Source: Candidatus Endomicrobium macrotermitis (GTDB lineage Bacteria; Elusimicrobiota; Endomicrobiia; Endomicrobiales; Endomicrobiaceae). Taken from it: a stretch of 53,411 nucleotides of DNA. The notes under the pieces are model-generated. The model was not told the DNA's origin, did not search any database, and saw only the letters and a list, made by a program, of their open reading frames with translations. Of this stretch, positions 1 to 53,411 are shown piece after piece. The stretch's first letter is position 1. Each line of letters begins with the position of its first letter. A program made the translations under genes and the position numbers. The stretch covers positions 1-53,411 of the forward strand of contig JAISVT010000041.1 in the NCBI GenBank assembly GCA_031271405.1, written 5' to 3'.

Positions 1-715
1 CTTTAAATGTATAAACATTCATAGAAGGATTCCCGTCTTTTGCTACCCATTTACCAAGTAAAAATTCCTGTGCGACAAATGTCTGATTACTGTCTATCAT
101 CTTTTTACTTTTATTACTCTTTTCTATAGGATTTTGTCCTTCCCAATAAGCATCATATTTACTAATATCATTCAAGATAAAAATATCTCTGTACTTTTTA
201 AAATCTTTGACAAACCTATTTTCACACTCTATAAATTTTTCAGATTTAGAGTTAATAACTTCTTTGCCTGATATCCACTTAATTAATTTTTCGTCATTAA
301 AGTAATATCTGCCTTCTCTTTCGCTAACAATTTTTACATCTTTATTTGCATCTAAAGAATCGTAAATAGAACTTTCATATTGAAAGGATTTTGAATATAC
401 AAAGAAAAACTTATTATCATTACAGTAATATTCTTCTAAATACCTGCCCATTTCTCCGTAATAACATGCCTCTATTTTCTCTAAACTTCCATTTTTATAA
501 TAACCTGTTAAGCCGGCTCCTTGTGTAGATTCTCCAAATAAGGATAATGTTTTTTTATCATATGTGGAAAATTTGGAATTAATCTCGGTATATTTTTTTC
601 TTATTTCTTTAATTATTTTATCCATGTTTATTTGCTGTTCAGACTTTACTTCAGCATTGCCATAAGATACTAATAAACAAATAATACTTAAAAACAAAAA
701 TACTATCTTCCTCAT
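1..715 (-). CDS. Secreted protein of unknown family, candidate immunity protein of the TpsA toxin (3' end outside window)
   Basis: The first 21 or so residues form a clear signal peptide (basic MRKI start, hydrophobic run, then SYGNA|EV), so the product should be exported to the periplasm or outer membrane. There is no lipobox. The rest, about 217 residues up to the window edge, is polar and rich in Lys, Glu, Tyr and Asn, with several YY/FF aromatic patches; I do not recognise the family. The start codon overlaps the stop of the large TpsA gene (ATGA, 712-715), so the two are translationally coupled. In CDI and polymorphic-toxin loci the gene immediately after the toxin C-terminus is normally the cognate immunity gene, and a periplasmic location fits a peptidoglycan-cutting toxin. 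Base composition is AT-rich like the end of tpsA and unlike the genes further on. The immunity role is inferred from position and signal peptide only. Confidence 0.72.
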   Translation of the reverse strand, partial: MRKIVFLFLSIICLLVSYGNAEVKSEQQINMDKIIKEIRKKYTEINSKFSTYDKKTLSLFGESTQGAGLTGYYKNGSLEKIEACYYGEMGRYLEEYYCNDNKFFFVYSKSFQYESSIYDSLDANKDVKIVSEREGRYYFNDEKLIKWISGKEVINSKSEKFIECENRFVKDFKKYRDIFILNDISKYDAYWEGQNPIEKSNKSKKMIDSNQTFVAQEFLLGKWVAKDGNPSMNVYTFK

Positions 716-3700
716 TTCTTCTCCTTATTATCTAAATACTGTTTATATAATTCAGATGGTTTCTGTCCAAATGGCGTTTGAAAATGAGGTGTATCTATCG
801 TTCCATCTTTAAGTCTTATGCCCCAGTCAAAACCATATCTATTACCAATGCCAATTAAGTCAAGATTTGAAGGCACTATACCATAATTTGCATATCTATT
901 ATTTTTTTCCATGGCTACCACATCTATTGCTAATCCATAGTTATGATAACTTTTTCCACCTTTTGCATCAGTTACAATTTTTTCACCCGGTATACCTCTA
1001 CGCCCTTTTGCATAGGTTGCATCCTGCTCTTCAATACTTCTATAAGCACTAGTAATTCTCAAGTTAATTCCAAGTTTATCTTTAGTTTCATTTACAAAAT
1101 CTGCTGCCCAATTTTGTACACGCGGGTCTAATGTACTTATTCTCTCGTTTGATATCGGATCCCATGTTCTATCAAACAAACTGTTTGCATAGCTTATTCC
1201 GTCTTTCGTTTGGCTTAGCCATTGTTCTGTTGTCATTGTATTAGTATTTGCATTCCCGTAATTCATCATATCCATTATCGCGCTTGCCATTTTTCCTCGA
1301 CTGTCTGCGTTTGTTTTATCACTTGCGCCTAAACCGCCCAATTTACCGGCTATTGCATTTGGATCTGTCATATCTAAATTAGAAAGATTTATTGTTTTTA
1401 TTCCGTTTTTGTCTTCTATATCTACAGTCGATAAATTTATCTTCTTTAAATCTTCATCTTCATTATATACTTCGCCCATTTCTCTCAATGAATCTTTTGC
1501 TCCTTCAGGATTCAAATTTGTCAATCCGTTTATTTCTTTATTTAACTTATCGTTATCTAATATTTCTCTAGTATCGTATTCAAGCCCCAAATATTGTTTT
1601 AATGCTCCGCCTAAATTTAAACTATTTTTATCGCTTAATGTTTCTTTTAAAACCTGTACAATTATATTATTCATAGTTATATTATTAAAAATCTGCCCTA
1701 AATTATTGTCAAAGTTTTCAAAATCTCCCGCTATGCTTGCCCTTCCTGCTGATGTGAATACCCTGTTGTCCACCGTCACACTTCCGTCTAACGCGTTTGT
1801 TATTCTTTCTTTTGTTTCGCTTTGCGTTTTGCTCAAGTCGCGGTTTAAGCCTGCCAGGGCATCTCCCTCAAGGGCGCTTCCGTCAACTATTATCGTTCCT
1901 TCGCCTATTGTCGCTTTGTTTACTCTTTCTTTTTCACTTCCCGTGTTCTTTAAACTTAACGATGTGCTGCCGCTTGGCGACAGGTTCAAGTCTTGACGGT
2001 CTGTTAAATTTCCGCCTATGCTTGTCCGGACTCCAAATCCTTTGCTTCTCGATACCTCTTTGTCCTGTAAGCCGCTGTATTCCAGCTCTTTTGTGTTTAG
2101 CGTCAAATTATTGCTTTCGCTCCCTATTACCGCTCCCGTTACCGTTGTTTTGTTTCCTGCCGTTATATTCGCGTTGTTTGCGCTTGTTAATGTGGTTTGT
2201 TCTCCTACCCACGCGCTGTCCGTATAGCTGTTTCCTACATTAAATCCTGCTCCTATCGATTTATTTCCGGCATTGCTTTTGCTTCCTCCAAGGAAATTTC
2301 CCATTCCGGCCGGGCCTATCCCCACGCTCACATTCGCGTCCCAACTGTTTCCTTTCGCGTAATACGTATCCTGTAATGATTCAACAGTCAGGTTGTTTCC
2401 TATGTTTGCCGTAAGGTCATTTGACGCGTGCACGTTTGCTCCGCTTAATACCGCGTTGTTTCCTACGTTCATCACTATGTCTTTTGCTATGCTTTCGCTG
2501 TTGCTATAGCTTGTTGCCCGCATTCTTTCGCTTGACTGCCCCGCGCTTGCGCTTACCTGTACAGCATTGTTTCCTACGCTTACCCCGCCGCTTAAATGTT
2601 CGCTTTTTCTTTCGCTTGTCATTGTGTCTTTGCTTGCTTTTATCGTTAAGCCGTTTCCTATGTCGTATGTTATTTTGTTGTTTGCATATACGTTCGTTCC
2701 TTCCTGCATCATATCGTTTGCGCTTTTGAAGTTTATATTGTTTGCAAACAAATTGCCTTGCGTTGCGTATGTGTTTTCCGTTATCACGCTCAGCTTGTTT
2801 GTATCGTAGTTTGCAAAACCCGCAGCGTATAAACCCGTTCCGTAACTGCTGCTTGCTGCCGTTGCCGCTCCCGCAGCGCTTGCCGCAAGCGATATTGTTG
2901 CGTTTGCCACGTTCGCCGTTGCCATCGCTACGTTTATCCTTGCGTCTTCCACAGCCTCATTGCTCGCTTTTCCTTCTTTGTTCAGTTTCTCCATTTCCCT
3001 TAGCTCGTATGCCGCTTTCTCCAACGCCTGTTCCGCGTCATACAAGCCTTTGGCCGCAAATCCTACGTCCACATACGCGTTTCCTACTTTCATCCCCGTT
3101 GTTATCGTATGCTCTTCCCGGCTTAACTCGCTCTTTACGCTGTTTTGCGCGCTTAACATCAATATATTATTACCTTCTATGTTTATGTCCCCTTCCGCTG
3201 ACATTTGCGTCCCTATTGACGTTACGTCTTCCGACGCTTTCAGGCTTATATTTCCGCCGGATATTATTTCGTTTACTTTCGATATCCTTTCTTCCGTCTT
3301 TTCCCTTTCCGTTTCTTTCTTTAAACTTACGCTTGCGCTTATTCCCTGAAGTCCTATGTCTATATTTATGCTGCGGTCTAACGGATTTAATATACTTCTG
3401 AATCCCGCTTCCCAGCCGTCCGCAAAACCGTGGAACGGATTCATACTGCTTATTATCGCGTCTATGCTTGTAAACGCTCCAAGCAATCCGTCGGTTTTTT
3501 CGTGGAAACGTTCGCTTATCGCGTAGTTTTCCGCCGCATATTCCCTTACGTTTCCCGATTTCCCGCTTTTCTCCAACACGCCTTGGTCGTTTACTGCATA
3601 TCCCGCTATTTTGTTTACGTCTCCGACGGCTTCATAATTTCCGGATATGCTTGTTATGTCTTTGCCCGATACCAGCGTTATGTTTCCTACGGATTTCATA

Positions 3701-6700
3701 TTTGTGCCGCGGATTATGCCTTCTTCATTGTAATACATCGTCATTTCGCTGCCGGTCAGCGCATTACCGCTTTCTTTGCTGCTTTTGCTCTTGCTCACTT
3801 CCGTTTCCGATAATACATTTATATCGTTTCCGGCGGTTATCATTGTACCGCCCTGTCCCGATTCTATATCGCTTGCCGTTATTACCGCGCCGTTGCCCGC
3901 TTTTATTACCACGCCCTGCCCTTTTATTACGCTTGCTGCCGTTTTCGTTTCGCTTTCGCTGCTTTCGCTATCTTCTTTTCCGAAACCGAATGTCCCCGAT
4001 TTTGTCTTTACAGTCTCCGTTCCTTCGTAATCTTCGCCCGCCAGCACGTTTATGTCCATTCCCGCTGTCAAACTTACTATACCCGCCAAACTTTCAAGGC
4101 TGCTTGCCAGCACGTTTATATTGTTTCCGGCTATAAGTTCAAGATTTCCTCCCACCTTCGTGCTGCTGCCTATGTTTGTTATCTTTACATGTCTTGTAAT
4201 GTTCTTTTCCGAATTTCCGAAAAGCTTGTCTTCGTTTACGCTCTGATATGCGGTCTCTTCTTTCTGCAATATGCTTTCTATTATTATGTCTTTATCAGCC
4301 TGCGTCGTTGAATCGCCGCCGATTTCCTTTACATAACCGCTTTCCTTTATGCTTCCGTTTTCGGACACCACCGTAGAATTTCCCAATATTTCTATTTTAC
4401 CTTCTATTTTTCCCTGTATTTTTCCGGGGAGACCGCCTTTTTTATATACTTTCACTCTCCACACCTTGTCATATGTTATGCTCTTAAATACGCCGTCGTT
4501 TTTCATTGTTATATTTGAGTTTCCTCTTATCGTCCCTTGTATTCCGCTGATGCTGAGTAAATTACCCGACCTTATTTCCGAATCTCCGGCGCTTACCATA
4601 AATATCCCGTATCCGTTTACATACGGATCATTTATGTAAAACTGCCCGTCGCCGTCGGAATCGCTGAATTCATGAAACTCAACTCTTGCCCCGTTATAAT
4701 AATCGTGCCCCGCAAATATCTTTAAACTTCCGGCTACGAGTTTCGCGTCGTAACTCATAAAATCGTTTGCCGCGTTTATATCCATAAGACCGCCGCTCTG
4801 CAAACCGCCGTAATTGTATATATTGCCCGCGGATATCTTTAGCCCGTCTGCCGCCGTTATATTGCTGTATATTGCTCTGTTCATTTCATCTTGAGCCCTT
4901 ATCAGCGCCCCGCTGTTTTCGTCCTGTATCAAATTACCGCTTAATGATATGTTTACATCCCCGCCTTTTATTTCGCCTGCCGTTTGGCTCACAAACGTAT
5001 ATTCTTCATTTACCGTGTACCGCCTCGACTGGTTTATCTCTTTCCATCCGCCGGGAACATTAAACTCATCCGATGTTCCTCTCGTCTCATAAAATAACTG
5101 CAGCGCGTCCTTAAACATAAACGCCCTGTTTATCAATTCCGCGGCATTTATCTCAAGCCTGCTTCTTCCTTCTATCACAGAGCTTTCGTTTAATATGCCC
5201 GCGCCGGTTATCTGCGTAATGCCGCCGCTCAATACCGCCTGCGCAGCGCTGTGCAGCACCGACGGCGTTTCGTCCCACCATATTCCGTATGAACCGTTAT
5301 AGGGTATATTCGGCGTATAATTATTTCTGGTTACGGATATGCCTCTTGTTTCAATCAAATTTATATTTTCTACCGCTTTATTCTCTATTTTATCCGCGTT
5401 TATCTTCAGCGTGTTTGCAGCATTTATAATACTTATAATGTTATTCAGTTCCGCGGCATTGCCGGTGCCGTTAATGCCGGTTATTGTTATATTCCCGCCG
5501 CTTATGCTGCCGCCCGCCGCAAGAGACGCGTACAACGCCCCTCCTCCGTATTGCGCAGGCGCGTTTACGCTGTGCGCGGCATTATTTATTTTCTCCGCCA
5601 ATATGTTTAAATCGCCGCCGGCGTTTATATTGCCGCTTATATTGTCCAGCCGATTTGTTTTCAGTTCCGCGCCGCCCAAGGATTCCATAACCCCGCCGCC
5701 GCTTATTGCGTAATCGGCCGCAGCGTATAAATTACCCGGCGCGTCGCCGAGCGAGTAAACTTTTCTTTTTAAAACATAATTTTCCCCTGAACTTTTCGGA
5801 AATATTACCGCGGTATTTATTATATTATCCGCCCATATCGACAGGCTTGACGCCGCTTTCACGCTGCCGTACCCGTTTATAAAACTTTTCGCCGATTCGC
5901 CGGTTTTTCCTTTTACCGACAAAGCCGCTGCGTTTATTACGCTTTCTCCCAAAAATGAAAGCCCGTCCGCTTCCCGCTCATTTACTATGTTATCCGCTTT
6001 TATCTGCAAATTTCCCGATGCGCCGATTGACGCGCTTTTGTTGTATATATTGCCGGCGGTCATTGTCATATTTCCGCCTTTTATCTCCGCGCGGCCGTAA
6101 AGTTTGCCGCTTTTATTAACAATATTTGCCGCGCTTATATTCATTCCGCCGGACGACTCTATTTTTCCGCTGTTATTGCCGATGTCCCCGCTTATGCCGA
6201 TAACAACATTGCCGGCAGATATTGTTCCGCTGCCTGTTACTGCCGTTTTTTCGTTAAACAGGCTGCTTCCCGATATGCTCAAATCGTTCCCCGCGCGTAT
6301 AATTCCGTTTTGATTTTTTACCGCAAGCGAAGTTATTTTCATATCGCCGGAAGATATTATTGACGAAACGTTAAAAAAAGATTCCGCCGGCGTTATCCCG
6401 ATACCGCCGCCGGAAAGCGCACCTGCGTTTACAAAATTCTTTATTCCGCTAAAACTCAGTTTTCCTCCGGCCGAATATTCTCCGCCGGCGGTAAAATCTT
6501 TATCGTTTATAGTTACTGATAAGTCTCCTCCGGAAGTTATTCTGCCGTTCGAATCTTCTATGCCGTCAGTTTTAAGCGCCGCGTTTTCTTCAACCGTAAT
6601 GTTTGCGTTATTGTTGATTATATTTCCAGCAGTAACAGACAGGTTTTTTGCCGTAATCGTAAAGTTATTTATCAAATTTCCGGAAAGCAGAATGTTCAAA

Positions 6701-8286
6701 AGCCCGCCGGCGTTTATTATCCCGCCTGACGTCAGAGAACCGCTTGCGTTCAGCGACATATCGCCTCCGCTCTGCAGCAGACCGTTGTTTGTTATTTCGC
6801 CGGTATTTATTTTCGTTCTTTCCGAAGATATTATTTTTCCGCCGGACTTATTTTCCGCTCCTGACGACGCAAGGCTTATTTCTTTCCCTTCAAGCGTTCC
6901 GGTATTTACAAGGTTTCCCGTATTTTGAAACGACAACGTCCCGCCTGCTTTTATGCCGCCGGCCGTTTGAACGTCTTTTCCGTTAAAATCAAACGTTATA
7001 TTGTTTCCCGCGTTTATTTTTCCGTCCGCGCTGCCGAAACTATCTGCGGACGCCGTGATGTTTTGAGCGGCGTTTATTTCGCCGTTGTCATTTATAATAT
7101 CTCCCGCAGCCGCGATCGTATCGCCTCCGGATTTTATCAAACCGGATATATTGCTTAAATCTTCCGCCGCGGTTATTTCGATATTTTGCGCGGCATTTAT
7201 CGCGGCATTATCGTTTTTTACGCTTTCCGCTTCTATGTCCGCGCTGCCATGCGCCGTCATTATTCCTGAATTTTCAAGAGCTTTTGACGTTTCTATTTTT
7301 ATGTTTCCGGCTGACGCGCCCTCCGCGCCTGCCGTGACGTTTCCGGATACGGTTATATTATCGTTTGCTTTTATCTGCGCGTCAGTCTTACTTGTTATGC
7401 CCGCTCCTATCTCTATCTTTCCGTCAGCGTTTATTGTTATGTCCGAGGCATCGCTTATCAAATTCGCGTTATCGGCAGTCTTAACGCCGAATCCGTTTTC
7501 CGTTGACATTATCTTTATCCTGTTTCCGTACATACTGCCGAACGCCCATGCGGACACCGCATATTTATCCGCGGGGTCATCTCCCGGATCTTCCGAAATT
7601 ATCTCCCATTCGCCGGTTTCTTCATTAAGCGCGTACTCCTTATTTCCCGCTTTTATATCTATGCTTTTTGCTTTAAGCTCCCCGCTCAATTTTGTGTATC
7701 TGCTTATGATTTCCACGGGATCGTTTGTTGTCAATCCCGCGTTTTCTATTTCCACCGCCCCGGCGGGCGACAGCGTAAAACTTTTGATTATTTCATCCGC
7801 GATATTCGGCACGCCCGTGACAAACACCGCCTTTTCCGTGTTTATGAAAATTCCGCCGTTTACGCTTATTCCGTAAGGGTTTGCGGTTATAAGCACGGCC
7901 TTTTGACCGGCTATCTCGACCGCTCCGTTTATCAGGCTTTTTTGCGCCGACATTATTTCATTGAGTATCACGCTTGCCATTGCTCCGGTAAAATTCGCGT
8001 TCGCTTCTATCTCCCCGCCTATTATCTGCGACTGCGAGGCCGTAAGCGAATTGTTGAGCACAACGCCTTTCGAATCGACATTGAATTCGTCATACTTGTT
8101 ATGCGACAGCCCTCTCGAATTCGGCGCGACTATATTTACCACGGGCACGCCGGTTCCCGCATGCGCTGCTACCGAAGGCTGATTCACCACGACAGCGTTA
8201 TGCGGCAGTATCTCTCCGAATGCCGCGCCGCTTTGCGCAACAACAAACGCAATTCCCGTAAGCAGACTTACCAGTTTCTTTTTCAT
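712..8286 (-). CDS. TpsA-family filamentous haemagglutinin/CDI-like exoprotein with C-terminal M15 peptidase domain
   Basis: A 2524-residue exoprotein of the two-partner secretion type. After a signal peptide (about 1-24, MKKKLVSLL...AAFG) comes a TPS/haemagglutination domain (about 25-280) with the typical ANPYGI motif near residue 135, a variant of NPNGI. A very long series of beta-helix repeats follows (SGGDLSV, AGNNITF, NVGNNAVLSGA types). The last 135 or so residues resemble M15 zinc peptidases of the L-Ala-D-Glu endopeptidase/VanY type: SAYRS, then SxHxxGxAxD at 2446-2455 (H2448, D2455 as zinc ligands), then DTPHF with D2498 and H2501. The likely substrate is peptidoglycan. I chose the ATG at 8286 because AGGTG lies 7 nt upstream; a GTG three codons earlier is possible. 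The cognate transporter is the TpsB gene at 11871-13595. Composition becomes AT-rich beyond about residue 2160, suggesting an exchanged toxin tip. Confidence 0.9.
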   Translation of the reverse strand: MKKKLVSLLTGIAFVVAQSGAAFGEILPHNAVVVNQPSVAAHAGTGVPVVNIVAPNSRGLSHNKYDEFNVDSKGVVLNNSLTASQSQIIGGEIEANANFTGAMASVILNEIMSAQKSLINGAVEIAGQKAVLITANPYGISVNGGIFINTEKAVFVTGVPNIADEIIKSFTLSPAGAVEIENAGLTTNDPVEIISRYTKLSGELKAKSIDIKAGNKEYALNEETGEWEIISEDPGDDPADKYAVSAWAFGSMYGNRIKIMSTENGFGVKTADNANLISDASDITINADGKIEIGAGITSKTDAQIKANDNITVSGNVTAGAEGASAGNIKIETSKALENSGIMTAHGSADIEAESVKNDNAAINAAQNIEITAAEDLSNISGLIKSGGDTIAAAGDIINDNGEINAAQNITASADSFGSADGKINAGNNITFDFNGKDVQTAGGIKAGGTLSFQNTGNLVNTGTLEGKEISLASSGAENKSGGKIISSERTKINTGEITNNGLLQSGGDMSLNASGSLTSGGIINAGGLLNILLSGNLINNFTITAKNLSVTAGNIINNNANITVEENAALKTDGIEDSNGRITSGGDLSVTINDKDFTAGGEYSAGGKLSFSGIKNFVNAGALSGGGIGITPAESFFNVSSIISSGDMKITSLAVKNQNGIIRAGNDLSISGSSLFNEKTAVTGSGTISAGNVVIGISGDIGNNSGKIESSGGMNISAANIVNKSGKLYGRAEIKGGNMTMTAGNIYNKSASIGASGNLQIKADNIVNEREADGLSFLGESVINAAALSVKGKTGESAKSFINGYGSVKAASSLSIWADNIINTAVIFPKSSGENYVLKRKVYSLGDAPGNLYAAADYAISGGGVMESLGGAELKTNRLDNISGNINAGGDLNILAEKINNAAHSVNAPAQYGGGALYASLAAGGSISGGNITITGINGTGNAAELNNIISIINAANTLKINADKIENKAVENINLIETRGISVTRNNYTPNIPYNGSYGIWWDETPSVLHSAAQAVLSGGITQITGAGILNESSVIEGRSRLEINAAELINRAFMFKDALQLFYETRGTSDEFNVPGGWKEINQSRRYTVNEEYTFVSQTAGEIKGGDVNISLSGNLIQDENSGALIRAQDEMNRAIYSNITAADGLKISAGNIYNYGGLQSGGLMDINAANDFMSYDAKLVAGSLKIFAGHDYYNGARVEFHEFSDSDGDGQFYINDPYVNGYGIFMVSAGDSEIRSGNLLSISGIQGTIRGNSNITMKNDGVFKSITYDKVWRVKVYKKGGLPGKIQGKIEGKIEILGNSTVVSENGSIKESGYVKEIGGDSTTQADKDIIIESILQKEETAYQSVNEDKLFGNSEKNITRHVKITNIGSSTKVGGNLELIAGNNINVLASSLESLAGIVSLTAGMDINVLAGEDYEGTETVKTKSGTFGFGKEDSESSESETKTAASVIKGQGVVIKAGNGAVITASDIESGQGGTMITAGNDINVLSETEVSKSKSSKESGNALTGSEMTMYYNEEGIIRGTNMKSVGNITLVSGKDITSISGNYEAVGDVNKIAGYAVNDQGVLEKSGKSGNVREYAAENYAISERFHEKTDGLLGAFTSIDAIISSMNPFHGFADGWEAGFRSILNPLDRSINIDIGLQGISASVSLKKETEREKTEERISKVNEIISGGNISLKASEDVTSIGTQMSAEGDINIEGNNILMLSAQNSVKSELSREEHTITTGMKVGNAYVDVGFAAKGLYDAEQALEKAAYELREMEKLNKEGKASNEAVEDARINVAMATANVANATISLAASAAGAATAASSSYGTGLYAAGFANYDTNKLSVITENTYATQGNLFANNINFKSANDMMQEGTNVYANNKITYDIGNGLTIKASKDTMTSERKSEHLSGGVSVGNNAVQVSASAGQSSERMRATSYSNSESIAKDIVMNVGNNAVLSGANVHASNDLTANIGNNLTVESLQDTYYAKGNSWDANVSVGIGPAGMGNFLGGSKSNAGNKSIGAGFNVGNSYTDSAWVGEQTTLTSANNANITAGNKTTVTGAVIGSESNNLTLNTKELEYSGLQDKEVSRSKGFGVRTSIGGNLTDRQDLNLSPSGSTSLSLKNTGSEKERVNKATIGEGTIIVDGSALEGDALAGLNRDLSKTQSETKERITNALDGSVTVDNRVFTSAGRASIAGDFENFDNNLGQIFNNITMNNIIVQVLKETLSDKNSLNLGGALKQYLGLEYDTREILDNDKLNKEINGLTNLNPEGAKDSLREMGEVYNEDEDLKKINLSTVDIEDKNGIKTINLSNLDMTDPNAIAGKLGGLGASDKTNADSRGKMASAIMDMMNYGNANTNTMTTEQWLSQTKDGISYANSLFDRTWDPISNERISTLDPRVQNWAADFVNETKDKLGINLRITSAYRSIEEQDATYAKGRRGIPGEKIVTDAKGGKSYHNYGLAIDVVAMEKNNRYANYGIVPSNLDLIGIGNRYGFDWGIRLKDGTIDTPHFQTPFGQKPSELYKQYLDNKEKK

Positions 8287-8441
8287 GTTTAGCACCTGTT
8301 TTGTTTACAATAATTTATATGCGGTACGGAGGCGTTAATTTTATGAGGCAATTGATGAAATATTTCGAGGTTATTTTCAATGGCCAGCGGTTAATTATTA
8401 CAGCGTTTATCAATCATTTATCATTAACCGTTAACACCTAG

Positions 8442-8471
8442 ATTATACCTCTTCGCGAACCTCTTAATCAA
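8442..8471 (-). promoter_or_regulatory. Sigma-70-type promoter for the tpsA gene
   Basis: On the minus strand a -35 box TTGATT (8466-8471) is followed after 18 nt by a perfect -10 box TATAAT (8442-8447). The predicted start near 8435 leaves a leader of about 150 nt before the tpsA ATG. The -35 box overlaps the stop codon of the upstream inverse-autotransporter gene, so tpsA and its downstream partner can be expressed independently of that gene. The AT-rich leader (8296-8435) contains repeated GTTAA/TTAATGATAAATGATT runs but no gene. Confidence 0.6.
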
Positions 8472-11400
8472 TAAAAATTATCCTTGTTTTTCACATTAGT
8501 TTCATAATTTAAAACGGGAGCGGCGTCCCCTCCGTACGATGCCGAGTTGATAAAATTATTATTGCCGGAAGCCGCGCCGTCAAAAGTTACGTTTCCTTTT
8601 AAATTCAGGCCGTATCTGCCGCTAACGCCGAATCTTTGAAAAAAGTTTGTATTGACGGTTATGCCCGCAGAATCCGCAATCGTAAGACCGTGTCCGGTGT
8701 CCGTATAGTATAAACCGTTGTTATACGCATATAAATTCGAACTTCCTTTAATGGTCATGGCGGATTCAGAATTATAATAAGCGGAATTGTTTGTCAGCCG
8801 CCCGTTGTTAAAGTTTTCAACGTAAATGCCTCCAAGCCCCGCGTTTCCCGCAACAGTATTGAAATCCAGCAAAGCTCCGTCGGCATTTATTACGGTTATG
8901 CCCGCCGATGTATTTGAAGATACGGTATTTCTTTCAATAACGTTCTGCCCCGTCAAATTTTCGCCGTATATGCCGCCGTAACCGCCGTTTTCAAAAACCC
9001 TGTTTCTGTATATATGCGCGCCGGAAACGCCGGAAATATAAATACCGCCGCCGGTATTGCCTTCGACAGTATTGTTGACGGCCGCAAAGTCCGGCGCATT
9101 GACCGCCCTTATGCCTTCGGCATTATTTTGAATATAATTTCCCGAAGAAATAACCGCGGAACCGCTTTCTATATTGATGCCTGTTTTTTCGTTTTCATAT
9201 ATGCTGTTGCCGCTAAACAGCACGCCGCTTCCGCTGATAAACCTGAACGCGTCCCCTTTGTTTTTATCGACAATATTGTCGGTTATAACGGTATCGGAAG
9301 CGTTTTCAAAAGACATTCCGTCCGAAAGGTTGGCCTCCGCCGTATTCCCCTCAAGGCGGCTTCCGCCGATATTTTGAAATGACGCTCCTTCCGAAGCGTT
9401 GCCGACAAAAAAGTTGTTTTCTACCGCCGTTTCTTTGACATTGGCAAACTGCCCGCCGCGGACGCCGTTTTCTTCAAAATAGTTAGCTCTTACCGTACTT
9501 GATGAAATGCCGTCGGCGTAAATGCCGTTCGCGCCGCTGCCTGCGATCCTGTTGCCTAAAACCTCCACGCGCGTGCCGCTGTCTATAAATATCCCGTCCG
9601 AATAATTTTCCCTTAATCTGTTGTTGTAAACGATAACGTCCGAAACGTTTTGGAAACTCATCCCGTTTGAAGCGCTCCTTGAAGCCGTACTGCCGCTTAC
9701 GGAAAAATTACCGGAATTTTCAAAACGCATTCCGTCGTTTCCGCTGTTTTCTATAATATTTCCGTCAAAATAGCCGCCTTTAAGATTTGAAACATAAAGC
9801 CCGTTTACTTCGTTTGCTTTCAGATTGTTCTTTCTTATGTCGGCATCGTCCGCGGCGTATATATATATTCCCGACCGCGTATTGCTGCTTACAGCATTAT
9901 CATAAAGTATGATACCGCTTTCGCCCGAAGCATATATGCCGTTCTCTTTGTTTGAATTTATCGTATTTACCTCGGCCAGCAGAAATGAATTTCCCGAAGC
10001 GTATATGCCGTTCAGCGTATTGTTTTCCGCGGTATTATCCGCAATAATCGTTGAGGAAGAATTTTCAACGGCTATGCCGTTTCCGGAATTGCCCAGCAGC
10101 CTGTTGCCGATTATTTCATTTCCGGTTCCGCCGGACAAAAATATTCCGCTTTGAAGATTGCTTTCGGATAAATTGTCATTGATTGCCGACGCTTCGGAAT
10201 TTATGATATTTACCGCGTTAAAACTGTTGTTTCTCAGTTCGTTAAGATATATTACCGTGCCCGAACTGTTTACGGCATTTATGCCGTATCCGTTTTCTTC
10301 GAATCTGTTCGCCTGAATATAAACTCCGCCGCCGGATCTTACAAGAATGCCTTCCCTGTCATTTTTTGAGATCACGTTTTGTTCGAAGAATATGTTTTTC
10401 CCGGCAAGTTCCGCCCCGGTGGCGTTGCCGCTGATTATGTTGTTGTACGCATAAACGCCGCCCGTAGAACTTTCCACGCTGAAACCTTTTTCAAAATTGC
10501 TGAACCTGTTATTGCCTATATAAAAACTGTTTTTATTGTTTACTATTTCAAGCCCCGTGCCGGTTTTTGAACTGCCTTCAAACTCTATGGATGTTATTGA
10601 AAAGGTTTCCGTGCCCGATGAATCGACTCTAAACGCGGTTATCGCTCCGGAAACGCTTATGACCGGATTTCCGGACGTTATCATGCTTAAATCGACGCCG
10701 CGCGCTTCCATTTCCTGAGGCCCTGTGACCAAAACGTTGTTTGCCGCATGCCCGCCGAAATCCAAAGGCTCTCCGAGTGCATAATTACCGCCGAGCAAAA
10801 GCATAACGGCATTTTTTCCCGTAACGGCTTTGTTTATGCCGGCGCCTGCCGCCAAAGAGGCGGGATTTTTAAAAGTTCCGTCTCCTGTCCCTTCCGGGGA
10901 TACGACGGTAAAATGATACGGATGGCCGTCTTCGTCGGAAACGATGTCGTCGAAACGTCTTCTGCCTTCGCCGTATGCGCGAATATGCATATCCCTTTGA
11001 ACCATTATGCCCATCCTGTCTTTAACGCTCTGCGTTCTTACCTTTATCAGTTTCAGTAAGCTGCCGAAAGGATTTTTGCCCTGCAGCAATTTTATGAAAT
11101 TTAACGGAATGTTCACGGACGCGCCCGCCTGCCACTCGCTTCCGGTCAAATGATCGTACCGGTAAACGGAACCGTATATGGAGAAGATGCTTACGGGCTT
11201 GTATTCCGCCCTCCCTTTGACCCCGTGATATCGTTTTGCGACTTTATCCGAAGCAAAATTGTAATATCCGGCAAACAGCCTTAACTCTCCGATGATTTCC
11301 GGCACCGGCATATTCCATCCTATTTCGCCGTCAAAGCCGCGCATGGCGGCCTCGTAATAATGCGTCGCGGCTATGTTGTTGTTTTCGAAAACATTGTAAG

Positions 11401-11857
11401 ATTTGCCGAGAAAATAATCGTTATTGCCGAAAGGAATATATGCGTTTGCCCTGAAATCCGCCCTTTTGCTCAAAAATTCAAGGCCTATGCCCGCCTGCCG
11501 GTAGTTATTTCCCAAAGAAGTTTTTCTTGCGTCATAATAAGCGTTGATTCCGTAAATCGCGCCCTTTTTAAAATATCTTTCGCTGTAATATCTGTATCCC
11601 GCGCCGAAGTTCATTTCGGAAGAATGACTGCTCAAAACTTCTTCTCCGGTCATGCTTGCGCGCGGCGATATGAATAAAAAAGAGCTTTCGTTTCCGGCTA
11701 TAGGCAGCATCAAATCGATATAACTGTCCCATTTATCGTCCGCGCCGTTTACGCCGGCGGTCATATCGCCCGAATAAGGAAAAGCTCCGGCAAAAAGGTT
11801 ATGCGCCGCGAAAGCCGGCAATACGGCCCAAAAAATCAGAAACGCAAGTTTTCTCAT
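8468..11857 (-). CDS. Inverse autotransporter (intimin/invasin-type barrel) with right-handed beta-helix passenger
   Basis: A 1129-residue outer-membrane adhesin candidate. A signal peptide (about 1-23) is followed by an inverse-autotransporter beta domain (about 30-290), recognisable by its GAGYRYYS, AIYGINAYYDARK, NYRQAGIGLEFLS and DFRANAYIPFG stretches. A linker with VVSPEGTGDGTFKNPASL (about 320-345) precedes a right-handed parallel beta-helix (about 370-1080) built from some 25 or more roughly 22-residue coils of the type NNxxxNxxxGIxxxxSxxxxIxxN, as in PF13229 proteins. The barrel should sit in the outer membrane and export the C-terminal helix (type Ve secretion). It starts 13 nt after the TpsB stop with AAGGGA before the ATG, so it is in the same transcription unit. 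Ligand unknown; the beta-helix could bind or cleave polysaccharide, but no catalytic residues can be named. Confidence 0.85.
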   Translation of the reverse strand: MRKLAFLIFWAVLPAFAAHNLFAGAFPYSGDMTAGVNGADDKWDSYIDLMLPIAGNESSFLFISPRASMTGEEVLSSHSSEMNFGAGYRYYSERYFKKGAIYGINAYYDARKTSLGNNYRQAGIGLEFLSKRADFRANAYIPFGNNDYFLGKSYNVFENNNIAATHYYEAAMRGFDGEIGWNMPVPEIIGELRLFAGYYNFASDKVAKRYHGVKGRAEYKPVSIFSIYGSVYRYDHLTGSEWQAGASVNIPLNFIKLLQGKNPFGSLLKLIKVRTQSVKDRMGIMVQRDMHIRAYGEGRRRFDDIVSDEDGHPYHFTVVSPEGTGDGTFKNPASLAAGAGINKAVTGKNAVMLLLGGNYALGEPLDFGGHAANNVLVTGPQEMEARGVDLSMITSGNPVISVSGAITAFRVDSSGTETFSITSIEFEGSSKTGTGLEIVNNKNSFYIGNNRFSNFEKGFSVESSTGGVYAYNNIISGNATGAELAGKNIFFEQNVISKNDREGILVRSGGGVYIQANRFEENGYGINAVNSSGTVIYLNELRNNSFNAVNIINSEASAINDNLSESNLQSGIFLSGGTGNEIIGNRLLGNSGNGIAVENSSSTIIADNTAENNTLNGIYASGNSFLLAEVNTINSNKENGIYASGESGIILYDNAVSSNTRSGIYIYAADDADIRKNNLKANEVNGLYVSNLKGGYFDGNIIENSGNDGMRFENSGNFSVSGSTASRSASNGMSFQNVSDVIVYNNRLRENYSDGIFIDSGTRVEVLGNRIAGSGANGIYADGISSSTVRANYFEENGVRGGQFANVKETAVENNFFVGNASEGASFQNIGGSRLEGNTAEANLSDGMSFENASDTVITDNIVDKNKGDAFRFISGSGVLFSGNSIYENEKTGINIESGSAVISSGNYIQNNAEGIRAVNAPDFAAVNNTVEGNTGGGIYISGVSGAHIYRNRVFENGGYGGIYGENLTGQNVIERNTVSSNTSAGITVINADGALLDFNTVAGNAGLGGIYVENFNNGRLTNNSAYYNSESAMTIKGSSNLYAYNNGLYYTDTGHGLTIADSAGITVNTNFFQRFGVSGRYGLNLKGNVTFDGAASGNNNFINSASYGGDAAPVLNYETNVKNKDNFY

Positions 11858-11870
11858 AAAAATCCCTTAT

Positions 11871-13595
11871 CTAAAAGCTCATCTTCGCTTCGACCCTGCA
11901 ATACAATACGCTGCCTTCGTCTTCCAGATAGCTTTCGTTGTATATACTCCTGCTCCAGGAAAAAGACGCATTGAAGTATTTCGTCGAAAAAGACGCTCCG
12001 GCTCCGCTTCCGGCAAGCTGATAATCCTGCCCGTAAGCCTCGTGCCTTGCGTAACCGTAATCTATAAACCCGTTGATCGACGTTTTATTTAAAAGACCGA
12101 GCCAGCCGTTTCTTCCGAAAATACTCGAAAGAGTCCAATACAAATCGTTTCTGAAATATCCTCCGCGGTCGCCGCTTACGCTGCCTTCCTTAAAACCTCT
12201 GACGGAACTTTGCCCGCCTATTGAAACCTGTTCCGAAGCGTAAAGTATATCCGGCGAATACTGCGCGTTAAGCGAAGCGGAATAAGAACTTTTCAGCCCG
12301 ATCAGCGGTATTTCGAAAGGCGCCGAATATCTTGCGTATAAACCGTAGGAATCAAACTGCGCTTTCGGAGCGCCGGTTATTTCGTTGTTTTTGGCGGCGT
12401 CGAATACGTCAAGGCCTCTGCTATACGAAAGTTTTGTGTAAAGGCTTCCGCTTTTGATATAGTGCGTTGAAGTTAAAAATCCGGAAGCCGTGCTTAGTTT
12501 TCTGCTTGAAACCGAAACTTCCTCGCCCGAAACATTGTTTTTTGTGTCTTTTACCGCCATTTCCGCGCCCGCCGAAAGCTTGTATGACTGCGACCGCTTT
12601 ATGACCATTTCAAGGCTTGCATTATTGTTATTTGTGCTGCCGTCCGTGCGGAATGAACCTATATTTATTCCGGGCGGCGTATCATAATCGCTGTAAAAAG
12701 ACGAAAACATAAAAGTAAAATATCCGAACGGAATGCTTAATGACGCGAAATAACTGTTGCTTGCTTTGTTATCGTAATTTCCGTCAATATTGCGCGAGTA
12801 ATTGAAATATATGTTATCGTTGAGCATAAAAAGGTTATCGATATTTACGGACGTATCGGCTTTATATATGCCGGTGCTTTTTATTCCGCTGTTGTCAGCG
12901 CCGAAATTCACGGTAAACCTGTCTTCGGCGTTATTTGTAACTTCCACTACGGAATAACCGTTTTTGGAACCCGGCAGAATTTCCATTGCGGCATTGCCTG
13001 TCTGAAGCCGGTTCATCTGTTCGATTCCCTGATCCAGATCTTTTATGTTAAGCAGGCATCCTTGAGGAAACGGATAAAAAGAAAAGCGCTGCAGCGACTG
13101 TGAAAAACCCGAATATCTTCTGCCGCTTTTGCGCTTGAATACAATGTCTTCTATATATCCGTCAACGATAACAAAAGTAAGAATGTCTTCGGCAATGGTA
13201 TTGCCGTCAATATAAATTCTTGCAGAAGCGTATCCCGCGTCAAAATACAGCTGCTGCAGCTTTTGCTGTATGTCCGAAATATCCTCCGCGCCTATATTCA
13301 GTTCCGAATACGGCGCTAAAATTCCATTTATTTCTTTTTCCGAAATTCCCGGAACTTCGGAATGCCTGACATCTATTTTTTTCAAACGCTTTTTCGGTCC
13401 TGAAGTTTTACGGAGGGGTTTCTGCTGCGGTTTTTCGGTTTCTCTTGTGAAGCGCGACCTGTTTTCAATTTCCATCTGCCTTATATACTCTTTATACATG
13501 GTATCGATATTGCGTTGGATCTCCTCGGGAGTCGCGGCAAAAGATACGTTTATAAAGATTGCGGTAATCGTAGCAATAAGCAATATTCTTTTCAT
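11871..13595 (-). CDS. TpsB-family two-partner secretion outer-membrane transporter (FhaC/ShlB type)
   Basis: A 574-residue Omp85-superfamily pore that would export the TpsA protein at 712-8286 across the outer membrane. Signal peptide about 1-20 (MKRILLIATITAIF...FA|A); a polar linker with KPQQKPLRK; a ShlB-type POTRA region (about 70-150, with GYASARIYI and VDGYIEDIVF); then a 16-strand barrel. The conserved loop-6 motif VRGF is at 465-468 within IGGQSSVRGF, and the chain ends in Phe as barrels do. In this order (tpsB, inverse autotransporter, tpsA) the transporter and its substrate are split by an unrelated adhesin gene, which is unusual. Its start lies 27 nt after the stop of the OmpA-domain gene; no strong ribosome site is visible. 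Family assignment is firm; pairing with this TpsA is inferred from proximity, it being the only TpsB here. Confidence 0.92.
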   Translation of the reverse strand: MKRILLIATITAIFINVSFAATPEEIQRNIDTMYKEYIRQMEIENRSRFTRETEKPQQKPLRKTSGPKKRLKKIDVRHSEVPGISEKEINGILAPYSELNIGAEDISDIQQKLQQLYFDAGYASARIYIDGNTIAEDILTFVIVDGYIEDIVFKRKSGRRYSGFSQSLQRFSFYPFPQGCLLNIKDLDQGIEQMNRLQTGNAAMEILPGSKNGYSVVEVTNNAEDRFTVNFGADNSGIKSTGIYKADTSVNIDNLFMLNDNIYFNYSRNIDGNYDNKASNSYFASLSIPFGYFTFMFSSFYSDYDTPPGINIGSFRTDGSTNNNNASLEMVIKRSQSYKLSAGAEMAVKDTKNNVSGEEVSVSSRKLSTASGFLTSTHYIKSGSLYTKLSYSRGLDVFDAAKNNEITGAPKAQFDSYGLYARYSAPFEIPLIGLKSSYSASLNAQYSPDILYASEQVSIGGQSSVRGFKEGSVSGDRGGYFRNDLYWTLSSIFGRNGWLGLLNKTSINGFIDYGYARHEAYGQDYQLAGSGAGASFSTKYFNASFSWSRSIYNESYLEDEGSVLYCRVEAKMSF

Positions 13596-13622
13596 ATTGA
13601 GAATAGCTGCGGCAGTCCCGGC

Positions 13623-14066
13623 TTACTCTCCTTTAAAAATTATGATCTCTGCCCTGCGGTTTTCCGCTCTTTCGGATTCGGTCAAATTATCGTTTAAAGG
13701 TTTCGTGTATCCGTAACTAACGGCCTTCATTCTGTATTTCTCTATTCCGTTTTCGGCAAGAAAATCATAAACGGCTTTTGCCCTTGCCGCAGAAAGTTTT
13801 TCATTATACTTTTTTTCGCCGGTATTATCCGCGTGCCCTTCGACTACCAGCACATTGGTTTTATAAAGATTGAGCAAAGCGGCGATTTCATTTAAGGCGC
13901 CGGCAGCCTTAGGCGTTAACTCGCTTTTTGACAAGTCAAAAAGTACTTTGCTTTGCAAAACTACATTTTTGCCGCCTGAATTATTCCGCACAATCTCTCC
14001 GTATGCGGCTGTTGAAAGAAACAATATAACGGCTGAAAACAAAACGGATACCGGCGTTCTTATCAT
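13623..14066 (-). CDS. Small OmpA-family peptidoglycan-binding protein
   Basis: A 147-residue secreted protein: signal peptide (MIRTPVSVLFSAVIL...AAYG, about 1-24) followed by a single OmpA C-terminal domain (about 35-145). The conserved features are LFDLSKSELTPKA, VVEGHADNTGEKKYNEKLSAARA and ERAENRRAEIII; the Asp of the HADNTG segment and the first Arg of NRR are the expected diaminopimelate-contacting residues. There is no membrane barrel and no lipobox, so it would be periplasmic or loosely tied to the outer membrane while gripping the cell wall. I chose the ATG at 14066 because AAAGG lies 7 nt upstream; an ATG seven codons earlier has no such site. It sits directly before tpsB and may stabilise the envelope around the export machinery. 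Confidence 0.88.
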   Translation of the reverse strand: MIRTPVSVLFSAVILFLSTAAYGEIVRNNSGGKNVVLQSKVLFDLSKSELTPKAAGALNEIAALLNLYKTNVLVVEGHADNTGEKKYNEKLSAARAKAVYDFLAENGIEKYRMKAVSYGYTKPLNDNLTESERAENRRAEIIIFKGE

Positions 14067-14111
14067 ATAAATGCCTTTACATAACAAAATTCAACCGCGG
14101 CTGCGGCCGTT

Positions 14112-14981
14112 TTATTGCGCAATTCTTTTCAGATAGCCCGCGTAGTCTTCGGGCAGGTCTTTTATGAGTTCCAGAAGCTGCTCTTTGTTTATATAGCCGT
14201 TTTTGTAGGCTATTTCTTCGGGAGACGAAATCATAATTCCCTGCCTTTCTTCTATTGTTCTTATAAACGCCGAAGAATCCAGCAGCGATTCGTAAGTACC
14301 CGCGTCAAGCCAGCTGTATCCCCTTCCCAAAAGCTCAAGGTTGAGTTTCCCCTGTTTCAGATAAGTGTCATTGACGTCCGTAATTTCAAGTTCGCCGCGT
14401 TTTGACGGCTTTACGCTTTTGGCTATTTTTACGACTTCGTTATCGTAAAAATAAAGCCCCGTAACAGCCCAGTTGGATTTGGGATTTGACGGTTTTTCTT
14501 CTATGGAAACGGGTTTTCCGTTTTTATCGGTTTCAACTATTCCGTAACGTTTGGGATCTTTTACGTAATATCCGAAAACCGTCGCGCCTTCCTGCCTTGA
14601 AACGGCGTTTTGTAAAAGTTTAGACAGCCCGTGCCCGTAAAAAATATTGTCGCCCAGTATCAGCGCGGCATTGTCGCCGCCTATAAATTTTTCGCCGAGA
14701 ATAAAAGCTTCGGCAAGACCGTTAGGATTTTCCTGAAGGGCGTATTCTATGTTTAATCCGAGTTTTTTGCCGTCCCCGAATAATTTTTCAAGGCCGGGCA
14801 GGGTATCGCCGTTGGATATCAAAAGGATGTCCCTTATCCCAGCAAGCATAAGAACGGAAAGCGGATAATAAATCATCGGCTTGTTATAAACCGGAAGCAG
14901 TTGTTTGCTTACGGCTTTGGTTATCGGATAAAGCCTTGTAGCTTTTCCGCCCGCCAGAATAATGCCTTTAGTTTTTTTCAT
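14112..14981 (-). CDS. rmlA: Glucose-1-phosphate thymidylyltransferase
   Basis: A 289-residue cytosolic enzyme making dTDP-glucose from dTTP and glucose-1-phosphate, the first step of dTDP-rhamnose synthesis. The N-terminal nucleotide-binding signature [11 protein letters not shown] is at about 11-21, followed by [17 protein letters not shown], the LGDNIFYG metal/sugar motif near 108, the [10 protein letters not shown] segment near 160 and TGLYFYDN; length and C-terminus match the RmlA/RfbA family. GGAGG precedes the ATG. rmlB, rmlC and rmlD are not in this window, so the sugar end product cannot be told. It lies between the Tad-like genes and the OmpA/TPS genes, all in the same direction, and may feed glycosylation of the surface proteins or lipopolysaccharide. 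Confidence 0.93.
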
Positions 14982-14991
14982 TTTTCCTCCG

Positions 14992-16185
14992 TTAATTTCC
15001 GTTTTCGTTTTCCGTTTTGTACGGCACCAAATGCGCGCTCCAGCCGCCGTCTTTTGCTTTGTTGTAAGCGTCTATCGGGTTGTTTTCATTCATAAAAGCC
15101 GTGCCGTAACGCGCGCCCGCTTCGGCGCTTATTCCCGCCGCCAAAATCAGTATGAATTTAGCAGGCACCTTTAAATCCGACAATCGTTTTAAAAACTCCG
15201 CCGCTTTAAACGCATATAACGAATTATAGGCAATTTGAACGGCGGATTCCGGAATGCCGGTATTTGTATCTTCCTTATCGGGAAACATGGTTCCTTTTGT
15301 ATTATATATCGCGGACGCGGAATAAACGGTCATTATTTCCGGGTAAAAAATATCCAAAAGTTTTGAAAACAACGGCTTATACGAACCGTCATTGAGTTTT
15401 TTGACTTTCGTCATTGAAAGCCTGATTTTCTGTTTATAAAAATTTTCTTTGTCCGTAATATACCACGAATACGGCTTTTCCTCATATTTTTTCTTTGGCA
15501 TATATTCCGATACCTTTTCCAGCGCGATTAAAACTTCCAATACCGGGAAAGCGTTTCTCAGCGCCTCGGTAACGCCCGAATCTAAAAACGTAGGGTAAGG
15601 GTTATATACGATATGCGCGCCCATAATCGCAGTATTGACCGTCTTAAGATATTTTATCCCTTTTGAGTTTCTTTTAAGGCCGAAATATTTTTCGGCGCCT
15701 TTAAGCGAAAAGTCCGCATAAGCGGACGGCATTTTTAACGCATATCCGTTTAAAGCATTCTCGGCAAAAAGAGCTTTTGCGTACGTCATATGCGCAATTA
15801 AAGCCGCGTCCTGGGCAGTCTGCAAACCGTCAACCAAAGTTTTAAGTTTCGCGACGTCTTTATGCTCTTCCCTGTGAATGCCTTCCGTAAAATCTCCGCC
15901 TATATAAGCGGATATTTTATCCGTATCGTAAGACGACATCTGAACTATAAACGGATCCGTTCCCAAAGAAAGCAATGTGCCTATCAAGTAATTGGCGTTT
16001 CCTGCGAAATTCATAGTCCTGGCTTTATGAACTGCCAAAGAAAGAGCCGCGTTATCTGCGGCATTCTGCATTATCATCCTGTCTCTTATAAGCTTGGCGA
16101 TATTGAGCATCATAGCCCAGCTTATTACGAGTATCATAGTAAAAATGAGAAAATAATATAAAGTCTGGCCTTTGTTATTCGTCAA
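14992..16185 (-). CDS. TadG-like pilus assembly protein
   Basis: A 397-residue protein with an N-terminal [10 protein letters not shown] segment followed by one membrane helix (about 10-32) and a long extracytoplasmic region, the layout of the TadE/TadG-like family (PF13400 type). The section [22 protein letters not shown] just after the helix, with alternating Ala and Asn residues, is characteristic. The rest is rich in Tyr and Lys and has no other recognisable domain, and no von Willebrand domain is visible. The start is a TTG (16183-16185) with GGAG upstream; the gene overlaps the end of the TadE-like gene by 11 nt, implying coupled translation. It probably acts in a Tad/Flp-type fimbria or a related secretion machine along with the three genes before it. 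Confidence 0.75.
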
Positions 16186-16852
16186 AATTTTTTGCTCCGG
16201 GATAGGCTTTATGATAATAATCTGAATCCGGAGAAGGCACCATTCTGCTTCTTGACGACTGGTAACGCCTGCTTCCCGGAATTCCCGATATCGAATCTCT
16301 TATGTCCCTTTTGGAAGCTGATTTCGCGGTCAGCGAGCCGAACATAACTCTTGTAAAATAGTATATTTTTGCGGTATGCGGGCGGATTATATGCCCGGAA
16401 TAATCTTCATCCCACTTTTTACGCTGCTCCGCGTCCGGTTCTCCCTTGGCATACAATTCGACCGCTTTGCCCGAACCGCCGTTTTCGGATCCTATTTTTT
16501 GTTCATCGTAAGGTTCGCTTTCGTTATCCCCGCCTTTTCCCCTGAAAGCGTTACTGACGGTTTCTTTGTCCGAATATTTAAAGCTGCCGGGAGCAATATC
16601 TATTTCCGGAACCGAACGCAGGGAATAATAATAGTTAAGCAGATAATTTTTCACCCGGCTTTCGGCCTCTTTTGCCCTCTCTGCCGGTTTTGCGACAGCC
16701 GCCGAACGCATGGCCGCAAAAGCGGCTTCGTTGAGCGTCATATCATCGACAGCCGTTATGCAGATTTGTAAAAACGCAAACATTATTACCGTAGTAAAAA
16801 CGACTACGAAAAGCGCTTCGAGCAGCGATTGCCCGGCGGAGTTTTTTATCAT
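16175..16852 (-). CDS. TadE-like pseudopilin
   Basis: A 225-residue protein starting MIKNSAGQSLLEALFVVVF, with a prepilin-like GQSLLEA segment then a membrane helix (about 10-32) and a charged extracytoplasmic region containing ALNEAAFAAMRSAAVA-type sequence typical of TadE. I took the ATG at 16852 because it overlaps the stop of the preceding small gene as ATGA; 32 additional in-frame codons upstream read through that gene in another frame and have no pilin character. The tail is basic and Ser/Arg-rich (SRRYQSSRSR). Function is expected in Tad-type pilus assembly. Together with its neighbours it forms a tight four-gene cluster. Confidence 0.72.
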   Translation of the reverse strand: MIKNSAGQSLLEALFVVVFTTVIMFAFLQICITAVDDMTLNEAAFAAMRSAAVAKPAERAKEAESRVKNYLLNYYYSLRSVPEIDIAPGSFKYSDKETVSNAFRGKGGDNESEPYDEQKIGSENGGSGKAVELYAKGEPDAEQRKKWDEDYSGHIIRPHTAKIYYFTRVMFGSLTAKSASKRDIRDSISGIPGSRRYQSSRSRMVPSPDSDYYHKAYPGAKNFDE

Positions 16853-17046
16853 TTTACGTAACCGCCCCCGGCTTTTGAAACCGCGCCCTGAATGCTTGAA
16901 GGCATAACGGCAGACGCTTCTTTGGTGCGTTCGTATCTCGATTTCCATGATTTTTTATACAATTGAAAAGTTCCCGCGGACGCGGCAAGAAGAACTAAAA
17001 AGACGAGCAAAAATTCAACGAAAGTCTGGCCTTTGGCTGACTTCAT
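16849..17046 (-). CDS. Small prepilin-like/TadE-like protein
   Basis: A 65-residue protein, MKSAKGQTFVEFLLVFLVL and onward, with the GQxxxEF pattern of Flp/TadE-type prepilins followed by one hydrophobic helix (about 9-28) and a short basic tail ending GGGYVK. The Glu five residues after the Gly corresponds to the conserved +5-type Glu of prepilins. It may be the major or a minor pilin of the cluster. It begins 2 nt downstream of the secretin stop and overlaps the next gene by 4 nt. Confidence 0.65.
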   Translation of the reverse strand: MKSAKGQTFVEFLLVFLVLLAASAGTFQLYKKSWKSRYERTKEASAVMPSSIQGAVSKAGGGYVK

Positions 17047-17048
17047 AA

Positions 17049-17759
17049 TTATTCCGCAACAAGTTTTGTTGTTACAAAAATCAAAACGTTCGTTTTTGTT
17101 TCGTAATTTTTATCGACGGAAAACAATGATCCCAAAATCGGGATATCGCAAAGAAAAGGTACGCCTTCCGTAGTTTTTCCCTTCGTAGTTTCGATGAGTC
17201 CCGCCAAAACCATAGTCTCGCCGTCTTTGATCTGCAAATTGGACGAGGCTTCCCTTTTGGCTACCGAAGGATAGCCCGCTACGGGGGCGTTGTAATCGAG
17301 CCTTGAAAGTTCGGTTTTTAAGTCTATGTCGATTTTTTTATCTTTTACCGCCGTAGGAACGATTTCCATAATTATTCCGTACTCTTTCCACTCTATCTGC
17401 GCGGTTCCTATCGCGGTAGCCACCACCGGAAATTCACCGCCGACCATAAACCGCGCTTTGCTTCCGGATTTGGTTACTATTTTAGGGCGTGAAAGAACCT
17501 TTGCGGCTCCGTTAGTTTCAAGAGCTCTCAAAGCCGCGGAAAACGACGTAACCCTTTCCCACGAGCCGGATTCTATTATCGACGGAATTGACGATTCGAC
17601 AGCGGTAATTTCTTCCGGCAGCTTAATGCCGAGTTCTCTCGATTTATTTTCATTGACTTCGGTGATCTCGACGGATATTTCAACCATCGGCTCGCAATAC
17701 GCAAAAGACGCAAAAAACAAAAATGCCGCAATGACCGCAATAACTCTCATCACTTTCAT
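17049..17759 (-). CDS. Short secretin (core domain only)
   Basis: A 236-residue outer-membrane channel subunit. After a signal peptide (about 1-21, MKVMRVIAVIAAFLFF...YC) it goes directly into the secretin core (PF00263): VEISVEITEVNENKSRELGI, ALETNGAAKVLSRPKIVTKSGSKARFMVGGEFPV, the IKDGETMVLAGLI signature and VPFLCDIPILGSLF, ending with VLIFVTTKLVAE. The N0 and N1-N3 ring domains usual in PilQ, GspD and CpaC (400-700 residues) are absent. It leads the Tad-like cluster, starting with AAAGG before the ATG. It may form the outer-membrane gate of a reduced Tad machine; whether a separate protein supplies the periplasmic domains cannot be seen here. Confidence 0.85.
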   Translation of the reverse strand: MKVMRVIAVIAAFLFFASFAYCEPMVEISVEITEVNENKSRELGIKLPEEITAVESSIPSIIESGSWERVTSFSAALRALETNGAAKVLSRPKIVTKSGSKARFMVGGEFPVVATAIGTAQIEWKEYGIIMEIVPTAVKDKKIDIDLKTELSRLDYNAPVAGYPSVAKREASSNLQIKDGETMVLAGLIETTKGKTTEGVPFLCDIPILGSLFSVDKNYETKTNVLIFVTTKLVAE

Positions 17760-17824
17760 TTATCCTTTGTTTTATATCGTTTATGGCCTGTAATTTGCCG
17801 TTTATGACCTTCAAAGACTGCCTT

Positions 17825-17854
17825 GGATTCCCAACGGCAAATTTCGGGAATGAC
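17825..17854. repeat. Dispersed short repeat, family 1 (copy in secretin/gcvT gap)
   Basis: Reading GGATTCCCAACGGC then AAATTTCGGGAATGAC on the plus strand, it is the inverse of the GTCATTCCCGAAA...GGGAATCC element seen at 22098-22136. It fills most of the gap between the secretin start and the gcvT stop. Confidence 0.6.
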
Positions 17855-17865
17855 GGCAAAGGCAG

Positions 17866-18957
17866 CTACTTCGAGTCCATGCTTCCGTCGTATTTGATTC
17901 TTTTATATATCGGTTTTTCCAATACGGTTATTTTTCTATTTTTGCCGCGTATCGAGACTTCCAAATCGGCGGTGTCCGTGTCAAAATCGATCAAAGCCAT
18001 TCCTATAGCTTTTTTAAACGTAGGTGAAAATGTGCCGCTCGTTACAAAACCGACCTCTTTTCTTCCGCAATAAACTATTTCTTTGTTTCTGGCTATGCCC
18101 GTAAGGCATTCGAAAGCCGCGGATTTCTTTAAAGGCTTGTCCTTAAAAGGAAGAAGGGCTGTTTTGCCTATAAAATCGTTCTTCCAATTTATATTTTTCT
18201 GAAATCCGGCGTCCAGCGGATTTATATTTTCGCTGATTTCGTGCCCGTGCAAAGGCATGCACGCTTCAAGCCTTAAAGTATCGCGGCAGCCGAGCCCGCA
18301 CGGCTTTACCGACAAACTTATCAGTTTTTCCCAAAGAGCCGGAGCCGCCTCTTTCGATATAAAAATTTCAAATCCGTCCTCACCGGTATATCCGGTTCTG
18401 GCTATTTTTAAAAACTCCGCGGTAATGTCTTTCAACTTTAAAGGCGATACGGAAAAATATTTCATACCCGAAATATCGGTTTCGCAAATACCCTGTAAAA
18501 TTTCCGCGGACTTCGGACCCTGTACCGCCAAAAGGCATATCGTATCGCTTATGTTTTTCAATCCCGCGCCGAACGGCTTATTTTTGTTGAGCCACTCAAA
18601 ATCTTTTTCAAGGTTTACGGCGTTTACGACAACCATATATTCGCCGCCGCCGGTATTGTAAACTATTATATCGTCTTTTACCCCGCCTTTTTCGTTTAAA
18701 ATCATCGAGTATCTGGCTTTATTTTCATTAAGGCCGGAAATATTTCCGAGCGTATTTCTGTTCAAAAAGGCCTCGGCGTTGTTTCCCGAAACTATAAAAG
18801 TGCCCATATGCGAAGTGTCGAACATTCCTGCGGCGGTTCTCACCGCGTTATGTTCGTCCATAATGGAAGAATAATGCAGCGGCATTTCCCAGCGGCAGAA
18901 ATCCGTAAATTTGGCGTTAAGTTTTTTGTGCTCGTCATAAAGATGCGTTCTTTTCAT
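17866..18957 (-). CDS. gcvT: Aminomethyltransferase, glycine cleavage system T protein
   Basis: A 363-residue cytosolic enzyme that takes the aminomethyl group from the lipoyl arm of H protein, releases ammonia and passes the one-carbon unit to tetrahydrofolate. The family hallmarks are the N-terminal WEMPLHYSSIMDEHNAVR, AGMFDTSHMG, the ARTGYTGEDGFEIF folate-site segment and a C-terminal EVGFVTSGTFSPTFKKAIGMALI. Length is normal. GGAGG lies 10 nt before the ATG. It follows the lipoamide dehydrogenase gene by 28 nt, so the T and L proteins are co-transcribed; gcvH and gcvP are not in this window. Confidence 0.96.
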   Translation of the reverse strand: MKRTHLYDEHKKLNAKFTDFCRWEMPLHYSSIMDEHNAVRTAAGMFDTSHMGTFIVSGNNAEAFLNRNTLGNISGLNENKARYSMILNEKGGVKDDIIVYNTGGGEYMVVVNAVNLEKDFEWLNKNKPFGAGLKNISDTICLLAVQGPKSAEILQGICETDISGMKYFSVSPLKLKDITAEFLKIARTGYTGEDGFEIFISKEAAPALWEKLISLSVKPCGLGCRDTLRLEACMPLHGHEISENINPLDAGFQKNINWKNDFIGKTALLPFKDKPLKKSAAFECLTGIARNKEIVYCGRKEVGFVTSGTFSPTFKKAIGMALIDFDTDTADLEVSIRGKNRKITVLEKPIYKRIKYDGSMDSK

Positions 18958-18985
18958 AATACGCTGGCCTCCAAGTATCCGTTAT

Positions 18986-20311
18986 TTATTTTTGTTTCGG
19001 TTTTTCGGCGCATTTTCCGAAAGCGTCTTCATAAGCGTTAAATAAACTTTCGCTTAAAGACGGATGAAAAAACATTTCTCTCGACGGCGCGCGGCCGTTT
19101 CTTAAAATTTGCGCAGCCGTATTTGCCAATTCGTCCGCGTGAGCGCCTATGATCCAAAATGCAAGCGGCTTTCCGGAATCTTTATCAACCGCGCATTTTA
19201 CAAATCCGGATCTTTCGTTTTCTATAAAAGCCCTTCCGCTTGCCGTAAACGGAAACTTCCCGAAAGCCAAATTCTTATAATTTTCAAAATCCGCAATTTT
19301 AACGGATGCCGCCTGCGGCATTGAAAAAACCGCTTTAGGCACAATATAATCACTTACGGCCAGATTGTTTCCCTTAACGGCGTTTTCCGCCGCGGCGCTC
19401 CCTTCGTTTTGGGCCGTGTAGGCCGTCATATTTTTTCCGTTTATGTCGCCGGCGCCGTAAATATTTTCAACGTTTGTCCCGCAGTATCCGCCGGTTATTA
19501 TAAAACCTCTTTTATCGGTTTCAACGCCCGCATTCTCAAGTTTTAAATCATCGCAAACGCGGCGTCCCGCAACTATCAAAACCTTTTCATACTTTTCTAA
19601 ATTTTCCAAAGCGTTAAAACACGAAGTCAAAACTTCTACCCCCTGTCTTTGCAGGTTTTTGCCTATTTCGGCCGATATCTCCGGATCTTCCGAAGGGAGC
19701 AAAAATTCCTCGCATTCGGCAAGAGTCGCCCGGCTGCCGAAACCGGCTAAAATTGACGCCATTTCAATGCCTATGGCTCCGCCGCCGATAATCAACACGC
19801 TTTCCGGAACCTTTTTTAAATTTAAAACGTCCGTGGAATTTATTATTTTTTCGCCGTCAAAGTCGAAGCCTTTTACCGAAGCCGGCTTTGTGCCTGCGGA
19901 GATTATAATTTTGTCCGCAAAAATTTCTTTGCCGTCAATGCTTAAAACGTTTGCATCCTTAAAAGACGCTCCGCCCTTTATGACGTCTATTGAATATGAG
20001 GCCGCGGTCAATTCCATGCCTTTGCGTATATTGGCTATGGTTTTGTCTTTTTTCGCAATTATATCGGCAAAAGAAAAAGGCTCTAAGGCAGCCTTAAAGC
20101 CGTATTCGTAAGACTTCTGTATTTTTTGTTTTGTTTTTAACGCCTGCCACAAAAACTTTGTCGGCATGCATCCGCAGTTCAAGCATGTGCCGCCGAGTTC
20201 CGATTTTTCAATAAGCGCCGTTTTCGCGCCGAGTTGCGCCGCCCTTACCGCAGCCGCAAACCCTCCCGGCCCGGAACCTATAACCGCGATGTCGTATTTT
20301 AACAAGTTCAT
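18986..20311 (-). CDS. lpdA: Dihydrolipoamide dehydrogenase (L protein)
   Basis: A 441-residue FAD-dependent disulfide oxidoreductase that re-oxidises dihydrolipoyl groups with NAD. The N-terminal FAD motif GSGPGGFAAAVRAAQLG is at about 12-28, the redox-active disulfide segment GGTCLNCGCMPTK at about 41-53, the NAD-binding GGGAIGIEMASILAGFG near 175 and the active-site FHPSLSE of the dimerisation domain near the C-terminus. An extra Cys sits between the two redox cysteines (CLNCGC rather than the common CLNVGC). No strong ribosome site is visible. It is placed with gcvT, so glycine cleavage is the likely role; a 2-oxoacid dehydrogenase role is also possible. Confidence 0.92.
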   Translation of the reverse strand: MNLLKYDIAVIGSGPGGFAAAVRAAQLGAKTALIEKSELGGTCLNCGCMPTKFLWQALKTKQKIQKSYEYGFKAALEPFSFADIIAKKDKTIANIRKGMELTAASYSIDVIKGGASFKDANVLSIDGKEIFADKIIISAGTKPASVKGFDFDGEKIINSTDVLNLKKVPESVLIIGGGAIGIEMASILAGFGSRATLAECEEFLLPSEDPEISAEIGKNLQRQGVEVLTSCFNALENLEKYEKVLIVAGRRVCDDLKLENAGVETDKRGFIITGGYCGTNVENIYGAGDINGKNMTAYTAQNEGSAAAENAVKGNNLAVSDYIVPKAVFSMPQAASVKIADFENYKNLAFGKFPFTASGRAFIENERSGFVKCAVDKDSGKPLAFWIIGAHADELANTAAQILRNGRAPSREMFFHPSLSESLFNAYEDAFGKCAEKPKQK

Positions 20312-20337
20312 TATTTAGTCCGTTTAAATTTTTGCCG

Positions 20338-20360
20338 TTCCGTGTTTGACACGAAATGAC
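20338..20360. repeat. Dispersed short repeat, family 1 (short divergent copy)
   Basis: Inverse orientation copy between lpdA and proS: read on the minus strand it is GTCATTTCGTGTCAAACACG followed by GAA, with the same GTCATT head and a self-complementary TTCGTGT/ACACGGAA body. Confidence 0.4.
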
Positions 20361-20368
20361 AAAGGCTC

Positions 20369-22078
20369 TTATTTCTTAAATATATTCAACAGTTCAGCAA
20401 CAGCGTCTTCCGGTTTTAAGAGTTTTATTCCCTCTTTACCGTCTTTTCTGGCTTTGAGTTCGACGTTGCCGTTTGCAAGGTTTTTTTCGCCTATGGTTAT
20501 TCTGTAAGGAATGCCCGTTAAATCGGCGTCTTTAAATTTTATGCCGGCGCGTTCGTCCCTGTCGTCAACCAAAACGTCAAGCCCTTTTGCGGTAAGCTCA
20601 TTATATATCTTTTCCGCGGCTTCTTTTGTTTTTTCGTCCGCAAAATTTACCGGAACGATTATAACTTCAAACGGCGCTATGTTATCCGGCCAGATTATTC
20701 CGTTTTCGTCATGAGACTGCTCGATAGTCGCGGCAAGTATTCTTGTCACTCCAATGCCGTAACAGCCCATTACTATCAAATTTTCTTTGCCGTTCGTGTC
20801 CAAGTACGAAGCGTTCATGGATTTCGAATACTTTGTCCCCAGTTTAAAAGCATGCCCCACTTCTATGCCTCTTGAAAAAGAGATTTTGCCTTTTTTGCAT
20901 CTTGGGCATATATCCCCTTCGGCTATCTTTCTCAAATCGGCGGATTCGCCGTATTTATAATCTCTTCCGGCATTTACGTTTTTCAGGTGATAATCTTTTT
21001 TATTTGCGCCTACGACCGCATTTTTAACGTTTACCACGGACAAATCCGCAATGATTTTGATTTTCTTTTTCAGATTTACCGGACCCGCGAAACCGCACGG
21101 CGCGCCGGTAATATCGTTTATCGTACTTTCATCCGCCAAAACAAGTTCGTTTGCCCCCAAATACGCCTGAAGCTTAACTTCATTGACTTCAAAATCGCCC
21201 CTTACCAAAACGGCCAAAGGCTGATTGTCCGCAATATAAATCATTGTTTTGATAAATTTTTCCGGGTTTGCGTTCAAAAATTTAGAAACGTCTTCGACCG
21301 AACCGATATCCGGGGTAAAAACTTCTTCCATGTTCAAAAGTTCTTCGGTTAAAGGCTCAAAGGGAAGGGTTTCGGCTTTTTCCGTATTTGCGCCGTAGCC
21401 GCATTCGCAATGCGCTATTTCTTCTTCGCCCGTTTCGGCTAAAACCATAAACTCATGCGAAAAAGAACCGCCTATAGCTCCCGAAGCCGCTTCCACGGCG
21501 CGGAATTTGAAACCGCACCTTTTGCAGATGTTGGTATAAGCGTCAAACATTATTTTGTAATATTTTTCCAAATCGGCTTCGTCGGCATGAAACGAATATC
21601 CGTCTTTCATCAAAAATTCGCGCGCGCGCATAATGCCGAAACGCGGGCGTATTTCGTCCCTGAACTTTGTGCCGAACTGATAAAGCATCAGAGGCAGCTG
21701 TTTATATGAATTTATATTTTTTCTTATCAGATCCGTTATTCCTTCTTCCGCAGTCGGAGCAAGGCAGAACTCGGCTTCTTTTCTGTCTTTAAGCCTGAAA
21801 AGTTCTTTGCCGTAAACGTTCCACCTTCCGGTTTCAAGCCAGAGTTCTTTGGGGAAAAGAAGCGGCAAAATTACTTCCTGCCCGCCGGCCGCGTTCATTT
21901 CTTCGCGGATTATCGTTTCGACTTTCCTTAGCGCTTTCAGACCCAAAGGCAAAAACTCGTAAAGCCCCGAAGAAACTTTGCGTATCATCCCTGCCCTTAT
22001 CATAAGTTTTGCGGAAATAATATCCGCATCGGAAGGCGCTTCCCTCAAAGTAGGAATAAGCATTTTTGAAAAATACAT
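20369..22078 (-). CDS. proS: Prolyl-tRNA synthetase
   Basis: A 569-residue class II aminoacyl-tRNA synthetase charging tRNA-Pro. The chain shows motif 1 around RKVSSGLYEFLPLG, motif 2 in RPRFGIMRAREFLMKDGYSF (about 140-160), the editing INS domain (about 225-400, with the conserved KFIKTMIY and FAGPVNL segments), motif 3 GCYGIGVTRILAA (about 440) and the C-terminal anticodon-binding domain. Length equals that of the bacterial ProRS type with editing domain. A four-cysteine pair (CPRCKKG and HCECGYG) is present. It belongs to the rpsB to gcvT run, preceded by greA and a 140-nt gap with two repeat copies. Confidence 0.97.
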   Translation of the reverse strand: MYFSKMLIPTLREAPSDADIISAKLMIRAGMIRKVSSGLYEFLPLGLKALRKVETIIREEMNAAGGQEVILPLLFPKELWLETGRWNVYGKELFRLKDRKEAEFCLAPTAEEGITDLIRKNINSYKQLPLMLYQFGTKFRDEIRPRFGIMRAREFLMKDGYSFHADEADLEKYYKIMFDAYTNICKRCGFKFRAVEAASGAIGGSFSHEFMVLAETGEEEIAHCECGYGANTEKAETLPFEPLTEELLNMEEVFTPDIGSVEDVSKFLNANPEKFIKTMIYIADNQPLAVLVRGDFEVNEVKLQAYLGANELVLADESTINDITGAPCGFAGPVNLKKKIKIIADLSVVNVKNAVVGANKKDYHLKNVNAGRDYKYGESADLRKIAEGDICPRCKKGKISFSRGIEVGHAFKLGTKYSKSMNASYLDTNGKENLIVMGCYGIGVTRILAATIEQSHDENGIIWPDNIAPFEVIIVPVNFADEKTKEAAEKIYNELTAKGLDVLVDDRDERAGIKFKDADLTGIPYRITIGEKNLANGNVELKARKDGKEGIKLLKPEDAVAELLNIFKK

Positions 22079-22097
22079 TTTTAACCCCGGATACTTG

Positions 22098-22136
22098 TTG
22101 TCATTCCCGAAAGTTGTTATCGGGAATCCATTTTTA
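22098..22136. repeat. Dispersed short repeat, family 1 (reference copy)
   Basis: Plus strand GTCATTCCCGAAAGTTG then TTATCGGGAATCCATTTTTAC. The CCCGA/TCGGG halves can pair, giving a small hairpin with a TTTTTA tail. It lies 20 nt outside the proS start. Confidence 0.65.
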
Positions 22137-22178
22137 CTGATATTTTATTTTTAACCTTATCTCTTTTAACGGCAACCC

Positions 22179-22208
22179 GGATCCCCGACTATAAATTTCG
22201 GGGATGAC
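22179..22208. repeat. Dispersed short repeat, family 1 (inverted partner copy)
   Basis: Plus strand GGATCCCCGACTATAAATTT then CGGGGATGAC; this is an inverted copy of the element at 22098-22136. The two copies are 42 nt apart and could together fold into a long imperfect hairpin between proS and greA. Confidence 0.6.
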
Positions 22209-22218
22209 ACGGCTGTTA

Positions 22219-22680
22219 TTATCTCGTAATTTTAATTATTTTAAACTTGGCTTTCCCCGCGGGCAATTCCACTTCCACGGTTTCGCCGGCTTTATGTCCC
22301 AAAAGCCCCTGAATGAGCGGAGACTGCACGGATATTTTGTTTTCGGACGGATCGGCTTCTTCCAAATCTACTATCGTATATTCGTAATCGTCGCCGTCTT
22401 CATCCTGAAGAGTGACCGTAACGCCTATAAAAATTTTATCCGGTTCGATATCCAAATCTTCGATTATTTTTGAACTGTTGATTTTCCTGTCAACCTCTTC
22501 TATCCTGCGCATTATATTGGTAAGAGTTTCTTTTGCGGCGTGATATTCGGCGTTTTCCCTTAAATCGCCGTGCTCTCTGGCTCTGGCGATTTCTTCCTGA
22601 ACCAAAGGCTTTCTTCTCCTGAGGTCTTCCAGTTCTTTTAAAAGTTTTTCTTTTCCCGCTTTTGTCAAATAAATTGCCAT
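22219..22680 (-). CDS. greA: Transcription elongation factor GreA
   Basis: A 153-residue cytosolic factor that inserts into the RNA polymerase secondary channel and stimulates cleavage of backtracked RNA. The N-terminal coiled coil carries the catalytic tip motif GDLRENAEYHAAKE (about 40-53, acidic Asp and Glu at the tip) and the C-terminal FKBP-like domain ends SPLIQGLLGHKAGETVEVELP. I chose the ATG at 22680 with GGAG 7 nt upstream; an in-frame TTG six codons earlier would place that ribosome site inside the gene. A hairpin-forming segment separates it from ispG. Confidence 0.96.
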   Translation of the reverse strand: MAIYLTKAGKEKLLKELEDLRRRKPLVQEEIARAREHGDLRENAEYHAAKETLTNIMRRIEEVDRKINSSKIIEDLDIEPDKIFIGVTVTLQDEDGDDYEYTIVDLEEADPSENKISVQSPLIQGLLGHKAGETVEVELPAGKAKFKIIKITR

Positions 22681-22714
22681 ATTGTTTCTCCGAAACAAGA
22701 AGACCGGATGCCCG

Positions 22715-22778
22715 GAAGTTCGGAAGCCCGGTAAAAACCTTTAACGTCCGTTGCCGGGCTGCTGAACTGCCGAACTTC
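22715..22778 (-). repeat. Long imperfect hairpin between ispG and greA
   Basis: GAAGTTCGG (22715-22723) and AGCCCGG (22725-22731) are complementary to CCGGGCT (22754-22760) and CCGAACTTC (22770-22778). The pairing arm reaches the ispG stop codon. No U-run follows, so it may be a processing or attenuation element or a dispersed repeat rather than a terminator. Confidence 0.5.
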
Positions 22779-23863
22779 TAATCTTCCAGTCTTTTTTTTA
22801 TCATTGCGACAAGTTTTTTAACCCACATATCGGGCTTAACCTGCCCTATTATTTTTCCGTTTTCAAACAAAATGCCCGTATTTTTCCCGCCGGCTATTCC
22901 TATGTCGGCGTCTTTCGCTTCTCCGGGGCCGTTTACAACGCAGCCCATAAGAGCGACTTTTAAAGGCTTCTTTAATTTCTTAAGTTTTTTTATTTTAGCA
23001 GTTTCTTTTTCAACTTCGGAAACGATTTTGATCAAATCGGTTTCCGTTCTGGCGCATGTCGGGCACGAAATAATCTCTATTCCGGCGCTTCTGAGCCCCA
23101 AATCCTGAAGCAAAAGATAAGCGGTTTTTACCTCTTCAACGGGATCCGCCGTCAAAGACACCCGCACGGTATCGCCCAGCCCTTCATAAAGCATTATGCC
23201 CAGCCCCGCGCTCGATTTTACCGTTCCCGAAAATACCGAACCGGCTTCCGTAATTCCCAAATGCAAAGGATAGTTTCTTTCCCCGGCAAAAATTTTATAC
23301 GCTTCGGCGGTAACCGCGATATCCGACGCTTTTAAAGAAACCGCTATGTCGTAAAATTTCAAATCTTCTAAAATCCTGACGTGCTCCATTGCGGCTTTAG
23401 AAAGTTCTTTTGCCCTGTCAAAAACCGTTTTATAATTGTGTACCGATTTAAGCGACCCCGCGTTAACGCCTATCCTCATCGGGATACCGGCCGCTTTCGC
23501 TTCTTTTACGACCGCTTCGACTCTGTCTTTTGAACCGATATTTCCCGGATTGATCCTTAATTTGTCAACGCCCTGTTTTATCGCTTCAAGCGCGATGCGG
23601 TAATCGAAATGGATGTCCGCGACAAGCGGTATTTTTATATTTTTTTTGATTTTATTTACGTTTAAAGCCGATTCCGTATCCGGCAGAGAAACCCTGACAA
23701 TTTCACAGCCCGCTTCTTCAAGCCGTTTTATCTGTTTTACCGTGGCTTTCCAGTCGCGCGTATCGGTATTTGTCATAGACTGGACCGCGACGGGTTTCCC
23801 GCCGCCTATCACGACACCGCCGATATTTATTTTTCTTGTTTGATTTCTTTTATAAAATTTCAT
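22778..23863 (-). CDS. ispG: 4-hydroxy-3-methylbut-2-enyl diphosphate synthase (flavodoxin/ferredoxin)
   Basis: A 361-residue [4Fe-4S] enzyme of the MEP isoprenoid pathway that converts MEcPP to HMBPP. The TIM-barrel half has IGGGKPVAVQSMTNTDTRD near the start and IPLVADIHFDYRIALEA, RINPGNIG and MRIGVNAGSL; the C-terminal half has the cluster cysteines in CPTCART and in GCVVNGPGEAKDADIGIAGG, plus a later conserved Glu in the ENGKI region. I chose the ATG at 23863 (AGGG 4 nt upstream); an in-frame TTG seven codons earlier is an alternative. It follows rseP in the same transcription unit and has an electron-carrier candidate, the small ferredoxin at 27768-27941, in the same run. Confidence 0.96.
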   Translation of the reverse strand: MKFYKRNQTRKINIGGVVIGGGKPVAVQSMTNTDTRDWKATVKQIKRLEEAGCEIVRVSLPDTESALNVNKIKKNIKIPLVADIHFDYRIALEAIKQGVDKLRINPGNIGSKDRVEAVVKEAKAAGIPMRIGVNAGSLKSVHNYKTVFDRAKELSKAAMEHVRILEDLKFYDIAVSLKASDIAVTAEAYKIFAGERNYPLHLGITEAGSVFSGTVKSSAGLGIMLYEGLGDTVRVSLTADPVEEVKTAYLLLQDLGLRSAGIEIISCPTCARTETDLIKIVSEVEKETAKIKKLKKLKKPLKVALMGCVVNGPGEAKDADIGIAGGKNTGILFENGKIIGQVKPDMWVKKLVAMIKKRLED

Positions 23864-23935
23864 AAAACCCTGTGCTTTTACCAATTAATATCGGAATTAT
23901 CCCGTTATGCGCATTAGCAATGTCTTCATAATATC

Positions 23936-24991
23936 TTACTTCCCGAACAGCTTTCCTATCCCCAGCCTTAACAAATCGCTGTAAGTGGCGAATATAAAAA
24001 TCGCGCCTATCAAAACAAGCCCTATCGTATTGTAAACCTGTATGACTTTTGTGCCTATTTTCTTTCTCGTAATGCCTTCAACTATAAATAACACTATCAT
24101 TCCGCCGTCAACAAACGGTATAGGGAAAAGATTAAACAGCCCCAATGCTACCGAAATTACGGCCACAAGCCTTAAATAATCCTGAATTCCGGACTTTGTT
24201 GCTTTTGCCATAACCTGCATAACGCCTATGGGCCCCGCGATATCGGGCTTTTCCCAGGATACGACTTTATCGGCAAGATACATAATAGTCATAACGGTCT
24301 GAGCGACAGCGGTTTGCGTACCTAAAGCAAAAGATTCGAAAAAGCCCGCCGGAGTTATTATATACGCCGGCGAAATGCCTATAGCGCCGGTCCCCGTTAC
24401 GGGGTTTTTTGCGACCGTCATGCTCAAATCGAAAGAGCTCGTTCCTCTTTCGATTACAAACATTGTTTGTTTTCCGGCTTTATCTTTTAAATTATCGCTT
24501 ATGTCGTTCCATTCCTTTACCTCTGCTCCGTCAATGGCGGCTATCCTGTCGCCGGGCAAAAGACCCGAAGCGGCAGCCGGATAATTCTCCATAATAGTGC
24601 CGACGGACGAACCGGGAGACATTTCCGCTACGCCCCATAAATAAAATATTGCCGCAAACATTATAATGGCAAGTATATAATTGTACAAAGGGCCGGAAAA
24701 CGAGATAAACACTTTTTTATACCACGCCAAGGACAAATATTCGCCGTCCGCGCCGCTGGCTTCGTCGGGATTCTCGCCCGCCATAGCCACAAAACCGCCG
24801 AAAGGAATGGCTTTAATGCAGTACTTTGTGCCCTTGTACTCGTACTTTACCAAATCGCTCCCGAAACCGAAAGCAAAAGTCAAAACGCGCACTTTGCACA
24901 GTTTCGCCGCGATAAAATGCCCGAGTTCGTGTATAAAAATCAAAAATCCCAGTCCGAATATGACGCCAAGCGCCTGAATAATAATCGTCAT
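23936..24991 (-). CDS. rseP: Site-2 protease RseP (intramembrane zinc metalloprotease)
   Basis: A 351-residue inner-membrane protease that cuts membrane-spanning substrates such as anti-sigma factors. The first helix holds the zinc motif HELGH (about 22-26) followed by AAKLCKVRVLTFAFGFG; AIPFGGFVAMAGE marks the membrane re-entrant loop; a PDZ domain (about 120-200) contains GLLPGDRIAAIDG; the third zinc-ligand segment is NLFPIPFVDGG near 290, with VDGG in place of the common LDGG. Its ATG at 24991 overlaps the dxr stop as ATGA, which decides the start. The regulated pathway (sigma-E-like or other) cannot be read from this window. Confidence 0.96.
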   Translation of the reverse strand: MTIIIQALGVIFGLGFLIFIHELGHFIAAKLCKVRVLTFAFGFGSDLVKYEYKGTKYCIKAIPFGGFVAMAGENPDEASGADGEYLSLAWYKKVFISFSGPLYNYILAIIMFAAIFYLWGVAEMSPGSSVGTIMENYPAAASGLLPGDRIAAIDGAEVKEWNDISDNLKDKAGKQTMFVIERGTSSFDLSMTVAKNPVTGTGAIGISPAYIITPAGFFESFALGTQTAVAQTVMTIMYLADKVVSWEKPDIAGPIGVMQVMAKATKSGIQDYLRLVAVISVALGLFNLFPIPFVDGGMIVLFIVEGITRKKIGTKVIQVYNTIGLVLIGAIFIFATYSDLLRLGIGKLFGK

Positions 24992-26154
24992 TTGCGTTTT
25001 CCCTTGTTTATCAGATTTAAAGCGCGGCTTCTCGCCCACGCGTCTGCCGCGATAAAATCGCCTATTTTACGGCTTTTATTTATTTTATGAGCTTTCATTG
25101 TCTTTTCAACTATATTTGCGATATCGGTAAATCTGATTTCTTTGTTTAAAAAAGCCGAAACCGCGGTCTCGTTTGCCGCGCTCATTACCGCAGGCATCGA
25201 AAATCCTTTTTTTGCCGCGCAGTAAGCGAGTTTCAGGCACGGAAACCTGTCAAAGTCGGGTTTATAAAATTCGAGTTTCCCTTTTTCCGCAAGGTTTAAA
25301 GGCTCGATATTCGATTTTACTCTTTCGGGGTAGCTTAAAGCGTATTGTATCGGAAGGCGCATATCCGGGTTTGACAGCTGCGCTATTACCGAGCCGTCTA
25401 TAAATTCCACCATCGAATGAACTATCGACTGCGGATGTATGACTATTTCGATTTTTTCTATAGGTACCCCGAACAAAACCGACGCTTCTATGGCTTCAAG
25501 CCCTTTATTCATCAGAGTAGCGCTGTCCACGGTAATTTTTTTGCCCATTTTCCATGTCGGATGATCTAAAGCCTGTTCTACGGTAATTTTTGAAAAATCT
25601 TTGCCGTACTTATAAAAAGGCCCGCCTGAAGCGGTGAGTATTATTTTTTTTATCCGCGATTTTTTTTCTCCGTTACAGCATTGAAAAATCGCCGAATGTT
25701 CGCTGTCAACCGGCAAAATGCGGACATTCTTCTTCTCCGCAAGGCGCATTATTTCTCCGCCGGCCATAACCAAAACTTCTTTATTTGCAAGCGCGACGTC
25801 TTTTCCGGATTCGATAGCTTTTACGACGGGACTGAGTCCAGCAGCCCCGACCATTGCCGCCGCGACCATATCGGCCCCGGGAGCGCTTACAAGTTTATCA
25901 AGCCCTTCGGCGCCGCAGAAAACTTCGGTTTTTATTTTATTTTCCGACAGCCATTTTTTTAAGTTTACGCTGTCTTGCGGGTTTCCGGCGCAAACGGCTT
26001 TAGGTTTAAACTTTTTTATCTGCTTTTTTAAAAGAGAAATATTCGAATTGACCGACAAACCGTAAACGGATATATCGTTTCCCATTTTAGAAACGATATC
26101 GAGAGTCTGCGTGCCTATGGAACCGGTGGAGCCCAAAATAATTATCTTTTTCAT
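24988..26154 (-). CDS. dxr: 1-deoxy-D-xylulose 5-phosphate reductoisomerase
   Basis: A 388-residue NADPH-dependent enzyme making MEP from DXP, the first committed MEP-pathway step. The dinucleotide-binding motif LGSTGSIGTQTLDIV is at 5-19; ALANKEVLVMAG near 120; the metal and substrate residues are in PVDSEHSAIFQC, LTASGGPF, and HPTWKMGKKITVDSATLMNKGLE (about 200-225); the C-terminal helical domain is complete. The ATG at 26154 overlaps the cdsA stop as ATGA, and its own stop overlaps the rseP start, so three genes are chained by translational coupling. Confidence 0.97.
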   Translation of the reverse strand: MKKIIILGSTGSIGTQTLDIVSKMGNDISVYGLSVNSNISLLKKQIKKFKPKAVCAGNPQDSVNLKKWLSENKIKTEVFCGAEGLDKLVSAPGADMVAAAMVGAAGLSPVVKAIESGKDVALANKEVLVMAGGEIMRLAEKKNVRILPVDSEHSAIFQCCNGEKKSRIKKIILTASGGPFYKYGKDFSKITVEQALDHPTWKMGKKITVDSATLMNKGLEAIEASVLFGVPIEKIEIVIHPQSIVHSMVEFIDGSVIAQLSNPDMRLPIQYALSYPERVKSNIEPLNLAEKGKLEFYKPDFDRFPCLKLAYCAAKKGFSMPAVMSAANETAVSAFLNKEIRFTDIANIVEKTMKAHKINKSRKIGDFIAADAWARSRALNLINKGKRK

Positions 26155-26951
26155 TTGATAAAAAATATATAACAATACACTAAAGGCGCGGCAAAAATAT
26201 ACGAATCGAACCTGTCCAGAAAACCGCCGTGCCCGGGAATGATATTTCCGGAATCTTTTATATTGGCGTCGCGTTTGATAAGCGACTCGGCAAGATCCGA
26301 AAACTGGCCTACAACCGAAAGAATAACCCCGAAAACCGCGGCGTCGGCTGCCGATAATCCGGAAATGAAAATAAACTTGCAGGCTATCGCGGTCAAAACG
26401 CCGAAAACAGCGCCCGCAACCGCCCCTTCGACGGTTTTCTTCGGGCTTACTTTTTCGGCAAGTTTATGCTTTCCCAGCATTTTGCCGAAAGCAAAAGCCG
26501 CCGTATCCAAAACCCAGACGGTTATAAAAATCAAAAAAATGTATTGCATAGCGTCGGAACCGCTGTACCTTGCGTCCCTTATTGCGACCATAAAAGACAA
26601 TGAAAGGGGCAGAAAGAACGCGCCCAAAAAAGATACCGCTATTCTTTCGATGCATTTTTCCGTGTTTTTTCCGAAAACTTCAACGGCAAATAAAACAAGA
26701 AGCATAATGATAGCGGACACCGCGATTTTAGCGTCATATGAAGAACCGTATAAAGATAAAAAAAACAGAACCGACATTATAAGCGACAAAACTTTGTGCG
26801 GGTTATATTTCCGCATAAGCGTAAAATATTCCCATCCGCAAAAAAATGAAACCGCAAACATCATTATAAAGAAAGGTATTCCGCCGAAATATATGCATGC
26901 GAAAATTACGGGAATGCCGACTAAAGCCGTAAAAATACGGGTTGATAACAT
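26151..26951 (-). CDS. cdsA: Phosphatidate cytidylyltransferase
   Basis: A 266-residue inner-membrane enzyme making CDP-diacylglycerol from phosphatidate and CTP. There are about seven to eight membrane helices and the family signature SLIKRDANIKDSGNIIPGHGG (about 222-242), whose Lys-Arg, Lys-Asp and HGG residues bind substrate and metal. An upstream KKTVEGAVAG segment is also typical. GGAG stands 5 nt before the ATG. It follows uppS after a 99-nt gap filled by family-2 repeats. Confidence 0.95.
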   Translation of the reverse strand: MLSTRIFTALVGIPVIFACIYFGGIPFFIMMFAVSFFCGWEYFTLMRKYNPHKVLSLIMSVLFFLSLYGSSYDAKIAVSAIIMLLVLFAVEVFGKNTEKCIERIAVSFLGAFFLPLSLSFMVAIRDARYSGSDAMQYIFLIFITVWVLDTAAFAFGKMLGKHKLAEKVSPKKTVEGAVAGAVFGVLTAIACKFIFISGLSAADAAVFGVILSVVGQFSDLAESLIKRDANIKDSGNIIPGHGGFLDRFDSYIFAAPLVYCYIFFIK

Positions 26952-26960
26952 AATATCTCC

Positions 26961-27044
26961 AAATTAATTACGAATTTCAAATTACGGATTACAAATTAAA
27001 AAAAATGAATTTCGGCCGCTGCAGCCGATTCGTAATTATCAATT
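26961..27044. repeat. Dispersed repeat, family 2 (cdsA/uppS gap)
   Basis: The gap holds ATTACGAATTTCAAATTACG followed by GATTACAAATT (26961-26998), then, after an intervening GGCCGCTGCAGCCG palindrome, GATTCGTAATTATCAATT (27027-27044) in the opposite sense. The same words recur at 27970-28025 and 36747-36804. Confidence 0.55.
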
Positions 27045-27050
27045 GCCGTT

Positions 27051-27749
27051 CTAAACTCCGCCGAAGCGCCTTTCTCTTTTTTGAAACTCTATAACCGCCT
27101 GCTCAAGATCTTCTTTCGTAAAGTCAGGCCAGAGTTTTTCGGTAAAATAAATCTCGCTGTAAGCTATCTGCCAAAGCAAAAAATTCGATATTCTGAATTC
27201 CCCGGAAGTTCTTATGAGCAGATCCGGATCGGGCAGGCCTTTTGTATATAGAAAATCCGAAACGTCCTGCTCCGAAGGGTTTGTGATCCCTTTTTCGCAA
27301 AGAGCTTTAAAACATTCAACCAGCTCCTGCCTTGCGCCGTAATTCAGCGCAATGTTGAGCTGCAAGCCTTCGTTATTTTCCGTCAAATCGCAGGCTTTTT
27401 TAAGGTCGCTTTGAACTTTCGCGGGAAGCTCGGATACTTTGCCTAAAATTCTCAATTTAACGCCGTTTGCCGAAAGTTCGTCAAACTCTTTTTTCAAGAA
27501 TTGAAGCAATAAAGAAAACAAAGCGTCAACTTCGGAAGCCGGCCTTTTCCAGTTTTCCGTGGAAAAAGCATACAGGGTCAAAACCTTTATGCCAAGGCTG
27601 CCTGCAGCTTTGACAATTTCTTTAACGGTTTTGACCCCTTGCTTGTGACCGAAAATTCTGGGCAAAGACTTTTTCTTGGCCCATCTGCCGTTGCCGTCCA
27701 TTATGACGGCGATATGCCTCGGCAGTCTGGAAATATCGATTCCGCTCAA
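27051..27749 (-). CDS. uppS: Isoprenyl transferase (undecaprenyl diphosphate synthase type)
   Basis: A 232-residue cis-prenyltransferase that extends farnesyl diphosphate to the lipid carrier for cell-wall and surface-polysaccharide synthesis. The catalytic IAVIMDGNGRWAKK (about 14-27, Asp in MDGNG binds the magnesium diphosphate), GHKQG, TLYAFSTENWKRP, NIALNYGARQEL and DPDLLIRTSGEFRISNFLLWQIAYSE motifs are all present. The start is a TTG at 27749, with AAGGG upstream: the first ATG is already inside the catalytic motif. It follows the ferredoxin gene by 18 nt. Confidence 0.96.
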   Translation of the reverse strand: MSGIDISRLPRHIAVIMDGNGRWAKKKSLPRIFGHKQGVKTVKEIVKAAGSLGIKVLTLYAFSTENWKRPASEVDALFSLLLQFLKKEFDELSANGVKLRILGKVSELPAKVQSDLKKACDLTENNEGLQLNIALNYGARQELVECFKALCEKGITNPSEQDVSDFLYTKGLPDPDLLIRTSGEFRISNFLLWQIAYSEIYFTEKLWPDFTKEDLEQAVIEFQKRERRFGGV

Positions 27750-27767
27750 ACTGAATTTCCCTTAAAC

Positions 27768-27941
27768 TTAAGCTTTTGCTATCGCGCTGACGGGGCAGCT
27801 GCCTTCACAAGCGCCGCAATCCACGCATTTGTCCGCGTCTATAGCGTATTTATCGTCTTTCGCCGCTATTGCCGTAACCGGGCAAGTTCCTTCGCAGGCT
27901 CCGCATCCTACGCATACTTCGGTATCAATTTTGTAAGCCAT
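27768..27941 (-). CDS. Small 2[4Fe-4S] ferredoxin
   Basis: A 57-residue clostridial-type ferredoxin, MAYKIDTEVCVGCGACEGTC and onward. Two CxxCxxCxxxCP motifs (cysteines at 10, 13, 16, 20 and 39, 42, 45, 49) bind two [4Fe-4S] clusters; the two halves are near-duplicates (VCVGCGACEGTCPVTAIA and KCVDCGACEGSCPVSAIA). It is a low-potential one-electron carrier in the cytosol. A strong GGAGGAAGG stands just before the ATG. Position between frr and uppS is an insertion in the usual ribosomal/lipid gene order; ispG, three genes further on, needs such a donor, as would hydrogenase or pyruvate:ferredoxin oxidoreductase in an anaerobe. Family certain; partner unknown. Confidence 0.95.
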   Translation of the reverse strand: MAYKIDTEVCVGCGACEGTCPVTAIAAKDDKYAIDADKCVDCGACEGSCPVSAIAKA

Positions 27942-27969
27942 TTTCCTTCCTCCAGTTTAACTACAATCC

Positions 27970-28025
27970 AAAATTACGAATTTAGAATCAATCGACAATT
28001 ATTCGTAATTTGTAATTCGTAATTG
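27970..28025. repeat. Dispersed repeat, family 2 (frr/ferredoxin gap)
   Basis: AAAATTACGAATTTAGAATC and then ATTCGTAATTTGTAATTCGT plus AATTG occupy the whole gap between frr and the ferredoxin gene; the AATTACGAAT and ATTCGTAATT parts are inverted copies of each other. Confidence 0.55.
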
Positions 28026-28029
28026 TTTT

Positions 28030-28593
28030 TTATATTTGCATCACTTCTTTTTCTTTTAAAGCTATAAGTTCGTCTATTTTTTTTATGTACAAGTCCGTTA
28101 TCTTCTGGGCTTCCGTTTCCGCTTTTTTTCTGTCGTCTTCGGTTATCGTTTTGTCTTTCTCGGCTTTTTTTATGCCGTCTACAAGATTCCGCCTTTCGTT
28201 CCTTACCGCGACTCTGTAATCTTCCGCGGTCTTATGAATGGACTTGACTATGTCTTTTCTTCTTTCTTCCGTAAGTGGCGGGACCGAAATGCGCACGACT
28301 TTCCCGTCGTTTATCGGAGTAAAACCTATTTCCGCTTTTATAATGGCTTTTTCTATCGCGCCCAGCTGCGAAAGATCCCAAGGCCTTATTTCTATGGTTT
28401 TGGCGTCCGGAATGCTTACTCCCGCTATCTGGTTTATAGGCATAAGCGAACCGTAGCTTTCAACTTTTATGTCCTCAATTATCGCGGAATTTGCCCTTCC
28501 TGTGCGTATCGAAGACAAATCGTGTTTGACCTTTTCGACGGTTTTTTTCATTCCGTCTTCGCTTGCCGTAAAAAAAGAATTCAACTGCTGCAT
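28030..28593 (-). CDS. frr: Ribosome recycling factor
   Basis: A 187-residue cytosolic factor that splits the post-termination ribosome with EF-G. Hallmarks: SIRTGRANSAIIEDIKVESYGS near 30-50, PLTEERRKDIVKSIHKTAEDYRVAVRNERR near 110-140, and a final long helix with DELIALKEKEVMQI. I chose the ATG at 28593, which has a GGGGGGA site 4 nt upstream, over 13 further codons upstream that have no similarity to the family. It belongs to the classic rpsB-tsf-pyrH-frr block. Confidence 0.97.
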   Translation of the reverse strand: MQQLNSFFTASEDGMKKTVEKVKHDLSSIRTGRANSAIIEDIKVESYGSLMPINQIAGVSIPDAKTIEIRPWDLSQLGAIEKAIIKAEIGFTPINDGKVVRISVPPLTEERRKDIVKSIHKTAEDYRVAVRNERRNLVDGIKKAEKDKTITEDDRKKAETEAQKITDLYIKKIDELIALKEKEVMQI

Positions 28594-28668
28594 AATCCCC
28601 CCCGAAAAAGATGCATAGAAGTCCGGACGCATAAACGCATGGCAACGGCTGCCGCCAATTCCTGACTC

Positions 28669-29370
28669 CTACCTGTTTTCCACGACCGTTCCTATCTTTT
28701 CGCCGCTTAAGGCTTTGCTTAAATTTCCGTCTTTATAAAAATCGAACACCGAAATCGAAATATTTGACTGCATGCATAATGAAAACGCTTCGGAATCCAT
28801 AATTTTCAAACGTTTTTCAATAGCTTCCGTAAAAGACAAGGAATCATATTTAACCGCGTTTGCGTCTTTTTTAGGATCCGCGCTGTAAATTCCGTCAACC
28901 TGAGTGGCTTTAAGAAGCAAGTCCGCTTTTATTTCCGCAGCCCTTAAAGCGGCCGTGGTGTCAGTCGTAAAAAACGGATTTCCCGTCCCTCCGGCAAAAA
29001 TGACAATATTTCCTTTTTCAAGGCACTTTACGGCTTTTTCCCTGTTAAACTGCTCGGCAAAACCGCTTACCCCGCTTGCCGAAAAAACTTTGCATTTCAA
29101 TCCTGCGTCTTTTAAAGAGTCATTTAAAGCCAGAGAGTTCATCACTGTGGCAAGCATGCCTATTTTGTCAGCGGTAACCCTGTCCATAGATTTGCCGGCT
29201 CCGCGCCATAAATTTCCGCCGCCGATAACTACGGCAAGCTGAATGTCTCCGGCATTTAACGCGGTTTTAATCTCCGCCGCCGTCCTTTTCAGGCTTGCGG
29301 AATCTATCGACGAACCGCCGCCCGAAAGAGATTCTCCGGAAAGTTTTAAAAGCGCTCTTTTTGACGCCAT
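28669..29370 (-). CDS. pyrH: UMP kinase
   Basis: A 233-residue cytosolic amino-acid-kinase-fold enzyme making UDP from UMP and ATP. Motifs: ALLKLSGESL (about 5-14), AVVIGGGNLWRGAG (about 46-59), VIFAGGTGNPFFTTDTTAALRA (about 125-146) and LLKATQVDGIYSADPKKD (about 152-169). Length is normal. It follows tsf by 3 nt and precedes frr, the standard order. Confidence 0.97.
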   Translation of the reverse strand: MASKRALLKLSGESLSGGGSSIDSASLKRTAAEIKTALNAGDIQLAVVIGGGNLWRGAGKSMDRVTADKIGMLATVMNSLALNDSLKDAGLKCKVFSASGVSGFAEQFNREKAVKCLEKGNIVIFAGGTGNPFFTTDTTAALRAAEIKADLLLKATQVDGIYSADPKKDANAVKYDSLSFTEAIEKRLKIMDSEAFSLCMQSNISISVFDFYKDGNLSKALSGEKIGTVVENR

Positions 29371-29373
29371 TTT

Positions 29374-29970
29374 TTATTCTTCTCCGAGTTTAAATCTCGC
29401 AAATCTTTTTATGACTATGTTTTCGCCGATTTTGCCTATTTTTTCGTTGACCAAATCTTTAATCGTGGTTTTTCCGGTCGCGTCTTTTATGTATGTCTGG
29501 TCGTAAAGGCAAACCGTAGAGTAAAATTTTTCGATTTTTCCTTCTATAATTTTATCCCATGCTTTTTCGGGCTTATTTTCTTCTTTAAGCTGCGCTTTGT
29601 AAACCGATTTTTCCGCTTCCAAAACGTCCGCAGGAACCGCCTCCCTGCTTACGTACATCGGAGACATCGCCGCAATCTGCATCGCAACTTCTTTTACAAG
29701 GCTCTGAAAATCGTCGGTTTTTGCAACAAAATCCGTTTCGCAGTTCACTTCAGCCAAAACGCCGAGCGTGCCGGCTCCGTGTATGTATGAATACACCAAT
29801 CCCTGTTTCGCGGCTCTTCCCGCCCTTTTTACCGCGGAAGCCATGCCTTTTTCCCTGAGCCACTGACATGCTTTATCTATATCGTCGCTATTTTCTTTAA
29901 GAGCCTTGCTGCAATCGGAAATCCCGGCTCCCGTCATTTCTCTGAGTTTTGTTATAAGTTCGAGTCCCAT
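29374..29970 (-). CDS. tsf: Elongation factor Ts, short form
   Basis: A 198-residue nucleotide-exchange factor for EF-Tu. It has the N-terminal UBA-like domain with REMTGAGISDCSKALKE (about 10-26) and the core GVLAEVNCETDFVAKTDDFQ (about 70-89), which holds the TDFV residues that displace magnesium from EF-Tu. At 198 residues it is the compact form with one core subdomain, as in Thermus, rather than the 280-residue E. coli form. Its ATG overlaps the rpsB stop as TAATG. Confidence 0.96.
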   Translation of the reverse strand: MGLELITKLREMTGAGISDCSKALKENSDDIDKACQWLREKGMASAVKRAGRAAKQGLVYSYIHGAGTLGVLAEVNCETDFVAKTDDFQSLVKEVAMQIAAMSPMYVSREAVPADVLEAEKSVYKAQLKEENKPEKAWDKIIEGKIEKFYSTVCLYDQTYIKDATGKTTIKDLVNEKIGKIGENIVIKRFARFKLGEE

Positions 29971-30746
29971 TAGCTTGCCGCTCCTTCCTGTTTATTTTCT
30001 TCCGTCTTTGCTTCGGCTTCAGGCGCCGCGCTTTCTTCCGCCGCGTCTTCTTCTTTCTTTTCGGTTACGCCTTTTCCTTCCAAAACCGCGTCTGCCACTA
30101 TGGAGCAGAAAAGTTTTACCGCTCTTATGGCGTCGTCGTTTCCGGGTATGACGTAATCAACCAGATCCGGATCGCAATTCGTATCGCACACGGCGACTAC
30201 GGGAATTCCGAGTTTTCTGGCTTCCGATACCGCCGTAGCTTCTTCGTGCGGATCTATGACAAACATAACTCCCGGAAGTTTCTTCATCTCTTTAAGGCCT
30301 TCAAGGGATTTTACGAGTTTTACTCTCTCTTTTTCTATTTGCGACTGTTCTTTTTTGGAAAGAAGCCTGAAAACGCCTTCTTCTTTCATTTTTTCTATTT
30401 CTTTGAATCTTGCGATTGATTTTTTAAGCGTTTCGAAATTCGTAAGCGTTCCGCCGAGCCATCTTTCCGAAACGAAAAAAGCCCCGCAGCGCTGCGCTTC
30501 TTCTTTTACGGGCTGCTGCGCCTGTTTTTTCGTTCCGACAAAAATTATTTCTTTTCCTTCGGAAACGAAATCTCTTACGACTTTGTAGTTTTTCTTAAGT
30601 TCTTTGAGGGTCTTTTGAAGGTCGATGATATGAATTTTGTTTCTGGTTCCGAAAATGTACTTCGCCATCTTCGGGTTCCATCTTCTTGTCTGATGTCCGA
30701 AATGGACGCCGGCTTCCAACAGGGCTTTCATAGTAATGTTAGCCAT
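29970..30746 (-). CDS. rpsB: 30S ribosomal protein S2
   Basis: A 258-residue small-subunit protein with the S2 signatures [21 protein letters not shown] (about 7-27), [21 protein letters not shown] and [27 protein letters not shown] (about 192-218). The C-terminal 35 residues are an acidic, Ala/Glu-rich tail ([16 protein letters not shown]) not needed for the fold. GGAGAG precedes the ATG. It heads the long minus-strand operon and has a 235-nt leader with a strong hairpin, a place where S2 commonly regulates its own synthesis. Confidence 0.97.
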
Positions 30747-30981
30747 TTTGCTTCTCTCCTTTGGTTTTTACCCTTTCCGTTTCCCGGATTGAAGGGTTCC
30801 GAAGCCTTCGGCTTTCTCTAAGAAAGTTCAAGGCTGTTTCGGCTTCCGCGGTTTTCAATATCCGAAACTGTTTCGACAGAAACTGTCGGCAAACAGACCT
30901 TCGGCAAATCCGGCCGCGTGCTTATTTAAACGGCAATTGCGCCGATAATGAATATCGGCGCAATTGCCATTTATCATTAAA
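30747..30981 (-). promoter_or_regulatory. Long 5' leader of rpsB
   Basis: The stretch between the predicted rpsB start site and the rpsB ATG is about 235 nt and has no credible ORF. It contains the 16-bp hairpin at its 5' end, then GC-rich, self-complementary words such as CCGAAGGCTTCGG (30799-30811). It matches no riboswitch that I recognise. Autogenous control by S2, as known for rpsB leaders in other bacteria, is an inference. Confidence 0.45.
30932..30969 (-). promoter_or_regulatory. Perfect 16-bp hairpin at the start of the rpsB leader
   Basis: GGCAATTGCGCCGATA (30932-30947) is exactly complementary to TATCGGCGCAATTGCC (30953-30968) around a 5-nt loop. No U-run follows on either strand, so it is not a normal intrinsic terminator. 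It begins about 13 nt after the predicted rpsB transcription start and also lies upstream of the divergent gene at 31096. Confidence 0.7.
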
Positions 30982-30988
30982 CAGGAGT

Positions 30989-31017
30989 ATTCTACAAAAA
31001 AATATTACAAAACTCAA
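30989..31017 (-). promoter_or_regulatory. Promoter for the rpsB operon
   Basis: Minus-strand -35 box TTGAGT (31012-31017), 17-nt spacer, -10 box TAGAAT (30989-30994). Start predicted near 30982. It would drive rpsB through at least rseP, where genes are tightly chained. Confidence 0.65.
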
Positions 31018-31035
31018 GCCTTTCCGGCCGCAATT

Positions 31036-31064
31036 TTGTATTAGTTTTAATTTTGTTGTATATT
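31036..31064 (+). promoter_or_regulatory. Promoter for the gene at 31096
   Basis: Plus-strand -35 box TTGTAT (31036-31041), 17-nt spacer, -10 box TATATT (31059-31064), placed 31 nt before the ATG. It lies back to back with the rpsB promoter, the -35 boxes being about 20 nt apart. Confidence 0.55.
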
Positions 31065-31095
31065 ATATGAAATATTTTAAATTTGAGGGAGAAAT

Positions 31096-31683
31096 ATGAG
31101 TTCAAGAACGCTCATCTGGATACTTGTCGCGGTATTTGCCGCAGTGGTCATATTAAGCAATGCAAGAATGCAGTTCAATTCCGCGAAAAACAATGAAAAA
31201 GAACAGCATATCGAAGCGGCCTTTGTGACCGTTACGGCTCCGACTCTTGAAAATAAGAGTTTAAACGAAAAAAACCTGAAAGATTCGCTTAAAGACTCTG
31301 TTTCTTACGTTTCCGTTTACGGCATATTCAATAAAAAAGCCGAATACTCGGTAATTTTTACGTCCCATACGGCGGATTTTGCGGCCGGCAGTTTTGCAGA
31401 TTCCCTTATTTCGCTGTTCTCGGACAGAAATTTCACATATGAAACTCATGATGAAAAAGCCGGAGATACGGAAAAGCTGGGATTATCAGGAACTTTTGAG
31501 CACTCGGGGCAAAAATTCGGCGTTGAAGCTTTGTACATCAAAAGAGAATTTTATTCGTGGCAGATTTTTACGGTTTTCCCGTTTTCGGACAAAGCGCTTT
31601 TAACGGCAAAAAACTTCATCGCTTCCGTAAAAACCGACTCCGAAATAAAAATCAAAAAAAACGCGCAAACCAATCAAAAATAA
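31096..31683 (+). CDS. Hypothetical protein with one N-terminal membrane helix
   Basis: A 195-residue protein of unknown family. Residues 5-22 form a membrane anchor (LIWILVAVFAAVVILS), leaving an extracytoplasmic domain with alternating beta-type sequence (SYVSVYGIFNKKAEYSVIFTS, FGVEALYIKREFYSWQIFTVFPFSDKA) and a Lys/Asn-rich tail. No cysteines, no catalytic motif. The central FTSHTADFAAGSFADSLISLF stretch might be a small alpha/beta domain. AGGGAG precedes the ATG. It is divergent from rpsB and followed by an independently promoted metabolic gene, so context gives no function. Confidence 0.75.
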   Translation: MSSRTLIWILVAVFAAVVILSNARMQFNSAKNNEKEQHIEAAFVTVTAPTLENKSLNEKNLKDSLKDSVSYVSVYGIFNKKAEYSVIFTSHTADFAAGSFADSLISLFSDRNFTYETHDEKAGDTEKLGLSGTFEHSGQKFGVEALYIKREFYSWQIFTVFPFSDKALLTAKNFIASVKTDSEIKIKKNAQTNQK

Positions 31684-31713
31684 ATCCCGCGGTACAATCC
31701 CGAAAAATTTTTC

Positions 31714-31742
31714 TTGTAATGGCAACTCCAAAAAAGTATAAT
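31714..31742 (+). promoter_or_regulatory. Promoter for the Re-citrate-synthase-like gene
   Basis: -35 box TTGTAA (31714-31719), 17-nt spacer, perfect -10 box TATAAT (31737-31742), 40 nt before the ATG, with GGAGGG as ribosome site. Confidence 0.7.
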
Positions 31743-31781
31743 TTGTAATTATCGTTTAATTTATACTTTGGAGGGAAAGCT

Positions 31782-33155
31782 ATGCTTACATTCAACAAAA
31801 AAACAAATAAACTCGAGCTTGAAGCGTATCATTTTGAACTTCAGGACGTCAAAGAGCCGAATCTTTTCAGGGAAACTTTCCAATATACGGATGTTCCCAA
31901 AATATTCTTTAACAACGAAGTAGTGCCGATGAACCCGCCGGATGAAATATGGATTACAGACACGACTTTCCGCGACGGCCAGCAGGCTTTGGACCCTTTC
32001 ACTCCCGAACAGATAGCGCATATGTACGACCTTATGCACAGACTGAGCGGCCCCAACGGCATAATAAGGCAGACGGAATTTTTCTTGTATTCCGAAAAAG
32101 ACAAGCAGGCTGTCCGCAAATGCCAGGAGTTCGGCTACGAATTTCCGAAAATCACTTCGTGGATAAGGGCGACAAAAAGCGATTTCAAGCTTGTAAAAGA
32201 AATGGGGCTTAAAGAAACCGGGATTTTAACGTCCTGCTCGGACTATCACATATTTCTAAAACTTAAAAAAACGCGCAGAGAAGCGCTCGAAATGTATCTG
32301 GACATAGTAAAATCGGCATTATCGGAAGGCATTGTTCCGCGCTGCCATTTTGAAGACATAACAAGAGCCGATATTTACGGCTTTGTCATTCCTTTCGCGA
32401 TGGAACTCATGAAACTTTCCAACGAAGCCAAAATGCCCGTAAAAATAAGGGCATGCGACACTTTGGGTTTCGGCGTAAGTTATCCGGGAGCGTCTTTGCC
32501 GAGAAACATAAACGGAATAATGCACGGTCTTACGCATTACGCCGGGGTCCCGTCCGAATACATAGAATGGCACGGGCATAACGACTTTTACAGGGCTTTA
32601 AGCAATTCGACAAGCGCCTGGCTTTACGGATGTTCCGCGATCAACGGGACTCTTTTAGGCATAGGAGAAAGAACGGGGAACACCCCTGTTGAAGCGCTGG
32701 CCATAGAATATGTCGCATTAAGAGGAACTTCAAACGGAATGGATTTGACCGCCATAACCGAAATAGCGGAATATTTCAAAAAAGAACTTGACTACAAAAT
32801 ACCTAAAAACCAGCCTTTTGTAGGAAGCAATTTCGCAATGACAAAAGCCGGCATTCACGCCGACGGACTTTTAAAGGAACAGGAAATTTACAACGTTTTT
32901 GACACCGCCTCCATATTGAACAGGCCGCCTGAAGTCGAAATAACCGACAGAGCGGGACTTGCGGGAATAGCATATTGGTTCAATACGCAGCTTCCGAAGT
33001 TAAAAGATTCTGCCGACAAACTCGACAAAAACGACGCGGCTGTGGTTTCCGTAAAAGAAGAAGTGGACAAACTTTTTCAGGAAGGGAGATGTACGGCCAT
33101 AACGCACGATGAAATGATGGAATTCGCAACAAAATATTTACCGCAATACGTGTAG
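31782..33155 (+). CDS. Re-type citrate synthase candidate (HMGL/isopropylmalate-synthase-like family)
   Basis: A 457-residue TIM-barrel enzyme of the DRE-TIM metallolyase family. The hallmark DTTFRDGQQA (about 60-69) supplies the metal and catalytic residues; CHFEDITRADIYGF, RACDTLGFGVSYPGA and the metal-binding EWHGHNDFYRALSNSTSAWLYG with two His (about 266) follow, then GIGERTGNTPVEAL. There is no C-terminal LeuA regulatory domain. The closest match in memory is the oxygen-sensitive Re-citrate synthase of anaerobes such as Clostridium kluyveri, which makes citrate from oxaloacetate and acetyl-CoA; 2-isopropylmalate or homocitrate synthase are alternatives. In a fermentative anaerobe it would supply 2-oxoglutarate for glutamate. 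It has its own promoter and a terminator after it. Confidence 0.72.
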   Translation: MLTFNKKTNKLELEAYHFELQDVKEPNLFRETFQYTDVPKIFFNNEVVPMNPPDEIWITDTTFRDGQQALDPFTPEQIAHMYDLMHRLSGPNGIIRQTEFFLYSEKDKQAVRKCQEFGYEFPKITSWIRATKSDFKLVKEMGLKETGILTSCSDYHIFLKLKKTRREALEMYLDIVKSALSEGIVPRCHFEDITRADIYGFVIPFAMELMKLSNEAKMPVKIRACDTLGFGVSYPGASLPRNINGIMHGLTHYAGVPSEYIEWHGHNDFYRALSNSTSAWLYGCSAINGTLLGIGERTGNTPVEALAIEYVALRGTSNGMDLTAITEIAEYFKKELDYKIPKNQPFVGSNFAMTKAGIHADGLLKEQEIYNVFDTASILNRPPEVEITDRAGLAGIAYWFNTQLPKLKDSADKLDKNDAAVVSVKEEVDKLFQEGRCTAITHDEMMEFATKYLPQYV

Positions 33156-33190
33156 AAAAGCTTATATGCGCAGCAACGGCACGGCAATAT

Positions 33191-33229
33191 AAAAACCCGG
33201 CAGCAAAGTTAATTTGCTGCCGGGTTTTT
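33191..33229. terminator. Bidirectional intrinsic terminator
   Basis: A 17-bp perfect stem: AAAAACCCGGCAGCAAA, loop GTTAA, TTTGCTGCCGGGTTTTT. The A-run on one side and T-run on the other make it work on both strands, between the convergent genes ending at 33155 (plus) and 33283 (minus). Confidence 0.92.
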
Positions 33230-33282
33230 ATGTTTTTTACATGCCTCTATGCGTCAATGCATCTGTAGTATGCGCCTCTATC

Positions 33283-34563
33283 CTACTCCATTTTGCTTAT
33301 AACCGTTTCTTCGCCTTTGTATATTCCCCAGCTGTCAAATCCGATATCTTTCAGCTTTGCAAGCTGGTTTGACATATTTTTTTGGCGGTCAAAAATCGAG
33401 ACGGTTTTATATTTTTCCTTTAATTTTTCCGAAAAAAGCGTCACGGCGCAATAATCGTCTTTATCCGAAGAGTAAAGAAGCGCCGCTTTTGAACCTCCGC
33501 CGGAAAGAGGAGCGCCCGAAAAGAAAGAATCCATTATCCTTTCAAAACCGAGAGAAAAACCGCATGCGGAGACGTCCTGCCCGGAAAAACTGCCTATCAT
33601 ATTATTGTAACGCCCGCCGCCGCCGAAAGACATACTGCCGTTAATTTCGCTTACCTCGTAAATCGTTCCCGTATAATAATCCATTCCGCGCACAAGCACG
33701 GGGTCAAAACGTATGACCTCATTTCCCAAAAGGCTTTTGACCGATGAAATTATTTTTGACAATTCTTTGCAGGCTTTAGCGTATTTTTCATCGGAAGAAG
33801 AACTTCCGGCTTGCAAATCTATGCCGTTTTTACCGGTCTTCAAACCTTCAAAAACGTTTTTTATATTTGAAAGGACGGCTTCTTCAAAATCTTTTTTTCT
33901 GAGTTCTTCTATTATATCGTCCAAAGATTTCTTATCGAGTTTATCCAGCGCTATAAGAAAATCCCTGTATTTCCCGTCGTCCGTGACGCCGCAGTCGAGG
34001 CTTATTTTTTTGAGTATCTGCCTGTCGTTGATCCTTACTTCGAAATTCTTTATTTCAAGCGACTGCAAAGTTTTGCAGGTAACGTAAATAAGCTCTATTT
34101 CGCAGTTCGGGGCAGGGTCGCCTATTATATCGATATCGCACTGCGTAAACTGCCTGTATCTCGACTTCTGCGGCCTTTCTGCCCTCCAGACATTTCCTAT
34201 CTGAAACACTTTGAAAGGTTTGGGCAGCTTGTCTTTATAATGAGCGTAATAGCGGGCAAGAGGCACGGTAAGGTCGTAACGCAAACCGAAATCGGCCAAA
34301 TCGTTTTCCTGCGCAGTGCCGGAGCCCAATGAATTTTTAAGTTCTTCCCCGCGTTTCAGCACTTTGAAAATCAATTTCTCGTTTTCTCCGCCTTTTTTGC
34401 CGAGAAGATTTTCAAGTTTTTCAAGCGAGGGAGTTTCTATGGAATTAAATCCGTATTTTTTGTAGCTTGAGGTTATTTTATAAACTACGCCGTCTCTGAT
34501 TTCCGCGGCGGCAGGCTCGATATCTCTGGTTCCCGCCGGCGGTAAAAAACCGTCTTTGCTCAT
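33283..34563 (-). CDS. hisS: Histidyl-tRNA synthetase
   Basis: A 426-residue class II synthetase charging tRNA-His. Motif 1 region LPPAGTRDIEP and YGFNSIETPSLE; motif 2 RYDLTVPLARYYA and WRAERPQKSRYRQFTQCDIDIIG (about 90-140); the histidine-specific RGMDYYTGTIYEV (about 280) and motif 3 ACGFSLGFERIM (about 330); then a short anticodon-binding domain. The KNVFEGLKTGKNGIDLQAGS segment is a longer than usual insertion region. It is read before the DUF502 gene's partner cluster, with a terminator just after its stop. Confidence 0.96.
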   Translation of the reverse strand: MSKDGFLPPAGTRDIEPAAAEIRDGVVYKITSSYKKYGFNSIETPSLEKLENLLGKKGGENEKLIFKVLKRGEELKNSLGSGTAQENDLADFGLRYDLTVPLARYYAHYKDKLPKPFKVFQIGNVWRAERPQKSRYRQFTQCDIDIIGDPAPNCEIELIYVTCKTLQSLEIKNFEVRINDRQILKKISLDCGVTDDGKYRDFLIALDKLDKKSLDDIIEELRKKDFEEAVLSNIKNVFEGLKTGKNGIDLQAGSSSSDEKYAKACKELSKIISSVKSLLGNEVIRFDPVLVRGMDYYTGTIYEVSEINGSMSFGGGGRYNNMIGSFSGQDVSACGFSLGFERIMDSFFSGAPLSGGGSKAALLYSSDKDDYCAVTLFSEKLKEKYKTVSIFDRQKNMSNQLAKLKDIGFDSWGIYKGEETVISKME

Positions 34564-34579
34564 TTATGCCGCCTCTTTC

Positions 34580-35302
34580 CTATTTAGAGTCCCGCCTGAC
34601 GCCGTCTTTTGCATCCGCGCCTATAAGAGCCGCCGCCCTGTTTTTGTCTTTGTCCATACTTACGACGCCTACGGACATAATAAGCTGGAAAGCGTCTTCC
34701 ACGCTGTAATCCGTGTGCACTATTTCATCCTCTTTGAACAAAAATAAAAATCCCGTGGTAGGATTCGGGGTCGTCGGCATAAAAGCGCAGACATATTTCT
34801 CCCCGTTGACAGCCTGCTCTCCGGTCAAAAAAGCTATGCTGTAAACGCCTTTATGAGGATACGGGACAAAAACGACTTTTTTGAAACTTTTGTTGCTGTC
34901 GTTTGAGAAAACAAAATTGACGACTTGTTTTGCCGCGGAATAGATCGATCCTAAAAGAGGGAGCTTTTCTATCAGCTTTTCAAAATACGTTAAAGCGGTT
35001 TTACCCAAAACTTTATTCGTAAAAAAGCCCAAAACGCAAATTATCGCTATAGACGCGAAAAAACTGATTGTTTTCGCAAGCCAGTACATCCACAGCTTAT
35101 CCGACATAAAATAACTTAAAATCGGCATCAAATAAGGGGCGGTAAAAGCGCTTATCCAGTTAAACATCACGCGCAGGACAAAGTACGTAAGCCAAAGCGG
35201 GATTATGACTATCAGGCCGGTAACAAGATATTTCTTCAATACGACTTTTACTTTATCCGTAAACTTCTTTACGGACACGGCATCTTTAATTTCATTTCCC
35301 AT
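34580..35302 (-). CDS. DUF502 family inner-membrane protein
   Basis: A 240-residue protein with two strong membrane helices (about 26-48 and 75-98) and the DUF502 landmarks YLVTGLIVIIPLWLTYFVLR, PLLGSIYSAAKQVVNFV and the C-terminal VFVPYPHKGVYSIAFLTGE and FMPTTPNPTTGFLFLF. The molecular function of the family is unknown; some members are linked to envelope and lipid processes. I chose the ATG at 35302 with GGAAGG upstream; an in-frame TTG two codons earlier is possible. It overlaps the phosphohexomutase gene by 11 nt and is followed by hisS after 16 nt, so the three share a transcript. Confidence 0.88.
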   Translation of the reverse strand: MGNEIKDAVSVKKFTDKVKVVLKKYLVTGLIVIIPLWLTYFVLRVMFNWISAFTAPYLMPILSYFMSDKLWMYWLAKTISFFASIAIICVLGFFTNKVLGKTALTYFEKLIEKLPLLGSIYSAAKQVVNFVFSNDSNKSFKKVVFVPYPHKGVYSIAFLTGEQAVNGEKYVCAFMPTTPNPTTGFLFLFKEDEIVHTDYSVEDAFQLIMSVGVVSMDKDKNRAAALIGADAKDGVRRDSK

Positions 35303-36716
35303 AAACAAAAGCCTTCCCCGCTTTCAAAAGTTTATTCAGTTTGGCCTGGGTGTCGGATTCGACATATACCCTTACGACGGGTTCGGTTCCGGAAAGCCGG
35401 AAGCCTATCCATGTGCCGTCGTCAATGACAAATTTGTCGCCGTCTATGGTAATTTTTTCGCGGACTTTCATTCCCGCGATATTGTCGGGAGATTTCGTTT
35501 TAAGATTATTCCTGAACGCTTCCATAACGTCCGCCGGCAGGCGGAAATTAAGCCTTGAAGTCAAAACTTCTCCGGTCAGTTTCTTTATTTCTTTGATTAT
35601 TTCGCTTACTGACTTTTTATTCATGGCTACGGCTTCGGCCATTAAAAGGCAGGCGATAATACCGTCTTTTTCCGGAACGTGCCCTCTTATCGTAAGTCCG
35701 CCCGATTCCTCGCCTCCGATTATGAAGTCGTCCGGATTGTTTACCATTATGTCGCCGATATATTTGAATCCTACGGGAGTTTCTTTGACTTCAACGCCTA
35801 TTTTGGCGGCAAGCCTGTCGAGCATATGGCTTGTCATTACGCTCCTTGCGGCAATGCCTTTCCAGCCTCTGGTTTTGTTAAGGTGATAAAGCAAAACCGG
35901 AATGACTTCGTTGGGCATGATGAATTTTCCGTTAGAATCTATGATTCCGAACCTGTCCGCGTCGCCGTCCGTTGCAAGCCCCAATTTGTAAGATTCTTGT
36001 TTTACCATCTGAAAAAGACCGGAGATCCTTTTTTCCGCAGGCTCCGGAGCCCCTCCGCTTGCAAGAAACATCGGATCCCTGTCTCTGTTTATGACAGTCT
36101 GTTTTATTCCCGCATCGTCAAGCAAAGCGTCGAGATAATCGCTTCCGGTGCCGTTTAAAACGTCCACGGCGACTTTCATATTGGCTTTCTTCAGCGCTTT
36201 AAAATTTATAAGTTCTTTTACCCTTTTCAAATAAGCGGCGCGCGGGTTATGGATTTCGATAAGTTTGTTTTTTACTCCGTCTTCGAAAGAAACGCTTTTT
36301 ATGTCTTTAGCCTGAATGGACGCGCAGTATTTTTCGATTTTTTTCGTAGTTTCCGGCAAAGCGGGGCCGCCCCATGACGGGGAATACTTGATGCCGTTAT
36401 ATTTGTACGGATTATGGCTTGCGGTAAAATTTATTCCGCCGGTCAGTTTGGAATGAATGATATCGAACGCTATTACCGGAGTAGGAGTATTTCTTTTGCA
36501 AAACAAGACTTTTATTCCGTTTCCGGCAAGAATCTCCGCGGAAGTTCTCGCGAAATCTTCGGACATAAACCTGGTGTCGTAACCGATAATCACGGACGCC
36601 TTTTTATTTTCTTCGTTTATGAGTCCGGCTATCGCCTGCGTAACGATCCTTACGTTGCCGTAAGTAAAATCATCGGCAATAATGCCTCTCCATCCCGACG
36701 TTCCGAATGTAATCAT
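35292..36716 (-). CDS. Phosphohexomutase (phosphoglucomutase/phosphomannomutase)
   Basis: A 474-residue alpha-D-phosphohexomutase interconverting hexose 1- and 6-phosphates. The substrate-binding FGTSGWRGI is at 4-12, the phosphoserine loop INFTASHNPYKYNGIK at about 97-112, the metal loop ATDGDADRFGIID at about 235-247, the sugar-specificity loop GGEESGGL near 320 and a C-terminal phosphate-binding RLSGTEPVVRVYVE near 443. Complete and presumably active. GGAG precedes the ATG. It likely supplies glucose-1-phosphate or mannose-1-phosphate to the nucleotidyltransferase encoded just upstream and to RmlA. Confidence 0.94.
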   Translation of the reverse strand: MITFGTSGWRGIIADDFTYGNVRIVTQAIAGLINEENKKASVIIGYDTRFMSEDFARTSAEILAGNGIKVLFCKRNTPTPVIAFDIIHSKLTGGINFTASHNPYKYNGIKYSPSWGGPALPETTKKIEKYCASIQAKDIKSVSFEDGVKNKLIEIHNPRAAYLKRVKELINFKALKKANMKVAVDVLNGTGSDYLDALLDDAGIKQTVINRDRDPMFLASGGAPEPAEKRISGLFQMVKQESYKLGLATDGDADRFGIIDSNGKFIMPNEVIPVLLYHLNKTRGWKGIAARSVMTSHMLDRLAAKIGVEVKETPVGFKYIGDIMVNNPDDFIIGGEESGGLTIRGHVPEKDGIIACLLMAEAVAMNKKSVSEIIKEIKKLTGEVLTSRLNFRLPADVMEAFRNNLKTKSPDNIAGMKVREKITIDGDKFVIDDGTWIGFRLSGTEPVVRVYVESDTQAKLNKLLKAGKAFVYGK

Positions 36717-36746
36717 AAATTATGCTCCGTTTCAACAACAATCACT

Positions 36747-36804
36747 GATTACGAACCAACTGCAAACTTTTTATTTGCGATTCGTAATCCGCAATTTGTA
36801 ATTG
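36747..36804. repeat. Dispersed repeat, family 2 (third copy)
   Basis: GATTACGAACCAACTGC and then CGATTCGTAATCCGCAATTT plus GTAATTG, in inverted arrangement, between the fused nucleotidyltransferase gene and the phosphohexomutase gene. Confidence 0.5.
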
Positions 36805-36809
36805 TCTTT

Positions 36810-39317
36810 TTATTCCTGCCATTCCTTGATTTTTTCCGAATATATTTCTATAAAACCGGCGGCGGTGGATTTGTCTTTCGATTCCGCCCATATGTGAAAA
36901 AACGCTTCGTCCGGATCGGGCACCAGCAAAACCCAGCCGTTGCTGAAATACAATTTCACTCCGTCCACAAGCTCGGTCTTTTTACCTTTAGAATCTTCTA
37001 TGGCTTTGCGCATAACCTGCCCTTTTTTGTCCCAGGAACAAGGTACGGATTTATGCTCAACGCCGAAAGACGGGATTTCGCCTCGGACTTTGCTTAAACT
37101 CAAATCTTCTTCTTCCGATATCATTTCAATGACTTTTCCTATGGCGTACATCGCGTCGAAAGCGTTTTGGAATTCCGGAAAAATAAAACCGCCCTGATTG
37201 TCGCCGACAAAAATAACTTCTTTGTCCGCAGACGCGTTCATTATGTTTCTCGGTCCCATGGCCGTTCTTTTTATTTTTACTCCGAACTTCGATGCGAGAT
37301 CGTCTATGACCGAAGACGTATTTATAGGGACCGCTATAACGGCATTTTTATCCTTATGCGTTTTCATCATAAGGTACGCCATTATGAGCATGGACTGGTC
37401 GTCCGGAATTATTTTGCCTTTTTCGTCCACGAGGAAAAGTTTTTCGGCGCCGGTATCTATCAAAAACCCGACGTCGCTTTTTAACGTCATAACTATGTCC
37501 GAAAGACGGCTCAGCGAATTATTAAACTCTTCCTGCGACTTGGTTATTTTTGAAGAATTCACAAACGCGTTTAAAGCTACGACGTCAACTTCAAGTTCCC
37601 CGAGTATGGCCGGAAATATCATAGAAGCGGAAGAATAAGCGTAGTCTATGACTATTTTTTTCTCCGACTTTTGTATCTTGTCTCTTTTAATGGTGTTAAG
37701 GTATCCGGTTTTATAATATTCTACCGCGCGCGGAGGAACCGTAATTTCTCCGACGTCGTCCATATTTGCCCTTTTAAAGTCTTCCCTGAAAAAAAGCTGC
37801 TCTATGGCTTTTTCATTGTTGATCGATATGTCTCCGCCTTTGGAATTAAAAAACTTTATGTCCACAAGCCTCGGGTCATACGGAGACTGTCTGATATGGA
37901 TTCCGCCGGCTTCGCCTTCATTGCCTATTTCATACCTTACCACGGGAATAGGCGAACTTCTCAAATCCCCGACTTTAACGCCCGCGGACAAAAGCCCGGA
38001 AATTATCCCTCTTTTTATCATTCTGGTCGCGCGGTGGTCGTCTCTTGAAGTAAGTATATAAGCGCCTTCCCCGACAAAAGCGCCGTACGCCGAACCGATT
38101 TTTGCGGCAAACTCGGGCGTAACTTCTATATTGCCGAGCCCGGTTATTCCGTAAGCGTTGAAAAGAGCTTTATTCCATCTTTCGCCCCAGACAAGGCTGC
38201 TCGACAATATCGCGCCGGCTTCCACCACTTTATGAGGCCAGATTCTCAAATTGGTTCTTATGATGGCATCCGCGCCTATTTTGCATTCGTCGGCGATAAT
38301 CGACCCCACCTGAACGACGGCTCTGTCTCCGATTTCCGTCGAATTTCCTATGACGTCTTCTCTCAGCCTGGCTTCGGTCCCTATGACGGCGTTATCCCAT
38401 ATGATGACGCCCAAAACGTCCGCGCCCGCTCCGATTTTTACGTTGGAGCCTATTACGGAACGCGAAATCCTGGCGCCGTCTTCTATAACTACGTTGTCTC
38501 CCAAAATAACCTGGCTGTCAAGTTCGACATTCTTTCCTATGACCGCATTTTTTCCGGCGCAAATCTCTTTATCGCCGACATTAACGTTTTCGCACGTAAG
38601 CCCTATGTTGACTTTGCCGTCGAGAATATCGTAATGGGCAAGCCTGTACTCGTCGTGGTTTCCTATGTCTTTCCAGTAGCCTTCCGCGATATAACCGTAA
38701 AGAGGCTTGTTTTCTTTTAAAAGGAAAGGGTACAAATCTTTTGAAAAATCGAAAGGCTTATCCTGCGGTATGTAATTGAACACTTCCGGCTCCAGCACGT
38801 ATATGCCGGTATTTATGGTATCGGAAAAAACTTCGCCCCAAGACGGTTTTTCCAAAAATCTTTCGACTTTTCCGTCTTTATCGGTAATGACGACGCCGAA
38901 TTGCAGCGGATTATTAACTCTTGTCAAAACCATCGTCGCTACTGCTTTTTTGCTTTTATGATACTCCACGGCTTTGGATAAATCGAAATCGGTCAAAACG
39001 TCTCCCGAAATGACGATAAACGTGTCGGTTAAATTTTTTTCGGCGAATTTAACGCTGCCGGCCGTTCCCAAATCCGATTCGGGCCTTAAATATTTTATAT
39101 TTACCCCGAACTTTTTTCCGTCGCCGAAATAGTCGGTTATTATCTCGGGCTGATAATAAAGCATCATTGTCAAATCGTCGAATTTATACTGTTTTAAAAG
39201 ATTGATTATATGGCAAAGCATGGGTTTGTTTGCCATGGGCGCCATAGGTTTTGGAACAGTGCATGTGATAGGTCTGAGTCTAGTGCCGAATCCGCCCGCC
39301 ATGATAACAGCCTGCAT
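36810..39317 (-). CDS. Sugar nucleotidyltransferase fused to hexapeptide repeats and a degenerate phosphohexomutase domain
   Basis: An 835-residue fusion. Residues 1-230 are a GT-A-like nucleotidyltransferase (MAGGFGTRLRPITCTVPKPM, SGDVLTDFD, LEKPSWGEVFSDTINTGIY) of the mannose-1-phosphate guanylyltransferase type. About 250-370 is a left-handed beta-helix of hexapeptide repeats (DNVVIEDGARISRSVIGSNVKIGAGADVLG). From about 375 to 835 it is phosphohexomutase-like, but the catalytic TASHNP loop is replaced by HIRQSPYDP, and the metal DGDADR loop by LIDTGAEKLFL, so mutase activity is doubtful. Such fusions occur in actinobacteria, cyanobacteria and Chloroflexi. AGGTGG precedes the ATG. The neighbouring intact mutase would do the chemistry this domain lacks. 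Confidence 0.85.
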   Translation of the reverse strand: MQAVIMAGGFGTRLRPITCTVPKPMAPMANKPMLCHIINLLKQYKFDDLTMMLYYQPEIITDYFGDGKKFGVNIKYLRPESDLGTAGSVKFAEKNLTDTFIVISGDVLTDFDLSKAVEYHKSKKAVATMVLTRVNNPLQFGVVITDKDGKVERFLEKPSWGEVFSDTINTGIYVLEPEVFNYIPQDKPFDFSKDLYPFLLKENKPLYGYIAEGYWKDIGNHDEYRLAHYDILDGKVNIGLTCENVNVGDKEICAGKNAVIGKNVELDSQVILGDNVVIEDGARISRSVIGSNVKIGAGADVLGVIIWDNAVIGTEARLREDVIGNSTEIGDRAVVQVGSIIADECKIGADAIIRTNLRIWPHKVVEAGAILSSSLVWGERWNKALFNAYGITGLGNIEVTPEFAAKIGSAYGAFVGEGAYILTSRDDHRATRMIKRGIISGLLSAGVKVGDLRSSPIPVVRYEIGNEGEAGGIHIRQSPYDPRLVDIKFFNSKGGDISINNEKAIEQLFFREDFKRANMDDVGEITVPPRAVEYYKTGYLNTIKRDKIQKSEKKIVIDYAYSSASMIFPAILGELEVDVVALNAFVNSSKITKSQEEFNNSLSRLSDIVMTLKSDVGFLIDTGAEKLFLVDEKGKIIPDDQSMLIMAYLMMKTHKDKNAVIAVPINTSSVIDDLASKFGVKIKRTAMGPRNIMNASADKEVIFVGDNQGGFIFPEFQNAFDAMYAIGKVIEMISEEEDLSLSKVRGEIPSFGVEHKSVPCSWDKKGQVMRKAIEDSKGKKTELVDGVKLYFSNGWVLLVPDPDEAFFHIWAESKDKSTAAGFIEIYSEKIKEWQE

Positions 39318-39359
39318 AACGCCACCTCTCTATAGAAAAGTTATTGCAAATACAAGCGA

Positions 39360-39388
39360 ATTTTATCAAATTTGCCGTTTAAAAGCAA
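39360..39388 (-). promoter_or_regulatory. Promoter for the nucleotidyltransferase fusion
   Basis: Minus-strand -35 box TTGCTT (39383-39388), 17-nt spacer, -10 box TAAAAT (39360-39365), 42 nt before the ATG. It is divergent from the promoter of the penicillin-binding protein gene. Confidence 0.5.
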
Positions 39389-39439
39389 AAGAGATGCGCA
39401 GATGCCTCCGCGCGTATATGCCTCCGAACCTCTGCCGTT

Positions 39440-39468
39440 TTGACAGTTTATTAAATTTAAAATATAAT
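39440..39468 (+). promoter_or_regulatory. Consensus sigma-70 promoter for the penicillin-binding protein gene
   Basis: Both boxes match consensus exactly: TTGACA (39440-39445), 17-nt spacer, TATAAT (39463-39468). The ATG is 34 nt further on with GGGAG as ribosome site. Confidence 0.88.
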
Positions 39469-39502
39469 CACTTAATATTTGCAGATAACACGGGAGAGTT
39501 TA

Positions 39503-41617
39503 ATGCCTTACAAACGCAACAACAGGTTTTTCACGAAAGCGTTTATCCTTTTGGCCGTTTTGATTCCTTTATGCATTATCATAGCCGGAAAAACAGCCGA
39601 AAGGGTCATAGGAAACCTGCCTTCGATAAAACAGCTTGAAAATTACACGCCTAATCTTTCTACGAAAATATACGATAAAGACAATATTTTGATAGCCGAG
39701 CTTTTTACCGAAAGAAGAATGCTCGTGCCTATAAACGATATTCCCGTAAACCTTCAGAACGCCTTTATCGCCATCGAAGACAACGATTATTTCAAACACT
39801 GGGGAGTGTCCACAAAAGGAATAATGCGCGCCCTTTCAAGAATCGTTCTAAAAAGAAAAGTCGAAGGCGGATCCACTATAACCCAGCAGCTGGCCAAAAC
39901 GATATTTTTGACCCCGGAAAGAACGATAAAACGCAAAATAAAAGAAATGCTTTTGACCATACAGCTTGAAAAAAATTATTCGAAAGACGAAATTTTGCAG
40001 TTTTACATAAACCAGATATATTTCGGAAGCGGCGCTTACGGCGCGCAGTCGGCGGCAAGAATTTATTTTGACAAGAAAGTCGAAGATTTAAGCCTTGCCG
40101 AATGCGCCATGCTTGCCGCCATACCGAAATCCCCGAATTATTACAATCCGTTCAGAAACGGCGAAGCGGCTTTGAGAAGAAGAAACCTCGTTTTAATGAG
40201 AATGAAATCTCTCGGATACATAACTCCCGAGCAGGAAGAAGAAGCTTTGCAGGTTCCTGTTCCGGTCAAAAAAGAAAAAGAAAAAGATTCCGGACATTAT
40301 TTTGTGGAGTTTTTAAGGATAATGCTCGAACCCAAATACGGCGACACTTTGTTTAAAGGCGGGCTTTCGATATACACGACTTTGGATATGCAGGCGCAGA
40401 CGGCGGCGGAGAAATCCATAGAAGACGCATTGGCAAAATTTGACGAAAGCAAACTTGCCGTTTTTGAAAAAGCCGGCAGAGAACCCGTGAAAGTACAGGG
40501 CGGGCTTATAGCTATGGACATAAAAACCGGAGCGATACGCGCTATGGTCGGCGGAAGAGATTTTAAAGAGACCCAGTTCAACCGCGCGACGCAGGCAAAA
40601 CGCCAGCCGGGTTCGTCTTTCAAGCCTTTCGTTTATCTTGCGGCGATAGAGGCAGGTTATACCGCAGCGACGCTTCTTGAAGACGAGCCGATGGTTTTTC
40701 TTCACGACGGCGAAACCTGGAATTTGGTTTCAAACGACCTGACCGAACTCGAAAACATAGCGGAAACCGTAACGGAAGAAGAATTGATAGACACGTCCAA
40801 GGTGTGGGTGCCTTCCAACTACAGCAAAAAATTCAGGGGGCCCGTAACTTTAAGGACGGCGCTGGCATTGTCAATAAATATCTGCGCCATCGAAATGATT
40901 ATGCAGGTGACTCCGTTAAAAGTGATTCAGGCGGCAAGAAAACTTGGAATTACCGCGTCTATGTCAAACGCGCTTGCGCTTGCGTTGGGTTCAAGCGACG
41001 TTACTCTCCAGGAAATGGTGTCGGCTTACGCGACGTTCGGAGCCGGAGGAGTAAAAACAAAACCTTACGTTATCAATAAAATAACAGATAAAGACGGAAG
41101 GATTTTGGAACAAAACCTCCCGAGCCAAACGGAAGTTTTATCCCCCCAGACATGCTACATTATGACCAATATGCTTAAATCCGTCATTGAAAGAGGAAGC
41201 GGATGGTATGCCAGAAACCTCGGCAGGCCGTGCGCCGGAAAAACAGGCACGACAAACGAATATTCGGACGCGTGGTTTATAGGGTACACGCCGCAGCTTG
41301 CGGCCGGCGTATGGGTAGGTTATGACGACAGGTCAATTTCACTCGGCGAAAAATCCACCGGCGGAACCGTAGCCTGCCCGATATGGACGACTTTTATGAA
41401 AAACGCTTTGGCGGGCAAACCGTCTATAGATTTCACTCAGCCTGAAAACATAGAATGGGCTTTGATCGACCCGATAACAGGGCTTCTGGCTTTGAGCAAA
41501 ACCCCGGGAGCGTATCTTGAAGCCTTTATAAAAGGCACGGCTCCCACGCAGTACTACAACCAAACCGGCTCCGATGAAGAAAGACAGGGACTGATCATAG
41601 AAGAAGAAGGGTTTTAA
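39503..41617 (+). CDS. Class A penicillin-binding protein (PBP1a-type glycosyltransferase/transpeptidase)
   Basis: A 704-residue inner-membrane enzyme that polymerises glycan strands and cross-links peptides of peptidoglycan. One N-terminal membrane helix (about 10-32). The GT51 domain (about 55-225) has IEDNDYFKHWGVSTKG and EGGSTITQQLAKT with the catalytic Glu and the GGSTIxQQ motif. The transpeptidase domain (about 320-650) has the SxxK motif in QPGSSFKPF, SxN in ALSINICAIE and KTG in CAGKTGTTNEYSDAWF. The tail is acidic (EERQGLIIEEEGF). I chose the ATG at 39503 with GGGAG 7 nt upstream; an in-frame TTG eight codons earlier is less likely. An isolated unit with its own strong promoter. Confidence 0.96.
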   Translation: MPYKRNNRFFTKAFILLAVLIPLCIIIAGKTAERVIGNLPSIKQLENYTPNLSTKIYDKDNILIAELFTERRMLVPINDIPVNLQNAFIAIEDNDYFKHWGVSTKGIMRALSRIVLKRKVEGGSTITQQLAKTIFLTPERTIKRKIKEMLLTIQLEKNYSKDEILQFYINQIYFGSGAYGAQSAARIYFDKKVEDLSLAECAMLAAIPKSPNYYNPFRNGEAALRRRNLVLMRMKSLGYITPEQEEEALQVPVPVKKEKEKDSGHYFVEFLRIMLEPKYGDTLFKGGLSIYTTLDMQAQTAAEKSIEDALAKFDESKLAVFEKAGREPVKVQGGLIAMDIKTGAIRAMVGGRDFKETQFNRATQAKRQPGSSFKPFVYLAAIEAGYTAATLLEDEPMVFLHDGETWNLVSNDLTELENIAETVTEEELIDTSKVWVPSNYSKKFRGPVTLRTALALSINICAIEMIMQVTPLKVIQAARKLGITASMSNALALALGSSDVTLQEMVSAYATFGAGGVKTKPYVINKITDKDGRILEQNLPSQTEVLSPQTCYIMTNMLKSVIERGSGWYARNLGRPCAGKTGTTNEYSDAWFIGYTPQLAAGVWVGYDDRSISLGEKSTGGTVACPIWTTFMKNALAGKPSIDFTQPENIEWALIDPITGLLALSKTPGAYLEAFIKGTAPTQYYNQTGSDEERQGLIIEEEGF

Positions 41618-41649
41618 AGACAGTTTGAGGAATTAACCGCTTACCTGCC

Positions 41650-41685
41650 GTCATTGCGGACTTGATCCGGAATCCATTTTTACTA
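41650..41685. repeat. Dispersed short repeat, family 1 (copy after the PBP gene)
   Basis: GTCATTGCGGACTTGATCCG then GAATCCATTTTTAC; the head and GGAATCCATTTTTAC tail are the same as in the 22098-22136 copy. Confidence 0.6.
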
Positions 41686-41737
41686 AAAACTTCCTTTATC
41701 CATTAAGATTTTTAACAACAGAGCGAAGCTGCGGCTT

Positions 41738-41759
41738 TCCTCTCCCGCAAGGGAGAGGA
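41738..41759. terminator. GNRA-loop hairpin between convergent genes
   Basis: TCCTCTCCC (41738-41746), loop GCAA, GGGAGAGGA (41751-41759): a 9-bp stem between the PBP gene (plus) and the HD gene (minus). No long T-run follows on either strand, so termination is only possible. Confidence 0.4.
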
Positions 41760-41779
41760 TTAAGGCGAGAGCGAAGCCG

Positions 41780-42958
41780 TTACTTAAAATAATCGTAAAG
41801 TTTTTTGAAGTCTATGTTGTTTTTGCTTAAACGCGAATACTTATCGTACAAACCCTGCTTGGACTGCACAAGCGTTTCGGATTTTATGCCGTATTCCAGA
41901 GCAGTAGAGGCTTCTATGTAGGCGCAGAATTTATCGCACATCTCCGTAAGGCTTCCGTCAACCGCGTTGTATTTGTTATCGTCATAGTCCGTCAAATCTT
42001 TAACTTCCGTAACTTTTCCGTCTTTGACTATTTTGTCCGAAAATTCGTTCTGCACGAAATATTTCATTTCATCGTGCCAGCTTTCGGGGATCAAAGGAAG
42101 AATCCTTTCGTCAACCTGTTTATTTTCGTACACTTTTATTATTTCTTCAAGGCCGGCAATGGAGGTCTTTATCGGCCTTATGATGTCTTTGGTAAGGATT
42201 TCAGGCAAATCGTGAAGCAGCGAAGAATAGAAATTATTGTACATTCTTCTTTCCGAAACTTTCATTTCCGTTGAAAATATGTACGAAAAAATCGCAACCG
42301 TAAGCATATGCCCCAAAACCGTGGTTTTCGGAATCCTGAAAGCCTGAGCCCATCTCTGCTGAAACCTCAGCTGACCGCACAAATCCAGAAAACCGTAATA
42401 CTTCTTATTTATCATAAGTTTTCTTATGCCGGACAAATCGTCAAAACCGGCTATGGTTTCGTCTATCTCCTGCTTGGTTTTTTCTATACCGTAAAGCATT
42501 GCGTTCCACGGGTAAATAATGCCGAATTCCCACTTCGTGGAAAGGGCATGCGCCGAACTTAAAATCCTTTTTTCAAAAGCCGCGTATCCCGGATCCGAAA
42601 AATACTTTTCAAATCTATCCTTTATCCCGCAGCCAAGAGCCGACAGATCTTCGTTGAGGTTTTCCATAACCCAGTCGTTAAGCTCTTTTTCTTTTTTAGA
42701 CATAAGCTCGTGGAAAACTTCGGGTTTCAAATCCGTAAGCATTATTCTCTGGAAAAACTCGAAAATTCCGCCCTCGATAAGCTTTGTCCAGTCGATTTTC
42801 CTGCCTTCGCCCTCTTCAAACTTCGCCACTATGTAAGCGATAATCATTTTATGAGCCTGTTTGTCCAGTTCAAAAAAATCGAAAGGGCGGATATGGTCGT
42901 TCCATCTCAAAATATTTGCCGCGGAAAAAATTCTTACTATAAGTTCTTTTGTAATCAT
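41780..42958 (-). CDS. HD-domain phosphohydrolase
   Basis: A 392-residue cytosolic protein with an HD domain of the YfbR/HDDC2 type in its second half: GHMLTVAIFSYIFS (about 215), then NNFYSSLLHDLPEILTKDIIRPIK (about 240-263, the HD pair and the LPEILTxDIxxP signature) and a later CDKFCAYIEAS with the final Asp. Family members are metal-dependent 5'-nucleotidases or nucleoside-phosphate hydrolases. The N-terminal 180 residues are helical and contain no domain I recognise. GAGGAG precedes the ATG. It is a separate transcript or linked to the Smr gene upstream (gap 63 nt). Confidence 0.82.
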   Translation of the reverse strand: MITKELIVRIFSAANILRWNDHIRPFDFFELDKQAHKMIIAYIVAKFEEGEGRKIDWTKLIEGGIFEFFQRIMLTDLKPEVFHELMSKKEKELNDWVMENLNEDLSALGCGIKDRFEKYFSDPGYAAFEKRILSSAHALSTKWEFGIIYPWNAMLYGIEKTKQEIDETIAGFDDLSGIRKLMINKKYYGFLDLCGQLRFQQRWAQAFRIPKTTVLGHMLTVAIFSYIFSTEMKVSERRMYNNFYSSLLHDLPEILTKDIIRPIKTSIAGLEEIIKVYENKQVDERILPLIPESWHDEMKYFVQNEFSDKIVKDGKVTEVKDLTDYDDNKYNAVDGSLTEMCDKFCAYIEASTALEYGIKSETLVQSKQGLYDKYSRLSKNNIDFKKLYDYFK

Positions 42959-43021
42959 CGGTCTTGTTCTCCTCTGTCTCCGTACTGAAGGTTTTGTTTT
43001 TCACTTCCGTCCGCAATGGCG

Positions 43022-43315
43022 TTATTTCAGTTTATTCCAGTTAAAATGAACGAAAATCCTGCCGAAATTTTTATTGTCAACGTCATACTTGGAATATTTG
43101 CGGCGTATATCTTTCCGGTTTAAAAACCTTAACACTTTCTCTTTAAGCTGCCCCGAACCTTTGCCGGGTATTATCTCTATAAAATCAAGTTTTTTCGACC
43201 ATGCGTCGGATATTATTTTATCCAATTCAGAGTCTATCTGCGCGCCTTTGTTAAAAATCGGATGAAGGTCAAGTTTTTGAAAAGACACAGGTAACTCCGA
43301 TGCGTTGCTGCTCAA
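43022..43315 (-). CDS. Smr (MutS2 C-terminal-like) domain protein
   Basis: A 97-residue free-standing Smr domain. The family marks are LDLH (about 15-18), DFIEIIPGKGSGQLKEKVLRFLN (about 44-66, with the HGxG-like GKGSG loop) and a closing beta-strand FGRIFVHFNW. Smr domains bind or nick nucleic acid, and recent work links them to ribosome-collision rescue by mRNA cleavage. The ATG overlaps the stop of the AlkD-like gene as ATGA, so the two are coupled. Confidence 0.85.
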   Translation of the reverse strand: MSSNASELPVSFQKLDLHPIFNKGAQIDSELDKIISDAWSKKLDFIEIIPGKGSGQLKEKVLRFLNRKDIRRKYSKYDVDNKNFGRIFVHFNWNKLK

Positions 43316-44013
43316 CGCTTCAAATACTTCTTCCGCTCTTTTTCGGGAAACTTCTCTATGGCGTAGCGGAGCATCGTTCTGGGCATTTTTTTACCGTTTT
43401 TATCAAGAAAAGCGCGAAGAGATTTAATGTCTTCCTTCCCCGCTTCCCTAAGCATCCAGCCCGCCGCTTTGTGCATCAAATCGTGTTTATGGTCTAAAAA
43501 CATTTCCGCAAGATCGAAAGTTTCTTTCAGCCTGCCTCGTCTTATAAAATACAGCGTGGACAGCATCGCTATTCTTTCGCGCCACAAATTTCCGGATTTT
43601 GCAAGTTTCATCATATCGCCGATGCCGCTGTCAAACCAAAAAGCGCCTGCGATATTAGGGGCGGACAAATCTACCAGATCCCAGTTATTTATATATTTTG
43701 TGTTTGCAAGATACATTTTAACTATCGCCTTTTTTTCTTTACCGCCGGCTTTTTTGTATTTTTCACCGAGTATCGCCAAAGCCGTAAACCTCGCTTCATG
43801 GATTTTATCGCGCAAAAGTTTTTCGGTTTCTTTAAGAGTTATTTCTTCATAATATTTTTTCGCGACGGTTCTCTGCTGCGGTACGCGAAGCCCCCAAAAC
43901 AAATCCCCCTCACCGTATCCGCCTTTATGCGTCTGGAAAAATACGGCGTGATGCTCGGCGAATTTTTTATCGCCCAAAGACTTCAAATCTTTCAGAACTT
44001 TATTTATGACCAT
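43312..44013 (-). CDS. DNA alkylation repair protein (AlkD-like HEAT-repeat glycosylase)
   Basis: A 233-residue all-helical protein of the DNA_alkylation_repair family (PF08713). It shows LFWGLRVPQQRTVAKKYY (about 40-57), NTKYINNWDLVDLSAPNIAG (about 104-123), the active-site-type Trp and Asp in WDLVD, LWRERIAMLSTLYFIRRG and HKAAGWMLREAGKED. AlkD excises N3- and N7-alkylated bases without base flipping. The start overlaps the stop of the small membrane-protein gene upstream (TAATG), so this is the middle gene of a three-gene set. Confidence 0.88.
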   Translation of the reverse strand: MVINKVLKDLKSLGDKKFAEHHAVFFQTHKGGYGEGDLFWGLRVPQQRTVAKKYYEEITLKETEKLLRDKIHEARFTALAILGEKYKKAGGKEKKAIVKMYLANTKYINNWDLVDLSAPNIAGAFWFDSGIGDMMKLAKSGNLWRERIAMLSTLYFIRRGRLKETFDLAEMFLDHKHDLMHKAAGWMLREAGKEDIKSLRAFLDKNGKKMPRTMLRYAIEKFPEKERKKYLKR

Positions 44014-44192
44014 TATATGCTCACGATTTTTCCCAGAAGCAGGCTTAAAACGAAATACATTATCACCGTAAAAAAGAAAATCGAACCGAAATTGATTTTT
44101 ATCACGGAACTTTTGTTGAGAAGCACAAAAACAAGCGCGTAAAAAACGGAAAAAATGACCGAATGAACCGCGACGCTTACGTAAACTGACAT
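44013..44192 (-). CDS. Small two-helix membrane protein, unknown
   Basis: A 59-residue protein with two hydrophobic helices (about 7-27 and 37-57), sequence MSVYVSVAVHSVIFSVFYAL onward, separated by the polar NKSSVIKINFG turn. GGAGAATTAG stands just before the ATG, and the stop overlaps the next start as TAATG, which argues that it is really translated and coupled to the AlkD-like gene. It is too small to name a family; the layout resembles many conserved small membrane proteins with no known role. Confidence 0.7.
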   Translation of the reverse strand: MSVYVSVAVHSVIFSVFYALVFVLLNKSSVIKINFGSIFFFTVIMYFVLSLLLGKIVSI

Positions 44193-44235
44193 CTAATTCT
44201 CCTTTTTGCCGAAGTTGATTTATTATCGTTTCATA

Positions 44236-44266
44236 ATTTTACCATATTAACACAAATATTTGTCAA
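44236..44266 (-). promoter_or_regulatory. Promoter for the small membrane protein/AlkD/Smr set
   Basis: Minus-strand consensus -35 TTGACA (44261-44266), 19-nt spacer, -10 TAAAAT (44236-44241) with an extended TGG just before it. The 19-nt spacer is wide but the extended -10 may compensate. Confidence 0.45.
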
Positions 44267-44296
44267 AGGGCGTAGAATTTGAAATAATGGCTGATT

Positions 44297-45637
44297 ATGA
44301 GGATTATCCTGCCGTTAATCTCGGTTTTTTTGCTCTTTTCGTGCGTTTACGCGCAGGAAAACCCGAACGCCCACAACGGAAAAACCATAAAAGAAATCAA
44401 CATCAAGACCCTTCGCATACATCCCGATAAGGTTAAAAGAAAGTTTTTATTGAACGAGGGCGACGTATTCTATTCCGACAACTATGATTTTGCCAAACAG
44501 GCCGTTCACGATATGCGCATATTCAGGACAGTGGATTTTTTTATAATGGAAAATGACGGCTCGTCGATTTCCATAAATATAGACGCCAAAGACAGCTATT
44601 ACGTTTTCCCAGTTATTTTCGGTTCGGGAGGCTCAAAAAGCACTCTGGCGCTGGCGTTAATAGAAGCCAATCTTTTTAAACGTTCCGAAGCTGTTTTTCT
44701 TATGGGCGCTTTCAACACGGACGGATACGCGACAAGCGGAGGGTTCGGGCTTAACGACAACTTTTTCGGAGTTTCCGTTTCCGGGTTCAAATACGACGAA
44801 AAAGTTTTTGAAGACGGCTCGTACAGCGTTTCCGGGCTTTTTTCACCGTCAAAAAGCGGCGGAGGGTCGAACGTTTTAACGGATATATATAAAGTCAAAT
44901 CCGATTCGGTTAAACTGTCATGGTCAAAATCGTTTAAAGAAAAGGCGGGATTTACCGCGGGATTCGATTTTTCCGAAGTAAAATATTCGGATTCGGGATA
45001 CGGCGTCCCTGACGACAGCGGCAGCCACAATAAAATATATGCGGCATTCAGAAAATACAAAAATATCCAAACCGCCGGCGGAATGTCTTCGATGGGCGCT
45101 TTATTCGGCGTGGGTTTATCGGATATAAAAGACAAACTTGCGGATTTGAAAAAAACAAAGTACGGATATTTCGCGGAAGTAAGCTATGAAAACGCCGGAA
45201 GACATACGGGTTCGGGTTTTGCGCTCTCAAAAACATACCTGAAAACAAGACTCAGTGCGGAAACAAAAAAGAGGCACGTTTTAACGCTTAACGTTTCGGC
45301 TGCCGCGGCATTTGAGGCGCCTTATTACGACAGAGTGCGAAGCGGCGAAGTTTTAAGCGGAAAAGGGATATACGCAAGAGATTTCAGAGGCGAAAAGGGC
45401 TTCGGAACAGGCATTTCCCTGATTTATTACTTCATAAAAAACAAAACAGGCGTCGCGGCAATAGTGCCTTTCGCGGAATCCGCCGTAATAAGCGACTCCG
45501 GAAAAATCCGCTCAAGGACCGGCATAGGCGCCGGAATTTCTTACCGTTTGTGGCGCATACCTTTTCCGCTCGGCATAAATTATACATACGACGCCTCTGC
45601 CGGAGATTACGACATATCATTCTTTTTCGGCGGCTAA
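44297..45637 (+). CDS. Omp85-superfamily outer-membrane protein with one POTRA domain
   Basis: A 446-residue protein: signal peptide (about 1-19, MRIILPLISVFLLFSCVYAQ), a single POTRA-like domain (about 28-95, IKEINIKTLRIHPDKVKRKFLLNEGDVF and AVHDMRIFRTVDFFI), then a barrel of about 340 residues. The GIYARDFRGEKGFGTGISLIYYF stretch (about 355-377) resembles the loop-6 (V/I)RG(F/Y) region of BamA/TamA proteins. BamA has five POTRAs and TpsB two, so this is a short relative; a role in protein or lipid insertion or transport is unknown. The C-terminal DISFFFGG is not a standard beta-signal. The ribosome site is weak. It is monocistronic and followed by repeats and tRNA-Ser. Confidence 0.75.
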   Translation: MRIILPLISVFLLFSCVYAQENPNAHNGKTIKEINIKTLRIHPDKVKRKFLLNEGDVFYSDNYDFAKQAVHDMRIFRTVDFFIMENDGSSISINIDAKDSYYVFPVIFGSGGSKSTLALALIEANLFKRSEAVFLMGAFNTDGYATSGGFGLNDNFFGVSVSGFKYDEKVFEDGSYSVSGLFSPSKSGGGSNVLTDIYKVKSDSVKLSWSKSFKEKAGFTAGFDFSEVKYSDSGYGVPDDSGSHNKIYAAFRKYKNIQTAGGMSSMGALFGVGLSDIKDKLADLKKTKYGYFAEVSYENAGRHTGSGFALSKTYLKTRLSAETKKRHVLTLNVSAAAAFEAPYYDRVRSGEVLSGKGIYARDFRGEKGFGTGISLIYYFIKNKTGVAAIVPFAESAVISDSGKIRSRTGIGAGISYRLWRIPFPLGINYTYDASAGDYDISFFFGG

Positions 45638-45666
45638 CAGCTTGCCTCGTCCGCCGGAAAAACGTT

Positions 45667-45705
45667 GTCATGCCGATGAAAATCGGCATCCGTTTTTATT
45701 TTTAC
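45667..45705. repeat. Dispersed short repeat, family 1 (copy before tRNA-Ser)
   Basis: GTCATGCCGATGAAAATCGG then CATCCGTTTTTATTTTT: the head GTCAT, a CCGAT/ATCGG hairpin and a T-rich tail. It lies 30 nt after the Omp85-like gene and may serve as its terminator. Confidence 0.55.
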
Positions 45706-45749
45706 AAATAACGATTGTACCCCGTGTTTGAACAAACCAAAGAAAAAAT

Positions 45750-45778
45750 TTGAAAGAATCTTATAACAATGCTATAAT
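45750..45778 (+). promoter_or_regulatory. Promoter for tRNA-Ser
   Basis: -35 box TTGAAA (45750-45755), 17-nt spacer, perfect -10 box TATAAT (45773-45778), 19 nt before the first tRNA base. Confidence 0.75.
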
Positions 45779-45796
45779 TCTCAAACTTGTCTTTAT

Positions 45797-45883
45797 GGAG
45801 AGGTGTCCGAGTGGTTGAAGGAGCTAGTCTCGAAAACTAGTATACAGGAAACTGTATCGCGGGTTCAAATCCCGCCCTCTCCG
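45797..45883 (+). tRNA. tRNA-Ser (anticodon CGA)
   Basis: An 87-nt class II tRNA. Acceptor stem GGAGAGG (45797-45803) pairs with CCTCTCC (45876-45882), discriminator G at 45883 as serine tRNAs require. The anticodon arm is CTAGT-CTCGAAA-ACTAG with anticodon CGA at 45831-45833, reading UCG. A long variable arm (TACAGGAAACTGTA) and the TpsiC sequence GGTTCAAATCC are present. CCA is not encoded. Confidence 0.97.
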
Positions 45884-45911
45884 TATCATAGTTCTGCTCT
45901 AAATTAATAAG

Positions 45912-45950
45912 TCCCCGAAATGGTTATACCACGTCGGGGATTTTCATTTT
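45912..45950 (+). terminator. Terminator after tRNA-Ser
   Basis: Stem TCCCCGA (45912-45918) / TCGGGGA (45934-45940), inner TGGT/ACCA pairing, followed by TTTTCATTTT. It is itself flanked by CTGCTCTAA (45894-45902) and the near-inverse TTAGAGCACAG (45957-45967). Confidence 0.7.
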
Positions 45951-46044
45951 GCGAACTTAGAGCACAGTTAATTTGGGGGTTTTACGCCAATTTAACTAAA
46001 AACAAGCTTTCCATTCTCTACTACCCACAAAAAGAGTTCGGAAA

Positions 46045-48801
46045 TCATGCCCTTCTTTTAAGTTTTTTTGTGCCATTTTTTGGAATTTGTGCTGTTTGTT
46101 TACAAGTTGGATAGTTTATGCAGCCTAAAAACCGCCCTTTATTTCCTTTTCTTGCAACAAGAAAACCGCCACAGCTTGGGCATTGGACGGGGCGTTGGAT
46201 GATAGAGGTGTCATTGTTTGTAAAATCACAAGCAGGGAAGTTTGAACAGCCTAGAAAGTAATTGCTACGTTCATTTGCTTGTCGCATTATTAATCTGCCG
46301 GTTTTGCATTTTGGGCATTTAGGGTTGTTGATAATTAAGTTTTCTCCGTCAGGTATCTCTAAATGGCAAAGCGATTTTATTTCGTTTGTAAATTCACTTG
46401 CGTTTTGATCTGGGGCGAGTAAAAAAGTTTTATTTCGTGTTCGTGTTAATGCAACATAAAACAAACGTCGTTCTTCTGCGAAGGCAAAATTATCTTCGTT
46501 CGGCAATAATAATTGTAAGACGGGATCATCAGCAATTCTGTTTGGAAAGCCTAACTTGTCATTTTTCATATTGAGTATGATTACATTGTCAGCTTCAAGT
46601 CCTTTAGCTTTATGAACTGTAAGGAATTCCATTTTTAACTTATCGTACTTTTTGTAAATAACATTACTGCCTTTTATAATGAACGGCTCTATATCACTGT
46701 TCACTGCACCTACAGAGTAGTTTCTATTTAAGCGTAATAATTCAATATCGTAATTCGTTCGCCCTAGTAGTAAGATACTTTTATCTTCGCCATATTCATT
46801 CACAATATAATCTAATAATCGCTCCAATACAGCAGCAAAATTATTTTCGTTGTAGTAGTGTATGCAAATTGGCTTTTTACAACTTTTGCCTGACCGCAAC
46901 ATTTTCGGTATTTGTTTTTCGTTTTTCATTACGAATGAGCTTGCAATATTTATCAATTCTTGTGAATTGCGGTAAGTGTTTTCAATTTTTGATACTTGTG
47001 TTTCACCCCAATATTTTGTGAAGTCCATAAAGAGATTTGCATCACTTCCGGCAAACCTATAAATTGATTGCCAATCATCCCCAACACACATGAGATGTGC
47101 AGAAGTTTTTTCAATAATTGCTTTAATCAATTTATATCTATCCATACCTATATCTTGATATTCATCAATAATAATGTATTTGTATGGCGAATTAATACCG
47201 TTCTTGGTAACGACTTGGGTTGCATTATTTATCATATCGCTAAAATCAATAGCATTCTTTTCCGCAAGACGTTTTTGATAATACACGAATATTTTTTCAA
47301 TGATACTTATAAAATGCAAAGTTCTTGTATTTATAAAATGATTCATATAATTATTGCTATCAATATTTGAGAATTGCTTTTTCAAAACATCAAAGTAAGT
47401 GTTATCGTAATCGTTTGACTTGAATAGTTTTATAAAAGTGCCGCATAGTTTTATAAATTCTTTATTTGTATTTTCGGTTTGTATTTCTTGAAGCAATGCC
47501 AACATTTCTTCACTTGATATCGGTGTGAGTTTAACATTATTTGAAAATAAAATTTCTTTAAGTTTAGGCAATAATTTGCCGTCACTTTGAAAATGTGAAT
47601 AAGTTTCAACAAGTTTTGTTCCATATTCTGCATGTGTTTCTCTTTTCCATTTCATACCGTCAATATATTTTTCTTCTTCTATTGCAGAAAGCCATGGGCA
47701 GCGGTTATCTTGGTTAACACCAAAATGTTCAAGGTAAATATCATAATCAGAAAAGTAAAAATCTGGGCGGTATCGTTTCCTAAATTTATCTGTTTGATAA
47801 GGATATTCTTTTTCATACTCATATTTAATGCCATTCAGGAATAGGAAATTTGCAATTATAAGTTCTTCAATGCTTTTAACCTTTTCGCCTTTAATAGTCT
47901 TTCGTTCATCAGCAGTTGCTTGTCTATATTTAGCATTAAGAGTTTCGAAATCTGCATATTGTTCGCTCTCTATTTTTTCACCTAAAGTTCCGTCTGACTT
48001 TAACTCCATAGGAATATTAAAATAATAACCGATGAATTCAAGGAAAATTTGTACATCATCTTGGTGCTTAATAAGTTCTTTTGAAAAGTAATCTTCAATG
48101 TAAGCATCCATATTGTCATCTATATCAGGTCGTTCTTTGGAATGCTCTGTAATTATATCAAGCCCAAGCTTATGAAATGTTACGGCAGATATTCCCAATG
48201 ATAAATTACGATTAACACGTTCTTCCAATTCACCGGCAGATTTTTTTGTAAAAGCAATAAGTAAAATTTCTTTTGGCAAAATACCGTTTTTTAATAAGTA
48301 TAAAACTTTGCCTAATATTGTAAGCGTTTTTCCGCTCCCGGCTCCGGCGATAATAAGATTGTGATTTTCATTAACAACTATGGCTCGTCGTTGTTGTTTA
48401 TCCAGTGACTTACCGCCAATATTGTCAAAGAATGTTTGATTTTTTTCAAGCGAGTCTTTTACAAAAACTTCGTTTAGTTTATTTAGTTTTGTAAGTATAT
48501 CAATTTGCGCTATCTTTAATACATAATATTCACCATAGCCGTAATAATCTTTACGAATATTGTATTTAGCAATCTTTTCAAGTGTATTGTTAATACGCAT
48601 TTTAATTGCCGTGCGTTCGGTTATGTCTAGATAATGTTCTGGATTGTTGGTAATTATCGTTACCAGTACTTTCATATCGCTAACAATTTGCCTATATGCC
48701 GGGTCACTTTCAGTTTGTTTGCGATGAAATGCAGCTCTTTGTCTGATATAGGTAATAAAACATACAACGCCAAAAACGGCAATAATAGCAATAATTATCA
48801 T
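46045..48801 (-). CDS. Membrane-anchored UvrD/HelD-like superfamily 1 helicase with nuclease-like insert and topoisomerase-type zinc fingers
   Basis: A 918-residue protein. An N-terminal membrane helix (about 2-19, IIIAIIAVFGVVCFITYI) is followed by a coiled region, Walker A motif IIAGAGSGKT (near 152), Ia LLIAFTKKSAGELEERV, motif II IIDEYQD (near 546), GDDWQSIYRFAGSD, and C-terminal AHKAKGLE-type TVHKAKGLEADNVI and RRLFYVALTRTRN. Between Ia and II lies an insert (about 305-420) containing YRPDFYFSDYDIYLEHFG, which looks like a PD-(D/E)xK-fold nuclease core with ExH in place of ExK. The last 75 residues hold two C4 zinc fingers of topoisomerase type (CPKCKTGRL...CSNFPAC and CPSCGGF...CINYPTC). 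It is AT-rich and sits at the end of the mobile block, so defence or element maintenance is possible. Confidence 0.85.
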   Translation of the reverse strand: MIIIAIIAVFGVVCFITYIRQRAAFHRKQTESDPAYRQIVSDMKVLVTIITNNPEHYLDITERTAIKMRINNTLEKIAKYNIRKDYYGYGEYYVLKIAQIDILTKLNKLNEVFVKDSLEKNQTFFDNIGGKSLDKQQRRAIVVNENHNLIIAGAGSGKTLTILGKVLYLLKNGILPKEILLIAFTKKSAGELEERVNRNLSLGISAVTFHKLGLDIITEHSKERPDIDDNMDAYIEDYFSKELIKHQDDVQIFLEFIGYYFNIPMELKSDGTLGEKIESEQYADFETLNAKYRQATADERKTIKGEKVKSIEELIIANFLFLNGIKYEYEKEYPYQTDKFRKRYRPDFYFSDYDIYLEHFGVNQDNRCPWLSAIEEEKYIDGMKWKRETHAEYGTKLVETYSHFQSDGKLLPKLKEILFSNNVKLTPISSEEMLALLQEIQTENTNKEFIKLCGTFIKLFKSNDYDNTYFDVLKKQFSNIDSNNYMNHFINTRTLHFISIIEKIFVYYQKRLAEKNAIDFSDMINNATQVVTKNGINSPYKYIIIDEYQDIGMDRYKLIKAIIEKTSAHLMCVGDDWQSIYRFAGSDANLFMDFTKYWGETQVSKIENTYRNSQELINIASSFVMKNEKQIPKMLRSGKSCKKPICIHYYNENNFAAVLERLLDYIVNEYGEDKSILLLGRTNYDIELLRLNRNYSVGAVNSDIEPFIIKGSNVIYKKYDKLKMEFLTVHKAKGLEADNVIILNMKNDKLGFPNRIADDPVLQLLLPNEDNFAFAEERRLFYVALTRTRNKTFLLAPDQNASEFTNEIKSLCHLEIPDGENLIINNPKCPKCKTGRLIMRQANERSNYFLGCSNFPACDFTNNDTSIIQRPVQCPSCGGFLVARKGNKGRFLGCINYPTCKQTAQIPKNGTKKLKRRA

Positions 48802-48849
48802 AGAAATGATCTTCCAAATAAGAATTTGTTTTCCTTATTCTACATAAAA

Positions 48850-50493
48850 TCAGATATTTATGATATCGGACTGTTCTTGCCAGTCAAGTGTTTTTATATT
48901 GAGAATATGCTTGATAAGTAAATTTTGTGGTTGTGTACCTTGCAGTATAGCTGTTACAATTTTGGGTGATAAGAACGACAGTTGTAAGATTTTTTCTACA
49001 TATCTAGTGCTAACCGTATTTTCATCTGCAATTTGCTGAAATGTTTTATTCTCATATAGAATTTGCTTGTTCCATCTATAACTCATAAGAATTGCTTTTA
49101 TTAAAGTTTGATTTTTATTGACAGCTTGATTGTAAAAACTGCCCATTATAATTTTACTGCCATTATCTATTATGGCTATTTTATAGCTTTTAGCAAAAGT
49201 TATTTCTTCGTTTAAATATTCGGCCGGCAAAACCTTCATTTTGTAGCCTTCATAAATACTTCTTAATAGTTCAATTATCTGCATTTTACTGATGGTTAAA
49301 GTTATTTCATTTTTGAAAACTTGAACTTTCTTGATTAAGAATTTTGTTATATCTCTTGTGATAGTATAGCTTTGAAAGTTCGCTATAAAAATTTTTTGCT
49401 CATCTACGTTTAGATTGTCATAAAGTTTTAAAATTTCTGCTTTGTTGTTAAAAATCTCGGCAAACCAATCATCAATAAATTTTTCTATTTCATAAGCTGA
49501 TATTTTTGTGATATTGCCAACTTTTGATTTTTCATGTCTTATTATTGCCTGACTTACATAATACCTATGTTTTTTTCCTTTAGAGCCTGTGCTTCGAGCG
49601 GGGCTCATATAATTGCCTTTATCGTCAAATATTTTACCAGACAAAAGACTGTGGGTTGGTTTATATTCTGCCCTTTCCACTCTATTATCTGCCATTACTT
49701 CCTGCACTTTATTGAAAACTTCAATATCTATTATTCCCTCATGCTCACCCTTATACCAAACGCCATTATGCCCAACTTCTCCAATGAACGCTCTGTTTAA
49801 TAAAATAGAATTTACATTGCCAACGCTCAAGCGCTTACCTGTTTGACTTGTAATATTATTATCATCTAACCAATGTTTTACGTTTGCCACGCTTCTTAAT
49901 TCTAAATATTTGTTGAAAATTATTTGAACTGATTTTGCGTGTTCTGACGGATATATTTTCTTATCCTTGCGGTAATATCCCATTGGAGGAGAGCCGCCCA
50001 TCCACATTCCTTTCTTTTTACTCGCCGCATATTTATCACGTATACGTTCTCCCGTAACTTCACGTTCAAACTGTGCAAAAGATAAAAGCATGTTAAGCGT
50101 AAGCCTACCCATACTAGTTGTTGTATTAAACTGTTGAGTTATAGACACGAAAGAAGCTTGTTTTTTATCAAACACATCAACTATTTTGCTGAAGTCATGT
50201 AGACTTCTTGTAAGCCTGTCTATTTTGTAAACAATAATGATATTTACCAAATCGTTTTCAATATCTTTTAAAAGTTCCTTTAACGCAGGGCGTTCAATCG
50301 TCCCGCCCGAAAAACCGCCGTCATCATACTGCTTTTCAACTAAAACCCAGCCTTCATGCTTTTGGCTCTTAATATACGCTTCACACGCCTCCCTTTGGGC
50401 TTGTAAGCTGTTGAATTCAAGCTCCAAGCCCTCTTCGGAGGATTTCCTTGTGTAAATCGCACATTTAATCTGCGGTTTTTCTGTTTCTTTCAC
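48850..50493 (-). CDS. Large serine recombinase (integrase)
   Basis: A 547-residue site-specific recombinase of the phage large-serine type. The resolvase domain (about 1-150) has the catalytic Ser in CAIYTRKSSEEG and the downstream IIVYKIDRLTRSLHDFSKI and SMGRLTLNMLLSFAQFEREVTGERIRDK helix. The recombinase domain (about 165-270) includes GGSPPMGYYRKDKKIYP and LLNRAFIGEVGHNGVWYKGEH. The C-terminus is long; the zinc ribbon appears degenerate, lacking the usual Cys pairs. I took the GTG at 50493 with AGGGG 5 nt upstream; an ATG at 50520 and a GTG at 50532 are alternatives. It would integrate or excise the neighbouring phage-like genes. The 28-nt overlap with the DUF2924 gene suggests coupling. 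Confidence 0.9.
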   Translation of the reverse strand: MKETEKPQIKCAIYTRKSSEEGLELEFNSLQAQREACEAYIKSQKHEGWVLVEKQYDDGGFSGGTIERPALKELLKDIENDLVNIIIVYKIDRLTRSLHDFSKIVDVFDKKQASFVSITQQFNTTTSMGRLTLNMLLSFAQFEREVTGERIRDKYAASKKKGMWMGGSPPMGYYRKDKKIYPSEHAKSVQIIFNKYLELRSVANVKHWLDDNNITSQTGKRLSVGNVNSILLNRAFIGEVGHNGVWYKGEHEGIIDIEVFNKVQEVMADNRVERAEYKPTHSLLSGKIFDDKGNYMSPARSTGSKGKKHRYYVSQAIIRHEKSKVGNITKISAYEIEKFIDDWFAEIFNNKAEILKLYDNLNVDEQKIFIANFQSYTITRDITKFLIKKVQVFKNEITLTISKMQIIELLRSIYEGYKMKVLPAEYLNEEITFAKSYKIAIIDNGSKIIMGSFYNQAVNKNQTLIKAILMSYRWNKQILYENKTFQQIADENTVSTRYVEKILQLSFLSPKIVTAILQGTQPQNLLIKHILNIKTLDWQEQSDIINI

Positions 50494-50884
50494 CTTCACC
50501 CCTAAAAAACAATCTTCCATTCCATTGCACACCTGTTATTTTACGCGCTATTGCCGATAAACTTTTATATACTTCGCTTTTGTATACAAAGCCATCTTTG
50601 ATAACTTCAACCTCATATTTTTCACCTTTATATGAGCGTATAAGTTTTGTACCAACTGTAAAAACTATATCTTCTTTTTGTGATTTTCCTGATGCATATT
50701 CTCGCGTCGCTTTTTCTAAAGCGTTATTGAGTGCTTTTAAGTCGATTTTATGTTTCTTGGCTTGTTGATGCCAATAAATATATTTAACAAGCATCTGTTT
50801 ATTAAGTTTTGGAATGGGTATTTTTAAATATTTATCCCAAAGTCTTACAATTTCTTCTCTTGATAAGTTATTTAGTTCGTTCAT
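50465..50884 (-). CDS. DUF2924 family protein
   Basis: A 139-residue protein with the DUF2924 pattern: an N-terminal LSREEIVRLWDKYLKIPIPK, then GTKLIRSYKGEKYEVEVIKDGFVYKSEVYKSLSAIARKITGVQWNGRLFF (about 75-127), a compact domain with the conserved SLSAIAxxITGxxWxGxxFF end. Such genes frequently sit beside large serine recombinases in prophages and may assist recombination or act as its accessory factor; the biochemistry is not known. It overlaps both neighbours by 17 and 28 nt. Confidence 0.85.
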   Translation of the reverse strand: MNELNNLSREEIVRLWDKYLKIPIPKLNKQMLVKYIYWHQQAKKHKIDLKALNNALEKATREYASGKSQKEDIVFTVGTKLIRSYKGEKYEVEVIKDGFVYKSEVYKSLSAIARKITGVQWNGRLFFRGEGERNRKTAD

Positions 50885-51083
50885 ATTTTCTAGGTTCCAA
50901 GTATTTTTTAACTGTAATAATCTTTCTTTGTGCAGTCTTGTCTTTTTTATATGCTTTTAAAATCAAAACTAAAAATGACATTGTTACTTCAAAAAGCATT
51001 TTCTCAGGGGTTATTGGCCTTCCATGCGGATTGCCAGATGTACCTTTTTTAAACCTTTTTTCGACTGGCGGTATTCGTACCAT
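50868..51083 (-). CDS. DUF5681-type protein, short
   Basis: A 71-residue protein with the motif FKKGTSGNPHGRP at about 11-23, the DUF5681 hallmark. It is otherwise basic and helical (KKDKTAQRKIITVKKYLEPRKYERTK). The ATG at 51083 was chosen because AAGGAG stands 7 nt upstream; a 13-codon extension upstream lacks any site. A second, longer DUF5681 gene flanks the terminase on the other side. The family is common in phages next to terminases and may have a DNA-binding packaging role. Confidence 0.72.
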   Translation of the reverse strand: MVRIPPVEKRFKKGTSGNPHGRPITPEKMLFEVTMSFLVLILKAYKKDKTAQRKIITVKKYLEPRKYERTK

Positions 51084-51131
51084 AACTCTCTCCTTACACA
51101 CATTACCGCTTACTAAAAGCACTAAGTCAAG

Positions 51132-52610
51132 TTAATAAATATTGCGAAACCACACCCTGTTAGTGGTCACTTCATGAGTCAGAAGTTGTGATAAGCTATC
51201 ACATTGATCATCATGTTTGCCATTGGGAAATGTGATTATTTCTTTTTCAAATGAAAGCCACCATTCTGGTTTATGTTCTGGAAATAAAACAGTTCCATTT
51301 TCAATAAGATGCGATATATTTTTTAATCTTGTAGCTTTATCGTTTTCTGGCTTAACAGGTATTACAAAATTGTGATACTTTGTTCTTAAATTTTGGACTA
51401 AACCAATGCCGCTGTTTGTATCTTCTATAATTATTCGAGAGACTACTTGTGCAAAGCATTTGTATTTAATTGTCATTTCTTCTTTAAGTTGTATTGCCTT
51501 TTTAACAAGTGCTGGAAATTCCAATTTTTCCCTAAAAACATCCAAAATATAAATTTTACCACGGCATTCCATTGAATCATAAGCTGCCAAATAAGTTATG
51601 CAAACAGAATAGTCATTATGCTGTTCAATCTTACTTGCCGTATCCCAACTCTGGCAAATTCTGCATCCCCCTAAGCGTCCCCATACATTATTTTCTAAGT
51701 CTTTAAATTTATAGAATTTTAGCCATTCTCTTTTTATAACATTCCCGCCTCTTGAGGTTGGATTTTGCTGATATTGCCCTGCAAAATTATAGCTTCCCAT
51801 ACTACTTTTCGTTTCGTTAAGTTTGACGATATCTTCTCTTTCAGGATGCAATACATCCCCTACTTTGCGTTTATATATTATTTTTCTGCCCAAAGGATTT
51901 TTAATTTCAAATGTCTCATCTTCTTCTGCTATTATTGGGATTTTAATAGTTTTAAAAGAAAGGTCTATTTCCTGCAAATGTCCGGTAAAATCCATCTCAT
52001 GAGAACGCTGCATAATTACAAGAATTTTACCAGTCTTCTTGTTGTTTAATCTTGAAATAAGAGTGTTTCCATACCAATCATTAACTTTTTCCCGGATTGT
52101 ATCTGAATTTGCATCTTTTGGAGCTATAGGGTCATCAACAATTATTATGTCTCCACCCATTCCAGTAAGAGTTCCACCTACAGAAGTGGAAAATCTTCCG
52201 CCGCCTTTCGTAGTTTGAAAATCACTGACTTCTTTTTTATGTTTTGATAATCTGGTGACGGGAAAAATTTCTTGATACCACTGGCTTTCTATAATTCTTC
52301 TACAATCGAGGGCAAAGTTAGCTGCCAAATCATCAGAGTAACTTACACAAACAATTTTTGCTTTAGGATCATGACCTAAAATAAAAGCTGGCAAAGCAAT
52401 GGAACAAATTATTGATTTCATATATCTGGGAGGTATATTTATAATTAATTTATTTTGGGTTCCTTTTATTAATTGCTCAATCTCGTAACAAATAACATTC
52501 ACATGCCAATTATCGAGATATTCGTTAACTCCATCAACTTCTCTAAACACCTTGAGTACAAAACTTTTGAAATCACTACGTAAAAAAGATTGTAATATTC
52601 TTTCATTCAT
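51132..52610 (-). CDS. Phage terminase large subunit
   Basis: A 492-residue packaging motor ATPase/nuclease. The N-terminal ATPase shows a divergent Walker A in NIPPRYMKSIICSIALP (about 62-78), a Walker B in GDIIIVDDPIAPKD (about 150-163), and the coupling segment ILVIMQRSHEMDFTGHL. The C-terminal RNase H-like nuclease has ICQSWDTASKIEQHNDYSVCITY (about 310-332), SRIIIEDTNSGIG (about 395), and DDQCDSLSQLL near the end: the three acidic clusters of the phage psiM2-type family. The ATG at 52610 overlaps the upstream DUF5681 gene as an 8-nt ATGAATGA. Defines the element as a tailed-phage relative. Confidence 0.92.
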   Translation of the reverse strand: MNERILQSFLRSDFKSFVLKVFREVDGVNEYLDNWHVNVICYEIEQLIKGTQNKLIINIPPRYMKSIICSIALPAFILGHDPKAKIVCVSYSDDLAANFALDCRRIIESQWYQEIFPVTRLSKHKKEVSDFQTTKGGGRFSTSVGGTLTGMGGDIIIVDDPIAPKDANSDTIREKVNDWYGNTLISRLNNKKTGKILVIMQRSHEMDFTGHLQEIDLSFKTIKIPIIAEEDETFEIKNPLGRKIIYKRKVGDVLHPEREDIVKLNETKSSMGSYNFAGQYQQNPTSRGGNVIKREWLKFYKFKDLENNVWGRLGGCRICQSWDTASKIEQHNDYSVCITYLAAYDSMECRGKIYILDVFREKLEFPALVKKAIQLKEEMTIKYKCFAQVVSRIIIEDTNSGIGLVQNLRTKYHNFVIPVKPENDKATRLKNISHLIENGTVLFPEHKPEWWLSFEKEIITFPNGKHDDQCDSLSQLLTHEVTTNRVWFRNIY

Positions 52611-53001
52611 GAGATTTATCCTTAATCCGTTTTGCAAAATCATTTATTATAAATGTATCCATTTCTTTTGAAGCTGTAAGTTTACTCATTTTTTCAGCTT
52701 CTTTTGATTCAACTATATTAGCTTGGGCGATAACCATTCCTGCTGCTTTTTGGTCTCCGGTTACTGCCTTATTTGTTAATTGTGTAGCAATTGCTTGTTT
52801 CTTTGTTATTATCTTTTCTTTTCCATTTTTTTGTTTAACAGTAATTTTTTCGTTCAGAGCTTCTCCGAAAATGGTTGCGAAATTTTTATCACCTTTGGGA
52901 CGTCCATACGGGTTTCCTGAAGAGCCTTTTTTAAATTGGCTATGTTTTGGTGGGTTTTTATAACCAACTTTAGTGTGCTTGCATTTTATTGTTGATTTCA
53001 T
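52603..53001 (-). CDS. DUF5681 family protein, possible small terminase subunit
   Basis: A 132-residue protein with the DUF5681 motif GYKNPPKHSQFKKGSSGNPYGRPKG (about 13-37) followed by a helical region (TIFGEALNEKITVKQKNGKEKIITKKQAIATQLTNKAV). The position just before the large terminase and the basic, helical nature would suit a small terminase or DNA-recognition subunit, but that is inference. It starts 1 nt after the methyltransferase stop with GAGGAG upstream. Confidence 0.78.
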   Translation of the reverse strand: MKSTIKCKHTKVGYKNPPKHSQFKKGSSGNPYGRPKGDKNFATIFGEALNEKITVKQKNGKEKIITKKQAIATQLTNKAVTGDQKAAGMVIAQANIVESKEAEKMSKLTASKEMDTFIINDFAKRIKDKSHE

Positions 53002-53002
53002 G

Positions 53003-53411
53003 CTATATCTCCTCTATTCTGTTTAGCAATTTTGCTTTTTTGCCTGTTATTGTTTGATATCTATGAATAATGATGTCACAGTATTCAGTATCGATTTCAA
53101 TTAAATATGCTTTTCGACCTGTTCTTTCTGCTGCGAGGAGAGTTGAGCCGCTACCGCCAAAACAATCAAGAACTATTTCATTACGTTTTGATGCATCTTT
53201 GATAATATCTGCTATTAAGCCTATGGGTTTTACTGTGGGGTGTAATTTTAGATTTGATTTGTTAAGTTTGTTGTTGATGAAAATTCCAGGGTAATCCCAA
53301 ACATTTGTGCGGTATCTTCCATGTACGCCAAGCTCTATATTATTTGTATGCGGTAAATCACCATTTTTATATACAAATATAAGTTCGTGCTGACTTCTAT
53401 ACAGACTACCC
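53003..53411 (-). CDS. DNA methyltransferase (5' end outside window)
   Basis: The last 135 residues of an amino-methyltransferase, running off the window edge at 53411. Visible are the HPTVKP segment and the AdoMet-binding VLDCFGGSGSTLLAAERTGRKAYLIEID, followed by YCDIIIHRYQ, the C-terminal order of beta-class adenine (or N4-cytosine) methylases. The catalytic (D/N/S)PP(Y/W) motif lies upstream and is not visible. It heads the phage-like packaging genes and probably protects the element from host restriction. Confidence 0.88.
   Translation of the reverse strand, partial: GSLYRSQHELIFVYKNGDLPHTNNIELGVHGRYRTNVWDYPGIFINNKLNKSNLKLHPTVKPIGLIADIIKDASKRNEIVLDCFGGSGSTLLAAERTGRKAYLIEIDTEYCDIIIHRYQTITGKKAKLLNRIEEI

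What the first reader, a model, noticed from the sequence alone, without database searches (positions are those of the whole stretch)
46045..48801. Helicase with a membrane anchor, nuclease-like insert and two zinc fingers, near a tRNA
This combination in one 918-residue protein is uncommon: SF1A helicase, a PD-(D/E)xK-type core with ExH inserted between motifs Ia and II, a membrane helix and topoisomerase-type zinc fingers. Its place at the end of a phage-like element, in AT-rich DNA, makes anti-phage defence or superinfection control plausible.
Basis: partly seen in the sequence, partly recalled or inferred. Interest (0 to 1): 0.6.

Follow-up and report, generated by a model that had tools for sequence, protein, structure and literature searches.

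The report
Prophage-edge helicase with built-in nuclease
A prophage carries, right next to the tRNA where it is inserted, a DNA-unwinding motor with a DNA-cutting domain built into it; the protein belongs to a widespread, sporadically distributed family that travels on phages and plasmids, from which the ordinary E. coli 'helicase IV' seems to descend by loss of the cutting domain.

Summary
On the MINUS strand, 46045-48801 encodes a 918-aa SF1A helicase of the helicase IV group. It has an N-terminal hydrophobic helix, two Top1-type zinc ribbons and, in the domain 1B position, a PD-(D/E)XK domain (residues ~300-430). AlphaFold2 models that domain at pLDDT 96. Its profile matches T7 endonuclease I (E=1.4e-5) and its fold matches Vsr-type nucleases. 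The acids E313, D347 and E358 are invariant in 58 relatives. The usual ExK lysine is replaced by an aromatic residue, while helix residue K386 is conserved (57/58). The gene is AT-rich cargo (33% vs 44% GC) between tRNA-Ser(CGA) and a prophage serine recombinase. Only 6 of 295 genomes of the phylum carry the domain. Relatives occur on plasmids and at prophage ends (13 of 27 viral contigs within 2 kb of an end; 2.9 expected). A tree places E. coli helicase IV, which lacks the nuclease, inside the nuclease-carrying clade (AU p=5e-49 against separation), so the nuclease was probably present early and lost at least twice. Anti-phage or anti-plasmid defence is the most likely role but unproven; defence-gene neighbourhood enrichment was inconclusive.

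The parts
46045..48801 (-). 918-aa helicase-nuclease gene (helicase IV group, SF1A)
   Evidence: ORF; Pfam UvrD-helicase/UvrD_C and 2 Zn_ribbon_Top1; NCBIfam best NF008276 helicase IV, 344 bits, below cut-off 543; AF2 pLDDT 85
48730..48798 (-). N-terminal hydrophobic (membrane-anchor-like) helix, residues ~2-24
   Evidence: sequence; KD mean 2.97; helix 2-32 in model; present in only 11 of 58 relatives
48325..48348 (-). helicase motif I (Walker A, AGAGSGKT, residues 152-159)
   Evidence: sequence; near-invariant in alignment
47512..47904 (-). inserted PD-(D/E)XK nuclease domain, residues 300-430 (E313, D347, E358, H359, K386)
   Evidence: AF2 pLDDT 96.2, pTM 0.89; T7 endonuclease I profile match; Foldseek; conservation
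46228..46317 (-). zinc ribbon 1, residues ~829-858
   Evidence: Zn_ribbon_Top1, two stretches; C829, C832, C852, C858 conserved
46075..46185 (-). zinc ribbon 2, residues 873-909
   Evidence: best Zn_ribbon_Top1 stretch
45796..45884 (+). tRNA-Ser(CGA), probable integration target
   Evidence: ARAGORN; the same tRNA without the element in G002 and G001
45885..45953 (.). post-tRNA element edge with terminator-like hairpin (ACCACGTCGGGGATTTTC), shared with an element at another tRNA-Ser in G003
48850..50532 (-). large serine recombinase (integrase)
   Evidence: Resolvase + Recombinase; phrog_95 integrase 4.5e-91
50465..50884 (-). DUF2924 protein next to the recombinase
50868..51122 (-). short DUF5681 protein
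51132..52643 (-). phage terminase large subunit
   Evidence: Terminase_6C; phrog_38 1.5e-107
52603..53001 (-). DUF5681 protein (phrog_26239)

Best explanation
It is cargo of an integrated prophage-like element: a single-gene helicase-nuclease of the helicase IV group. SHOWN by sequence and models: SF1A motor; PD-(D/E)XK (T7 endonuclease I/Vsr-like) nuclease in the domain 1B position; two zinc ribbons; hydrophobic N-terminal helix; sporadic, mobile distribution; position between the tRNA and the recombinase. INFERRED: the anchor holds the protein at the membrane, where foreign DNA enters; the zinc ribbons and motor load on single-stranded or branched DNA, such as forks, gaps and ends of incoming or fast-replicating phage or plasmid DNA; ATP-driven 3'-5' translocation feeds the duplex or branch to the inserted nuclease, which cuts it with E313/D347/E358 and probably K386 in place of the missing motif lysine. 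The lysogen would thereby be protected against competing phages or plasmids. The confidence given is for the defence role; for the architecture and the cargo position it is about 0.9 or higher.
For: Nuclease fold and motifs. Helicase. Cargo position and edge. Sporadic: 2 of 4 genomes of the genus, 6 of 295 of the phylum. Mobile: 71 plasmid records with at least 80% coverage; 13 of 27 viral contigs of 20 kb or more carry it within 2 kb of an end, 2.9 expected, at most 11 in 20,000 simulations; serine recombinases directly before it in two viral contigs, L148 and L149; tRNA-Met then helicase in four more. Some neighbours are defence genes: BrxL+PglZ, DrmD, DUF262 pair, multiubiquitin, PLD+AAA, methyltransferase. 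Prophage-borne defence and helicase-nuclease defence (Gabija, Hna) are established precedents (PMC11087260 abstract; PMC13381803).
Against: No defence assay; no PADLOC model of this architecture. Known defence genes near it were few once cross-hits were removed: L078 (BREX) and L087 (DrmD), plus single ShosA and PDC model hits, among 28 loci, against one CARF/Csx1 protein and a few weaker model hits around 28 control loci; integrases in 5 of 28 against 1 of 28, p=0.19. The canonical nuclease lysine is absent. The membrane helix is not conserved. No conserved operon partner.
Confidence: 0.45

Rival explanations
1. It serves the mobile element's own DNA metabolism: a helicase with a branched-DNA (resolvase-like) nuclease that processes forks or recombination intermediates during the element's replication, excision or repair.
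For: T7 endonuclease I, the closest sequence match of the insert, is a junction resolvase (and general knowledge); PHROG class is DNA metabolism; next to recombinases; UmuD nearby in L022 and a related protein in L172.
Against: It sits outside the recombinase, at the att edge, in unrelated prophages, where non-essential cargo is usual; it also occurs beside host-like genes without phage genes in G003 and G007; the related recombinase next to tRNA-Ser in G009 has no helicase beside it.
Confidence: 0.3
2. The nuclease domain is catalytically dead and works as a DNA-binding wedge or domain-1B substitute for an ordinary repair helicase.
For: The position of the endonuclease I lysine K67 is aromatic in nearly all relatives; E. 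coli helicase IV works without the domain (helicase activity in PMC8655204).
Against: E313, D347, E358 and Y379 are invariant and K386 is 57/58 over 58 sequences, some only 29-33% identical to the window over the domain; dead domains do not usually keep all acids.
Confidence: 0.15
3. An RNA-polymerase-recycling HelD.
For: SF1 fold; 6wvk among the Foldseek hits.
Against: In B. subtilis HelD the 1B position holds a clamp arm (PMC8655204); here it is a nuclease. UvrD and PcrA score far better.
Confidence: 0.03

Closest known systems
DNA helicase IV (HelD) of E. coli, NF008276 / PRK11054
   Same: SF1A core; same clade (99/96 support with plasmid and prophage relatives); best NCBIfam match
   Different: E. 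coli protein is 684-690 aa, has no nuclease insert and has a different N-terminus, and is too short for the zinc ribbons; this protein scores 344 bits, below the 543 cut-off
T7 endonuclease I (PF05367), a PD-(D/E)XK junction resolvase
   Same: sequence profile of the insert matches 2pfj/1m0d/3cae/1fzr at E=1e-5 to 2e-4; acids align; 30 of 52 relatives hit PF05367
   Different: ExK is E-H-F here; embedded in a helicase; the window's own copy alone does not reach PF05367; dimer bridge untested
Vsr / EDxHD nucleases (I-Bth0305I, Vsr, AbaSI, NGO0050)
   Same: best nuclease folds in Foldseek, TM up to 0.58-0.74
   Different: low significance (E 0.04-0.2), 12-16% identity; stand-alone enzymes
Gabija GajB/GajA
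   Same: UvrD-type motor coupled to a nuclease; PADLOC GajB hits over the helicase core
   Different: the nuclease is a separate OLD-family protein (PMC10822852); none here
Hna helicase-nuclease
   Same: single protein, helicase + PD-(D/E)XK, antiphage (PMC13381803)
   Different: SF2 DinG-like helicase, C-terminal nuclease

Membership tests
DNA helicase IV group | SF1A helicase motifs and placement in the helicase IV clade | tested here: met
DNA helicase IV group | NCBIfam equivalog cut-off (543 bits) | tested here: not met
   343.9 bits; so a relative of, not the equivalog of, E. coli helicase IV
PD-(D/E)XK nuclease superfamily | alpha-beta-beta-beta-alpha-beta core | tested here: met
   AF2 pLDDT 96.2 with that order; nuclease folds in Foldseek
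PD-(D/E)XK nuclease superfamily | catalytic acids (E in helix 1, D, E) | tested here: met
   E313, D347, E358 in 58/58
PD-(D/E)XK nuclease superfamily | lysine in the (D/E)xK motif | tested here: not met
   aromatic F360 at that place; conserved K386 in the next helix may replace it. Members with a migrated lysine are known to me from general knowledge only
T7 endonuclease I (PF05367) | profile match | tested here: inconclusive
   family profile matches the PDB entries and 30/52 relatives hit PF05367, the window copy alone does not
T7 endonuclease I (PF05367) | domain-swapped dimer, junction resolution | not testable with these tools
   needs protein
Gabija | adjacent GajA (OLD nuclease) | tested here: not met
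   neighbours are tRNA and recombinase
known defence system in PADLOC 2.0 | full-length match to a system model | tested here: not met
   only helicase-core matches among the best 25 of 44 models shown
prophage cargo at the att edge | between integration target and recombinase, variable slot | tested here: met
   other cargo at the related edge in G003:C3; no cargo in G009; far end of the element not in the assembly
defence-island gene | enriched near known defence genes | tested here: inconclusive
RNAP-recycling HelD | clamp arm in the 1B position | tested here: not met
   a nuclease domain occupies it

The most novel reading that the evidence does not exclude
An undescribed single-gene antiphage/anti-plasmid helicase-nuclease family spread over bacteria and archaea by prophages and plasmids, from which the housekeeping helicase IV of Enterobacteria and Vibrio was domesticated by losing the nuclease.
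Probability: 0.35. Interest if true: 0.75.

Novelty: new variant of a known kind. Interest (0 to 1): 0.52.

Why it matters
Such proteins are annotated simply as 'UvrD-helicase domain-containing protein', so the built-in nuclease and the mobile lifestyle go unseen. If the nuclease is active, this is a compact machine coupling unwinding to cutting in one chain, with a nuclease where UvrD has domain 1B. The tree offers an origin for E. [quoted passage not shown] That makes its role testable by comparison.

Tried and rejected
Plus-strand reading of the coordinates: many stops. Single-sequence scan of genome and viral collections found nothing; the alignment query found the family. A first reading as strong defence enrichment (DrmA, DrmD, HmaA, BrxH, DpdE) was withdrawn: they are all cross-hits of one protein, L087:13113-16292. 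Integrase enrichment in genome loci alone is not significant. A far attachment site in the window's assembly was not found: the contig ends inside the element, and purC, which follows the tRNA in G002, lies elsewhere. C51:593-621 is a tRNA-Asp, not an att site. No conserved operon partner. Literature: no paper on this architecture found in the open library; the PD-(D/E)XK survey of 2012 is not held, so earlier mention cannot be excluded. One V. parahaemolyticus plasmid hit that may be a virulence plasmid was not opened.

Full report
WHAT IS THERE. The coordinates are right, but the gene is on the minus strand: 918 aa, ATG start. It carries an SF1A helicase core (UvrD-helicase 1.4e-45, UvrD_C 5.2e-14) and two Zn_ribbon_Top1 domains. 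The best NCBIfam model is DNA helicase IV (NF008276, 1.9e-102, 344 bits, below its 543 cut-off). The first 18 residues are strongly hydrophobic and the model makes residues 2-32 a helix. The full-length model (pLDDT 85) resembles D. radiodurans UvrD, PcrA and Rep.

THE INSERT IS A NUCLEASE DOMAIN. Aligning 58 insert-carrying proteins (window included) with E. coli-type helicase IV shows that residues ~265-445 have no real counterpart in the latter. Within them E313, Y329, E330, D347, F348, E358 and Y379 are invariant, K386 is 57/58 and H359 53/58. AlphaFold2 on the insert alone with 52 sequences gives pLDDT 96.2, pTM 0.89, in the order helix-strand-strand-strand-helix-strand-helix. A profile of the insert finds four T7 endonuclease I sequences in the PDB (E 1.4e-5 to 2e-4), and 30 of 52 relatives hit Pfam Phage_endo_I. 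Foldseek's nuclease hits are I-Bth0305I, NGO0050, AbaSI and Vsr, at low significance. The endonuclease I motif E-T-K is E-H-F here, so the canonical lysine is missing; K386, in the helix after the third strand, is the obvious substitute (inference). PMC8655204 places the clamp arm of B. subtilis HelD at the same 1B position, so this position has taken different inserts in different SF1 branches.

SETTING. Upstream on the same strand lie a large serine recombinase, DUF2924, DUF5681 and a terminase large subunit. The contig then ends at 53411, so the element's far end is unknown. GC is 32.6-34% in helicase, recombinase and terminase region against 43.5-44% in host genes. Downstream is tRNA-Ser(CGA), 160 bp away. 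In the same genus, G002 has the same host gene and tRNA-Ser followed directly by host DNA. In G003 another tRNA-Ser is followed by a sequence matching the window's post-tRNA stretch, including an identical ACCACGTCGGGGATTTTC, with a recombinase remnant further on and different genes between (DUF488, DUF2971); a methyltransferase gene lies beyond the remnant. In G009 a 57% identical recombinase sits by tRNA-Ser with no helicase between. The helicase therefore occupies a variable slot at the attachment edge.

DISTRIBUTION. Full-length copies: 4 of 41 near genomes, the window's own included; the nuclease domain in 6 of 295 genomes of the phylum; 71 plasmid records; bacterial and archaeal genomes and about 30 viral contigs. 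In 27 viral contigs of 20 kb or more, 13 carry the gene within 2 kb of an end, against 2.9 expected and at most 11 in 20,000 random placements. In L148 and L149 serine recombinases precede it at the prophage end. In L154, L156, L158 and L174, which are close relatives of each other, a tRNA-Met stands at the contig end and the helicase follows. Prophage boundaries in IMG/VR are predictions and some of these contigs are near-duplicates, so the effective number is smaller than 27. In G003 and G007 the gene stands beside host-like genes.

EVOLUTION. On helicase-core columns only (insert excluded), 54 insert carriers and 12 non-carriers form the helicase IV group apart from UvrD (100/100). E. coli-type helicase IV lies inside the carriers (99/96 with L022, L172 and L023), and short Bacilli forms lie inside another carrier group (100/99). 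Holding the carriers together is rejected (p-AU 4.8e-49). The simplest reading is one early gain and at least two losses; the root comes from four UvrD outgroup rows, and composition differs in some rows.

FUNCTION. Defence or superinfection control fits the cargo slot, the sporadic distribution, the helicase-nuclease pairing and scattered neighbours: a DUF262 pair, multiubiquitin protein, PLD+AAA, methyltransferase, BrxL and PglZ, DrmD. But a matched control did not give a convincing excess once cross-hits were removed, integrase proximity in genome loci alone was not significant, and no experiment exists. Hence 0.45 for defence, 0.30 for service to the element's own DNA metabolism, 0.15 for an inactive nuclease.

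VERDICT. A real and well-supported new variant of the helicase-nuclease theme, shared by a large family, with an unexpected link to E. coli helicase IV; the biological role remains to be tested.

Noticed in passing
L094, L096-L099 (Bacilli and one uncultured bacterium): Minimal helicase IV relatives of 465-510 aa without N-terminal domain, nuclease insert or zinc ribbons; an independent loss on the tree.
   Followed up: partly
window 712-13595, minus strand: Very large exported proteins: 2527-aa filamentous-haemagglutinin-like protein, 1129-aa repeat protein resembling a beta-helix, and a 574-aa ShlB/TpsB-like transporter; looks like a two-partner secretion locus (from sequence, not searched).
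   Followed up: no
L063 (G003:C3:4000-16000): Degraded element beside another tRNA-Ser with recombinase remnant, DUF488 and DUF2971 genes and an N6/N4 methyltransferase nearby; its edge matches the window element.
   Followed up: partly
L029 and L030 (Aminobacter and Rhizobium plasmids): Helicase preceded by a conserved ~462-aa hypothetical gene with a 25-base gap, and followed by a PLD-like + AAA-domain gene pair.
   Followed up: no
L148:8972-9598: 208-aa protein of unknown function (phrog_36795) between the prophage recombinases and the helicase.
   Followed up: no
L031-L033 (MT839742, MT839452, MT838125): GenBank 'Bacteriophage sp.' records of 4-6 kb whose main content is this helicase; they may be bacterial or plasmid fragments rather than phages.
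   Followed up: no
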